A stretch of 41,465 bases of DNA, taken from contig JACSDF010000008.1 in the NCBI GenBank assembly GCA_015660815.1, positions 1-41,465 of the forward strand. Reading direction: 5' to 3'. The translations under genes were made by a program, and so were the position numbers. This document shows, piece by piece, positions 1-41,465 of this stretch (its first letter is position 1; every line of letters starts with the position of its first letter). Under the pieces are notes generated by a model. The model saw only the letters and a program-made list of their open reading frames with translations, was not told the DNA's origin and searched no databases. This DNA comes from Actinomycetota bacterium. Lineage in GTDB: Bacteria > Actinomycetota > Actinomycetes > Nanopelagicales > Nanopelagicaceae.

Positions 1-178
1 CATGTAGGGCGCTGAGAGTTGTGCCCTTTGGACAGATGAAACCTTTGCTAAACACATCCTCTTTATCGCCGCGGATGCTCAAAACTTTCTCATCTTTTAC
101 TGTGATCTCGAGGCCGCATGTTGCCTCACACAATGGGCAGGTTTTATAGAAAACCTTTTCTTCATCGGTGGTTGGCAC
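1..178 (-). CDS. Molybdopterin oxidoreductase, N-terminus only (cut by window edge)
   Basis: The minus strand reads an open frame from a GTG at 178 to the left edge, giving 59 residues. It carries the N-terminal cluster pattern of the formate dehydrogenase/nitrate reductase superfamily: CPLCEATCGL at about residues 14-23 and FICPKG at about 47-52. In this family these four cysteines bind a [4Fe-4S] cluster just before the bis-MGD molybdenum or tungsten domain. GTG is chosen because an in-frame stop lies only a few codons upstream and no other start intervenes; the ribosome site (ACAGG) is weak. The catalytic part lies outside the window, so substrate (formate, nitrate or other) cannot be assigned. 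It is distinct from the large formate dehydrogenase subunit at 30.7-33.7 kb, so the genome encodes at least two such enzymes. Confidence 0.82.
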   Translation of the reverse strand, partial: MPTTDEEKVFYKTCPLCEATCGLEITVKDEKVLSIRGDKEDVFSKGFICPKGTTLSALH

Positions 179-248
179 TTGGTAAGCCTGTCATACCCAT
201 GCTCTTTAACCAAGGGGTGCAGAGCAAGGGTCCCGTAGATTTTTCTCT

Positions 249-371
249 GTGGATAGCAACAGAACTGCTATCATTTTTGTACTTAGTCAAAGAGTGCGCG
301 TAATACCGCAAGTTACAGAGCAAAAGCCTCACTGATTCATATCTGTGAGGCTTTTGTATTTCGAAGTCATG
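249..371. repeat. Repeat copy A (about 120 bp, carries a terminator hairpin)
   Basis: This stretch is an imperfect direct copy of 559-679, offset by about 310 bp. Shared blocks are TGTGGATA, GTACTT.GTCA.AGTGCGC, AGTTACAGAGCAAAAGCCTC and the hairpin that follows. The minus strand of the middle part resembles the 5' half and anticodon region of the tRNA-like gene at 429-502, but much decayed. No gene is supported here; the reading frames that cross it look alike between the two copies only because the DNA is repeated. Confidence 0.6.
322..355. terminator. Bidirectional intrinsic terminator hairpin (copy A)
   Basis: An 11 bp perfect stem (AAAAGCCTCAC with GTGAGGCTTTT) encloses a 12-nt loop. The A-rich and T-rich stem flanks make it a plausible intrinsic terminator on either strand. 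On the minus strand it would end transcripts coming from the tRNA-like gene before the molybdopterin oxidoreductase start at 178. Confidence 0.7.
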
Positions 372-428
372 CGGGGCTAAAAATAAAAGTAACCCCACGC
401 GACGAACTGTGGGGCTACTTAGAGTGTG

Positions 429-502
429 TACCACTGGCGGAGATTGAACCCGCGACCTACAACATCGTCAGAGTGTCGCTCTATCCACTGAGCTACAGCG
501 GT
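429..502 (-). tRNA. tRNA-like gene, apparent anticodon GAC (Val), imperfect anticodon stem
   Basis: On the minus strand, 502 to 429 folds as a cloverleaf: 7 bp acceptor stem ACCGCTG/CAGTGGT, discriminator A, D-arm GCTC/GAGC with loop AGTGGATA, and T-arm GCGGG-TTCAATC-TCCGC. No CCA is encoded. The anticodon loop is best read as CTGACGA (anticodon GAC, valine), but the anticodon stem only forms with a bulge and a T-T mismatch, and the gene is one nucleotide longer than the standard count. It may therefore be a divergent functional tRNA or a decaying copy. Partial look-alikes of its 5' half occur at about 280-320 and 589-627. Confidence 0.6.
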
Positions 503-558
503 ACACATGCATGAACTTAAGCGATGGATGAGCTAAGCGATTTCGAAATAGTTCCGGT

Positions 559-679
559 TGTGGATACAAGAGTGGTGCTAATATTTAAGTACTTCGTCAG
601 AGTGCGCTCAGTCCAAGAGTTACAGAGCAAAAGCCTCGCAGATTCACTTCTGTGGGGCTTTTGTACTTCTGCTTGCATG
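559..679. repeat. Repeat copy B with a tRNA-like remnant and terminator
   Basis: Second copy of the ~120 bp repeat at 249-371. The minus strand of 589-627 matches the 5' half of the neighbouring tRNA-like gene closely: CTGTA.CTC, TGGA, GAGCG and CACTCTGACGA appear in the same order with small gaps, while the T-arm and acceptor 3' strand are missing. The simplest reading is a truncated tRNA duplicate joined to a terminator hairpin. Confidence 0.6.
629..662. terminator. Bidirectional intrinsic terminator hairpin (copy B)
   Basis: A 13 bp stem including G-T pairs (AAAAGCCTCGCAG with CTGTGGGGCTTTT) closes an 8-nt loop and is flanked by A and T runs. On the minus strand it lies 36 bp beyond the stop of the small membrane-anchored protein at 698-1093 and would serve as its terminator. 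Confidence 0.75.
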
Positions 680-697
680 AAACTGCCGCAGTAATAC

Positions 698-1093
698 CTA
701 AGGCCGAACAATAATGCGCACGATATCTTCTGGTGTTGCGCTGTCTGCTAGTTCGGCGTTGACGTTCGTTGGAATTCCGTTGATTTGGGCAGCTGCTAGA
801 AATGCGAATTGAGTCGCAATCTCAGTCATCCAATACATAGCGCCCGGACCTGCCCGATCGATGATGCGTTGGGCTTGGGCAAGGCGGGCATCGGAGAATT
901 TCTCGGCATCGTTTTTCTCATCGTTAATGAGATCGAGTAGAAAGCCTTTAATCTCAAGGCCAATACCGGTTGCATCGTTTGAGTTTTCGATGAGCTCTTT
1001 GAGTTCGGCATCTAAACCGCGAGGTTTTCTGCGACCCTTGTTGCGGTTAAGGAATAGGAAGATTAATAGTGCAAAGATGAGTGTTTCGACCAT
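698..1093 (-). CDS. Small membrane-anchored protein of unknown function
   Basis: 131 residues, not recognised. The first ~16 residues are a hydrophobic segment (ETLIFALLIFLFL) followed by a basic cluster NRNKGRRKPRG, which fits a single N-terminal membrane anchor with a cytoplasmic helical domain. The rest is acidic and helix-rich with no cysteines or obvious catalytic motif. The frame is supported by the terminator hairpin 36 bp after its stop and by the absence of a better frame here. The ribosome site is weak (GAGAG about 10 nt before ATG). No function is proposed. Confidence 0.55.
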   Translation of the reverse strand: MVETLIFALLIFLFLNRNKGRRKPRGLDAELKELIENSNDATGIGLEIKGFLLDLINDEKNDAEKFSDARLAQAQRIIDRAGPGAMYWMTEIATQFAFLAAAQINGIPTNVNAELADSATPEDIVRIIVRP

Positions 1094-1140
1094 GCAATAA
1101 AACTACTCTCGGTCACTGACATGGTCAGTAGGTGGGAATG

Positions 1141-1176
1141 GAACTGGCCCCACAGATTCATCTCCGAGAGGCCTTT
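1141..1176 (-). terminator. Possible weak terminator related to the 322/629 hairpins
   Basis: On the minus strand, shortly after the DUF1905 gene, AAAGGCCTC..GATGAATCTGTGGGGCC forms a short GC stem. It shares the GATGAATCTG.G.GGC core with the hairpins at 322-355 and 629-662, so it looks like a third, more decayed family member. There is no clear U-run. Confidence 0.35.
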
Positions 1177-1190
1177 CGTATGCGTTGCAG

Positions 1191-1487
1191 TTAGCGGGGC
1201 TCAAGATCGAAGGCGAGTTCAACCTCAATCTCTTGATTTTCCTCTAACTTTAAGTCCAAGCGAAGTACTTTTCTAACCGGCAGTAAATACAGCCCATCCT
1301 TTGGCATCAGCGTTGTCTTCCATGTTGTCTCGCCAATCGTGGCGTGGGTGTAGACGACCCCCCAACCGTACGTGATGGCCGATGCGATGGATTTAATCTG
1401 AGCGCTCTGCGCCATTGGAACGGGGATGAAGTAATACGGGGCGGGACCGCGCCATTCGATCATGTGGGATGTGAAGCTGATCTCCAT
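1191..1487 (-). CDS. DUF1905 family protein
   Basis: 98 residues. The layout fits the DUF1905 beta-barrel family: an N-terminal EWRGPAPYYFIPVP strand pair, an AQSAQIKSIAS helix with GWGVV, then IGETTWKTTLMPKDGLYLLPV and a final strand block ending ELAFDLE. The family usually has about 90-100 residues and its biochemical role is unknown; relatives are sometimes fused to YdeI/OmpD-associated domains. It stands alone, transcribed leftward, with the weak hairpin at 1141-1176 downstream. No regulatory link to neighbours is visible. Confidence 0.75.
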   Translation of the reverse strand: MEISFTSHMIEWRGPAPYYFIPVPMAQSAQIKSIASAITYGWGVVYTHATIGETTWKTTLMPKDGLYLLPVRKVLRLDLKLEENQEIEVELAFDLEPR

Positions 1488-1524
1488 TGAGTGATACTAA
1501 AGCACCAAGGAAGAGATTTTCGAA

Positions 1525-2373
1525 TTAGCTAACCCCATTGCTTGACCATTGAAAGGTCTTGCCTGTCAGTTGCTCAAGATCGTTATTAGATTCTTTAAAA
1601 AGTTCGTCCAGGTATTCTCTGTCGGCAAGGTCCATTTTGCTGTCAGGTATTTTGGTGAATGTCTTTTGTGAAATCCAATTCTTCAGTGGAGTTGAAAGAT
1701 ACTTGCGAGATCTAATCCAATGAACAAATTCTGGATTCTTGGACGCTCGGGCAACATTGATGTTCGGCAACACCAAAGCAAAATCCATATTTTGAACGGT
1801 CTCGGCAGGAAGTAGGAATTCAAGCACTTCCATGAGGATTTTATTCGGGTTAGACACCATTTCAGCAAAGTCGATTATTAAAATCTGTTCGCGTGCGAAA
1901 TGTTCATAATATGACTTCAGATTCTTTGCGTAAAAACCTTGCGAAATGACATCTCCATAAGGGACTTTTTGGAGATCTTTGTAATTTCGAATGACTTCAC
2001 CAAAACTCATTGAGTTTGAGAGTGATCCGATGCGAAGTCCATGCAGATAAGCCGAATATGCCCGATCGGCAGGATCTCGCAATATCGCTATGATTTTGAT
2101 TTTTGGAAATTGTTGGGCAATTCTTGCTGCTACCTTGTCGCTTGCAAGATAGCTGGGCGATTTTTCTCCGACTATTTGGTTCGGGCGAGCTTGCGAAAAA
2201 TTTGCAAGGTACTGAGCAAAGCCATCAGGGCTATTATATTTATAGTCCCTGCTCCAGAAATGGCACTCCTGCTTTGCAACGAAGAAATATTCGGGGGTGC
2301 GCTCAAGAAATCTCATAAGGCTTGAAGTGCCGGCCTTTTGTGCACCAATGATGAGGAAATCAATTTTCTGCAC
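1525..2373 (-). CDS. PAPS-dependent sulfotransferase family protein
   Basis: 282 residues. The N-terminal FLIIGAQKAGTSSL (residues 6-19) is the 5'-phosphosulfate-binding loop of the sulfotransferase fold, and ILRDPADRAYSAYLH near residue 100 is the 3'-phosphate-binding motif, so it should transfer sulfate from PAPS. The arrangement resembles the heparan N-deacetylase/N-sulfotransferase-like group, whose bacterial members modify cell-surface glycans or lipids. The acceptor cannot be read from the sequence. It starts at GTG 2373, with an in-frame stop just upstream and only a poor ribosome site. No PAPS synthesis gene is nearby. No signal peptide is seen, so it is expected to be cytoplasmic. 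Confidence 0.85.
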   Translation of the reverse strand: MQKIDFLIIGAQKAGTSSLMRFLERTPEYFFVAKQECHFWSRDYKYNSPDGFAQYLANFSQARPNQIVGEKSPSYLASDKVAARIAQQFPKIKIIAILRDPADRAYSAYLHGLRIGSLSNSMSFGEVIRNYKDLQKVPYGDVISQGFYAKNLKSYYEHFAREQILIIDFAEMVSNPNKILMEVLEFLLPAETVQNMDFALVLPNINVARASKNPEFVHWIRSRKYLSTPLKNWISQKTFTKIPDSKMDLADREYLDELFKESNNDLEQLTGKTFQWSSNGVS

Positions 2374-2622
2374 TTTCCGACACTAGAGCACTTAAAAGAT
2401 TTGTCTGCTGTAATGGGTGAAGACATCGGTTTTAACAGGGTTTCCACACATTCAAGCGCAAATTCACAGGTAACTCACTAATACCCACGCCTGTCGTCAA
2501 GGCAGGAAATTTCCATTTGCATCTAGTATCGGAAATTGGCCTCATAAGGGACAGGATTTACCTACTTGATTGAAAGTAGATGCCGGTGCATGCCAATCAA
2601 TTTAGATTTTCACACGAGCGAA

Positions 2623-3276
2623 TCAGGCGGGCAAGAGTTCGGCTAAAAGAGTTTCTACGCGTCCTTGAATCTCATCTCGGATCACGCGAATAGCTTCAAT
2701 TGATTGCTCAGCTGGATCATCGAGCACCCAATCTTCGTAACGCTTTCCTGGGTAGATTGGACAGGCATCGCCGCAGCCCATCGTGATAACGGCATCGGAT
2801 GCGCGGACAACTTCATCGGTGAGCGGTTTTGGAAACTCTTGGGTGATATCGATGCCGACTTCGGCCATCGCTTCGATAACTTCTAGAGAAATATTTTCTT
2901 TCGGCGCAGAACCTGCCGAACGAACGACAACGCGATCACCGCCTAATTTTGACATAAAGCCCGCGGCCATTTGTGACCGGCCGGAGTTATGAACGCAGAC
3001 AAAGAGGATATCTAAAACGTTAGACGTTACTGGATGCGTAGATTTTACAAGCGCATTGAGGCGATCCTTAGCAAATCGTTCTGTCAGCGATGGCAAGTAA
3101 ATCTTGACATCACTTTTGGCATCTAAGAGCGCAAAGGATTCAAAGACATACTTCTCAATCGTTTCAGCACTGAGGTTTTCTTTAAAGTGGGCGTGCAATC
3201 TCTCTGCTGCTTTAAGCAAAAGCCCGCGCGTATCATCTAACATAACGAAGCCCTCTAAATGGCTTTTTTCATTCAT
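2623..3276 (-). CDS. arsC: Arsenate reductase, low-molecular-weight phosphatase type with N-terminal helical domain
   Basis: 217 residues in two parts. Residues 1-80 form a helical domain (LERFAKDRLNAL type) found in actinobacterial ArsC proteins. Residues 88-215 are a low-molecular-weight phosphatase fold with the CX5R loop VCVHNSGRSQ (catalytic C94, R100), AGSAP, and an ITMGCGDACP segment carrying the resolving cysteines; DDPAEQS holds the general-acid aspartate. The family reduces arsenate to arsenite using thioredoxin or mycothiol. The start is ATG at 3276, preceded by GGGGGA. No arsenite exporter or ArsR lies in the window, so it is a stand-alone gene here. Confidence 0.88.
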   Translation of the reverse strand: MNEKSHLEGFVMLDDTRGLLLKAAERLHAHFKENLSAETIEKYVFESFALLDAKSDVKIYLPSLTERFAKDRLNALVKSTHPVTSNVLDILFVCVHNSGRSQMAAGFMSKLGGDRVVVRSAGSAPKENISLEVIEAMAEVGIDITQEFPKPLTDEVVRASDAVITMGCGDACPIYPGKRYEDWVLDDPAEQSIEAIRVIRDEIQGRVETLLAELLPA

Positions 3277-3515
3277 CGCTATCCCCCAACTGTTCAGTTT
3301 GCCTGCCGTGTCGCCTAAAGATCCCTGCCGTCAATTTGCCTTTTAGGATGAGCTGATTTATCGGCTGACCTGGTTTATTGGGTCAAGAATATGAGGCGGG
3401 TGTGCGGGTATTGATTACCGCAAAGTGAACAATGGGCAAATATCACACAACGTTTGTGCTGGTTTCTACGGTGCAGGTGTTGGGAGTGCCGAGTAGGCCG
3501 ATTAAGTACCGACTC

Positions 3516-3797
3516 TTAGGTATTTTTAGTCGCTGAAACGAGAAATACTAAATTTGCGATGGGAACGATTACAAACCAGCCACTTCGTCCGACATCGTGC
3601 ATTCGACGAATCGCTGCGGTTAAGTATGGAATGAAAATCGCTATGCTTACTATCAAATCTATGACATCACTAAAGATTATTGATGATAGAAAATTAACAA
3701 TGATGTAAAACAGAGCGAAATACCAAAACTGCGGACGGGTTGATCGGCCACTAGTATCGCTATATCTCTTAAATCCGTCTTGAATAGCCTCCAGCAT
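3516..3797 (-). CDS. DUF805 family small membrane protein
   Basis: 93 residues from the ATG at 3797; a longer frame opens at 3830, but the 3797 start is preceded by GAGAGGA at good spacing. It has the DUF805 pattern: aromatic FKRYSDTSGRSTRPQFWYFALF, two hydrophobic helices, then RRMHDVGRSGWF and a third hydrophobic stretch. Function of this inner-membrane family (YhaH-like) is unknown. It faces the isochorismatase gene divergently across about 100 bp. Confidence 0.8.
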   Translation of the reverse strand: MLEAIQDGFKRYSDTSGRSTRPQFWYFALFYIIVNFLSSIIFSDVIDLIVSIAIFIPYLTAAIRRMHDVGRSGWFVIVPIANLVFLVSATKNT

Positions 3798-3894
3798 GCG
3801 CGGTCCTCTCTTTTGGTCACCTGTAGGCAAGTTTTACACAGACAAGAGGAAAACTGAAGGTTGAAAACCTACATTTTTACGACAGAATTGCCAC

Positions 3895-4446
3895 ATGGCA
3901 ATATTTGAAAATCGCGGGAAAAGTGCACTATTAGTAATCGATGTCCAAAACGGCGTGGTCGACAATGCCTTTGCACGTGAATCGGTGATCGCCCATATCA
4001 ATGAGGTTATTGCTAAAGCGCGCGCTAAAAACGTTCCGGTTATTTGGGTTCAGCACTCAGATGACGAGTTAGAAATTGGAAGTGAAAGTTGGAAGATTGT
4101 GCCCGAGCTTCAGCCAGGCAGCGATGAAGTTATTATTAGAAAATTGTTTAGAAACACTTTCGTAGAAACTGAGTTAGGAACACTCCTTGAATCCCTTGGA
4201 GTTGATCATTTATACATAACCGGCGCTCAGACAAATAACTGCGTCCGCCATACGTGCCATGGCGCACTTGAATTGGGCTATGACATCACGTTAATCAGTG
4301 ACGCGCATACAACCAGTAGTTATGAGTGGAAAGGCCGAAACGTTTCTGCCTCAGATGTTATCAATGAGCAAAATGACAATTTATCAGGCGAATTATTGCC
4401 TGGCCGCAAAGCTAAAGTTGTCGAAAGCGCCGCGATTACTTTTTAA
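3895..4446 (+). CDS. Isochorismatase-family cysteine hydrolase
   Basis: 183 residues, a normal length for the family. The catalytic triad is visible: D16 in VIDVQNG, K83 in IIRKLFRNTF, and the nucleophile C116 in GAQTNNCVRHT. Members hydrolyse amides or vinyl ethers (nicotinamide, isochorismate, N-carbamoyl compounds); the substrate here cannot be told. Its last 11 bases overlap the 3' end of the convergent amidase gene, so the two form a tail-to-tail pair and both may act on amide substrates. Cytoplasmic, no signal sequence. Confidence 0.87.
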   Translation: MAIFENRGKSALLVIDVQNGVVDNAFARESVIAHINEVIAKARAKNVPVIWVQHSDDELEIGSESWKIVPELQPGSDEVIIRKLFRNTFVETELGTLLESLGVDHLYITGAQTNNCVRHTCHGALELGYDITLISDAHTTSSYEWKGRNVSASDVINEQNDNLSGELLPGRKAKVVESAAITF

Positions 4447-5833
4447 ATGTAGGAGCTAAAACTCCTAAATCCAAAACTCGCTCAATCTGAGCAAGGGCGG
4501 TTACTAAACGCAGTTCTCCCTGTGATGGGGCAACGACACCTAAGCCAACTGGCAACCCTTCACAGGTTCCCATTGGAACGGTACCTATTGGAGCACCTGA
4601 AATAGCTGGTGCCATTGTGATCCATGAGCTATTGCTGTAATCATCGCCGGTTTCCAAAACGCTTTTCCAGGCCGGTGAATATGTTGGACCAATTAATACA
4701 TCGGCTTGGGAAAATCCTTCATCCAAAGTTTTCTGTGCCCACATTAAGTTGCGCGAGCGCTTTGCTTCATAAGCGCTATTTCGCCCACCGAGTACCAACG
4801 CCTTTTCAAATAACTCTTGACCAAAAAATTTTAGTTCACTTTCTCGATGGGCAAGGTTAAAGGCAACAACGTCGGCCAAAGATTTTAAAGTTGTATCAGC
4901 CCGCACACTCAAATATGCACCCAAATCATCGTAGAGTTCGTGTAATAAGACCTCGTACTCATCATTGCCGACATTTTCACTTGGCTTATCGATGTGCACC
5001 TCAACCAAATTCATACCTGCCTTTGATAATTTCGATAACGCAGCATCAAATATCGCATCTGTTTCGCTGTGACCAGTGAGCCAAGAAGGTACGACGCCAA
5101 TTCTCAAACTACGCGAATCATCGGTTGCCGCGACTAAACCTGTAGTTGCGCTCATGATTTCTAATAGCAACGCAGCATCTTGTACCGAGCGAGCCATCGG
5201 GCCGGGTGAATCTTGGCTTGAACTAATTGGAACAATTCCCGCTGTTGGCACAAGTCCAACCGTTGGTTTTATTCCAACACAGCCGTTCAGAGATGCGGGG
5301 CAGATAATCGAACCATCGGTTTCGGTTCCAACTGCTAACGTGACGAGACCGGCGGCAACGGCGGCGCCGGATCCAGATGATGAACCTCCGGCGCTATGTG
5401 CGTGAATCCATGGGTTGGCGGTTAATCCCCCAACCGCCGACCATCCACTGGTTGATGTCGTAGATCTGATATTTGCCCATTCAGATAAGTTAGTTGAGGC
5501 AATAATGTTGGCACCGGCTGCGCGCAAACGCTTAGTCAAAGGTGAGTCTTGAACAACCAAATGGTCTAGAAGCGCAGTCGATCCTGCAGTGCCCGGTAAA
5601 CCCACAGCCTCGATATTGTCTTTGATTACAATCGGTAATCCCGCAAGCGGAGAATCTATATCAAAGCCTCTTTCACTATCTTTTACTGCAATGGCGAGAA
5701 TTGAGTTGAGCTCAAATCCCGTTGTATCAATATTTTCGATTCGATTAAGTGCCTCGGCCAAAAGTTGGGCGGGTGAGGTTAACCCTCGGCGAACATCTTC
5801 AATTGAATTCGTTGCCGAACGCGCAAATTCCAT
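4436..5833 (-). CDS. Amidase (amidase signature family)
   Basis: 465 residues with a complete amidase-signature Ser-cisSer-Lys triad: K71 in LPIVIKDN, the SAGGSSSGSG loop at 147-156 and S175 in ETDGSIICPA. The NGCVGIKPTVGLVP stretch that follows is also typical. The family hydrolyses carboxamides and includes GatA, but no GatB/GatC partners are present and the C-terminal region differs from a tRNA amidotransferase, so a free-standing amidase is favoured. Start ATG at 5833. Its 3' end overlaps the convergent isochorismatase-type hydrolase by 11 bp. Confidence 0.88.
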   Translation of the reverse strand: MEFARSATNSIEDVRRGLTSPAQLLAEALNRIENIDTTGFELNSILAIAVKDSERGFDIDSPLAGLPIVIKDNIEAVGLPGTAGSTALLDHLVVQDSPLTKRLRAAGANIIASTNLSEWANIRSTTSTSGWSAVGGLTANPWIHAHSAGGSSSGSGAAVAAGLVTLAVGTETDGSIICPASLNGCVGIKPTVGLVPTAGIVPISSSQDSPGPMARSVQDAALLLEIMSATTGLVAATDDSRSLRIGVVPSWLTGHSETDAIFDAALSKLSKAGMNLVEVHIDKPSENVGNDEYEVLLHELYDDLGAYLSVRADTTLKSLADVVAFNLAHRESELKFFGQELFEKALVLGGRNSAYEAKRSRNLMWAQKTLDEGFSQADVLIGPTYSPAWKSVLETGDDYSNSSWITMAPAISGAPIGTVPMGTCEGLPVGLGVVAPSQGELRLVTALAQIERVLDLGVLAPTFKK

Positions 5834-5856
5834 TTACGAAGGTTAGCCGCTTTACT

Positions 5857-6534
5857 CTAGATCAGGCGATAACCAACTGCGCGGACCGCTGAAATCGCGC
5901 GCGGACCGCCAGCATTGAGAATCTTTATACGAAGGCGTGATGCGTGTGTATCCAGTAAGTGATCGCTAGTGAACTCTGCTGAAATACCTATTGCCTGACT
6001 TACTTGAGCCCTCGTGAATACGCGATTTGGTTCCTCCATCAATAGATGAATGAAATCAAACTCGGTGCGGGTGATCGGCACTACCGTTTCGTTAACTCTC
6101 AGTTCGCGAGTCAAAAGATCTAATGAGAGCTCGGCGGCCTTCAAAACGGTCGGCGCCTGCGATTCAACATCCTTCTTAGTGCGAAGTTGATTGGCAACCC
6201 TTAGTCCTAGAATCGTTTTTGAGACTGGCTTCGTGAGGTAATCGTTAGCGCCAGCGGCCAAACACATCGCTTCATCGATCTCATCATCACGAACCGTTAG
6301 CATAATAATAGGAACTTCGGAGTGTTTTCTAACCTCACGACAAACCTCAAGGCCATCTGGCTGGCCGATTCCGATATCTAAAATAATTAAATTGGGCTTC
6401 TCATTTACTAGTTTCACCATTGCTTCGAGCGCATTTACCGCCTCGATGACTCTGAAATCCTGGCTCTCTAGGCTCAACCTCACGAAAGCTCGAATGTCAT
6501 CATTATCATCGACAACTAAAACCAAGTCTCTCAC
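5857..6534 (-). CDS. OmpR/PhoB-type response regulator
   Basis: 225 residues: receiver domain 1-115 with the acidic pocket VVDDND, phosphoacceptor D53 in LIILDIG and the conserved lysine in DYLTKPVSK; then a winged-helix DNA-binding domain (LSLDLLTRELRVNETVVPITRTEFDF onward, split here: LTRTEF-type alpha loop region) through VRAVGYRLI. It is encoded directly after the histidine kinase with no gap, so it is very likely the cognate partner. Target genes cannot be predicted. The downstream amidase is not obviously in the same unit but is only about 20 bp away. Confidence 0.9.
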   Translation of the reverse strand: MRDLVLVVDDNDDIRAFVRLSLESQDFRVIEAVNALEAMVKLVNEKPNLIILDIGIGQPDGLEVCREVRKHSEVPIIMLTVRDDEIDEAMCLAAGANDYLTKPVSKTILGLRVANQLRTKKDVESQAPTVLKAAELSLDLLTRELRVNETVVPITRTEFDFIHLLMEEPNRVFTRAQVSQAIGISAEFTSDHLLDTHASRLRIKILNAGGPRAISAVRAVGYRLI

Positions 6535-8193
6535 TTATATCTCCTTCAACTTCTTCAACTCGGCCAAATTGCCTCGCAGACTCTCCACTACATCGAGCTT
6601 TCTACTAATGATCTCACTCTCTTGTGCATCGTCATTGCCCTTAAACCAGGCTGCGAAATCTGAAATCTCTCTCCCAGCGCCGTCTAAATCATAAAAACCT
6701 AAAACACCTACCATTTCATGACATGTGTCACGTAACTCACTAATCGTACAGGAACCTAACGCAACTATCGCCTTGGTCAAGACATCCTCTTTGCGTCCGT
6801 CAATAAACTGATCTATCTCTACATCAAAAACTGGAACTTCGACGCTAAAGACCGTTCCCCTGTCTACAATCGAATTGACTGTGATTTTCCCGTGATGTTC
6901 CTCAACTATTCGTGAAACTATCGCTAAACCGAGCCCAGTTCCAGGGATGCCACTATTTCTGGCATTACTTGCCCTAAAGAAACTAGAGAAAATCTCTTCT
7001 AGCTCTGCCTCAGGAATACCAATTCCCTCATCGGCGACAGAGAAACGGAGCATTTTTACAGGTGATTGCTTCATCGACTTCTCGATTTTAATCTTCACTG
7101 TTCCGCCACTTTTACTAAATTTAATAGCATTACCCAATAAATTTGTAACTACTTCTAAAAATTGATTTCTATTAGCAAGAATATGTGTTGCCAATTCCTT
7201 TTCTACCTCTAATACAACCTTCACTTGAGATGTATCTGATAGTGGAGCCAACAAGAGAATTGCATCGTTAGCTATCTCTTTCAGATCAATCTGATTCTTG
7301 AGTAAACCACTTGAACCTGATTCTAAATTAGTAAGAGAGAGAATATCTTGTACCAAATTCAATAAGTTATTCGAATTACGCTCAAGAACATCGACAATCT
7401 TAGATAACTCTTCATCGGAGATGCCTTTTAGCTTCTCGCGCAGGATGTCGATATAACCAACAATTGATGTTAGCGGAGTACGTAATTCATGATTTACGGT
7501 CGAGATAAATACATTTTTACGTTCATCAAGTAACTCAAGCTGGTTAACGGTTGAACGCGCCTCGGATAACTGGGAAATCGACTCATTTATCAAGCGTAAC
7601 TGCGCCGCATTGGCAACCGAGTTTTTCCGGTACAGTCCGCGCAAAGTGAAAACAAATGTTGCAAATAAAGTAAGTGAGAGAGCAAGAAATAGAAAGAGTA
7701 CAAGTAACGCTTGCTCGGCTCTCTCTCTTCTATCTACTGCCGATTTCTCCAATAGTAGATCCAGCGCGCTCTGATACGCGGCTACGAGAGACCTAGTCTC
7801 AAAGAGCATCCCATCAATAAACTCTTTAGTCTGCCGAGCAATTTTTTCTGCATCCGCGTTAGACAAAAGACCAGGCTGTGAGTTAGCTAGCAATTCGTCC
7901 GATATAGCAAGATTTTCATAATACCGTTGTGATAACTGCTCGCCGACGGATAAGTTTGAAGATGTAACAATGCTTAAGCGTTGCGCCAATAGTGCTCGAG
8001 CAATTTGCACATCTCGTCGGTCAATGTCACCAGCGATCCATTGCGAAAATCTAGTTGTATAAGCAAGTGACTCTCGTTGAGCAACGAACAGGGATGTAGA
8101 TGCAAGTTCGGCAGAGGTGAAGAGTTTTACTTCTTTGGATGCAGCTCTTGAGATTTGACTCGATAAAATTGTAAGGCCTACCAGCGTGCACAA
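6535..8193 (-). CDS. Membrane histidine kinase with C-terminal HPt-like segment
   Basis: 552 residues from the TTG at 8193. Order: membrane segment, extracytoplasmic helical sensor of about 140 residues, second membrane helix (162-184), HisKA with VNHELRTPL (H235), HATPase_c with the N box GNAIKFS, DEGIGIP and GTGLGLAIV, and a C-terminal helical region where CHEMVGVLGFYDL (H492) resembles a histidine phosphotransfer motif. The TTG falls in the middle of the first membrane helix: the same frame stays open back to about 8280 and supplies a full helix (FQLTLLAAIL before the TTG). No ATG/GTG/TTG exists there; a CTG at 8277, five bases after AAGGTGAG, would give 28 more residues. The true start is therefore probably CTG 8277. 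Confidence 0.9.
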   Translation of the reverse strand: MCTLVGLTILSSQISRAASKEVKLFTSAELASTSLFVAQRESLAYTTRFSQWIAGDIDRRDVQIARALLAQRLSIVTSSNLSVGEQLSQRYYENLAISDELLANSQPGLLSNADAEKIARQTKEFIDGMLFETRSLVAAYQSALDLLLEKSAVDRRERAEQALLVLFLFLALSLTLFATFVFTLRGLYRKNSVANAAQLRLINESISQLSEARSTVNQLELLDERKNVFISTVNHELRTPLTSIVGYIDILREKLKGISDEELSKIVDVLERNSNNLLNLVQDILSLTNLESGSSGLLKNQIDLKEIANDAILLLAPLSDTSQVKVVLEVEKELATHILANRNQFLEVVTNLLGNAIKFSKSGGTVKIKIEKSMKQSPVKMLRFSVADEGIGIPEAELEEIFSSFFRASNARNSGIPGTGLGLAIVSRIVEEHHGKITVNSIVDRGTVFSVEVPVFDVEIDQFIDGRKEDVLTKAIVALGSCTISELRDTCHEMVGVLGFYDLDGAGREISDFAAWFKGNDDAQESEIISRKLDVVESLRGNLAELKKLKEI

Positions 8194-8269
8194 AATCGCA
8201 GCAAGAAGCGTGAGTTGAAAAGCACTGATTTTGAAACCAAGCTTGAACTCCTGCTCTTGTGAGTTTGCA

Positions 8270-8842
8270 TTAACCAGTTTTACTCACCTTAATGCTTCGA
8301 AGTGACCAGTTCCAGGCATCTAAGTTCTTGGCCCATGAACTTGTGTTGGAATAAATCAGTCTCAAAGGCCCGCCTTGGTTATAGGGAATATCTTTCCCAA
8401 ATCTCTTAAAAGCAATGAAAGCTTTCGCTTTACTAAAGTTTGCAGCTTTATTTGAATAAATGTAGTCATTGAGTGCGATTGTATCTATAGTCTTTCCTGC
8501 AGCTATTGAACTCTTTCCCAAAAAATATTCAAGAGGAATAACTGTAAAACTCTGTTTTTTCGTAACAAATGGTTCAAAAATCGTGATTATCGATGATTTA
8601 ATAGCCAACAAATCATTTTTGGAGTAGTTAACAACTTTTCCAGCGTTTTCAACGGTAAAAATTGTTGCAGTCGCAGGCAATGGGTCAATGGCAGTTCCCC
8701 CATATGGATTGGTGGTCTCTGCTTTAATCGGATTTAAATTCGCGGATGCGCTTGCCCCCGTTGTCATCGCGACAAAACTAACTACTAGAGCCACCGCCAA
8801 TAGACGGGAAGCAAGAGATACTGATTTAGTTTTTTGATTCAT
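8270..8842 (-). CDS. Exported protein with molybdopterin-oxidoreductase-like (SUOX) fold
   Basis: 190 residues. A clear signal peptide (basic MNQKTKSVSLASR, hydrophobic LLAVALVVSFVAMTTG, cleavage near ASASA at about 33) precedes a domain resembling the sulfite-oxidase-type molybdopterin-binding fold: VIPLEYFLG, KAFIAFKRFGKDIP, GGPLRLIYSN and a final WNWSLRSIKV. The usual cysteine that binds molybdenum is absent, so it is more likely a ligand-sensing relative than an enzyme (inference). It sits between a CheY-like regulator and the histidine kinase, four and zero-to-few bases apart, which suggests it feeds a periplasmic signal to the kinase. Confidence 0.65.
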   Translation of the reverse strand: MNQKTKSVSLASRLLAVALVVSFVAMTTGASASANLNPIKAETTNPYGGTAIDPLPATATIFTVENAGKVVNYSKNDLLAIKSSIITIFEPFVTKKQSFTVIPLEYFLGKSSIAAGKTIDTIALNDYIYSNKAANFSKAKAFIAFKRFGKDIPYNQGGPLRLIYSNTSSWAKNLDAWNWSLRSIKVSKTG

Positions 8843-8846
8843 TGAT

Positions 8847-9239
8847 TCAAACCTCTTCCAAGTGGAGCATTAGGTCAACTTCTGCGACTATCTTTTCTTT
8901 CTTAAAAGGTTTCACAACGTAGGAGCTGGCACCTAGTGCAAAGGCCTGAGCAATATCATCTTCGGATGAATTTGCTGTAAGCATCATTACCGGAATTCGA
9001 CTTAAATCACGGTCTTCATCATTGCGAATCTCTTTAAGAACATCCAAGCCAGAGATGCCGGGCATCGTGGCATCCAATAAAACTACATCGGGCCTAAGGG
9101 CTCTAAATTGTGCTAAACCCTTTTCACCATTTTCTCCTTGAAAGACTGTGCGGCCAGATTTTTCAAAAATAAATTGAATGAGATCGCGAATGTCAGAGTT
9201 ATCATCAATCACTAGAATTTTTTTCAACTCTGCATTCAT
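8847..9239 (-). CDS. Single-domain CheY-like response regulator
   Basis: 130 residues, one receiver domain only: acidic pair in VIDDNSD, phosphoacceptor D56 in VVLLDATMPG, T/S switch in MMLTANS and K110 in SYVVKPFKK. No output domain. It begins with a strong ribosome site (GGGAGGTGAG five bases before ATG) and is the first gene of the signalling cassette 9239-5857. The upstream 140 bp contains TTGACC (minus strand, 9299-9294), a possible -35 element, but no convincing -10. It may receive phosphate from the HPt-like end of the kinase (inference). Confidence 0.9.
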   Translation of the reverse strand: MNAELKKILVIDDNSDIRDLIQFIFEKSGRTVFQGENGEKGLAQFRALRPDVVLLDATMPGISGLDVLKEIRNDEDRDLSRIPVMMLTANSSEDDIAQAFALGASSYVVKPFKKEKIVAEVDLMLHLEEV

Positions 9240-9379
9240 CTGCTCACCTCCCGCGCCGTTAAATCATTGATTAATGGAGTACCCCTGACTTTGGGTCAAA
9301 GGCGGCATGTAACGACGTGGCGATATTGTATCGTGAGTTTGAAGTGAGGTTCAAGAGATAAAAACGTCTAGCTCAGCGC

Positions 9380-10381
9380 TTAATTAACGACCCAGGTATC
9401 CCCCGAATGAAGGAGTTTCTCTAAATCCCCTGCTCCTTGGGCCGTGATGACGCTGGCTAACTGGTCATTGACCATCGCCGAGTAACCAGACCGGATAACA
9501 TCTCGAAATGTACCAATCGGAGTGTGCTCCAGATCTGAGCCAGATAGGCGCGAGAGCGCAAAGGCATATGAGGGATCTGGATCATGAGCATCATGAACCA
9601 CGAGTTGAGACTCATCCACCGAATTCAACTCAACTAACTTCAATATAGCCCCGTCCCGAATCACACCAAAAGTAGAGGATTTGATGGGCTGACCATGAAC
9701 CATCTGCAGCAGAGAGCCCTCTTTGGTTTCATTGTCTTTGACTTGATCAAATGCACCATCGTTAAAGATTGGACAGTTTTGATAAATCTCGATTAAGGCC
9801 GAGCCTTTATGGGCGGCGGCCTGTCGTAAAGTTTCGGTTAAGTGTTTGCGATCGCTATCAATTGTGCGTGCAACGAATGTTGCTTCGGCACCAATTGCTA
9901 GTGAGACGGGATTAAATGGAGTATCGAGTGAGCCATACGGTGTGGACTTTGTAATCTTTCCTAGCTCACTAGCTGGTGAATACTGCCCCTTCGTTAAACC
10001 GTAGATTCGGTTATTAAATAGCAAAATCTTTAACTCCACATTGCGGCGCAGTGCATGAATCAAGTGGTTGCCACCAATTGATAAGGCATCACCATCCCCG
10101 GTAATTACAAAAACGGTCAAATCTGGACGACTAATCGCTAGACCTGATGCAATTGCGGGAGCACGTCCATGGATTGAGTGCATTCCAAAGGTATTGAGGT
10201 AATAAGGAAAGCGCGATGAGCAACCAATGCCCGAAATAAAGACGATATTTTCACGCGGGATTCCAAGTTCAGGTAAAAATGCCTGCATAGTGGAGAGAAC
10301 TGAGTAATCACCGCAACCTGGACACCAGCGAACCTCTTGATCTGACGTGAAGTCTTTCTTTGTTAATGCAACATCAGTCAT
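9380..10381 (-). CDS. korB: 2-oxoacid:ferredoxin oxidoreductase beta subunit
   Basis: 333 residues. The thiamine diphosphate-binding subunit of 2-oxoglutarate (2-oxoacid):ferredoxin oxidoreductase: WCPGCGDY near residue 20, FISGIGCSSRFPYY, HGRAPAIASGLA, and the TPP motif GDGDALSIGGNH followed by NNRIYGLTKGQYSP. Together with KorA it oxidises 2-oxoglutarate to succinyl-CoA (or runs in reverse) with ferredoxin. Actinobacteria commonly use such a KorAB in the TCA cycle. Its start overlaps the korA stop by 8 bp, so translation is coupled. Confidence 0.93.
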   Translation of the reverse strand: MTDVALTKKDFTSDQEVRWCPGCGDYSVLSTMQAFLPELGIPRENIVFISGIGCSSRFPYYLNTFGMHSIHGRAPAIASGLAISRPDLTVFVITGDGDALSIGGNHLIHALRRNVELKILLFNNRIYGLTKGQYSPASELGKITKSTPYGSLDTPFNPVSLAIGAEATFVARTIDSDRKHLTETLRQAAAHKGSALIEIYQNCPIFNDGAFDQVKDNETKEGSLLQMVHGQPIKSSTFGVIRDGAILKLVELNSVDESQLVVHDAHDPDPSYAFALSRLSGSDLEHTPIGTFRDVIRSGYSAMVNDQLASVITAQGAGDLEKLLHSGDTWVVN

Positions 10382-12242
10382 TATGAAGTACCCCCATTGC
10401 AGCTTCGACTAATTCGGCCGTTGTAAATGGCAGACCGCGTACCATGTTGTAGCCCACGATATCTTTCAAATACTTTGATCGAAGCAGCATTGCCAACTGT
10501 CCTAAATTCATTTCAGGTGTTATTACCGTTTCATATTTTTCTAGCACCGCACCTAAATTTTTAGGGAATGGGTTTATATATTTAAGATGAGCTTGGGCGA
10601 TTTTTTCGCCATTATTGCGAAGCTCCTCAACGGCCGATGCGATTGGTCCATACGTTGAACCCCAACCGAGGAACAAAACCTTTGCATCACCTGTTAGGTC
10701 ATCGACTTCGATATCAGGGACTTCAATCCCATCGATTTTCGCTTGACGTGTGCGCACCATAAAGTCGTGATTGGCGGGCTCATAGTTAATCTCACCCGTT
10801 TTATCTTGCTTTTCGATTCCACCGATACGGTGCTCGATTCCGGCAGTACCTGGAATCGCCCAAGGGCGTGCAAGAGTTTCTGGATTTCGCTCATAGGGAA
10901 GAAAATTCTCTTGGCTCTTTGCAAAATCGATATCGAATTTCGGCAACGTTGCAACATCTGGAATCATCCACGGCTCTGAACCGTTGGCAATATATCCATC
11001 GGATAATAAAAATACCGGAACCCGATACGTGGTCGCTATTCGCACCGCCTCCATCGCCATGGTGAAGCAGTCACTGGGAGTTGATGCGGCAATTACGGCA
11101 GCGGGTGATTCACCGTTTCGCCCGAACATTACCTGCAAGAGATCTGCCTGCTCTGTCTTGGTTGGCAATCCAGTCGATGGACCGCCACGTTGAACATCGA
11201 TGATAATTAATGGCAGTTCCAACATCACGCCAAGGCCAATCATCTCGCTCTTTAAAGCGATGCCCGGGCCAGATGTAGTCGTGACGCCAAGGGCTCCACC
11301 GTATGAAGCGCCTAAGGCCGAACCCACTGCAGCAATCTCGTCTTCGGCTTGGAAAGTGATGACGCCAAATTTTTTGTGCTTTGAAAGCTCATGCAAAATA
11401 TCTGATGCGGGGGTAATTGGATATGAACCAAGAAATAGTTTCAAACCGCTTTGTTGTGATGCGGCGATTAATCCATATGAAAGTGCGATGTTTCCGCCGA
11501 TGTTTCGATAGATCCCGGGTGGCATATGTGCAGGTGCAACTTCATATGAGGTCGCAAAGTCTTCGCTAGTTTCGCCGTAGTTCCATCCTGTTCGATATGC
11601 GATTAAATTCGCCTCTAAAATATCTGGCTTCTTAGCAAACTTTGCCTTTAAAAACGCCTCCGTTGCATCGGTTGGTCGGTGATACATCCACGAAAGCAGA
11701 CCGAGTGCGAACATATTTTTTGCACGCTCGGCTTCTTTGCGTGAGAGTGGAAGCTCTGATAGCGCCGACACCGTCATTGAGGTAAGTGCAACTGGATGAA
11801 TCTTGTAACTACTTAAAGTTCCATCCTCTAAAGGATTAGTTTGGTAACCAACTTTAGTTAAATTGCGCGTCGTGAACTCATCTTTATCGACGATGATTGT
11901 GGCACCGCGTGGAATATCTTTAATGTTTGCTTTCAATGCCGCTGGATTCATTGCTACTAATACATCGGGGGCATCTCCCGCAGTTCGCACATGGTGATCG
12001 GCGAAGTGAAGTTGAAATGAAGAGACTCCAGGCAGAGTGCCTTGCGGAGCGCGAATCTCTGCAGGAAAGTTCGGCAGCGTTGAAATATCATTTCCTAAAC
12101 TGGCAGTATCCATTGTGAAGCGATCGCCGGTTAACTGCATTCCATCTCCACTATCACCGGCAAATCTGATAATTACGGATTTGACGGCGACAGTTGGTTT
12201 GCTCATGAGTGACATCTTGCCACCGCAACGCCTGCGGGTCAT
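10374..12242 (-). CDS. korA: 2-oxoacid:ferredoxin oxidoreductase alpha subunit with fused gamma domain
   Basis: 622 residues from the first ATG; internal ATGs at about residues 10 and 13 (MSLMSKP) are equally plausible starts because no position has a strong ribosome site. Residues ~20-200 are the gamma domain (IRFAGDSGDGMQLTGDRF) and the remainder the alpha subunit (GNIALSYGLIAA, LGSYPITPASDILHEL, AEDEIAAVGSALGASYGG, TTTSGPGIALKSE). The gamma-alpha fusion is the standard actinobacterial KorA arrangement. The electron acceptor ferredoxin is not encoded in the window. Confidence 0.93.
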   Translation of the reverse strand: MTRRRCGGKMSLMSKPTVAVKSVIIRFAGDSGDGMQLTGDRFTMDTASLGNDISTLPNFPAEIRAPQGTLPGVSSFQLHFADHHVRTAGDAPDVLVAMNPAALKANIKDIPRGATIIVDKDEFTTRNLTKVGYQTNPLEDGTLSSYKIHPVALTSMTVSALSELPLSRKEAERAKNMFALGLLSWMYHRPTDATEAFLKAKFAKKPDILEANLIAYRTGWNYGETSEDFATSYEVAPAHMPPGIYRNIGGNIALSYGLIAASQQSGLKLFLGSYPITPASDILHELSKHKKFGVITFQAEDEIAAVGSALGASYGGALGVTTTSGPGIALKSEMIGLGVMLELPLIIIDVQRGGPSTGLPTKTEQADLLQVMFGRNGESPAAVIAASTPSDCFTMAMEAVRIATTYRVPVFLLSDGYIANGSEPWMIPDVATLPKFDIDFAKSQENFLPYERNPETLARPWAIPGTAGIEHRIGGIEKQDKTGEINYEPANHDFMVRTRQAKIDGIEVPDIEVDDLTGDAKVLFLGWGSTYGPIASAVEELRNNGEKIAQAHLKYINPFPKNLGAVLEKYETVITPEMNLGQLAMLLRSKYLKDIVGYNMVRGLPFTTAELVEAAMGVLHND

Positions 12243-12308
12243 TAGATTTAGAGCATCTCATATGTCACGTTTTGCACACTCTTGAGAGTTAGCCCTGTTT
12301 TTCAAGCT

Positions 12309-13508
12309 TTACCTTCTGAAGAATCTCCGTAAGCGCTTGAAAACGACTCTTTCAATGTCGTTAATTTGGCTTTGGACTGGGATATTCAATACTTTGGCCG
12401 ACGCCGGCTCATCAGGTGTGACAACTTCGCGAAGGGATGGTGAGTTTTGATCCAGCGAATCGGCGATGAGTTCAATGTTCGCTACCATTGAAATTCCTCG
12501 GACTATCTGTTCTTGATCAACATCCTTGGCCTCTGAAATGAGCGCTTCGGCTAAGGCCGAACCTGCCTCTCGGGCATCGGTTGTCGCGCTCTGGTGTGTA
12601 TCTTGCGAGCTCAATGTTTCATCCTCAAATTTAGATGAGATTGCATAACTTGCCGCAGACAAGGCAACGGCTATCGCCTTTTGAGTTGAATCGGCGATTC
12701 CACCTTTGACCGCTGAATCAAATAGCGTTCGGGCAATTGTTCGAATCTCTCCAACTGTATGTTCCAGTGCGATACCTTGAATGTAAATTTCTTCGGCTTC
12801 ATCCTTCTTTCCAGTTGAGAACCAGCGCGCATGTCCTCGTGCGTCAACTGACTGTGCACGGATAATTGGTATCTCCTCATTGAGAAGTCGGGCTTTAGCC
12901 AACCAATTTCCCGCCTCTTTTTGTGTATAGCCCGAAGCAACGCCTTCAGACATAGTTGCAAGTAAAGTTGCTGCCTTTACACTCACCGATTTAATTTCAT
13001 CCAGGGAACGACCAACTGGGGTTTTGTGATGGGAAAAATATGAAAAAAAGATTGCAATTGCCGCGCCAATGAACGTCGAACCAAGTCGATGCAATGCTGT
13101 GCTCTCCGGTAAACCAGGGCTAATGACTATGAGGGCGGTGACTGGAACATTTATCGATGCGACTTCACCTAAATGTAACGTGCGAGCAAGGACTGCGCAC
13201 ATAATTATTGTGATGCCGACGGAGATAAAGCCAAAATTAAAGAGGGCAACTGCAGTAAGAGCTACGCTTGCACCAATTGCAGTGCCGAGAATTTGACCTA
13301 AGCCTTCACGAAGTGATTTGTGGAGCGAGATGCGGATGCTTAATGCGCACACAATCGCGGCGACAACTCCCCCATTTTTAATAAGTAAATCACCCACTTG
13401 CCAAGCAATAGCACCGGCCAGACCAGCAACGGTTATCTGTCGAAGCCAGGCTTTACGCTCGCTAAAAAAGGCGACAACCCTTCGCATTAAGCCAGCTTTC
13501 TCATTCAT
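12309..13508 (-). CDS. FUSC/aromatic acid exporter-like membrane protein
   Basis: 399 residues. Residues 20-165 contain about six hydrophobic helices in the FUSC/DUF939 pattern (ITVAGLAGAIAWQVGDLL, GTAIGASVALTAVALF, RLGSTFIGAAIAIFFSYF), followed by a long soluble helical region rich in Ala, Glu and Lys. Family members include the aromatic acid efflux protein AaeB and many uncharacterised proteins. The transported compound is unknown. It lies between korA and the UbiA/esterase fusion, same strand, separated by 45-66 bp on both sides; a functional link to either is not evident. Confidence 0.72.
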   Translation of the reverse strand: MNEKAGLMRRVVAFFSERKAWLRQITVAGLAGAIAWQVGDLLIKNGGVVAAIVCALSIRISLHKSLREGLGQILGTAIGASVALTAVALFNFGFISVGITIIMCAVLARTLHLGEVASINVPVTALIVISPGLPESTALHRLGSTFIGAAIAIFFSYFSHHKTPVGRSLDEIKSVSVKAATLLATMSEGVASGYTQKEAGNWLAKARLLNEEIPIIRAQSVDARGHARWFSTGKKDEAEEIYIQGIALEHTVGEIRTIARTLFDSAVKGGIADSTQKAIAVALSAASYAISSKFEDETLSSQDTHQSATTDAREAGSALAEALISEAKDVDQEQIVRGISMVANIELIADSLDQNSPSLREVVTPDEPASAKVLNIPVQSQINDIERVVFKRLRRFFRR

Positions 13509-13553
13509 GATGCCTTGCAGTCTACAGAGGTCAACCTCAATTTCAATTCCTGC

Positions 13554-15032
13554 TTACTTCTTAGGGTGGGCTAAAAACCAATCTATAACCTTTAACCCAA
13601 AGTGCGGATTAAAAAGTGGACCATGAGTTCCATTTTCAATGCTCCATAATTCAACGCTAGCCTCAGGACAGGAATATTTTGAGGAAACTGTTTCAAATCC
13701 CTGAATACTTGCGACAAAATCAAAGTTAGGACCAGGACTTGGGGTTAATAAGCACTGATCTATTTCTGTCCATCGACGAACACTATCCGCTGCGCCCGTG
13801 TAGAAATTTCCGAATAGAGACCCTCCGGTATAGTTAATAGTCTCATCACTGGTGCCATGAATATGTAAAACATTAACTGGGGATGTGGCCACGCAAGAAT
13901 CTGCATCACTATCCATAGCTCCAGCGAGTCCTGCAATTGCAGCAACTGTTTCTGGACGGGAGCAAGCAAATTTATAGGTCATGAAATGGCCATTGGAGTG
14001 ACCGAACAAATAAATACGTTTAGGATCTACTGAAGCTTTACTCGATATCTCATCAATGAGAGATTGAATGAACTCAACATCATCGACTGGTTTGCCATCG
14101 AAATTGCAACACGCTGTAAAAGCATTCCAAAATTGATTTCCCTGTGAATCAGGAAGGCCATCAGGGGCGGCATAGATGACTCCGCGCGCTTGAGCAGCAG
14201 CATTCATTTCCACGTATTGCGCCTGAGATAAACTTGTTCCTGAATAGCCATGTAGATCAATCAACAATGGCGCTGGAACATCTTCATCATATCCTGTAGG
14301 CAAAATGGCAAGAGTTGGGCGATCACCTCCGACAGTAAATTCTGAAGCGGAAGTGGTGAATTCTATTGAGGATAAATCTTTCTTAACAGGACTATTGATA
14401 AAGATTACTGCAGCTCCAACCACCAAAATCAATGCAATTACAAAAGACCCTCTCTTCCCGATTCGTTGCGGAAGTCCACCAATACTGCTTTCGATATCTT
14501 GGGCTAGATCTTTCAAAACGTTCACGAAGTGAAAAGCGACACCGAGCATTGCGCCGACAGCTAGTACCCACAGCGGCGGAGTTCGATCGATTGCGTAGAA
14601 AATTGATGCAGGCAAAGCAGCGCATGCCACGGCATACGGTAAAGGTGAAAGCGGAGAGAATTTAAAGTAGAAGTTATAGGCAATCCCACAGCCGACACCT
14701 AAGAGGTAAACGGATCCGCCCTTGATTCCTAAAGGTCCGGCAAGGTTTGCTATTACTGCGATTGGTGTAAGAAGAAAAGTTGCTCTGCGAAGCTGCTGCA
14801 GTGAAATATCGCCTGCAACCAGTGGCTTGTTAGTTCGGTTATGTTTTACATCATCGTTGTAATCATAAATATCATTGCTCCAACCAATTATTAACTGACC
14901 CAAGAAAACAGTGAAAGCAATAACCGATGCAGGTCCGACCGACCATAACTTTGTCGAAAGAAGAAAGGAGATGGCAGTTATAAGCATGGTCGGGCCGAAG
15001 TGGGCCGCTTGTGCATATGCTTTTAGTTTCAT
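13554..15032 (-). CDS. UbiA-type prenyltransferase fused to an LpqC/PHB-depolymerase-like esterase
   Basis: 492 residues, uninterrupted. Residues 1-215 are a UbiA membrane prenyltransferase with the first aspartate motif NDIYDYNDD and the second DLAQDIESS plus several hydrophobic helices. After the last helix (FVIALILVVGAAVIFI) comes a soluble alpha/beta hydrolase of the feruloyl esterase/PHB depolymerase family: LLIDLHGYSG, nucleophile in FGHSNGHF, acid in HGTSDETI, and the histidine in ENGTHGP. The UbiA part is shorter than the usual ~290 residues and seems to lack its last helices. The start overlaps the fdhD stop (ATGA). Role in the island is unknown; it may simply be co-transcribed. Confidence 0.85.
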   Translation of the reverse strand: MKLKAYAQAAHFGPTMLITAISFLLSTKLWSVGPASVIAFTVFLGQLIIGWSNDIYDYNDDVKHNRTNKPLVAGDISLQQLRRATFLLTPIAVIANLAGPLGIKGGSVYLLGVGCGIAYNFYFKFSPLSPLPYAVACAALPASIFYAIDRTPPLWVLAVGAMLGVAFHFVNVLKDLAQDIESSIGGLPQRIGKRGSFVIALILVVGAAVIFINSPVKKDLSSIEFTTSASEFTVGGDRPTLAILPTGYDEDVPAPLLIDLHGYSGTSLSQAQYVEMNAAAQARGVIYAAPDGLPDSQGNQFWNAFTACCNFDGKPVDDVEFIQSLIDEISSKASVDPKRIYLFGHSNGHFMTYKFACSRPETVAAIAGLAGAMDSDADSCVATSPVNVLHIHGTSDETINYTGGSLFGNFYTGAADSVRRWTEIDQCLLTPSPGPNFDFVASIQGFETVSSKYSCPEASVELWSIENGTHGPLFNPHFGLKVIDWFLAHPKK

Positions 15033-15862
15033 AATTCGGTGGGTAAATAATGTTTAGCGAGGCCATCTCGCGCAAAGGCTAAAAGCGTCAAACCGAATTC
15101 GGCTGCCAAGTCCACAGCTAACGAAGTTGGTGCACTGACTCCAACGATGGCAGAGACACCAGCGCATACAGATTTCTGTACTAACTCATAGCCGATTCGT
15201 CCTGATACAACCAAAGTCCAATCACTCAATGGAACTTTGCCATCCATAAGCGCCGCGCCAATTACTTTATCAACGGCGTTATGGCGACCAACATCCTCGC
15301 GAACCCAGACGGGCTCCCCCTTCGGATTCACTAAGAGCGCAGCATGCAGACCCCCTGTTTTTTCAAATATGTGTTGACGTCCATTAAGGAGCAGCGCCAT
15401 TGCCGCTAACTCTTGATTGCTATGGCGTGAGGGCAAAACTTTCGTAATTCCTCGCTTATGTAAATCGGAAATACTTGTAGAGCCACAGACACCGCAGGCA
15501 GAGGTAATTGTAAATCGCCGCTCCAAAACTCGAGATGGTTGATGCGAATTTTGAATTACTTCTGCAATCACTACATTGGCGCGCGCTCGTGGGGACAGTG
15601 ATTTATCACCACACACTTTGACGCTTACTAACTCTTCACGCGATGTAAGAAAGCCTTCCCCCCAAAGAAAACCTGCGGCAAGTTCTAGATCATTGCCGGG
15701 TGTACGCATTGTGATTCCCAGTTGGTCTTCGTCTTCGCCACGTTTAAGTCGAATTTCAAGCGGTTCTTCGACCACAACTGAGTCAGAAGTTGGCGTAGCT
15801 GAATCTGTTTTTTGCACCTTTACCTTTGCAATGGCGGAAGGCGCAAGCTCATCACTTGACAT
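15029..15862 (-). CDS. fdhD: Formate dehydrogenase accessory sulfurtransferase FdhD
   Basis: 277 residues. The CGVCG motif (C123, C126) and the preceding FTITSACG identify FdhD, which carries sulfur from the cysteine desulfurase to the molybdenum cofactor and is required for formate dehydrogenase activity. Also typical are [19 protein letters not shown] and the C-terminal [14 protein letters not shown]. It overlaps betA by 11 bp and the UbiA fusion by 4 bp, so it is translated with the choline oxidation genes, while its likely clients are the formate dehydrogenase at 30.7-35.7 kb and perhaps the molybdoenzyme at the left edge. Confidence 0.93.
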
Positions 15863-17507
15863 GACGGTAGAACTCTACGTTCTCGGGAGGCAAAGGGGTC
15901 TTGCCAAGAATTAAATCGGCGGCTTTTTCTGCCACCATCATCACGGGTGCATATATATTGCCATTAGTCACATATGGAAAGACCGATGCATCACAGACTC
16001 GGAGCCCTGAAACTCCATGAACTTTCATGGTCAATGGATCTACAACTGACATCGCATCAGTACCCATTTTCGCTGTGCATGATGGATGCAGCGCAGTTTC
16101 TGCGTCCTTGCGAACCCAATCGAGAATTTCTGCATCACTTGTGACCGAACTTCCAGGAGATGATTCACCAGCGTTGTAGTCATTCATAGCAGGCTGAGTC
16201 AAAATTGTGCGGGCTACTTTTACAGCTTCAATCCACTCGCGGCGATCTTGATCAGTAGATAGGTAATTAAACTGCATCGCAGGCTTTTCAAATGGATTAG
16301 CGCTTTTAATTTTTAGCCAACCACGCGAGTCTGAATACATAGGACCAACATGAACTTGATAACCATGTCCGCGAGTGTCTCCGGTGCCGTCATAGCGAAT
16401 TGCAAGAGGTAGAAAATGAAACATCAAATTGGGATAGGTAACATCATCATTGCTGCGGGTAAATCCACCAGCCTCAAATTGATTTGTTGCACCTGGTCCT
16501 TTACGAAAAAATAGCCATGCTGCTCCAATAAATGGTCTGCGCCAAAACTGAGTTATTGGTTGTTGCGTTACGGGCAACTTACATTTGTATTGAACGTAGA
16601 CTTCAAGGTGATCTTGTAGGTTAGCTCCAACGCCAGGCAGATTATGAACCATCTTAATTCCAAGATGTGTTAAATCCTTCTCATTTCCAATACCTGATAG
16701 CTGCAGAATCTGTGGAGTATTAATCGCACCACCACATAAGACAACTTCACGCGAAGTAAAAATATGTTTCTTTCCTTTAATCATCACTTCAACACCCGTG
16801 GCCGTTGTTCCATCAAATAGAACTTTGGTGACATGTGCCCGCGTTTTGATTGTTAAATTCTTACGTTTCATAATCGGATATAAGTAGGCACGAGCAGCGC
16901 TCAAACGTCGTCCGCGATATACATTTCGGTCAAAGGCGGCAAAACCCTCTTGGCGATATCCGTTTACATCATCTGTTCGTGGATATCCTGCTTGTTCGGT
17001 TGCCTTAAAGAATGCGGCAAATAGTGGACCTTTAACCGGTCCGCGTTCTAATTTGAGTGGACCATTGTGGCCACGAAAAACACTGTGCTGATCGGCTAAA
17101 GTATTTTCCATCTTCTTAAAATAGGGCAGACAGTGGGCATAGTCCCAACTACTCATTCCTGCATCATGTGACCAACGTTCGTAATCCATGGGGTTTCCAC
17201 GTTGCCAAATCTGGCCATTGATTGATGACGATCCGCCTAAGACTTTTCCGCGTGCGTGATAAATGCGGCGATTGTTCATATGTGGCTCGGGCTCGGATTC
17301 ATACATCCAGTCATAGCGTTTATTTCCGATTGGGAAAGCTAAAGCCGCCGGCATATGAATAAAGACATCCCATTTGTAATCCGGACGGCCAGCTTCAAGA
17401 ACTAATACTGTTTTTGATGAGTCTTCACTCAATCGATTAGCTAAGGCGCTCCCAGCAGATCCACCACCAACAATGATGTAGTCATACATGGATTCCATGT
17501 CGCTCAC
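15852..17507 (-). CDS. betA: Choline dehydrogenase-like GMC flavoprotein
   Basis: 551 residues, matching the ~556 of BetA. The FAD-binding motif [17 protein letters not shown] is at residues 12-28, GMC signature 1 is [20 protein letters not shown], signature 2 is [16 protein letters not shown], and [10 protein letters not shown] carries the conserved active-site histidine. It would oxidise choline to betaine aldehyde (and possibly on to betaine). The frame starts at GTG 17507; ATG codons three and six codons later are equally possible. A strong hairpin stands just 14 bp upstream (17521-17562). Substrate is inferred from the betB, ABC transporter and demethylation genes of the same operon arm. 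Confidence 0.88.
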
Positions 17508-17520
17508 TCTACTAATAAAA

Positions 17521-17562
17521 CAACGCCTGTACTCAGTGATTTTTCACTAAGTACAGGCGTTG
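17521..17562 (-). terminator. Strong hairpin between betaine-binding protein and betA
   Basis: A 19 bp stem with one mismatch (17521-17539 with 17544-17562) and a 4-nt loop, followed on the minus strand by GTTTTATTAG. It would act as an intrinsic terminator for transcripts that have passed the binding-protein gene, leaving betA dependent on readthrough or its own promoter. It could also protect the 3' end of the binding-protein message. Confidence 0.82.
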
Positions 17563-17579
17563 CTTCTACCTATTGAGAG

Positions 17580-18533
17580 TTATCCAAGCCACCCCGCGAC
17601 TGTGTCTGGGTTAGCATCGATCCACTTTTGAGCCGCTGCTGCTGGCTCCATGCCGCCTTCAATATCGGCAGCTACTGAGTTCTGATCAGCATTTGTCCAT
17701 TTAAAGTTCATTACGATAGTTGCGAAGATTGAACCTGAGTCCATCAACTTCTTACTCATTAACTTTTGTAGTTGAGTCTCTGGGTAATCGGTTAGACCAC
17801 TGGCTTCAGCAGCATCGCTCCAGTCGTTAGCTGGAAACTTAATTCGTGACTGTTCTAAACCAGGAATCTTTATGAAGAGTGTTCCTGGAGTATAGAAGTA
17901 AGCAAGAGCGGGAGTCTTATTTGCTTCTGCTTTAGTCAGAACATCTACAAGTGCTGCCTCTGATCCAGTGGCTATCGCTTTGAAGTTCAACTTATTTGCG
18001 GCAATCATCTTTTCGCCAATAGTCGTATATCCCGGAGGACCTTCATACCAAGCGCCTTTGCCACCTGAGTCGGCAGTCTTAAACATATCTGCATATTTAT
18101 TTAGGTTCGCCGAATCCAAAATATCTGGATACTCAGCTGCCATCCAAGGAGCCACGTACATACCGATCAGGCCTACGTTTCCGTTGTCACCTGCTTCTAA
18201 GACTGCACCACGATCCACCCACTCTTGCCAGCGACCGCCGCCCCAATCTTCAATAATTAAATCGATAGATCCAGCTTCCATTGCATCATATGTAACGCCG
18301 GCCTCTTCAAGGGTGGTCTGCGTAATTGTGCAGCCATTTGCCTTTGCAACTTCAGCTACAACCTGGGCCGATGCTGTATATCCATTCCATGCATGCATTG
18401 CAATTGCCCATGTTCCGCAATCGCTAGCGCTGTCTGCGCTGTCGTTTACGCTCGAGCTACATCCTGCAAGAACCAGAGCTCCTGCAACTACAAGCGATGC
18501 CGCCGCTGAGCGGCGTCCAAGGCTAAATTTCAT
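17580..18533 (-). CDS. opuAC: Glycine betaine/choline ABC transporter substrate-binding lipoprotein
   Basis: 317 residues. Lipoprotein signal: MKFSLGRRSAAASL, hydrophobic stretch, lipobox LVLAGC (C25). The mature part is an OpuAC-type quaternary-amine-binding domain: AMHAWNGYTAS, LIIEDWGGGRWQEW and GPPGYTT contribute tryptophans and a tyrosine of the kind that form the aromatic cage around the trimethylammonium group. Strong ribosome site AGGAGGAG four bases before ATG. It is the last transporter gene, isolated by ~90 bp upstream and by the hairpin downstream, the usual sign that the binding protein is made in excess over permease and ATPase. Confidence 0.92.
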   Translation of the reverse strand: MKFSLGRRSAAASLVVAGALVLAGCSSSVNDSADSASDCGTWAIAMHAWNGYTASAQVVAEVAKANGCTITQTTLEEAGVTYDAMEAGSIDLIIEDWGGGRWQEWVDRGAVLEAGDNGNVGLIGMYVAPWMAAEYPDILDSANLNKYADMFKTADSGGKGAWYEGPPGYTTIGEKMIAANKLNFKAIATGSEAALVDVLTKAEANKTPALAYFYTPGTLFIKIPGLEQSRIKFPANDWSDAAEASGLTDYPETQLQKLMSKKLMDSGSIFATIVMNFKWTNADQNSVAADIEGGMEPAAAAQKWIDANPDTVAGWLG

Positions 18534-18624
18534 TCATCTCCTCCTAAAGGTAAAAACGATTATGCCGAGCGTATTCTAGGTGCGCGCTATAAGTAAGGGG
18601 TTATGCGAAGTGTTTTAGCGTTTT

Positions 18625-20553
18625 TTACACTCTGCGCGCACTTGCCTGTGCGATTCGGTCAATCGTCACACCGAGAAGCAAAATTACAAAACCAGCTACG
18701 AGACCCTTACCTTGTAACTCAGGTTTTGAGCCTCCCAAGATAACTAAGTAGCCAAGGCCACCAGAGCCAACGAAGCCACCAATTACAACGACTGCTAAAA
18801 CAAAGATCATGCCCTGATTAGTTGCCAGCAGGATAGATTTCTTAGCCGCTGGTAACTGCACTTTCGTAATTATTTGTCGCACAGTTGAACCCGCCGCAGT
18901 TGCCGCTTCAATCATCGATGCTGGGACCGCTCGAATACCCTCACCGACTATTTTCACAACTACTGGGATTGAATAAACAATTCCAGTTGCAATCGCAGTG
19001 AATCTCGTTGGACCAAAAAGACCCAGCATCGGGATAAGGTAAACGAAGGCCGGCAAAGTTTGGCCAGCATCTAGAAATGGTCGAAGAATTCTTTCTGCGC
19101 TTTCATTTCGGCCGACCAAAATTCCAAGAGCTATCCCGATTGTCATCGTCAATAAAGTTGCAACTATCGTCTGCGTCAAGGTAATCATGGCCTCATGCCA
19201 CAGTCCAGATAAGACGATGAGTGAAAGAAGTACGGTGACAAGAATAGCGACGCGGTTTCCGCCGATAACAAGGGCTAAAAATACAATCGCCGTGAGAGTT
19301 ACATACCATGGAGAAAAAGCTAAGAGCGTCTCCAAAGGATTTAACACCCAGTTAGAGATGAAATCCTTAAAACCAACGGTAAAGATATAGAGATTTGTTG
19401 TAATCCACTTAGTTGCACTATTCGTTACATTTTCTACCTGCGAAGAGATGTTTATAGATGATGGCCATACAGCCAGTGATAAGACCGTGCGTGATGCGAA
19501 AATTGAAATTATTGTTGCTATGCCAGCAAGTCCTAACTTAATTCTACTATTGCGAATTTGAGCTGGTGTAGGTGGAATAAAACCCTCTTGGGCCTTTGCC
19601 GCTGCACTTGTGCTTCTATCTAATAAAATCGCTACAAATACAACTGCGAATCCGGCAACAAAACCTTGGCCGACATTTCGAATAATGAGGGCATCAACTA
19701 CCGGTTTTCCTAAACCAGGAGCTCCGATTAAAGCAGCAATCACAACAAATGAAAGCGCGGCCATCACAGTCTGATTAATACCTAAAACAATCATCTGCTT
19801 AGCCATCGGCAACTGCACTTTCGAAAGAGTTTGCTTTCCAGTTGATCCCATGGAAACCGCAGCTTCAATAGGTGATTGATTCAAATTCCGAATCGCATGT
19901 GAGGTGATACGAATAGAAATCGGGATGCTGTACACCATGGTTGCAATAGTCGCCGAAGCTGTGCCGATTAAGAAGAAAAGGGCAAGGGGTGCTAAATAAA
20001 CCAAAGTCGGAAGAATCTGTGCTAGATCTAAAAATGGAGTCAATATTTTCAGCACGCGATCTGATAAACCAGCCCATATTCCCATTGGAATTCCAATAAG
20101 TAATGACAAAAGCACAGATGCAAATGTCATCGCGAATGTATCCATGGTGAATTGCCACATACCGAGTGCTCCACACGCCAATAAAAGTGAGGTGGCAAGA
20201 AGTGCAGTGCGTAATCGACTTGTGGCATACACAGTAAATGCGACAATTGCCGCGACTCCAAACCATCCAATGAGTGGAATGATTGCGTTGCCGCGCGGCA
20301 CAGAAATAAGCGTACGAATCGCTTCAACAAATCCATTGATTGTGGCACGAATTGGATTAAAGAGATAAATAAAGGCGGCGCTCTTTGTACGGTTGCCACG
20401 AATCGATGCCGCTGCATCGCCGACTGCAGTAGTAAATCCGGTATTTTCCGAGGTTGAAAGCTCTAGCGTATGGTCATCTTGGAATAGTCGAGATAGAAAT
20501 ATCCAGACTAGCGCACCACCAATTAAGAGCTGTGATTTTTTCAAATGCGGCAT
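18625..20553 (-). CDS. Glycine betaine/choline ABC transporter permease, two permease domains in one chain
   Basis: 642 residues, about twice the length of a ProW/OpuAB permease. Two binding-protein-dependent permease domains are arranged in tandem: the first around residues 130-315 (SVLLSLLIGIPMGIWAGLSD, then PIEAAVSMGSTGKQTLSKVQLP), the second around 450-635 (TLLTMTIGIALGILVGRNES, then SMIEAAAAGST-like EAATAAGSTVRQIITKVQLP). Each EAA-type loop contacts an ATPase subunit. The start codon directly follows the stop of the ATPase gene (TAA-ATG). Membrane-located; imports the quaternary amine delivered by the lipoprotein. Confidence 0.9.
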   Translation of the reverse strand: MPHLKKSQLLIGGALVWIFLSRLFQDDHTLELSTSENTGFTTAVGDAAASIRGNRTKSAAFIYLFNPIRATINGFVEAIRTLISVPRGNAIIPLIGWFGVAAIVAFTVYATSRLRTALLATSLLLACGALGMWQFTMDTFAMTFASVLLSLLIGIPMGIWAGLSDRVLKILTPFLDLAQILPTLVYLAPLALFFLIGTASATIATMVYSIPISIRITSHAIRNLNQSPIEAAVSMGSTGKQTLSKVQLPMAKQMIVLGINQTVMAALSFVVIAALIGAPGLGKPVVDALIIRNVGQGFVAGFAVVFVAILLDRSTSAAAKAQEGFIPPTPAQIRNSRIKLGLAGIATIISIFASRTVLSLAVWPSSINISSQVENVTNSATKWITTNLYIFTVGFKDFISNWVLNPLETLLAFSPWYVTLTAIVFLALVIGGNRVAILVTVLLSLIVLSGLWHEAMITLTQTIVATLLTMTIGIALGILVGRNESAERILRPFLDAGQTLPAFVYLIPMLGLFGPTRFTAIATGIVYSIPVVVKIVGEGIRAVPASMIEAATAAGSTVRQIITKVQLPAAKKSILLATNQGMIFVLAVVVIGGFVGSGGLGYLVILGGSKPELQGKGLVAGFVILLLGVTIDRIAQASARRV

Positions 20554-21582
20554 TTATGCAACACCGGAAATTAACCGCAAAACATCCTCGCTAGAGACAA
20601 CACCAAGCGCCTTACCATTATCGTTTACCCGAATAGGTTTGTGCGTCTGTAAAATTACTTGTGCCGCATCTCGTATGATCATTGATGAAGACAACTCTGG
20701 ACCATCTGTATCCTCGCCGGGTGCGGCAGGACGTGCCAAATACTTAAGGGAGAGAACATGCGACTTTGGAATGTCGCGAACAAAGTTAGCAACGTAATCA
20801 TCGATTGGATTAGCAACTAACTCTTCAGGTGTCCCAGTCTGAACAACTGCACCATCGCGCATAATGGCAATGCGATCACCTACCTTTACCGCCTCCGATA
20901 AATCGTGGGTGATAAATACCATCGTCTTGCCGAGCTCGTGGTGCAGTCGAATTACCTCTTGCTGCATGTCACGTCGAATGAGTGGGTCAAGGGCGCTAAA
21001 TGGTTCGTCCAAAAAGAGAACTTGAGGATCAACGGCTAGAGCCCGAGCTAAACCAACTCGCTGTTGCATTCCACCTGAAAGTTGTTCGGGGTAGGCATTT
21101 GAATAACCATGAAGACCGACGAGTTCGATAACTTCATTGGCACGTGCATGACGTTCGGTCTTTTTTACTCCGTTTATTTCAAGTGAGTATGCGATGTTGT
21201 CTATAACTTTTCGGTGAGGCAATAAACCAAAGTGTTGAAAGACCATTGAAAATCGAGTCTTGCGAAGTTCGCGCAATCGCGCTGCATCGACGAGTAAAAC
21301 ATCCTCGCCCTCAAAAGTAAGAGAGCCTGCCGTGGGTTCAATTAAACGCGTCATGCATCGGACAAGGGTTGATTTTCCAGAGCCCGATAAACCCATGACA
21401 ACAAAGACTTCGCCGGGTGCGACATCAAATGAAACATCTCGCACAGCGATTGTGTTTCCAGTTTGAGCACGAAGTTCTGAACGCGTTAAATCGGCGAGCG
21501 GACTGCCTATGACTTTTTCGGCATTTGATCCAAAGACTTTCCAGAGGTTTTTAACTGAAATCATTGGTGCTTCACTACTCAC
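20554..21582 (-). CDS. proV: Glycine betaine/proline-type ABC transporter ATPase with CBS-like tail
   Basis: 342 residues. ATPase domain with Walker [10 protein letters not shown] (64-72), signature [15 protein letters not shown], Walker [15 protein letters not shown] and switch histidine in [10 protein letters not shown]. The N-terminal VFGSNAEKV and the C-terminal CBS-like region (about 270-342, ending [17 protein letters not shown]) are typical of ProV/OpuAA, where the CBS part senses ionic strength; the tail here is short. Start is GTG 21582, eight bases after AAAGGA. It lies between betB and the permease in one leftward unit. Confidence 0.92.
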
Positions 21583-21601
21583 TCAATAATCCTTTCACTC
21601 G

Positions 21602-23074
21602 CTAATCTCTGAACCATCCAGATCGACTAGGAGCATTGTTGGTCCAAATGTGTTTGATTTCAAGGTACTCACCCAAGCCATGCTCGCCTAATTCGCGGCC
21701 AATTCCCGATTGCTTGTATCCACCCCACTCAGCAGCTGGGCGATATGGTCCAAAATCATTGACCCAGATGGTGCCATGACGCAGTGCGCTGGCCACACGT
21801 GCCGCTTTTTCAGAGTCACTACTCCACACGCCTCCAGATAAACCAAAGTTCGTGTCATTTCCAATTGCTATTGCTTCGGCCTCGGTATCAAAGACTTCTA
21901 CCGTCATGACCGGCCCAAAGGACTCTTCTTGCACGCAATACATTGAAGATTTGGCATTATCTAGAACTGTTGGCAGGTAGTACCAGCCATTAGCATGTTC
22001 TGGCAGTTCGCTGCGTTTTCCACCAACTAATAATGTGGCACCCTCGGCAACACCTTTTTCAACATACTCGCTGACATTTCTCAGATGTGCTGCGCTGATG
22101 AGTGGTCCAGTCTCGGCCATTTCATCACTTGGTCCCCCGAGTCGAATCTTTGCTGCGCGCCGAACAATCTCACTAACCACGCGATCATGAATCGAACGCT
22201 CAACGATTAATCGAGTTCCGGCTGAACAGACTTGTCCGGAGTGCAAGAAGGCTGCAGTGACTGCGTTATCGATTGCCGCATCTAGATCAGCATCGGCAAA
22301 GATGATGTGTGGATTTTTGCCACCAAGTTCGAGAGCTAATTTTTTTATTGTTTGCGCAGCTGCCCGCATGATTGTTTGGCCAGTGGTCAATCCACCAGTG
22401 AAAGAGACTAAATCGACGCGTGGATCATTTATTAACAATGTGCCAACCACAGAGCCAGGACCTAAAATTAAATTTGCAACGCCTTTCGGTGTACCGGCTT
22501 CTTCAATAATTTTCATTAAAGCAATTGCGCTTTGTGGTGTTAACTCAGAGGGCTTAACAATAAAGGAGCATCCAGCAACTAATGCAGGAGCAACTTTCCA
22601 AGCAATCTGCAACAGCGGATAATTCCAAGGTCCAATAAGGGAAGCAACACCGAGCGGTTCGTGAACAATTTGACTATGAACATGCGGTAGACCAACATCA
22701 ACCTTTCGGCCATGCTCCTTTGCGCCAAGAGCCGCGAAATGTCTAAATGTTGATATGACATCGGCCAGATCGTATTGAGCCTCGGTAAATCGCTTACCAG
22801 TGTCATCACTTTCTTTGCGGGCGATGAGATCGGCATCGCGTTCTAATAAATCGGCAATTTTTGAAACTAAATCACTACGCTCTTTAAAACTCCATGAGGT
22901 GAAAATGCCAGAGTCAAAAGATCTACGAGCTGCGGCAATTGCATCATCCACATCGGCCTCTGTCGCTTGCGAAACAGTGGCGACAACGCTTTGATCATGC
23001 GGGCTATGGACATCGTGGAATCCGTTATCAGATGCCGCTCTCCAGACACCGTCGATAAAAAGCGTTGCGACCAT
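21602..23074 (-). CDS. betB: Betaine aldehyde dehydrogenase-like NAD(P)-dependent aldehyde dehydrogenase
   Basis: 490 residues, the usual BetB length. Conserved aldehyde dehydrogenase residues: N151 in GPWNYPLLQ, E249 in LALELGGKNP and the nucleophile C283 in SGQVCSAG. It would oxidise betaine aldehyde to glycine betaine with NAD(P)+. The family is broad and substrate specificity cannot be proved from sequence; neighbouring betA, the quaternary-amine transporter and mtgB make betaine aldehyde the best guess. Start ATG 23074 is 7 bp after the mtgB stop, with no strong ribosome site, so translational coupling is likely. Confidence 0.85.
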   Translation of the reverse strand: MVATLFIDGVWRAASDNGFHDVHSPHDQSVVATVSQATEADVDDAIAAARRSFDSGIFTSWSFKERSDLVSKIADLLERDADLIARKESDDTGKRFTEAQYDLADVISTFRHFAALGAKEHGRKVDVGLPHVHSQIVHEPLGVASLIGPWNYPLLQIAWKVAPALVAGCSFIVKPSELTPQSAIALMKIIEEAGTPKGVANLILGPGSVVGTLLINDPRVDLVSFTGGLTTGQTIMRAAAQTIKKLALELGGKNPHIIFADADLDAAIDNAVTAAFLHSGQVCSAGTRLIVERSIHDRVVSEIVRRAAKIRLGGPSDEMAETGPLISAAHLRNVSEYVEKGVAEGATLLVGGKRSELPEHANGWYYLPTVLDNAKSSMYCVQEESFGPVMTVEVFDTEAEAIAIGNDTNFGLSGGVWSSDSEKAARVASALRHGTIWVNDFGPYRPAAEWGGYKQSGIGRELGEHGLGEYLEIKHIWTNNAPSRSGWFRD

Positions 23075-23081
23075 AGTGGAT

Positions 23082-24518
23082 TTAATCTAGTTGGCTTTTG
23101 CGCATTGCAACAAACTCATCGAGCTCTTGTCGCATACGTGGATCCATTTCAGGAGCCACGAAATCCTCTAACTTTTTCTTGTAAATCTCGCCAGCGCGGG
23201 TCTTGGAATCTTTTGCACCTAATCGAGTCCAGCGCTCGAAATTATCGCTGTTAGTTAAAAATGGTCGATAGAAACAGTCTCGGAAGCGCTCCATAGTGTG
23301 CGCTGCCCCGAGGAAATGACCCCCATGTCCAACTTCTAGATGGGCATCAAAGGCCAGGGATTCAATATTAAATTCCAGCGGGGTGAACTCGGTCATGAGC
23401 GATTGGAGGATTTCAATATCGAGAACAAACTTTTCATAACAAGAGACCAAGCCGCCCTCTAACCAGCCTGCAGTATGCATTACCCAGTTAGTACCGGATA
23501 AGAATGTTGGCATCATCGTCATCATGGATTGATATGCAGATTGTGCATCGACCGTCTGTGAGGAGTTCAAACCACCACCGCCACGGAATGGAAGATTAAA
23601 GCTACGTGCAATTTGACCAGTACAGAGCAGTCCAATTCCAGATTCAGGAGTACCAAACTGTGGTGAACCCGATTGCATATCGATGTTAGATAGAAAAGAG
23701 CCAAAAACAATTGGGCATCCCGGATTAAGTGTCTGCGCGAGTGCAATTCCAGTTAGCGCTTCAGCTATCTGTTGTGCCAGAGTCGCAGGAATAGTTACAG
23801 GGCTCATTGCGCCCATCAGTAGAAATGGTGTTACTACAACTGGTTGCCCCGCTAAAACATACTCACGAAGTGAGTCCAGCATGCGATCGTCCCAGCGCAA
23901 TGGCGAATTGCAATTAACGAGAGATATCAGAGCCGGAGTTTCAACAATTGCTTCGCGACCTCCATGAATTATCTCTGCCATTTTGATGACATCTTTTGCA
24001 TTCTGAGCCGTTACAACATTGCCCATAAAAAACTTATCGGTTAGCGTGGCCGCGGCATAGGCCATATCTAAGTGGCGTGAATCTAGAGATAAGTCATTCG
24101 GTTCGCAGACGACACCGCCGACACTATCTAGCGCATCAAATGATTGGGCTAGCTTGCAAAAATTTTCGTAGTCGTTAAACGTCGCATCGCGGCGAATATC
24201 ACCTTCACGTACAAATGGTGGACCGTAAACGCCACCAAAGACCATCGAATTACCACCAATGTGAACATTATTTTTAGGATTGCGAGCGCGCAGGTTGAAC
24301 TCACTCGGCGCTAACGCGCACTGCTTCAAAATCCAGTCGGGATCGAATTTAACGTTCTCGCCTTCAACGCTTTGGCCAGCTTCACGGAGAAGATCAACGG
24401 CCCACGGCGACATGAACTCAATGCCAATTTCAGAGACGATTCGGCGCCATCCAGCCGTTAAAGTCGCCATAGATTCTTGGCTTAAGATTTCATATCGAGG
24501 CATTCGATTTTCGAACAT
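23082..24518 (-). CDS. mtgB: MttB-family methyltransferase without pyrrolysine, probable glycine betaine:corrinoid methyltransferase
   Basis: 478 residues of the trimethylamine methyltransferase (MttB) superfamily: VYGPPFVREGD, GGVVCEPNDL, ETPALISLVNCNSPLRWD, SGSPQFGTPESG and RGGGGLNSSQTVDAQSAYQS. The frame has no internal amber codon, so it is a non-pyrrolysine member like the glycine betaine methyltransferase MtgB of Desulfitobacterium rather than a Pyl-containing trimethylamine enzyme. It would move one methyl from glycine betaine to Co(I) of the corrinoid protein, leaving dimethylglycine. Good ribosome site AAGGAG eight bases before ATG. First gene of the leftward arm, divergent from iclR. 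Other quaternary amines (carnitine, proline betaine) remain possible substrates. Confidence 0.85.
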   Translation of the reverse strand: MFENRMPRYEILSQESMATLTAGWRRIVSEIGIEFMSPWAVDLLREAGQSVEGENVKFDPDWILKQCALAPSEFNLRARNPKNNVHIGGNSMVFGGVYGPPFVREGDIRRDATFNDYENFCKLAQSFDALDSVGGVVCEPNDLSLDSRHLDMAYAAATLTDKFFMGNVVTAQNAKDVIKMAEIIHGGREAIVETPALISLVNCNSPLRWDDRMLDSLREYVLAGQPVVVTPFLLMGAMSPVTIPATLAQQIAEALTGIALAQTLNPGCPIVFGSFLSNIDMQSGSPQFGTPESGIGLLCTGQIARSFNLPFRGGGGLNSSQTVDAQSAYQSMMTMMPTFLSGTNWVMHTAGWLEGGLVSCYEKFVLDIEILQSLMTEFTPLEFNIESLAFDAHLEVGHGGHFLGAAHTMERFRDCFYRPFLTNSDNFERWTRLGAKDSKTRAGEIYKKKLEDFVAPEMDPRMRQELDEFVAMRKSQLD

Positions 24519-24575
24519 GAAGCACTCCTTCGTGTCTCTTGACCATTGGACACGGACGAGAATACCCTTAGATAG

Positions 24576-24602
24576 TGGAACGGTGGTTCCATATTATGGA
24601 AC
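24576..24602. promoter_or_regulatory. Paired palindromic operator, probably bound by the IclR regulator
   Basis: TGGAAC-ggtg-GTTCCA (24576-24591) and GTTCCATATTATGGAAC (24586-24602) overlap by sharing the central GTTCCA. The three half-sites put the two TGGAAC copies exactly 21 bp apart, two helical turns, as expected for a tetrameric IclR-family protein. A possible -10 (TATTAT, 24592-24597) for iclR lies inside the second palindrome, suggesting autorepression and joint control of mtgB on the other strand. Confidence 0.7.
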
Positions 24603-24629
24603 ACTATGGCGACCTAGAAAGGTGGGGCG

Positions 24630-25391
24630 ATGAGTGAGTTAGTGAATGGGACGCAGGCCATTGATCGCGCTAGTGCCTTGCTCATTCACATTTTGGAATC
24701 CTCGACTCCTCCACTTTTATCTCAGCTAGCGCGTACATATGAAATTCCAAAGAGCACGACGTCACGGATGCTCAGTGCGCTAGAGCGCCAAGGGCTTATT
24801 CGTCGAGATCAACAAGGAGCCTTCATTGCCGGCGATGTTCTCACTCAATTTGCCCGCTCACACAATCACGACTCGGTTTTGGTCGCTCGCGTGCACTCGG
24901 TTTTAGAGAAATTAGCGCTAATTACGGGAGAAACATCAAACTTAGCCGTCGCAAGTAATGGCGAGATGAAGTTAATCGATCAAGTTGATGGCCATTATTT
25001 ATTAGGTGCCACTAACTGGGTGGGAAGAAGTATTCCTTTTCACGCCTCAGCTCTCGGGAAAGTTCTTTTGGCATATGGTGCGGCCACGATTCCACTTGGC
25101 AAGCTTGAAAAACTTACGACAAAGACAATTATTTCACGTCCAAAACTATTGACCGAACTCGAAAACGTTCGCAAAAAGGGATATGCAATTATAATAGATG
25201 AACTAGAAGAGGGATTGGTTGCAGTAGCTGCTCCTATTCGTGAAGATGATGGACGAGTTGTTGGGGCAGTTTCGATCTCTGGTCCATCTCCGCGATTAAC
25301 AATGAGAGATTTAACCAAGATAGGCGAAGTTATTATCCAAGAGATCCACTCACTCCAGGCAAACCATGAAGGAAAGATAGGTGCAGCATGA
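24630..25391 (+). CDS. IclR-family transcriptional regulator
   Basis: 253 residues. N-terminal winged helix (about 12-70: ALLIHILES, LLSQLARTYEIPKSTTSRML, SALERQGLIRRD) and C-terminal IclR effector domain (TSNLAVASNGEMKLIDQVDG, PFHASALGKVLLAY, GYAIIIDELEEGLVAVAAPI, GAVSISGPSPRL). Placed between the two divergent arms of the island, with a double palindrome 28 bp before its start, it is the obvious local regulator; the ligand may be glycine betaine, choline or a demethylation product (inference). Ribosome site GAAAGGTGGGG. Its stop overlaps the corrinoid protein start by 4 bp (ATGA), so regulator and corrinoid protein are coupled. Confidence 0.92.
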   Translation: MSELVNGTQAIDRASALLIHILESSTPPLLSQLARTYEIPKSTTSRMLSALERQGLIRRDQQGAFIAGDVLTQFARSHNHDSVLVARVHSVLEKLALITGETSNLAVASNGEMKLIDQVDGHYLLGATNWVGRSIPFHASALGKVLLAYGAATIPLGKLEKLTTKTIISRPKLLTELENVRKKGYAIIIDELEEGLVAVAAPIREDDGRVVGAVSISGPSPRLTMRDLTKIGEVIIQEIHSLQANHEGKIGAA

Positions 25392-26053
25392 CTCATGACG
25401 ACATCATCAAAGCGCTCTTTGACGAGACTTTAGTTGGCAACGCTCCTGCAGTTTTAGAGTTAACTAAAACGGGAATCGCCGATGGTATGACTCCGAGCAC
25501 AATTCTCTTTGATGCACTCATTCCAGCGCTGGAAGAAGTGGGTGCTCGTTTTGAGCGCGGAGATTTTTTTGTTCCTGAGATGCTCGTTTCAGGTAAGGCG
25601 ATGTCGGGAGCTCTCGCATTTCTGCGACCATTATTAGCTGAAACAGGCGCAGAAACCGTTGGCACGTATTTAATGGGAACGGTTAAGGGCGATGTTCACG
25701 ATATCGGTAAGAACTTAGTAAATATCATGCTGGAAGGTGCTGGCTTTAATGTGATTGACCTTGGGGTCCAGGTCGCACCTGAAAAATTTATCGCTGGAAT
25801 TCTTGAGCATAAGCCAGATATCGTTGGAATGTCTGCATTCTTAACAACAACTATGCCGATGTTTAAAGTTAATATTCATGAAATTACAAAGGCTGGGCTT
25901 CGCGATCAGGTCATCATTATGGTTGGTGGAGCTCCCGTTACGCAGGAGTATGCCGATGTCGTTGGCGCCGATGGTTTTGCCGCCGATGCTTCAACTGCAG
26001 TACGTATTGCAAAGGATTTAATCGCTAAAAAGCGTGCTGCGGTTTCTGCATAA
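25388..26053 (+). CDS. mtgC: Corrinoid (B12-binding) methyl carrier protein
   Basis: 221 residues, standard for MtbC/MttC/MtgC proteins. Residues 1-88 form the helical cap domain (FDALIPALEEVGARFERGDFF, where EEVG.RFE.G.FF is conserved). Residues 90-215 are the B12-binding Rossmann domain with GTVKGDVHDIGKN: D102-x-H104-x-x-G107 supplies the lower-axial histidine. GLRDQVIIMVGGAP and GADGFAADA complete the corrinoid pocket. It accepts a methyl group from the MtgB-like enzyme and hands it to the THF methyltransferase two genes on. Cytoplasmic. Confidence 0.93.
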   Translation: MTHDDIIKALFDETLVGNAPAVLELTKTGIADGMTPSTILFDALIPALEEVGARFERGDFFVPEMLVSGKAMSGALAFLRPLLAETGAETVGTYLMGTVKGDVHDIGKNLVNIMLEGAGFNVIDLGVQVAPEKFIAGILEHKPDIVGMSAFLTTTMPMFKVNIHEITKAGLRDQVIIMVGGAPVTQEYADVVGADGFAADASTAVRIAKDLIAKKRAAVSA

Positions 26054-26061
26054 GAGAAAAA

Positions 26062-26442
26062 ATGTTGAAAAAACTTCTTCCCTTCGTTGAACATGCTCTG
26101 AAAGCCCCTGTTTGGGATTGCCGCATGTGTGGACAGTGTGTACTTCACTCAACTGGCATGACCTGTCCAATGACCTGTCCCAAAACGTTACGCAATGGAC
26201 CATGTGGCGGAGTGCGCGAAAATGGTAACTGCGAAGTGATTCCAGAGATGCAGTGCATTTGGGTGAAAGCCTACGATCGCACCATCTCACTTCCATTACC
26301 AAAGGTATGGAAAGAGCATTACAACGAACTTCGCCCACCGGTAGATATGCAGTTACAAGGAACTTCTTCGTGGATAAATTTAGTAACGAAGCGCGATCAA
26401 CAAGTTCCAGATGGATGGTCGGTACAAGGTAGTGAGCACTAA
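26062..26442 (+). CDS. MetV-like zinc-binding partner of methylenetetrahydrofolate reductase
   Basis: 126 residues with eight cysteines, C20, C23, C26, C35, C39, C48, C57 and C65 (DCRMCGQCVL, TCPMTCPKTL, GPCGGVRENGNCEV). This is the 'methylene-THF reductase C-terminal domain' family (MetV), known in acetogens to pair with MetF. The cysteine set suggests Zn or Fe-S binding. Its stop and the metF start share one base (TAATG), so the two are made together. It probably links MetF to an electron carrier other than NADH; the carrier is not identifiable here. Confidence 0.85.
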   Translation: MLKKLLPFVEHALKAPVWDCRMCGQCVLHSTGMTCPMTCPKTLRNGPCGGVRENGNCEVIPEMQCIWVKAYDRTISLPLPKVWKEHYNELRPPVDMQLQGTSSWINLVTKRDQQVPDGWSVQGSEH

Positions 26443-27338
26443 TGTCGGTGCTACGCGAAAAATTAGAAAATACTAACGATGTAGTTTTCACCGCTGAGTT
26501 TCCATCTGTCGATGGCGGTGGAATGGTAAGTGTTGAAAGAAATGCGGCCCGTTTAGCGCCATGGTTTGATGCCGTTAATGCCACTGATAATCCGGCAGCT
26601 CATGCACATACATCTAACACGACCACGGCCATAGCAATGAAGATGTTTGGCCTTGAGCCAATCATGCAGATCGTGTGTCGTGATAAAAACCGTCTAGCGA
26701 TTCAGTCGGACATGATGGGTGCATCGCTGCATGGGATAACAAATCTCTCGCTATTAACCGGCGATGATGTCACGGCTGGCGATGAGCCAGAGGCGAGACG
26801 AGTCTTTGATATTGATAGTGCTCAAGCGATAAATATCGCTCGAATCATGGGGGAAGGTAAATACCTTTCAGGAAGGTCAATCACACCAGCTCCAGATTTT
26901 TACCTAGGAGCCGTTGAAAATGCCGCCGCTCCCCCTTTTGACTATCGAATTCAACGGGCACTCAAGAAGTACCGCGCAGGGGCTAGATTTTTGCAACTTC
27001 AAATCTGCTACCACCCAGATCGCCTTGAGGCTTTCTGCAAAGGTGTGGCAGAAGTCGCACCTGACCTTAAACTGATTCCGACCGTGGTCCTAGTGAAGGG
27101 CGCCAAAGGTTTGGGCTTCATGAATGATAAGGTTCCCGGCATCGACGTTCCGGCTAGCACAATGGCACGTGTACAAAGCGCCAGTGATCCCAGTGTTGAG
27201 GTCAATAAGTTAACTCTTGAGCTGGCTCGGCACGCACTTACTCTCCCCGGAGTCCGTGGTCTTCACATTACAGATTTTCGTCATGATGGATCGCTAGATC
27301 TCTTCATGAACGACTTAGGCCTGACACCGAAAAGCTAG
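26442..27338 (+). CDS. metF: Methylenetetrahydrofolate reductase
   Basis: 298 residues, TIM-barrel flavoprotein of the MetF family: FTAEFPSVDGGG (FxxEFxPP-type start), NATDNPAAHAHTS, QIVCRDKNRLAIQSDMMGA and LLTGDD are recognisable. In this setting it should run in the oxidative direction, turning methyl-THF formed by the corrinoid pathway into 5,10-methylene-THF. Flanked by the MetV-like gene upstream (1 bp overlap) and the methyl-THF methyltransferase downstream (24 bp). A purely biosynthetic MetF would normally not sit in such an operon; whether this is the only MetF in the genome is unknown. Confidence 0.9.
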   Translation: MSVLREKLENTNDVVFTAEFPSVDGGGMVSVERNAARLAPWFDAVNATDNPAAHAHTSNTTTAIAMKMFGLEPIMQIVCRDKNRLAIQSDMMGASLHGITNLSLLTGDDVTAGDEPEARRVFDIDSAQAINIARIMGEGKYLSGRSITPAPDFYLGAVENAAAPPFDYRIQRALKKYRAGARFLQLQICYHPDRLEAFCKGVAEVAPDLKLIPTVVLVKGAKGLGFMNDKVPGIDVPASTMARVQSASDPSVEVNKLTLELARHALTLPGVRGLHITDFRHDGSLDLFMNDLGLTPKS

Positions 27339-27362
27339 ACACCGAAACGATAGGAGCACACG

Positions 27363-28244
27363 ATGCATACAGTTCTCTCTTCACCTGGCCAAACTGTAAC
27401 AATCGGTCACGACCAACCTTTTTGCATTATTGGTGAACGTATCAACCCAACGGGCCGAAAGAAGTTTCAGCTTCAGCTTCGCGAAGGTGATCTTTCAGCT
27501 ATCGAAAAGGATGTCGTAGATCAAATCGCAGGTGGCGCAAATGTTCTAGATGTGAATATGGGCGTGCCTCTAACGGATGAACCCGCACTCTTATCTAAAG
27601 CCATAACTTTGATTCAATCTATTACCGACGTGCCAATTTGTATCGACTCATCGATTATTGAGGCGCTGCAAGCCGGTCTTGAAACCTATCAAGGCAAAGC
27701 TCTCGTCAATAGTGTCACTGGTGAAGACGATCGTATGGAACTTGTTTTGCCTCTCATTAAAAAACATGGCGCTGCCATCATTGCACTACCAAATGATGAG
27801 ACTGGAATCCCTGCAACTGCGGCAGAGCGCATGGTTATTACTGAAAAGATTGTTCGCGCCGTAGAAAAACATGGAATTCCACTTGAAGATTTGGTTATTG
27901 ATCCACTTGCAATGACAGTCGGCGCAGATCCTGAGGCGGTAAAAATTACCTTAGAAACAATCTACTTAATCCGTGAAAAATGGGGGCTAAATATGACCCT
28001 TGGAGCATCTAATATCTCTTTTGGTCTTCCATATCGCCATGCACTTAACGCAGCTTTCTTGCCTGCGGCAATGTCACATGGTCTGACCTCGGCAGTCATG
28101 GACTGTCGTACTCCGTTAATCGTTGAATCGGTTCGCGCAGCAGATTTGCTTCTTGGCCTAGATCCATGGGGTTCAAACTGGATTACACGTTTTAGAGCTA
28201 TGGAAGCTGCAAAGACTGCAGCGGCCTCTGAAAAAGGTGTTTAA
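27363..28244 (+). CDS. mtgA: Methyltetrahydrofolate:corrinoid methyltransferase (pterin-binding)
   Basis: 293 residues of the dihydropteroate synthase-like methyltransferase group (AcsE, MtgA, MtvA). CIIGERINPTGRKKF (21-35) and DVNMG (63-67) are the pterin-binding loops; CIDSS, VNSVTGED, LPNDETGIP and GASNISFGLP complete the barrel. It moves the methyl group from the corrinoid protein to THF. Preceded by AGGAG. It is placed between metF and the corrinoid activator, as in known glycine betaine and trimethylamine demethylation clusters. Confidence 0.92.
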   Translation: MHTVLSSPGQTVTIGHDQPFCIIGERINPTGRKKFQLQLREGDLSAIEKDVVDQIAGGANVLDVNMGVPLTDEPALLSKAITLIQSITDVPICIDSSIIEALQAGLETYQGKALVNSVTGEDDRMELVLPLIKKHGAAIIALPNDETGIPATAAERMVITEKIVRAVEKHGIPLEDLVIDPLAMTVGADPEAVKITLETIYLIREKWGLNMTLGASNISFGLPYRHALNAAFLPAAMSHGLTSAVMDCRTPLIVESVRAADLLLGLDPWGSNWITRFRAMEAAKTAAASEKGV

Positions 28245-28276
28245 GAATTAATAAAAAAGAGCTAGATCCATCACTT

Positions 28277-30151
28277 GTGCCCCATCATGACGGTACCGGT
28301 CGGGTCAAGCTCGCCTTTAGATCACTTGAAAAAGATAACTCCGTTGCATCAGAGAAAACTATTACTGTCCCAACAGGTGTCAGCGCCTTTGACGCCGCTT
28401 CTTGGAATGGGATTGCAATTGACTCGACATGCGGTGGATATGGAACCTGCAAGAAATGCCGCATCAAAATTACCGATGGTGATGTTGAGCCCTCAAAATT
28501 AGATTTTCGGGCATTCACTGAAAGTGAAATTAAACAAGGATGGCGATTGGCCTGCCTTGTACGCACAAGTACCGATATTTCTATCGATGTACCACCCTTA
28601 ACAACTCGCCCAAAAGCTGCAACCGTTGGTGTCGGGCGCCAAGTTATTTTACGTCCCGCAGTTCAGAAACGTTACGTTGAATTAGAAGAGCCAACGCTGC
28701 ACGATCAGCGAACCGACATAGTGCGCTTATTTGATGCCATTGATGATATCGAGGGCACAGCATCCCTTGCAGCAATGCGCAATATTCCTACAGTTCTAAG
28801 AGCATCTAATTTTAAAGTAACGGCAGTCTTTGTAGATCAAGCATTCATCGATATTGAAGCTGGGGATACAACTGCCTTTCGTTATGGAATCGCATACGAC
28901 TTAGGAACCACAACTGTCGTGGCAACACTCTTAGATTTAAATACCGGCACACCTTTGGCGGTTAAATCGATTCTCAATAAACAGCAACCATTTGGCGCCG
29001 ATGTAATTACGCGAATTAGTGCCACGATGTTAGATCCAGCGGCCCTTGAAAAACTATCCTCATTGGCGCAAGAGACGCTTAATCAACTCACCCAAGAAGT
29101 CTGCGAAGAGGCCAGTGTCAACCCACTGCATGTCTATGAAATTGCTATCGCTGGAAATGCAACGATGAACCAACTGCTCTTAGGAATTGATCCTGAACCA
29201 CTAGGTGTTGCGCCATTTATAATGGCGGCAGCTGATTTTCCAGATGTTGAGGCAAAAGACATTGGGATTGCTATTCACCCGCGTGCAAAAGCGATTATTT
29301 TGCCATCGTTAGGTGCATACGTTGGTGGAGATATTATCGCCGGCGCACTTGCATCTGGAATGGATCGCGACAAGCGCTTGCGCTTATTTATCGATGTCGG
29401 CACCAACTGTGAAATCGTCCTTGGCGATGGTGAAAAGATTTTGGCGACCGCAGCACCGGCTGGCCCGGCATTTGAAGCGGCAAGTATTAAATGTGGTGTC
29501 CGCGCCGCATCCGGTGCGATAGAAACCATCAAAATTACCGATGGACAACTCGTTATTGGCACCATTGATGATGCCCCTGCTATTGGAATCTGCGGCTCAG
29601 GTTTAGTAGATGCTTGTGCCAGCCTTGTTGGAATTGGTTTACTCGATCACTCGGGACGCTTTGTCTCCGATGAGATTGCTAAAGAGTTAGCGCCAACGTT
29701 GTCAGATCGATTACTTATGCGCGAAGGTGAGCGCGTTTTTGTCTTAACGTGGAGTAAAGAGGTCGGGGATTTATCTGATTGCGTGTTTTTAACTCAACGC
29801 GATGTGCGCGAACTTCAATTTGCTAAAGCGGCGATTGCAACTGGGTGGGCATTACTTCTAGAAGAGTTTGGCGTCGCAGAGTCTGAGATTCAACAAGTGC
29901 TTCTTGCTGGATCTTTTGGCTCTTATCTCTCCCCGGCATCTGCCGTTAAAATAGGTCTTGTTCCTAAACTCTCTGTGATGCGCATTTTATCGGCCGGCAA
30001 TGTTGCCGGAGAAGGTGCAAAAATGGTCTTGCTATCTGCGCAAGAGCGACATGGAGCAGCGGCGCTATTGGAGGAGATTTCATATGTCGAATTATCAGAT
30101 CGCGCAGATTTCAACGATAAATTTGTGGATCGCTTAGCTTTCCCAGCATGA
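28277..30151 (+). CDS. Corrinoid activation protein, ferredoxin plus ASKHA domains (RACo/DUF4445 type)
   Basis: 624 residues from GTG 28277. The N-terminal [2Fe-2S] domain has C52, C58, C61 (TCGGYGTCKKC) and C93; the C-terminal DUF4445/ASKHA part starts with YDLGTTTVVATLLD (ATP-binding) and contains GNATMNQLLLG, DVGTNCEIVLGD and AGSFGSYLSP. RACo and RamA-type proteins reduce accidentally oxidised Co(II) corrinoids back to Co(I) using ATP and low-potential electrons. The frame remains open upstream to an ATT at 28247 and reads KKELDPSL before the GTG; no ribosome site fixes the start. It overlaps the DUF1638 start by 4 bp (ATGA). Confidence 0.9.
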   Translation: MPHHDGTGRVKLAFRSLEKDNSVASEKTITVPTGVSAFDAASWNGIAIDSTCGGYGTCKKCRIKITDGDVEPSKLDFRAFTESEIKQGWRLACLVRTSTDISIDVPPLTTRPKAATVGVGRQVILRPAVQKRYVELEEPTLHDQRTDIVRLFDAIDDIEGTASLAAMRNIPTVLRASNFKVTAVFVDQAFIDIEAGDTTAFRYGIAYDLGTTTVVATLLDLNTGTPLAVKSILNKQQPFGADVITRISATMLDPAALEKLSSLAQETLNQLTQEVCEEASVNPLHVYEIAIAGNATMNQLLLGIDPEPLGVAPFIMAAADFPDVEAKDIGIAIHPRAKAIILPSLGAYVGGDIIAGALASGMDRDKRLRLFIDVGTNCEIVLGDGEKILATAAPAGPAFEAASIKCGVRAASGAIETIKITDGQLVIGTIDDAPAIGICGSGLVDACASLVGIGLLDHSGRFVSDEIAKELAPTLSDRLLMREGERVFVLTWSKEVGDLSDCVFLTQRDVRELQFAKAAIATGWALLLEEFGVAESEIQQVLLAGSFGSYLSPASAVKIGLVPKLSVMRILSAGNVAGEGAKMVLLSAQERHGAAALLEEISYVELSDRADFNDKFVDRLAFPA

Positions 30152-30732
30152 GTATTGGCATTGTGGCCTGCGGTGCATTGGCCACACATATTGGTGACAT
30201 TGCAGCTGATGCCGACCTTGATTTAACTATTTATCCATTACCACCGCTGTTACATAACCACCCTGAAAAAATTGCAGGCGAAGTTGATGCACTTTTATCC
30301 GAGATTAAAGAAAAGCACAGTAAGTGCGCCGTGGCTTACGCCGATTGCGGCACGTATGGAGCCCTCGACACTGTAATCGCGCGCCATGGCGTGCAGAGGT
30401 TGGGTGGTAATCATTGTTATGACATCTTTGCGGGGACTTCTGAAATTGAGAGATTAATGGCCGAAGATGCTGGAACTTATTTTCTCACCGACTTTCTCGT
30501 AAAATCCTTTCATCGAAGTGTGATTGTCGAGTTGGGCTTAGATAAATATCCTCACCTTCGCGATGATTATTTTCGCAACTACTCACGCGTGGTCTGGTTA
30601 GCACAAAGACCAACTGTAGAGTTAGAGCAGGCCGCGACTGATGCTGCCAAGGAGATTGGTTTACCTCTTGAAAAGCAAATCGTTGGGTACAAGGGTTTGC
30701 GAAAACAACTGGAGGTTTTAATTAGCCATTGA
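30148..30732 (+). CDS. DUF1638 family protein
   Basis: 194 residues, function unknown. DUF1638 proteins often accompany MttB-type methyltransferases and RACo. Visible conserved-looking features are C8 (IVACGA), C60, ADCGTYGALD (C67) and GGNHCYDIFAG (H89, C90), which could bind a metal or corrinoid. No signal peptide or membrane segment. It is translated from an ATG overlapping the RACo stop and its last 15 bp overlap the tail of the convergent fdsA gene. Its steady association suggests a service role in corrinoid methyl transfer (inference). Confidence 0.85.
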   Translation: MSIGIVACGALATHIGDIAADADLDLTIYPLPPLLHNHPEKIAGEVDALLSEIKEKHSKCAVAYADCGTYGALDTVIARHGVQRLGGNHCYDIFAGTSEIERLMAEDAGTYFLTDFLVKSFHRSVIVELGLDKYPHLRDDYFRNYSRVVWLAQRPTVELEQAATDAAKEIGLPLEKQIVGYKGLRKQLEVLISH

Positions 30733-33711
30733 TGTGATCTCAATTGCACGCACAATAAGCGGTGAGAGCAATGAGTGATCCACATCATTTCGTAGCCGAT
30801 CAATCATTGCTGGAGTCCAAAACTGAACTAAGTGATGAGCAATTTGTATCTCAGGTGCACTTTGGACGGGAACATTTGCCGCAATTTGATTAGCCATACG
30901 AATAATAGAATCTAATTGTGCGTCCCCACTGATGTGAGTTTCAATCATTTCCCCCGGTCCTTGAAGGCTGGGAGAAATCTCGACTGCAGTAACTTTGTAT
31001 TCTGGGCAGTTAGTAGCCCAATCAGAGTAATCGGTGGTTATTACATTAGCTCCACTTTCTGGGAAGTGAAAAGTTGTATATACAACACCTGCAGGAACCT
31101 CATCGGTGATTCGTGCCTTCATGATTGTTTCACCAACTCGGCTCGATAATTTGACCCACGAACCATCGCTGACTCCACGAAGTTGAGCATCGGATTCATG
31201 TAAATCTAAAATATCTTCACTATGCCAAATATTGTTAGCAGTTCTTCGAGTTTGTGCACCAACGTTGTACTGACTTAGGACTCGTCCTGTTGTAAGTAAT
31301 AGCGGAAACCTACGCGTAGCTTTTTCATCTGTGGGTACATATGGAGTTTTCATGAATCGACCTTCACCGCGCACGAATTTATCAATGTGCATCGTTGGTG
31401 TTCCCTGCGGATTGGATTCATTACATGGCCACTGGATGCTCCCGAGCTCATCTAAGCGCTCAAAGGAGACTCCAGCAAACGTTGGCGTCGTAGCTGCAAT
31501 TTCATCCATAATTTCTGCGCCATTTATGTATGACATTGGATAACCCATGGCGGTTGCTAAGTCACACGTAACTTCAAACTCGCTTTTACCAGTCTTAGAT
31601 TTCATGACTGGTCGAACTCGGTTTATTCTGCGCTCGGCATTTGTAAAAGTTCCATCTTTTTCTAGAAAAGAAGTACCTGGCAAAAAGACATGTGCAAATT
31701 TCGATGTTTCATTAAGAAATAGATCTTGAACTATGACCATATCCATAGCTCGCAAAGCTGCATGCACATGTGAAGTATTGGGATCGGATTGTGCGATGTC
31801 TTCCCCCTGAACATAGAGTCCACGATATTGACCAGCCAGAGCCGCATCAAACATATTTGGAATTCGCATTCCTGGTGTGGATTGAAGTTCAACGCTCCAA
31901 GCATCGTTAAATATCTTGCGCGTATCGGGATTTGATATATGTCGGTATCCAGGTAATTCATGTGGAAATGAGCCCATATCGCATGAGCCTTGAACATTGT
32001 TCTGACCTCGGAGTGGATTTACTCCAACACCTTTGCGCCCAATATTTCCAGTTGCCATTGCAAGATTTGCAATACCCATGACCATTGTCGAACCTTGACT
32101 ATGTTCGGTCACACCAAGGCCGTAATAAATAGATCCATTTGTCGCACTCGCAAATAAGTGCGCCGCGGCTCTTATTTGCGCGGCTGGTACGTGCGAGGAA
32201 AGCTCTAAAGCTTCAGGTGAATTTTCAGACAGAGAGATAAATTCTTCCCACTCTTTAAATGATTCGGCATCACAGCGCTCTTCCACAAATTGGCGTTTAA
32301 TCAATCCGTCGGTGGCAATAACATGTGCCAAAGCATTTATTACCGCGACATTTGTACCTGGCATTAATTGCAAGTGATGTGAGGCGGTAACACCAGGAGT
32401 TCGAACAAGTGGAATAACTCGTGGATCTACGACGATTAACTTGGCACCCTTTCGAATAGCGCTCTTCATGCGTGAGGCAAAAACAGGGTGGGCCGACGTT
32501 GGGTTAGCGCCAATGAGCATAATGACATCGCTATGTTCTACCGACTCGAAATCCTGAGTTCCGGCCGAAGTTCCGAAAGTCTGTCCCAAACCATAACCAG
32601 TTGGCGAATGGCACACACGTGCACAGGTGTCTATATTGTTATTGCCAAATGCTGCGCGAACCATCTTTTGGACGACAAAAACCTCTTCATTTGTACAGCG
32701 GGAGGATGAAATTCCACCTATTGCATTTACTCCACTCTCATTTTGAATCCGCTTTAAGCCATCGGAGGCAAATGAAATCGCTTCACCCCAAGAAACCTCT
32801 TTCCAGGGTTCGGTAATCGCGCTTCGAATCATGGGTTTTGTAATTCGATCTGTATGCGTTGCATAACCATAAGCAAAACGGCCCTTTACGCATGAGTGTC
32901 CCTCATTAGCCCCGCCAGCTTTAAGTGGAACCATACGTACGACTTCATCTCCACGCATTTCGGCTTTAAAGCTACAACCAACACCACAGTAGGCACATGT
33001 TGTAATGACCGATGACGTTGGTGAACCAATCGTCAATAAAGTCTTTTCAGTTAAAGCTCCAGTTGGACAGGCTTGCACACACGCACCACATGAGACGCAT
33101 TCACTGTCAATAAAGGATGTTCCAGAGGATGAAACTCGCGCTTCAAATCCACGATTTTCAATCGTTAATGCAAATGTTCCTTGCACCTCATCGCAAGCGC
33201 GGACACAGCGGTTGCAGACGATGCACTCTGTAGAATCAAAAGTAAAGTATGGATTACTCTCATCTTTTTCTAATCCTAAATGTGTATCAGTGCCGGCGTA
33301 TCGACTTGTTGTAACACCGACTTTTCTAGCTACTCCGTGAACTTCACACTCATCACCAGTGGCACAATGTTCGGGATGATCTGAAAGGTACAACTCCATT
33401 ACACCTTTTCGAATCCGATCAAGCCTTTCAGATTGAGTTGAAACTTTCATTCCCTCGGCAACTGGAGTTGTACACGATGAAGGTGTGCCGTTGCGACCAT
33501 CAACTTCAATCACACACAGTCGACACGAACCAAATGCCTTTAAGCGGTCGGTGGAACAGAGTTTAGGAATATCGATCCCAGCCTCTAGCGCCGCACGCAT
33601 AATCGATGTAGCGGCGGGCACTGTGATTAATCTGCCATCAATTTCAAGGTTGACTTGATCAGTGTGTTGACTAGCAGGTGTGCCAAAATCAGGCTCAAAA
33701 ATCATTGTCAT
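30718..33711 (-). CDS. fdsA: NAD-linked formate dehydrogenase alpha subunit with C-terminal FdsD-like extension
   Basis: 997 residues. In order: [2Fe-2S] domain (C52, C63, C66, C80), His/Cys cluster HCATGDEC (~115-122), two ferredoxin clusters (ECIVCNRCVRAC, ECVSCGACVQACP), the catalytic-domain cluster CAYCGVGC...SCVKG, and the bis-MGD domain with the molybdenum-ligating cysteine C367 followed by H368 in RVCHSPTGYG (cysteine, not selenocysteine). After the MGD-binding C-terminal domain, the last ~65 residues (IIRMANQIAANV, AHHLVQFWTPAM) look like the small FdsD subunit fused on. Oxidises formate to CO2 and passes electrons to FdsB/FdsG. Overlaps fdsB by 4 bp. Confidence 0.92.
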   Translation of the reverse strand: MTMIFEPDFGTPASQHTDQVNLEIDGRLITVPAATSIMRAALEAGIDIPKLCSTDRLKAFGSCRLCVIEVDGRNGTPSSCTTPVAEGMKVSTQSERLDRIRKGVMELYLSDHPEHCATGDECEVHGVARKVGVTTSRYAGTDTHLGLEKDESNPYFTFDSTECIVCNRCVRACDEVQGTFALTIENRGFEARVSSSGTSFIDSECVSCGACVQACPTGALTEKTLLTIGSPTSSVITTCAYCGVGCSFKAEMRGDEVVRMVPLKAGGANEGHSCVKGRFAYGYATHTDRITKPMIRSAITEPWKEVSWGEAISFASDGLKRIQNESGVNAIGGISSSRCTNEEVFVVQKMVRAAFGNNNIDTCARVCHSPTGYGLGQTFGTSAGTQDFESVEHSDVIMLIGANPTSAHPVFASRMKSAIRKGAKLIVVDPRVIPLVRTPGVTASHHLQLMPGTNVAVINALAHVIATDGLIKRQFVEERCDAESFKEWEEFISLSENSPEALELSSHVPAAQIRAAAHLFASATNGSIYYGLGVTEHSQGSTMVMGIANLAMATGNIGRKGVGVNPLRGQNNVQGSCDMGSFPHELPGYRHISNPDTRKIFNDAWSVELQSTPGMRIPNMFDAALAGQYRGLYVQGEDIAQSDPNTSHVHAALRAMDMVIVQDLFLNETSKFAHVFLPGTSFLEKDGTFTNAERRINRVRPVMKSKTGKSEFEVTCDLATAMGYPMSYINGAEIMDEIAATTPTFAGVSFERLDELGSIQWPCNESNPQGTPTMHIDKFVRGEGRFMKTPYVPTDEKATRRFPLLLTTGRVLSQYNVGAQTRRTANNIWHSEDILDLHESDAQLRGVSDGSWVKLSSRVGETIMKARITDEVPAGVVYTTFHFPESGANVITTDYSDWATNCPEYKVTAVEISPSLQGPGEMIETHISGDAQLDSIIRMANQIAANVPVQSAPEIQIAHHLVQFWTPAMIDRLRNDVDHSLLSPLIVRAIEITSMAN

Positions 33712-35231
33712 GTGCGCACTCCATTGAAGTCTGCCGGGAAGTTAATCATCGCACTTTTGACCGGTAATGGAGTCAAACCGCCCATGGCGCAGAGAGATCC
33801 ATCGGTCATTACTTCACAGAGGTCAAGAAGTAGTTTCTTATTCTCATCTATCCTCACGCCTTTTATAATCAAGTCGATAGTTTCAGCCCCGCGAGTAGAG
33901 CCGATTCGGCAAGGTGTGCATTTGCCACATGATTCGATTGCACAAAACTCCATCGCGAACTTAGCTTGCACAGCTAAATCAACTGTGTCATCAAAGACCA
34001 CAACGCCACCATGCCCCAGCATTCCTCCGGCGGCGATGAGTGATTCGTAGTCCATTGAAGTGTCGAACTGCGCCGTTGAAAAATATGCCCCTAGCGGACC
34101 GCCGATTTGAACTGCGCGAACTGGCCGACCAGTTAGTGTTCCGCCGCCGTAGGTATTGACTAACTCATCAACGCTAATACCAAATGCACACTCCACTATT
34201 CCACCTCGTGCAATATTTCCAGCTAATTGAAATACCTGAGTACCGAGAGAGCGTCCTATACCGCGAGCTTTATATGCTTCGGCCCCTTGCGCCATAATCA
34301 TCGGTACAGTGGCAAGCGTTAAGACATTATTAATAACAGTTGGTTGGCCAAAGAGACCTTCTATCGCTGGCAGTGGGGGCTTTGAACGCACAACTCCGCG
34401 TTTGCCTTCAATGCTTTCCAGCATTGCAGTCTCTTCTCCACAGACATACGAACCCGCCCCAACCCGAATCTGTATATCAAATGAGTTAGTGGTCCCTAGA
34501 ACTCGAGCTCCAAGCCAATCACTCTCACGTGCAATATCAATTGCTTTTTGTAGTATTGAAATCGCATATGGGTATTCAGATCGAATATAGACGATCCCTT
34601 TTGTCGCACCGACTGCAATCGCTGCAATAGTCATGCCTTCGATCAAAGTAAATGGATCGCCCTCAATTAACATGCGATCGGCGAAAGTTCCACTATCGCC
34701 CTCATCGGCGTTACAACAAATATATTTTTCTTCACTGATGGTTTGCGCCACCGCGCGCCATTTTATTCCGGCTGGAAAGCCTGCTCCGCCGCGACCTCGC
34801 AGCCCCGATTCTGCAACTTCATCGATGATCGAAATTTTTTCAAGCACGAGCGCTTTTCGCAAACCAATTAATCCGCCATGGGCACGATAGTCATCTAGAG
34901 AGAGCGGATCGATTATGCCGACTCGTGCAAAGGTGACACGATCCTGCGAGGCTAACCATGCAATCTCATCACTCTTACCAAGTAATAATGGATGTGCGCC
35001 ACCATGTAGAAAATCCGCATCAATTAATGATTGGACATCTTTTAGATTAACTGGACCATAGGCAATGCGCCCCGTTGGAAGTTCTACTTCGACGAGAGTC
35101 TCAAGCCAAAGCGCACCACGTGAACCATTTCGAACAATCTGAATATCTGGCAGTAATTCTGCAAATGCCGAAGCAACCTCATCGGCTCCAACCGAAACTG
35201 CCGCGCTGTCACCGGGAATAAAAATCCTCAT
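33708..35231 (-). CDS. fdsB: Formate dehydrogenase beta subunit, NuoF-like NADH/FMN subunit
   Basis: 507 residues. FMN/NADH-binding motifs GLRGRGGAGFPAGIKW, CCNADEGDSGTFADR and GAGSYVCGEETAML, then the [4Fe-4S] site ESCGKCTPCRIG near the end. An N-terminal ~110-residue domain precedes the NuoF core, as in FdsB. The subunit transfers electrons from the alpha subunit clusters to NAD+. Overlaps by 4 bp with both neighbours, which indicates stoichiometric coupled translation. NuoF of complex I is excluded because no other nuo genes are present and fdsA follows immediately. Confidence 0.93.
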   Translation of the reverse strand: MRIFIPGDSAAVSVGADEVASAFAELLPDIQIVRNGSRGALWLETLVEVELPTGRIAYGPVNLKDVQSLIDADFLHGGAHPLLLGKSDEIAWLASQDRVTFARVGIIDPLSLDDYRAHGGLIGLRKALVLEKISIIDEVAESGLRGRGGAGFPAGIKWRAVAQTISEEKYICCNADEGDSGTFADRMLIEGDPFTLIEGMTIAAIAVGATKGIVYIRSEYPYAISILQKAIDIARESDWLGARVLGTTNSFDIQIRVGAGSYVCGEETAMLESIEGKRGVVRSKPPLPAIEGLFGQPTVINNVLTLATVPMIMAQGAEAYKARGIGRSLGTQVFQLAGNIARGGIVECAFGISVDELVNTYGGGTLTGRPVRAVQIGGPLGAYFSTAQFDTSMDYESLIAAGGMLGHGGVVVFDDTVDLAVQAKFAMEFCAIESCGKCTPCRIGSTRGAETIDLIIKGVRIDENKKLLLDLCEVMTDGSLCAMGGLTPLPVKSAMINFPADFNGVRT

Positions 35232-35653
35232 TGTCGGGCTGCTTCGATTTTTTCAAGCGTGGCACGACCAATAATCTTTCCATTCACCATTGCGGCAGGC
35301 CCAAGGGCACAGTTTCCAAAGCAGTAGGCCACTCGACTTTCTTCAGGAAATTTCGCTTTCACGTCGCGCTCTAATTCCCGTGCCCCCACAGATTGGCAGG
35401 CTTCAGCAACGCAAATTGAGATCTCATGCGGCGGAGGTGGCGTAGTTCGCAAATCATGGTAAAAAGTTAGTACTCCATGTACATCGGCCCTGGATTTATT
35501 AAAGGTTAGTGCGATGAGTTCTACACATGCCTTATCGACATAACCAAACTCTCTCTGCATTAACTGCAGGGCTATGAGCACAGCACCTCTTTCTTCACGC
35601 AGGGTCGCAAGAAGAGCTACTGCTCGCTCTTGTGACCACGGTGAATAATTCAT
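35228..35653 (-). CDS. fdsG: Formate dehydrogenase gamma subunit, NuoE-like
   Basis: 141 residues, thioredoxin-like [2Fe-2S] protein with ligands C81, C86 (ICVAEACQS) and C111, C115 (YCFGNCALGP). N-terminal helices (LLATLREERGAVLIALQLMQ split by family helix, GYVDKACVELIA) match NuoE/FdsG. It works with FdsB in the diaphorase module that reduces NAD+. Its start shares one base with the fhs stop (TAATG), joining formyl-THF cleavage to formate oxidation in one message. Confidence 0.92.
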   Translation of the reverse strand: MNYSPWSQERAVALLATLREERGAVLIALQLMQREFGYVDKACVELIALTFNKSRADVHGVLTFYHDLRTTPPPPHEISICVAEACQSVGARELERDVKAKFPEESRVAYCFGNCALGPAAMVNGKIIGRATLEKIEAARQ

Positions 35654-37317
35654 TAGAACAAACCTACGACCTTTCCATCAACATAATCAATGCGCTCTGC
35701 AGCTGGAACTTTAGGCAGACCTGGCATCGTCATAATTTCACCACAGATCATCACGATGAATTCAGCGCCGGCAGATAGCTTTACTTCGCGGATATTGAGT
35801 GAATGACCACTCGGTGCCCCGCGAAGGGCGGCATCGGTACTAAATGAGTACTGAGTTTTTGCCACACATATAGGGAAATGCCCATAGCCGGAGGCTTCGA
35901 GCTCCTTTAACTTCAAACGTACCTTTGCATCGGCAGTTACCTCTTTAGCTCCGTAGATTTTTGTAGCAACTGCATTAATTTTCTCCCACAAACTCATCGA
36001 ATCTTCATAGACGAAGGTCATTTGATTTGGTTGTTCACATAGTTCCACAACAGCATGCGCTAGCTCAGTTGCTCCTGCGCCTCCATCGGCCCAGTGGGTA
36101 GCCAGAACGATTTTTACTCCCAAAGCTTCTACGCGAGTACGGAGTAGTTCAATCTCTGCAGCGGTATCGCTCGTAAAGTTATTTATTGAAACAACTAACG
36201 GCAAGTTATAGACATTTTTGATATTGTGAATATGTCGCTCTAAATTAACTATTCCCGCCTCAAGTGCGCTTAGGTTTTCTTCAGTAATGGTCTTCAAATC
36301 TGCGCCACCGTGATACTTGATTGCACGAATGGTTGCTACGAGGACACATGCCGATGGACGCAAACCCGACTTTCGGCACTTAATATCAATAAATTTTTCA
36401 GCACCAAGATCCGCGCCAAAACCCGCCTCTGTCACGACATAGTCGGCTAATTTCATCGCTGAAGTCGTTGCAACGACCGAGTTGCAGCCATGTGCAATGT
36501 TGGCAAATGGTCCACCATGAATAAATGCAGGCGTGTTTTCTAAAGTTTGAACTAAGTTAGGTTGGAAAGCATCTTTCAATATGACGGTCATTGCGCCATG
36601 AGCATTGAGTTCGCTTGCAAGCACTGGAGTCTTATCGCGTTTATAGCCAACAACGATTTTCCCAATCTTTTCTTTTAAGTCTTCAATCGATGTTGCAAGA
36701 CAGAAGATAGCCATAATTTCAGAGGCCACCACAATGTCAAAACCATCACTTCGAGGGTAACCATTACCTACTCCACCAATGGATTGAATAATCTCGCGTA
36801 GAGCGCGATCATTCATGTCAATAACTCGCTTCCAGGTAACTCTACGAATATCGATTGCTAACTCATTGCCGTGGTGAATATGGTTATCAATGAGCGCGGC
36901 CAGTAAGTTATTTGCCAGAGCAATTGCATTGAAATCACCCGTAAAGTGCAGATTTATGTCCTCCATTGGAACGACTTGGGCATATCCACCACCAGCAGCG
37001 CCGCCCTTCATTCCAAAGACTGGACCAAGAGATGGTTCGCGCAGTGCAATCATTGCATTTTTGCCGATTTGGCGAAGTGCATCGCCTAAACCAACCGTTG
37101 TTGTTGTCTTTCCTTCCCCTGCAGGAGTTGGACTGATTGCAGTAACTAAAATTAGTTTTGATCCGCTTCGCTCAGGGAGTGCCGTTAAATACTTTAAGTT
37201 TACTTTCGCTTTATATTTTCCATACGCCTCAAGATTTTCAACGTCGATACCAAGAGATGCTCCAATCTCATTGATTGGTTTCATGGTTGCAGCTTGTGCG
37301 ATTTCGATATCTGACAT
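35653..37317 (-). CDS. fhs: Formate-tetrahydrofolate ligase
   Basis: 554 residues, the standard length. ATP-binding [12 protein letters not shown] region (63-73), [40 protein letters not shown] and [10 protein letters not shown] are diagnostic. Placed between etfA (3 bp gap) and fdsG (1 bp overlap), it most likely runs in reverse: 10-formyl-THF + ADP + Pi gives formate, THF and ATP, and formate goes to the dehydrogenase encoded next. The forward, biosynthetic reaction is also possible. The linking FolD enzyme is not in the window. Confidence 0.95.
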
Positions 37318-37320
37318 TTT

Positions 37321-38280
37321 TTATCCCTTAGCCTGACGTATGGCGCTTGTGAGCGCAGGTATAATTTGATGCAAATCTCCGATGATTGCGTAATCGGCAT
37401 AACGAAGTATCGGAGCCTCTGGATCGGTATTGATTACTACAATCGTCTTACTATTTTTCATTCCGGCAATGTGCTGCATCGCTCCTGAAATTCCTGCAGC
37501 GATATAAAGATCCGGTGCGACTTTTGTACCAGTCTGTCCGACTTGTTCGGCATGTGGGCGCCAACCAGAACTAGTCACAACACGAGAACAGCCCACGGTT
37601 CCACCAAGGAGAGTTGCTAACTCTTCTAAGTTACCGAAACCATCGGCGCCACCGACTCCCCTGCCCCCTGAAACAATTACCTTTGCATCATTGAGAGTGA
37701 TGCCGCCCTTTGATTCTCCGGAATCACGGCTCAATATTCTTACAATTGAATCTTCTGGATGCAGCGAAGGCTCGAACGTGACAACGTTTGCTGGCGCACC
37801 ACCCGTTGCTTGTGCCTCAATAGAAAAACTGAGAATGCTTGCAACTAGTAAATCGGAGTGAACGAGCGCTGATTCAATGAGATTGCCGGCCCATCGTGCT
37901 CGGAGCACTTGATGTGGCGAGCCCAAAGTTATTTCAGAGCACTCAGCGGCCATTGGAATATCTAAAAAGGCGGATAAGTGCGCAAGTTGTTCATTTCCTC
38001 GCGGAGTGCCTGCAGCTAATACCGCGGCGGGCTTTAGTTTTTCAACTAAATCCTTAAGCGCTCGACCCGATGCCATCGGGGTGTAATCGGTAATGGCGCT
38101 ATGTGTTGCCACGTGCAATACCGTTGCGCCATATTCGCCCACAATCGCAGCAAGTGCGTTTCCTTCGCTACCAATCGCTACAGCTTCTACATTTTGGCCT
38201 AAGTTTCGCGCAGCAGTGAGGGCACGAAGCGATAGAGGATCGATCTCTCCACGATCATGATCAATAAGAACCAAAATCAT
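37321..38280 (-). CDS. etfA: Electron transfer flavoprotein alpha subunit
   Basis: 319 residues. The C-terminal FAD-binding domain shows GRGVGGADGFGNLEELA, GCSRVVTSSGW, QVGQTGTKVAPDLYIAAGIS and INTDPEAPIL. With EtfB it accepts electrons from flavin dehydrogenases; here the partner is the dimethylglycine/sarcosine dehydrogenase encoded at the start of the operon, as in known dgcAB- and dmgdh-linked etf pairs. The start shares one base with the etfB stop. The matching ETF:quinone oxidoreductase is not in the window. Confidence 0.94.
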   Translation of the reverse strand: MILVLIDHDRGEIDPLSLRALTAARNLGQNVEAVAIGSEGNALAAIVGEYGATVLHVATHSAITDYTPMASGRALKDLVEKLKPAAVLAAGTPRGNEQLAHLSAFLDIPMAAECSEITLGSPHQVLRARWAGNLIESALVHSDLLVASILSFSIEAQATGGAPANVVTFEPSLHPEDSIVRILSRDSGESKGGITLNDAKVIVSGGRGVGGADGFGNLEELATLLGGTVGCSRVVTSSGWRPHAEQVGQTGTKVAPDLYIAAGISGAMQHIAGMKNSKTIVVINTDPEAPILRYADYAIIGDLHQIIPALTSAIRQAKG

Positions 38281-39035
38281 TAGAAAGCTCCAATCTGCTT
38301 GAGAACTTCAACTAAGGCTGGAACTGCCTCGGTGCCTTTACCTAATATTTCTGCCCCTTTATCTTTTGAAGGCGCGAGGGCAAGTGTCACTTTTTCAAGT
38401 TTTGGAGTTCGTGGTTCGGCCTTCTTCATATCTACAATCTTTTTACGTGCCTGCATACGGCCCGGCACCGATGGATATCGTGGAATGTTTAGACCATCGC
38501 GAACGGTCACAATTGCAGGCAGCGGCGCCTCGTAATGTTCGCGCCCATTTGATACAACGCGTTCACAGGACACAACGCCATTTTCAATTTTCATGGACTT
38601 TACATTTGTAATAATCGGGCGGTTAAGTGCGTGTGCTACTCGAATATGAATTTGGTAGCCCGCACTGTCTGCCGACTCTGCACCAAAAATAATTAAATCG
38701 AACTTCGTCTCATCGGCATTTATGGCATCGACCAATGCCGCTGCCGTCCCCTGCGGATCCCACTCTTGTCCATCAGTTTCAATAAGAACGGCACGAGTTG
38801 CACCAATTGCCAACTGAGATCGAAGTTGTTCTTCGGCATCACTGACTCCGAGCGTTAAGAGAGTTAGCGTGCCGCCCATTTGCTCGACTAACTGCACACC
38901 TGCCTCGACGGCATTTTCCTCATGAGGGCTAATCCCAAAACCTAAATGCTTGGTTTCAATGTCGCGCGAATCAGGAGTTAGGATTAAAGTTCCGCCGGCC
39001 AATGGAACTCGTTTTAAGCAGACAAGTACATCCAT
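38280..39035 (-). CDS. etfB: Electron transfer flavoprotein beta subunit
   Basis: 251 residues, normal EtfB length. VLVCLKRVP at the N-terminus, ISPHEENAVEAGVQL, ESADSAGYQIHIRVAHAL and LPAIVTVRDGLNIPRYPS are typical, the last being the EtfB signature region. Starts one base into the stop of the upstream dehydrogenase gene (TAATG) and ends one base into etfA, so the electron acceptor is produced together with its dehydrogenase. Confidence 0.94.
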   Translation of the reverse strand: MDVLVCLKRVPLAGGTLILTPDSRDIETKHLGFGISPHEENAVEAGVQLVEQMGGTLTLLTLGVSDAEEQLRSQLAIGATRAVLIETDGQEWDPQGTAAALVDAINADETKFDLIIFGAESADSAGYQIHIRVAHALNRPIITNVKSMKIENGVVSCERVVSNGREHYEAPLPAIVTVRDGLNIPRYPSVPGRMQARKKIVDMKKAEPRTPKLEKVTLALAPSKDKGAEILGKGTEAVPALVEVLKQIGAF

Positions 39036-41465
39036 TAGGCCATAATCCTTTCATTAGAAGGGTCAAAGACCGACGTTGCACCTACTTCTGCGATTGAACA
39101 TGGATAGTGCTCACCTAAGTATTCAACGATGAACTTATTACCAGCAACTGCAAGCTCTGTTGGTAGGTAAGACATCAAAATATGCTTGCCGAGCGATGGT
39201 GCAGATCCTGCACTTGTCACATATGAGCGGCGACCATGGGAATCTACAATCGGTTGTTTATCAAGAGTCAGAATTGGTTCGTTACCCATCATGTATCTCT
39301 TTTCACCAGTTGATGATGTGTGATCATCGACAAATAGCGTGCAGAGCATGGTGATTGGTTTTTCACTTCGGTGCTTAACATGCGCCGCTTTTCCAATGAA
39401 ATCCGCCTCTTTTAGCTTAGGTGACTGCATTCCAGCTTCTACAACTGTGTACTCGGTTTCAAGTTCAGGGCCGTATGCGCGGTAACATTTTTCTAAACGA
39501 CCAGTAGTGCCATACACACCAATGCCTACTGGAATCATTTCGTGCTTCTTTCCGCTTTCCCACAACATTTCCCACAATTTGGCACCTTGTTCGATTGGAA
39601 TGTAGAACTCCCACCCAAGGTCGCCGACATAGGAGATTCGAGATGCTAGAACACGAAGTGGGCCAACCTCAATGACTTTGCAGGTACTAAATTTAAATGC
39701 ATCTTTACTCATGTCGCTCTTTGTAATTGCTTGAATAATTTCGCGGGCTTTAGGTCCCCAGATTCCGATAGTGGTATATGAAGAGGTTAAGTCAGAAATT
39801 TGTGCCGAACCATCGGCCGGTAACAAGTCGCTAAACCATTTCTTATCTGCCATTCCATGGGCACCGCCAGTGACAACGCGGAAATGATTGGTATCAAGAC
39901 GCATAATTGTTAAATCTGATTTGAAGCCACCATTGGGTCCAAGAACTGGTGTGTACACAACTCGGCCAATGGCAACATCCATCTGTCGCAATGCAGCCTT
40001 CTGAACCACTGCTAACGCGCTTGGTCCAGTTACATCAAAAATGGCAAACGCTGAAAGGTCAACGATTCCTGCAGTTTCGCGCATTTGTAAGTGTTCAGCA
40101 TTAATAATTGGCGACCACCATCGCGACTCCCACTCAGAAGCACGTGGCATTACCTTTTCTCCAAATTTTTCAACGAGATGCTTATTAGATTCATACCAGA
40201 ATGGACGCTCCCAGCCAGCAGTTTCATAAAAAACTGCGTCTAGCTCTTTCTCCGCCGCATAAAACGGTGAGAGGCGAACATTTCGATTTGATGCATACTG
40301 TTCAAGTGGATGAACAATTCCATAGGTTTTATTAAAGCTTTCATCAACGCGAGCTTTGATATGAAACTCAGCTTTTTGATGGTCATGAAAACGTGCGATA
40401 TTTGACGAGTGCAGATCAATCTCTGAATCACCAAGAATCATCCACTCGGCGACTGATTTTGAAGTTCCAGGTCCTTCTTTAATCCAAACTGCCGCAACAG
40501 ACCAAAGACCTTTTACTTCTGGAGTTTCACCAAGAATTGGCATTCCATCAGGTGTGTAAGAAAGGATTCCATTAATTGCATACTTTTCGCGCACATTCTC
40601 ATCGCCAACGATTGATGGCATTAACTCATAGGCGTGCTCATCTTGAATATCAAAGTCGGCTTGAGTGAAGGCAAACTCAGTCGGTGAAAGTGCTGCCGTT
40701 GCATTTGATGGCAGATCCTCTGGGGTGTAAAGAATTGGTCGGTGAGCATAGGAGCCAATCTCTAACCCTGTTCCATGTTGGCGCTCGTACATAAAAACAT
40801 CCATGTCTCGCACGATTGGCCATTCGATATCGCCTTTAGCATCCTTGAAAAATGGGACTGGCCCAATGTCCTTCATTTGGTGTACTGCCGGAGTTAGTGG
40901 AATATGTGCACCCGCCATCGCTGCGAGTTTAGGCGACCAGCAACCAGTTGCAATAACAACATACTCTGCCGCGATTGTGCCTTGATCAGTAACAACGCCC
41001 GTGACATGCCCCTTCTCAACCGTAATATCTAGAACCTCAATATTGGCAAAAGATTGTGCAGCACCGCTTTCGATTGCATGTTCGCGCATCAATGTTCCGG
41101 TGCGAAGTGAATCAACTACACCTACGGTTGGCTGATAGTAGCCGCCCAAAATAATGTTCTCATCTATGTATGGCACAAGGGTTTTGACCTGTTCAGGTGT
41201 GAGGATTTGACCACCATCAATTCCCCACGATTTTGCTGAGGTTATACGACGTGCAAGCTCTTGCATTCGCTCTGGAGTGCGAGCAACTTCAATTCCGCCG
41301 GTTTCAGTAAATGTGCCCCACTCTTTATATTGGCGCATACTCTCGGCAGTTATCGCCGTCATCTCTTTTGAGTGATCGACAGGAAAAATAAAGTTTGAGG
41401 CATGCCCTGTTGAGCCACCAGGGTTTGGCAATGGACCCTTTTCAATCTGAACAATGTTTTTCCAC
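39035..41465 (-). CDS. Dimethylglycine/sarcosine dehydrogenase, FAD and THF (GcvT) domains, 5' end cut off
   Basis: At least 809 residues are visible; the frame is open to the right edge, where the missing first ~30 residues should carry the FAD dinucleotide motif. Visible N-terminal part: VQIEKG, GGSTGHASNFIF and VIATGCWSPKLAAMAG (FAD-binding oxidoreductase), then the FAO_M-type middle (ESNKHLVEKFGEKVMPRASEWESRWW, cut here for length) and a GcvT folate-binding domain (ETAGIVDLSAFAIFDVTGP, RISYVGDLGWEFYIP, GTTGRLEKCYRAYGPEL). Family members demethylate dimethylglycine or sarcosine and give methylene-THF, with electrons going to ETF. Followed directly by etfBA. Which of the two substrates is used is not decidable. 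Confidence 0.9.
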   Translation of the reverse strand, partial: WKNIVQIEKGPLPNPGGSTGHASNFIFPVDHSKEMTAITAESMRQYKEWGTFTETGGIEVARTPERMQELARRITSAKSWGIDGGQILTPEQVKTLVPYIDENIILGGYYQPTVGVVDSLRTGTLMREHAIESGAAQSFANIEVLDITVEKGHVTGVVTDQGTIAAEYVVIATGCWSPKLAAMAGAHIPLTPAVHQMKDIGPVPFFKDAKGDIEWPIVRDMDVFMYERQHGTGLEIGSYAHRPILYTPEDLPSNATAALSPTEFAFTQADFDIQDEHAYELMPSIVGDENVREKYAINGILSYTPDGMPILGETPEVKGLWSVAAVWIKEGPGTSKSVAEWMILGDSEIDLHSSNIARFHDHQKAEFHIKARVDESFNKTYGIVHPLEQYASNRNVRLSPFYAAEKELDAVFYETAGWERPFWYESNKHLVEKFGEKVMPRASEWESRWWSPIINAEHLQMRETAGIVDLSAFAIFDVTGPSALAVVQKAALRQMDVAIGRVVYTPVLGPNGGFKSDLTIMRLDTNHFRVVTGGAHGMADKKWFSDLLPADGSAQISDLTSSYTTIGIWGPKAREIIQAITKSDMSKDAFKFSTCKVIEVGPLRVLASRISYVGDLGWEFYIPIEQGAKLWEMLWESGKKHEMIPVGIGVYGTTGRLEKCYRAYGPELETEYTVVEAGMQSPKLKEADFIGKAAHVKHRSEKPITMLCTLFVDDHTSSTGEKRYMMGNEPILTLDKQPIVDSHGRRSYVTSAGSAPSLGKHILMSYLPTELAVAGNKFIVEYLGEHYPCSIAEVGATSVFDPSNERIMA

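What the first reader, a model, noticed from the sequence alone, without database searches (positions are those of the whole stretch)
249..679. tRNA-like gene flanked by ~120 bp repeats that carry decayed tRNA pieces and terminators
Copies at 249-371 and 559-679 share a terminator hairpin and, on the minus strand, the 5' half of the tRNA-like gene at 429-502. The intact copy has an irregular anticodon stem. This may be a record of tRNA duplication and decay, or an attachment site used repeatedly by an integrating element.
Basis: partly seen in the sequence, partly recalled or inferred. Interest (0 to 1): 0.5.

Follow-up and report, generated by a model that had tools for sequence, protein, structure and literature searches.

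The report
tRNA-like RNA with antisense partner
A freshwater bacterium carries a tRNA look-alike next to a small RNA gene whose first bases pair with its anticodon loop, and relatives keep the pair matched while its sequence changes very fast, which points to an undescribed two-RNA control unit.

Summary
Window 502-429(-) is a tRNA-Arg-derived, tRNA-like gene (RNA A) with a broken anticodon stem. It belongs to a family confined, as far as searched, to Nanopelagicaceae (freshwater actinobacteria, genus of Planktophila); 160 distinct copies were collected.

The "decayed" flanking repeats are small RNA genes (RNA B) on the other strand. Each has an extended -10, then a seed, a small hairpin and a terminator. 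The seed starts about 7 nt after the -10, at the predicted 5' end, and is the reverse complement of the neighbouring A's anticodon arm (up to 19 nt). An upstream seed of at least 9 nt occurs in 89 of 145 copies, against 1 of 145 on the other strand and 6.5 with swapped partners.

A's own terminator loop is also complementary to its anticodon loop and covaries with it. A DnaA box lies about 56 bp upstream. In sister species with 95-100% identical flanks, arm, seed and terminator loop differ together.

No dedicated integrase, phage or plasmid link was found. Best reading: a tRNA-like RNA controlled by a dedicated antisense RNA, probably a conflict (toxin-antitoxin-like) unit. Sequence evidence supports the pairing; function and expression are untested.

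The parts
429..502 (-). RNA A: tRNA-Arg-derived tRNA-like body with hypervariable anticodon arm (arm about 459-476, loop about 464-471)
   Evidence: Rfam RF00005 49 bits; ARAGORN 4-base anticodon; family model R1, 133.5 bits at 381-508
503..506 (-). 4-nt leader GUGU, pairs with trailer ACAC (426-429) and lengthens the acceptor helix
   Evidence: covariation over 31 copies; fold; 4.08 of 5 possible pairs in A copies against 1.9 in 30 ordinary tRNAs
387..420 (-). intrinsic terminator of A; its loop (AGTTCGTCGC, 408-399) is complementary to A's anticodon loop (GACGA)
514..519 (-). -10 of A (TAAGTT)
   Evidence: TANNTT in the last 16 nt before the model start in 133 of 150 copies, control window 21 of 150
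558..566 (+). DnaA-box-like TTGTGGATA (reverse complement TATCCACAA) between the divergent A and B2 promoters
   Evidence: box at a near-fixed distance in 101 of 150 copies, downstream control 3 of 151; same motif flanks dnaA in G014
576..584 (+). extended -10 of B2 (TGCTAATAT)
   Evidence: TGnTAnnnT within 30 nt before the seed in 76 of 90 seeded copies, control 0 of 90
591..664 (+). RNA B2: 5' seed (594-604 is the 11-nt reverse complement of A's anticodon arm), small hairpin, GAGTTACAG, terminator 627-664
   Evidence: A x B2 -50.2 kcal/mol against best -35.5 with 30 ordinary tRNAs; z -3.8
248..255 (+). box TGTGGATA upstream of B1
   Evidence: sequence
266..274 (+). extended -10 of B1 (TGCTATCAT)
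   Evidence: alignment
281..357 (+). RNA B1: orphan B; its seed does not fit the present A but is a 14-15-nt match to A genes of other species (L115, L124)
   Evidence: z -4.5

Best explanation
The locus is a two-RNA unit. RNA A is a tRNA-like RNA descended from tRNA-Arg. Its own promoter gives a 4-nt leader that pairs with the trailer, and it ends at its own terminator. RNA B is a dedicated antisense small RNA, read divergently from the same DnaA-box promoter region. B's unpaired 5' end pairs with the 5' strand and loop of A's anticodon arm and, less perfectly, with the D-arm, so it should open A's fold and silence it. A second lock in cis is a loop-loop contact between A's anticodon loop and its own terminator loop. 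The anticodon arm acts as a changing address rather than as a decoding anticodon. Supported by sequence: architecture, complementarity, covariation, joint turnover in sister species. Inferred: that both RNAs are made, that B inhibits A, that A stays chargeable by ArgRS, and that the unit persists as a conflict (toxin-antitoxin- or immunity-like) element.
For: Seed in one place and one orientation only: 89 of 145 copies against 1 of 145 on the other strand, 3 of 145 downstream, 6.5 with swapped upstreams. Own seed match mean 10.8 nt against 5.9 swapped, 0 of 2000 (62 pairs). Seed a median 7 nt after TGnTAnnnT in 76 of 90, control 0 of 90. A x B duplex -41.7 own against -30.4 swapped, n=64. Anticodon loop x terminator loop: 88.9% of cells paired, G-C 26 / A-U 4 and G-C 14 / U-A 12 at two pairs; 0 of 2000 shuffles over 140 copies. 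Arm, seed and terminator loop differ together between sister species with near-identical flanks. tRNA-like structure kept: 7 of 7 acceptor pairs in 147 of 151. Descent: 138 of 151 copies closest to a tRNA-Arg, and among the 37 ordinary tRNAs of that genome only the tRNA-Arg show the A20 that the A copies have.
Against: 56 of 145 copies lack an upstream seed of 9 nt or more. G014 has two A genes and no convincing B. Several A lineages lack the loop-terminator match, and in G085 one locus holds a mismatched pair (L165). The shuffles do not model relatedness or gene conversion, so a B freshly copied from A would also match. No sigma-70-like promoter with a -35 was found in the window stretch. No expression data.
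Confidence: 0.72

Rival explanations
1. A is a spare translating tRNA (Arg- or Val-like) and B is an ordinary antisense regulator of its supply.
For: tRNA-like body intact in the Rfam scans; U at position 33 in 124 of 151; GAC or AAC at 34-36 in 142 of 151.
Against: Position 37 is U or G in 147 of 151, the arm is hypervariable, many arms have 8-nt loops or bulges; A is missing from about half of the genus genomes while ordinary tRNA-Val and tRNA-Arg are present in the own genome; the leader-trailer helix pairs the discriminator.
Confidence: 0.15
2. RNA sponge: B-type small RNAs regulate other targets (mRNAs) and A titrates them.
For: Orphan B genes occur without a matching A; known 3' trailers of tRNA transcripts act as sponges (recalled; listing).
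Against: The seed changes together with A's arm, which predicts A as the main target; A's terminator loop has the same sense as the seed and so cannot bind it. mRNA targets were not searched.
Confidence: 0.08
3. One reading: attachment site of an integrating element, with attL/attR remnants as the flanking repeats.
For: B and A share direct repeats of the D-arm and anticodon arm; copies lie in gene-content-variable stretches.
Against: No integrase among the Pfam-scanned neighbours and few tyrosine recombinases in the genomes; the stems are not conserved; no match of the A pattern in the IMG/VR contigs; B has promoter, seed and terminator in fixed order.
Confidence: 0.03
4. B is merely a decaying tandem duplicate of A's 5' half with chance promoter and terminator.
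For: B resembles the antisense of A's 5' half; gene conversion could keep the arms alike.
Against: The part of B that stays matched is the arm, which is the most variable part of A, while the D-arm part, the most constant part of A, has drifted; extended -10 in 76 of 90; B folds better than shuffles.
Confidence: 0.05

Closest known systems
CreTA (CreT RNA toxin that sequesters tRNA; CreA antitoxin guide RNA)
   Same: two small RNA genes, no toxin protein; a tRNA theme; partners pair by complementarity (search listing and abstract starts only: PMC8501985, PMC10097628)
   Different: [quoted passage not shown] here there is a tRNA-like RNA and a divergent antisense RNA with a terminator. Whether CRISPR parts are present in these genomes was not tested
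Type I toxin-antitoxin pairs (hok/sok and others, recalled)
   Same: antisense small RNA beside and opposite to its target; orphan antitoxins; patchy spread
   Different: the target is a tRNA-like non-coding RNA, not a toxin mRNA; no toxin peptide known
ColE1 RNA I / RNA II (recalled)
   Same: cloverleaf-like RNA and antisense contact through loops; changing loops give new specificities
   Different: chromosomal, no replication primer known; A is a true tRNA descendant (Rfam tRNA hit)
tRNA 3'ETS sponges such as 3'ETS-leuZ (recalled; listing)
   Same: regulatory pairing involving a tRNA transcript's trailer
   Different: here the trailer terminator loop pairs with the anticodon loop of the same gene
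T-box riboswitches (recalled)
   Same: RNA that reads an anticodon loop next to a terminator
   Different: no downstream mRNA leader; no Rfam match besides tRNA

Membership tests
Canonical tRNA (RF00005) | cloverleaf score above the gathering cut-off | tested here: met
   49 bits against 29; 14 family members in 8 loci 45.9-64.9 bits
Canonical tRNA (RF00005) | 7-nt anticodon loop on a 5-bp stem, with the position-37 purine expected for its anticodon | tested here: not met
   window arm of 18 nt, 8-nt loop or bulge; position 37 is U in 85, G in 62, C in 3, A in 1 of 151
Canonical tRNA (RF00005) | aminoacylated and used on ribosomes | not testable with these tools
   A20, discriminator A (116) or G (22) of 151 and C-[GU] in the loop (147 of 151) fit recalled ArgRS identity
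Antisense RNA pair (works like) | extended complementarity between neighbouring divergent transcripts, own promoter and terminator for the antisense RNA | tested here: met
   on sequence only
Antisense RNA pair (works like) | both RNAs expressed and pairing in vivo | not testable with these tools
   no transcriptome on hand
Toxin-antitoxin system | one partner is toxic and the other neutralises it | not testable with these tools
   inferred from patchiness and from B genes without A in G089, G156 and G024; A genes without B in G014 speak against it
tRNA-targeted integrative element (att site) | linked integrase gene | tested here: not met
   20 proteins near A in relatives and 20 window proteins show none; in G014 and G015 the PF00589 matches lie far from A
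tRNA-targeted integrative element (att site) | element between att copies | tested here: not met
   only a promoter-sized gap lies between the B seed and A: median 85 nt from the model start (sequences)

The most novel reading that the evidence does not exclude
An RNA-only conflict system: A is a tRNA-like effector that harms or marks a cell lacking the right B, for example by tying up ArgRS or the ribosome, and B is its sequence-specific antidote. New arm/seed pairs arise fast, alleles are swapped at fixed chromosomal sites, and old B genes stay behind as immunity to A genes of other strains. It would be a toxin-antitoxin or self-recognition system made of a tRNA and an antisense RNA alone.
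Probability: 0.3. Interest if true: 0.93.

Novelty: categorically new. Interest (0 to 1): 0.8.

Why it matters
tRNA-like genes with odd anticodon arms are easily dismissed as decayed. Here such genes form a maintained, fast-evolving family in abundant freshwater bacteria, many with what looks like their own antisense RNA. If expression and pairing are shown, it adds tRNA-like RNAs to the targets of dedicated antisense control, gives a natural system of many orthogonal RNA pairs, and raises the question of what selects for change in an RNA-only locus. A named Planktophila isolate with a complete genome carries it (NZ_CP016769), so it can be tested.

Tried and rejected
Integrase or attachment site: rejected. 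Mobile-gene neighbourhood: neighbours are metabolic or unknown small genes, reshuffled between genomes; one YoeB/Phd pair near L095 is not general. Ordinary isoacceptor gap-filler: the own genome already has five tRNA-Arg and two tRNA-Val genes. Phage origin: the only phage hit is an annotated phage tRNA-Arg matching over 51% of the query; the only plasmid hit covers 52%. A first B profile was seeded with wrong stretches from L037 and L039 and was redone. My motif search for B missed many; the seed search replaced it. Literature: searches gave no description of such a pair; I saw search listings and abstract starts only and read no paper.

Rows dropped: one search parsed 151 of 160 distinct copies (9 skipped because the D- or T-loop motif was not found); one search used 145 of these 151 (upstream shorter than 330 nt left out); one search used 140 unique arm+loop combinations; one search aligned 40 of 69 B references. 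Copies fetched were most, not all, of those listed at about 80 bits or more, and those lists were themselves cut. The count of 71 of 135 genus genomes with a copy at E below 1e-15 was made by eye. The threshold of about 80 bits is mine: ordinary tRNAs plus terminators appear to reach about 72-77 bits.

Full report
Where it lies. The window is contig C10 of a 1.585-Mb, 98% complete genome. Its genus (135 genomes searched) includes G085, whose contig length of 1,460,061 equals that of Candidatus Planktophila lacus NZ_CP016769. So it belongs to the freshwater Planktophila / Nanopelagicaceae group (family name from a record title and general knowledge).

RNA A. Window 502-429(-) is a tRNA-like gene. 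A model of leader, tRNA body and terminator was built from 31 copies. The best matches (about 80 bits or more) occur in about 71 of 135 genus genomes (counted by eye) and in other genera of the same family. The 80-bit line is mine; in both searches every genome had some match at E of 0.001 or less, which I take to be ordinary tRNAs with terminators. Among 13 complete single-contig genomes of the genus, 9 have one or two copies and 4 have none at E of 1e-14 or less. Of 151 parsed copies, 147 keep all seven acceptor pairs and 138 are closest to a tRNA-Arg of the own genome. A20 stands in the D-loop of the A copies and, among the 37 ordinary tRNAs of that genome, only in the five tRNA-Arg. The anticodon arm is hypervariable in sequence but still pairs: mean folding energy -2.99 kcal/mol, against -1.37 with 3' strands swapped. 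In the loop, C followed by G or U is present at the same place in 147 of 151 copies. By position this reads as anticodon GAC or AAC with U or G at 37, unlike the A37 I recall for ordinary tRNA-Val; shifted by one it is the C35-[G/U]36 that ArgRS reads (recalled). I leave this open.

Precursor features. The leader (GCGU or GUGU) pairs with the trailer (ACGC or ACAC), so the discriminator base sits inside a long helix: on average 4.08 of 5 pairs (148 copies), against 3.50 with partners swapped and 1.9 in 30 ordinary tRNAs; covariation. Such a helix should hinder RNase P (inference).

Loop-loop contact in cis. The loop of A's terminator is complementary to A's anticodon loop. On the 31-copy alignment 88.9% of cells pair, with G-C/A-U and G-C/U-A exchanges. 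Over 140 distinct copies the mean longest match is 5.18 nt against 4.09 in shuffles (0 of 2000). Matched variants include GACGA, GACTA, AACTA, AACGA, AACGC, TTACTA, CACGA, GGCTA, GACGG and CGCAAGT. Some lineages lack it, notably those with acceptor GCCTCTG/CAGGGGC.

RNA B. The two flanking repeats read on the + strand as small genes: box TGTGGATA, extended -10, seed, small hairpin, GAGTTACAG (AAGTTACAG in B1), terminator. By motif, 64 B-like units lie upstream and antisense to A, 14 downstream antisense, and 1 in each same-strand position. By seed alone, 89 of 145 copies have at least 9 nt of A's arm copied upstream in that one orientation, against 1 of 145 on the opposite strand, 3 and 2 of 145 downstream, and a mean of 6.5 with swapped upstreams. 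The seed starts a median of 7 nt after TGnTAnnnT in 76 of 90 seeded copies, against 0 of 90 in a control window; the B units had not been chosen by that motif. The seed is thus placed at the predicted 5' end, which the fold leaves unpaired in B2 and B1 of the window. For the window, B2 with A gives -50.2 kcal/mol, against -35.5 for the best of 30 ordinary tRNAs. B1 does not prefer the present A (-32.3, against -34.1 for the best ordinary tRNA) but its seed matches A of other species over 14-15 nt.

DnaA box. T[TA]TNCACA lies within 110 bp upstream of 101 of 150 copies, nearly always 54-58 bp before the model start; the same pattern is found downstream in 3 of 151. Close pairs of TTATCCACA occur in 3 of 13 complete genomes, and there only at the chromosome start, around the first gene; in G014 that gene is dnaA. 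So the box near A is probably the DnaA-box sequence of these bacteria; a role in timing is inference.

Turnover in step. G087 and G085/G086 share one locus; the flank stretches compared are 96-100% identical. The arms are ACCTCTATGACGAAGAGG and ACGCCAATGACTAAGGCG; each B seed fits its own A over 19 and 17 nt, and the terminator loops differ as well (TTCGTCA, TTAGTCA). A further B downstream differs mainly in its seed. G118 holds a third arm at what appears to be the same site. Whether this is fast mutation, gene conversion or allele exchange is open. Another locus shows a mismatched intermediate (L165).

Against. 56 of 145 copies have no upstream seed of 9 nt or more; G014 has two A and no convincing B. 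Conversely G089, G156 and the incomplete G024 have B but no A. The shuffles ignore relatedness, and nothing here shows expression.

What it works like and what it is. It works like an antisense-RNA pair. It is not a canonical tRNA in the features of loop and position 37 that were tested, and not an integration site. Rfam names nothing but tRNA in the window or in eight related loci. Literature searches found no such pair, within an open-access library only. I rate the antisense pairing at 0.72 and the RNA-only conflict reading at 0.3.

Noticed in passing
window 1147-1176: A stretch GCCCCACAGATTCATCTCCGAGAGGCCTTT resembles the B terminators (inverted repeat I2); possibly another relic of a B unit.
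   Followed up: no
G000:C36 (L069), B-model hits at C36:2-107, 2304-2398 and 4166-4275: The second own copy of A is surrounded by three B-like genes within about 4 kb; the nearest one has 13 nt complementary to it.
   Followed up: partly
upstream of A in L092, L096, L125-L128 and in L095@9681, L104, L157, L162: Copies without B carry other inverted repeats over the A promoter (GCGGTACGCAAT...ATTGCGTACCGC, or AACCTAAGTCAG...CTGACTTAGGTT), perhaps a different control device.
   Followed up: no
L323 (G157) and L221 (G221): The B seed of G157 matches an A arm from another genus over 16 nt (GAGCACCGCTCTGACG), better than its own A (13 nt).
   Followed up: no
L092, L095, L096, L102, L106: A genes lie among small genes (DUF4864, TspO, SOUL, glutaredoxin) whose order differs between genomes; the stretch seems prone to rearrangement.
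   Followed up: partly
L102 (G005), about 10,200-10,900: Several B seeds in one array, some fitting local A genes, one resembling the A arm of G036 (L106).
   Followed up: partly

What the first reader, a model, noticed from the sequence alone, without database searches (positions are those of the whole stretch)
23082..24518. Non-pyrrolysine MttB homologue inside a bet operon
The gene is an intact 478-codon frame with no amber codon, and is directly upstream of betB and a betaine transporter. Corrinoid betaine methyltransferases were characterised in strict anaerobes; here the setting (choline dehydrogenase, ETF, NAD-formate dehydrogenase) suggests a respiring organism that must keep Co(I) reduced.
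Basis: partly seen in the sequence, partly recalled or inferred. Interest (0 to 1): 0.75.

Follow-up and report, generated by a model that had tools for sequence, protein, structure and literature searches.

The report
Aerobic betaine demethylation locus in Planktophila
A common, oxygen-breathing lake bacterium carries a compact vitamin-B12-dependent gene cluster that very probably strips a methyl group from glycine betaine, and in its genus this cluster is found only in genomes that lack the usual B12-dependent methionine synthase, so it probably makes the cell's methionine too.

Summary
Window 23082-24518, on the minus strand, is an intact 478-codon MttB-family gene without amber, 7 bp upstream of a betaine-aldehyde dehydrogenase and a betaine-type transporter. 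The genome belongs to freshwater Ca. Planktophila or a near relative and has a haem-copper oxidase, so it respires.

The gene is one half of a divergent locus. Facing it are genes for an IclR regulator, an MtgC-type corrinoid protein, MetV/MetF, an MtgD-type methyl-folate transferase, a RACo-type reductive activase and DUF1638. A conserved operator-like site lies between the halves. Choline dehydrogenase and a dimethylglycine-oxidase homologue bracket the missing step, glycine betaine to dimethylglycine. The predicted fold matches the glycine betaine methyltransferase MtgB (TM 0.97). Four proposed substrate residues are conserved; one aromatic is not.

Aerobic corrinoid betaine demethylation is already published (Ruegeria, PNAS 2025), so the kind is known. 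What I did not find described is this Planktophila locus and its distribution. Among 61 genomes of the genus, 22 have this MttB, 37 have methionine synthase MetH, none has both, and MttB carriers have a stand-alone homocysteine methyltransferase. The locus is therefore probably also the methionine synthase. The substrate is inferred, not assayed.

The parts
23082..24518 (-). MttB-family methyltransferase, MtgB-like (478 aa): proposed glycine betaine:corrinoid methyltransferase
   Evidence: PF06253 605 bits; AF2 model pLDDT 92.9, TM 0.97 to MtgB 9yce; only MttB in the genome
24576..24602 (+). Conserved operator-like site TGGAACN4GTTCCATATNNTGRAAC in the divergent promoter region, probably the IclR operator
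   Evidence: 0 expected by chance in the window; exact or near-exact in the mttB-iclR intergenic regions of the genus and in two loci of another family
21602..23074 (-). betB-like aldehyde dehydrogenase
   Evidence: best NCBIfam TIGR01804 BADH 557 bits, under its cut-off of 669
20554..21582 (-). proV-type betaine/choline ABC ATPase
   Evidence: TIGR01186 346 bits, over cut-off
18625..20553 (-). fused double permease of the choline/betaine ABC type
   Evidence: TIGR03416 342 bits, two stretches
17580..18533 (-). OpuAC-type substrate-binding lipoprotein
   Evidence: PF04069 101 bits; nearest solved structure 4xz6, 71 bits
15852..17507 (-). betA choline dehydrogenase
   Evidence: TIGR01810 827 bits, cut-off 732
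15029..15862 (-). FdhD, formate dehydrogenase accessory protein
   Evidence: PF02634 198 bits
24630..25391 (+). IclR-family regulator (BhcR-like)
   Evidence: PF01614 and PF09339; NF045644 142 bits, under cut-off
25388..26053 (+). MtgC-type corrinoid protein
   Evidence: PF02310 and PF02607; best NCBIfam MtgC NF047996 199 bits, under its cut-off of 370
26062..26442 (+). MetV-like protein (DUF5981, MTHFR C-terminal)
   Evidence: PF12225 90 bits
26442..27338 (+). MetF, methylene-THF reductase, proposed to run as methyl-THF oxidase
   Evidence: PF02219 76 bits
27363..28244 (+). MtgD/MtgA-type methyl-THF:corrinoid methyltransferase
   Evidence: NF005719 308 bits, cut-off 259; AcsE and MetH folate-domain structures
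28277..30151 (+). RACo/AcsV-like reductive activase of corrinoid proteins with N-terminal [2Fe-2S] domain
   Evidence: PF14574, PF17651, PF17650, PF00111; RACo structure 3zyy 338 bits
30148..30732 (+). DUF1638 protein, proposed helper of cobalamin reactivation
   Evidence: PF07796 79 bits; invariant Cys8, Cys67, Cys90, His36
30718..35653 (-). NAD-dependent formate dehydrogenase (alpha, NuoF-like, NuoE-like subunits)
   Evidence: TIGR01591 867 bits; TIGR01959; NF004638
35653..37317 (-). formate--THF ligase
   Evidence: NF010030 896 bits, cut-off 652
37321..39035 (-). ETF alpha and beta subunits
39035..41464 (-). FAD/GcvT fusion, dimethylglycine oxidase/dehydrogenase-like, cut by the contig end
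   Evidence: dimethylglycine oxidase 1pj5 477 bits over 806 residues

Best explanation
The gene encodes an MtgB-type glycine betaine:corrinoid methyltransferase in an aerobic freshwater actinobacterium of Ca. Planktophila or its close kin. Proposed course: choline or betaine is imported; BetA and BetB make glycine betaine; MttB moves one methyl to Co(I) of MtgC, leaving dimethylglycine; MtgD passes the methyl to tetrahydrofolate; MetF/MetV, FolD, formate-THF ligase and formate dehydrogenase oxidise it to CO2; the FAD/GcvT fusion with ETF demethylates dimethylglycine further. The RACo-type activase, perhaps with DUF1638, returns accidentally oxidised Co(II) to Co(I). Because the genome lacks MetH and MetE, MtgC and MtgD with a stand-alone homocysteine methyltransferase (G000:C40:7152-8036) probably also form the methionine synthase. 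Shown: gene content, fold, conservation, distribution. Inferred: substrate, direction of flux, dual role.
For: Fold TM 0.97 and rmsd 1.4 to MtgB 9yce. Proposed betaine-contact residues Y98, N202, R312 and H348 are invariant in the aerobic clade and match DhMtgB Y94, N199, R309 and H345 of PMC6855144. BetA (827 bits, over cut-off) and a dimethylglycine-oxidase homologue (477 bits) bracket the step. Corrinoid protein, methyl-THF transferase and activase lie in the divergent operon. Synteny holds in the seven same-genus loci compared, and mttB faces iclR-mtgC in most class-level loci. Shared operator-like site. One MttB per genome within the genus. MttB 22, MetH 37, both 0 of 61; stand-alone PF02574 in 21 of 22 carriers; MetE in 1 of 61. 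All 37 genomes searched have COX1. The same dual use is shown by mtgC and mtgD mutants in Ruegeria (PMC12478193).
Against: No activity is known for any member of this clade. DhMtgB falls outside it. The aromatic F353 of DhMtgB is G356 here, with W352 at the neighbouring I349 position. BetB and MtgC miss their curated cut-offs. The nearest solved binding protein, 4xz6, is to my knowledge the TMAO-binding TmoX. MetH exclusivity rests on two supported switches, and one MAG outside the sample (G093) has both MttB and MetH.
Confidence: 0.78

Rival explanations
1. The enzyme is an MttB-superfamily demethylase of another quaternary amine (proline betaine, carnitine, gamma-butyrobetaine, choline or phosphocholine) that happens to sit with bet genes.
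For: The clade has no assayed member; its active site differs from DhMtgB at two neighbouring positions; DhMtgB branches outside; the binding protein resembles 4xz6 more than betaine-specific proteins.
Against: betA and betB produce glycine betaine and the dimethylglycine-oxidase homologue uses its demethylation product; betA or the transporter recurs beside MttB in other families of the class; all four proposed betaine contacts are kept.
Confidence: 0.17
2. The locus serves betaine demethylation only; methionine comes from outside or from another route, and the absence of MetH is unrelated streamlining.
For: Only two supported switches between the states; the mttB/iclR region carries an operator-like site, so mtgC may be off without betaine; G093 has both MttB and MetH.
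Against: 0 of 61 genomes have both, and a stand-alone homocysteine methyltransferase, 34-37% identical to the MetH domain and with its cysteine motifs kept, appears in 21 of 22 carriers. In Ruegeria mtgC and mtgD mutants are methionine auxotrophs.
Confidence: 0.3
3. The stand-alone PF02574 protein is a true betaine-homocysteine methyltransferase that uses betaine directly, so MttB is not needed for methionine.
For: Best NCBIfam name is betaine--homocysteine S-methyltransferase PRK07534, 272 bits.
Against: Under that model's cut-off of 338; closer to MetH domains (163 bits) than to BHMT structures (64 bits); PMC12478193 reports that this bacterial type lacks the betaine-binding residues of BHMT.
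Confidence: 0.1
4. It is a pyrrolysine-type trimethylamine methyltransferase or a decayed copy of one.
For: Same superfamily and barrel fold as Pyl MttB (TM 0.91).
Against: No amber codon; TIGR02369 246 against 525; Leu at the Pyl position in all Actinomycetota members; intact in most relatives.
Confidence: 0.01

Closest known systems
MtgBCD(E) glycine betaine demethylation/split methionine synthase of Ruegeria pomeroyi and relatives (PMC12478193)
   Same: MttB-family protein, MtgC, MtgD, RamA-type activase, DUF1638, MetF paralogue, stand-alone MtgE; MetH usually absent; aerobic
   Different: Here a single MttB (Ruegeria has two induced ones), all but mtgE in one divergent locus with an IclR operator-like site, MetV (DUF5981) beside MetF, about 44% identity to proteobacterial MttB; in Actinomycetota of fresh water
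MtgB (DSY3156) of Desulfitobacterium hafniense, PDB 2qne/9yce
   Same: Fold (TM 0.97), about 40% identity, four proposed betaine contacts
   Different: F353 to G356 and I349 to W352; strict anaerobe; separate branch of the tree
S. meliloti MttB-family protein, PDB 4yyc
   Same: 42-43% identity, same W352/G356 signature; sits in the proteobacterial aerobic clade
   Different: Deposited as trimethylamine methyltransferase with an unknown ligand; function not assayed to my knowledge
RACo/AcsV reductive activase of acetogens (PDB 3zyy)
   Same: All domains incl. N-terminal ferredoxin domain, 338 bits
   Different: Under the AcsV cut-off (430 against 800); here paired with DUF1638 and an MtgC, not with the corrinoid iron-sulfur protein

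Membership tests
MttB superfamily (PF06253/COG5598) | Full-length MTTB domain and barrel fold | tested here: met
   605 bits over positions 25-499; Foldseek to 9yce, 2qne, 4yyc, 7xcl
Pyrrolysine MttB (TIGR02369) | In-frame amber/Pyl and equivalog score | tested here: not met
   No amber; 246 bits against 525; Leu317 at the Pyl column
MtgB, glycine betaine:corrinoid methyltransferase | Methylates cob(I)alamin or MtgC with glycine betaine | not testable with these tools
   Needs purified protein
MtgB, glycine betaine:corrinoid methyltransferase | Proposed betaine contacts Y94, N199, R309, H345 (docking, PMC6855144) | tested here: met
   Y98, N202, R312, H348, invariant in 51 Actinomycetota rows
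MtgB, glycine betaine:corrinoid methyltransferase | Aromatic F/Y353 for cation-pi contact | tested here: not met
   G356 here; Trp at 352 where DhMtgB has Ile
MtgB, glycine betaine:corrinoid methyltransferase | Same clade as an assayed MtgB, apart from enzymes for other substrates | tested here: inconclusive
   DhMtgB is the next branch outside; MtpB, MtcB, MtyB, MthB not available
Aerobic MtgBCD(E) system (PMC12478193) | MtgC, MtgD, activase, DUF1638 and MetF encoded with MttB | tested here: met
   Window 25388-30732
Aerobic MtgBCD(E) system (PMC12478193) | Stand-alone MtgE and no MetH or MetE | tested here: met
   G000: PF02574 at C40, no PF02965, no PF01717
Aerobic MtgBCD(E) system (PMC12478193) | Loss of mtgC abolishes betaine growth and methionine prototrophy | not testable with these tools
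   Genetics needed
NCBIfam MtgC (NF047996, NF047995) | Curated score cut-off | tested here: not met
   199 against 370 and 157 against 310; PMC12478193 also reports that aerobic MtgC is distinct
Betaine-aldehyde dehydrogenase TIGR01804 (BetB) | Curated score cut-off | tested here: not met
   557 against 669, though the best-scoring family

The most novel reading that the evidence does not exclude
Within one genus of abundant lake bacteria, the canonical methionine synthase MetH and a betaine-demethylating corrinoid system are alternative, mutually exclusive states that have been switched at least twice, so that in MttB carriers choline/betaine catabolism and methionine synthesis share one corrinoid protein and one cobalamin supply.
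Probability: 0.6. Interest if true: 0.65.

Novelty: new member of a known kind. Interest (0 to 1): 0.5.

Why it matters
Nanopelagicaceae (acI) are among the most abundant bacteria of lakes, and their complete genomes have been described as lacking methylotrophy enzymes (PMC5301498). If the reading is right, a subset respires the methyl groups of choline and betaine through a system long tied to anaerobes, and relies on imported cobalamin for both that and methionine. With one MttB, one MtgC and one locus per genome, they are a simpler test case than Ruegeria, which has two induced MttB proteins. Genus members in the MetH state are natural controls.

Tried and rejected
Pyrrolysine MttB was rejected: no amber and a score far under the cut-off. 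A cobalamin riboswitch in the window was not found; Rfam gives only a tRNA. The second B12-binding gene in G000 (C2:47677) is a MerR/CarH-like regulator, not a MetH fragment (reading of the translation). The DUF1638 model (pLDDT 94) gave no significant Foldseek match (best E 0.0019, TM 0.24); VIA-align gave Z up to 8.7 to Rossmann-like binding proteins and Asp/Glu-racemase-like folds, within the range of a common arrangement, so no function is claimed. Proven MtpB, MtcB, MtyB and MthB sequences were not in PDB or the loci fetched, so the phylogeny against other substrates could not be completed. The COX1 DNA tree with outgroup misplaced the outgroup; I rely on the rpoB trees and on the in-genus part. 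A Fisher test of MttB against MetH gives 1e-14 but ignores kinship; only two independent pairs are supported, so that p-value should not be used as evidence of selection.

Full report
WHAT IS THERE. The frame at 23082-24518 is on the minus strand and encodes 478 aa without an amber codon. It is a full-length MTTB protein (PF06253, 605 bits) that fails the pyrrolysine equivalog (246 against 525). The stop is 7 bp before a BADH-like betB; proV, a fused double permease, an OpuAC-type binding protein, betA and fdhD follow on the same strand. After it, on the minus strand, come an NAD-type formate dehydrogenase, formate-THF ligase, ETF and, cut by the contig end, an FAD/GcvT fusion whose best solved relative is dimethylglycine oxidase (477 bits over 806 residues).

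WHOSE GENOME. The window is contig C10 of a 1.59-Mb assembly, 98% complete. Its closest named relative is a 'Candidatus Planktophila sp.' MAG with MttB 98% identical (L062), in NCBI's Ca. Nanopelagicaceae. Genus membership is inferred from this and from genome size; the assemblies themselves are unnamed. Every one of 37 genomes searched, own and relatives, has a haem-copper oxidase.

THE PROTEIN. The AlphaFold2 model (pLDDT 92.9) matches 9yce, 'Active site of MtgB, a glycine betaine methyltransferase', at TM 0.97 and rmsd 1.4, then S. meliloti 4yyc and, at TM 0.91, Pyl MttB. PMC6855144 proposed from docking that Y94, N199, R309 and H345 of D. hafniense MtgB contact betaine. These are Y98, N202, R312 and H348 here and are invariant in all 51 Actinomycetota rows and 62 proteobacterial rows; distant paralogues mostly lack the set. 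The same paper's cation-pi residue F353 is Gly356 here, and the neighbouring I349 is Trp352, in nearly the whole aerobic clade. That swap may be a compensating aromatic; this is inference.

PHYLOGENY. In a 148-row FastTree and a 43-row IQ-TREE, the query lies in an Actinomycetota clade, next to a Chloroflexota pair (97/91), then with a proteobacterial plus Chloroflexota clade that holds 4yyc. D. hafniense MtgB branches outside (100/99), Pyl MttB far outside. No member of the query's clade has been assayed to my knowledge, and the proven enzymes for other quaternary amines could not be obtained.

CONTEXT AS EVIDENCE. BetA (over its curated cut-off) makes the precursor of betaine and the dimethylglycine-oxidase homologue takes the product of its demethylation; the step between has no other candidate in the window. 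The arrangement mttB facing iclR-mtgC, with betB, proV, proW, opuAC and betA downstream, is kept in all seven same-genus loci compared over about 20 kb (L049 has a partial betB match). In 29 MttB loci drawn mostly from other families of the class, iclR and mtgC face mttB wherever that flank is held, and betA, the transporter or formate-THF ligase is often the other neighbour. About 11% of 395 Actinomycetes genomes have an MttB. A 27-bp site, TGGAACN4GTTCCATATNNTGRAAC, lies between the two operons at 24576-24602; none is expected by chance, and it recurs in 46 of 233 fetched loci, in the mttB-iclR gap of nearly all those of the family and in L192 and L201 of another family (several loci overlap or repeat the same genome). 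It is probably the IclR operator; binding was not tested.

KEEPING COBALT REDUCED. Corrinoid methyltransferases lose activity when Co(I) is oxidised to Co(II). The operon encodes a protein with all RACo domains (N-terminal [2Fe-2S], linker, middle, ASKHA C-terminal; RACo structure 3zyy, 338 bits). PMC12478193 names RamA and DUF1638 as the predicted reactivation pair in aerobes. DUF1638 here keeps Cys8, Cys67, Cys90 and His36 across 22 sequences, which would suit metal or thiol chemistry; its predicted fold has no significant match. The electron donor is unknown; KorAB (9380-12242) could supply reduced ferredoxin, but that is a guess.

METHIONINE. In R. pomeroyi, mtgC and mtgD mutants lose both betaine growth and methionine prototrophy (PMC12478193). 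Here, among 61 genomes of the genus, MttB is in 22, the MetH activation domain PF02965 in 37, none has both, and two genomes only 52-59% complete have neither. A stand-alone PF02574 protein of about 300 aa is in 21 of the 22 MttB carriers and in one MetH genome, G013. MetE is in 1 of 61. In the own genome that protein (C40:7152-8036) is 34-37% identical to the MetH domain of relatives, keeps the cysteine motifs, and resembles MetH (163 bits) more than BHMT (64 bits). So the corrinoid cluster is probably the only methionine synthase as well. Limits: rpoB and COX1 trees force at least two switches, no more, so the count of genomes overstates the evidence. One related MAG, G093 (1.9 Mb, possible contamination), has both, and soil Actinomycetota with related clusters keep MetH. 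An IclR-type switch on mtgC would also need enough basal expression for methionine.

WHAT IS KNOWN. Corrinoid glycine betaine demethylation in aerobes, its link to methionine and the usual absence of MetH are published for marine Proteobacteria (PMC12478193), which also assigned 5% of marine mtgC reads to Actinomycetota. acI genomes were reported to lack cobalamin synthesis; of four strains only IMCC19121 (acI-A7) had formate dehydrogenase, molybdenum-cofactor synthesis and a glycine betaine/proline transporter, and methylotrophy was considered unlikely (PMC5301498). That strain's gene set looks like this locus, but I did not examine its genome. The papers I found did not describe this locus in Planktophila; the library holds only open-licence papers.

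VERDICT. The betaine reading is likely (0.78) but not assayed. The kind is known; the Planktophila locus, its single-copy simplicity, the shared operator-like site and the exclusivity with MetH are what this adds.

Noticed in passing
window 18625-20553 (-): The betaine-type transporter has two permease domains fused in one 642-aa protein, where homologues are usually separate or single-domain.
   Followed up: no
window 13554-15032 (-): One 492-aa frame seems to fuse a UbiA-like prenyltransferase half with an esterase/PHB-depolymerase-like half (reading of the translation; not scanned against families).
   Followed up: no
window 428-502 (-): ARAGORN reports a tRNA with a four-base anticodon (gacg) and no assigned residue, while Rfam scores the same place as an ordinary tRNA (49 bits).
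   Followed up: no
window 30148-30732 (+): DUF1638 keeps three cysteines and a histidine across 22 sequences from several phyla; predicted with high confidence, but without a significant match to solved structures.
   Followed up: partly
L070 / G091 contig C57:3447-21931: A Chloroflexota genome with ten MttB-family genes, seven of them within about 18 kb, a possible substrate-diversified array like that of Eubacterium limosum.
   Followed up: no
L176-L204: MttB facing iclR-mtgC occurs in several other Actinomycetes families, some with 8-9 Mb genomes, so the cluster is older than the freshwater lineage or has moved between families.
   Followed up: partly
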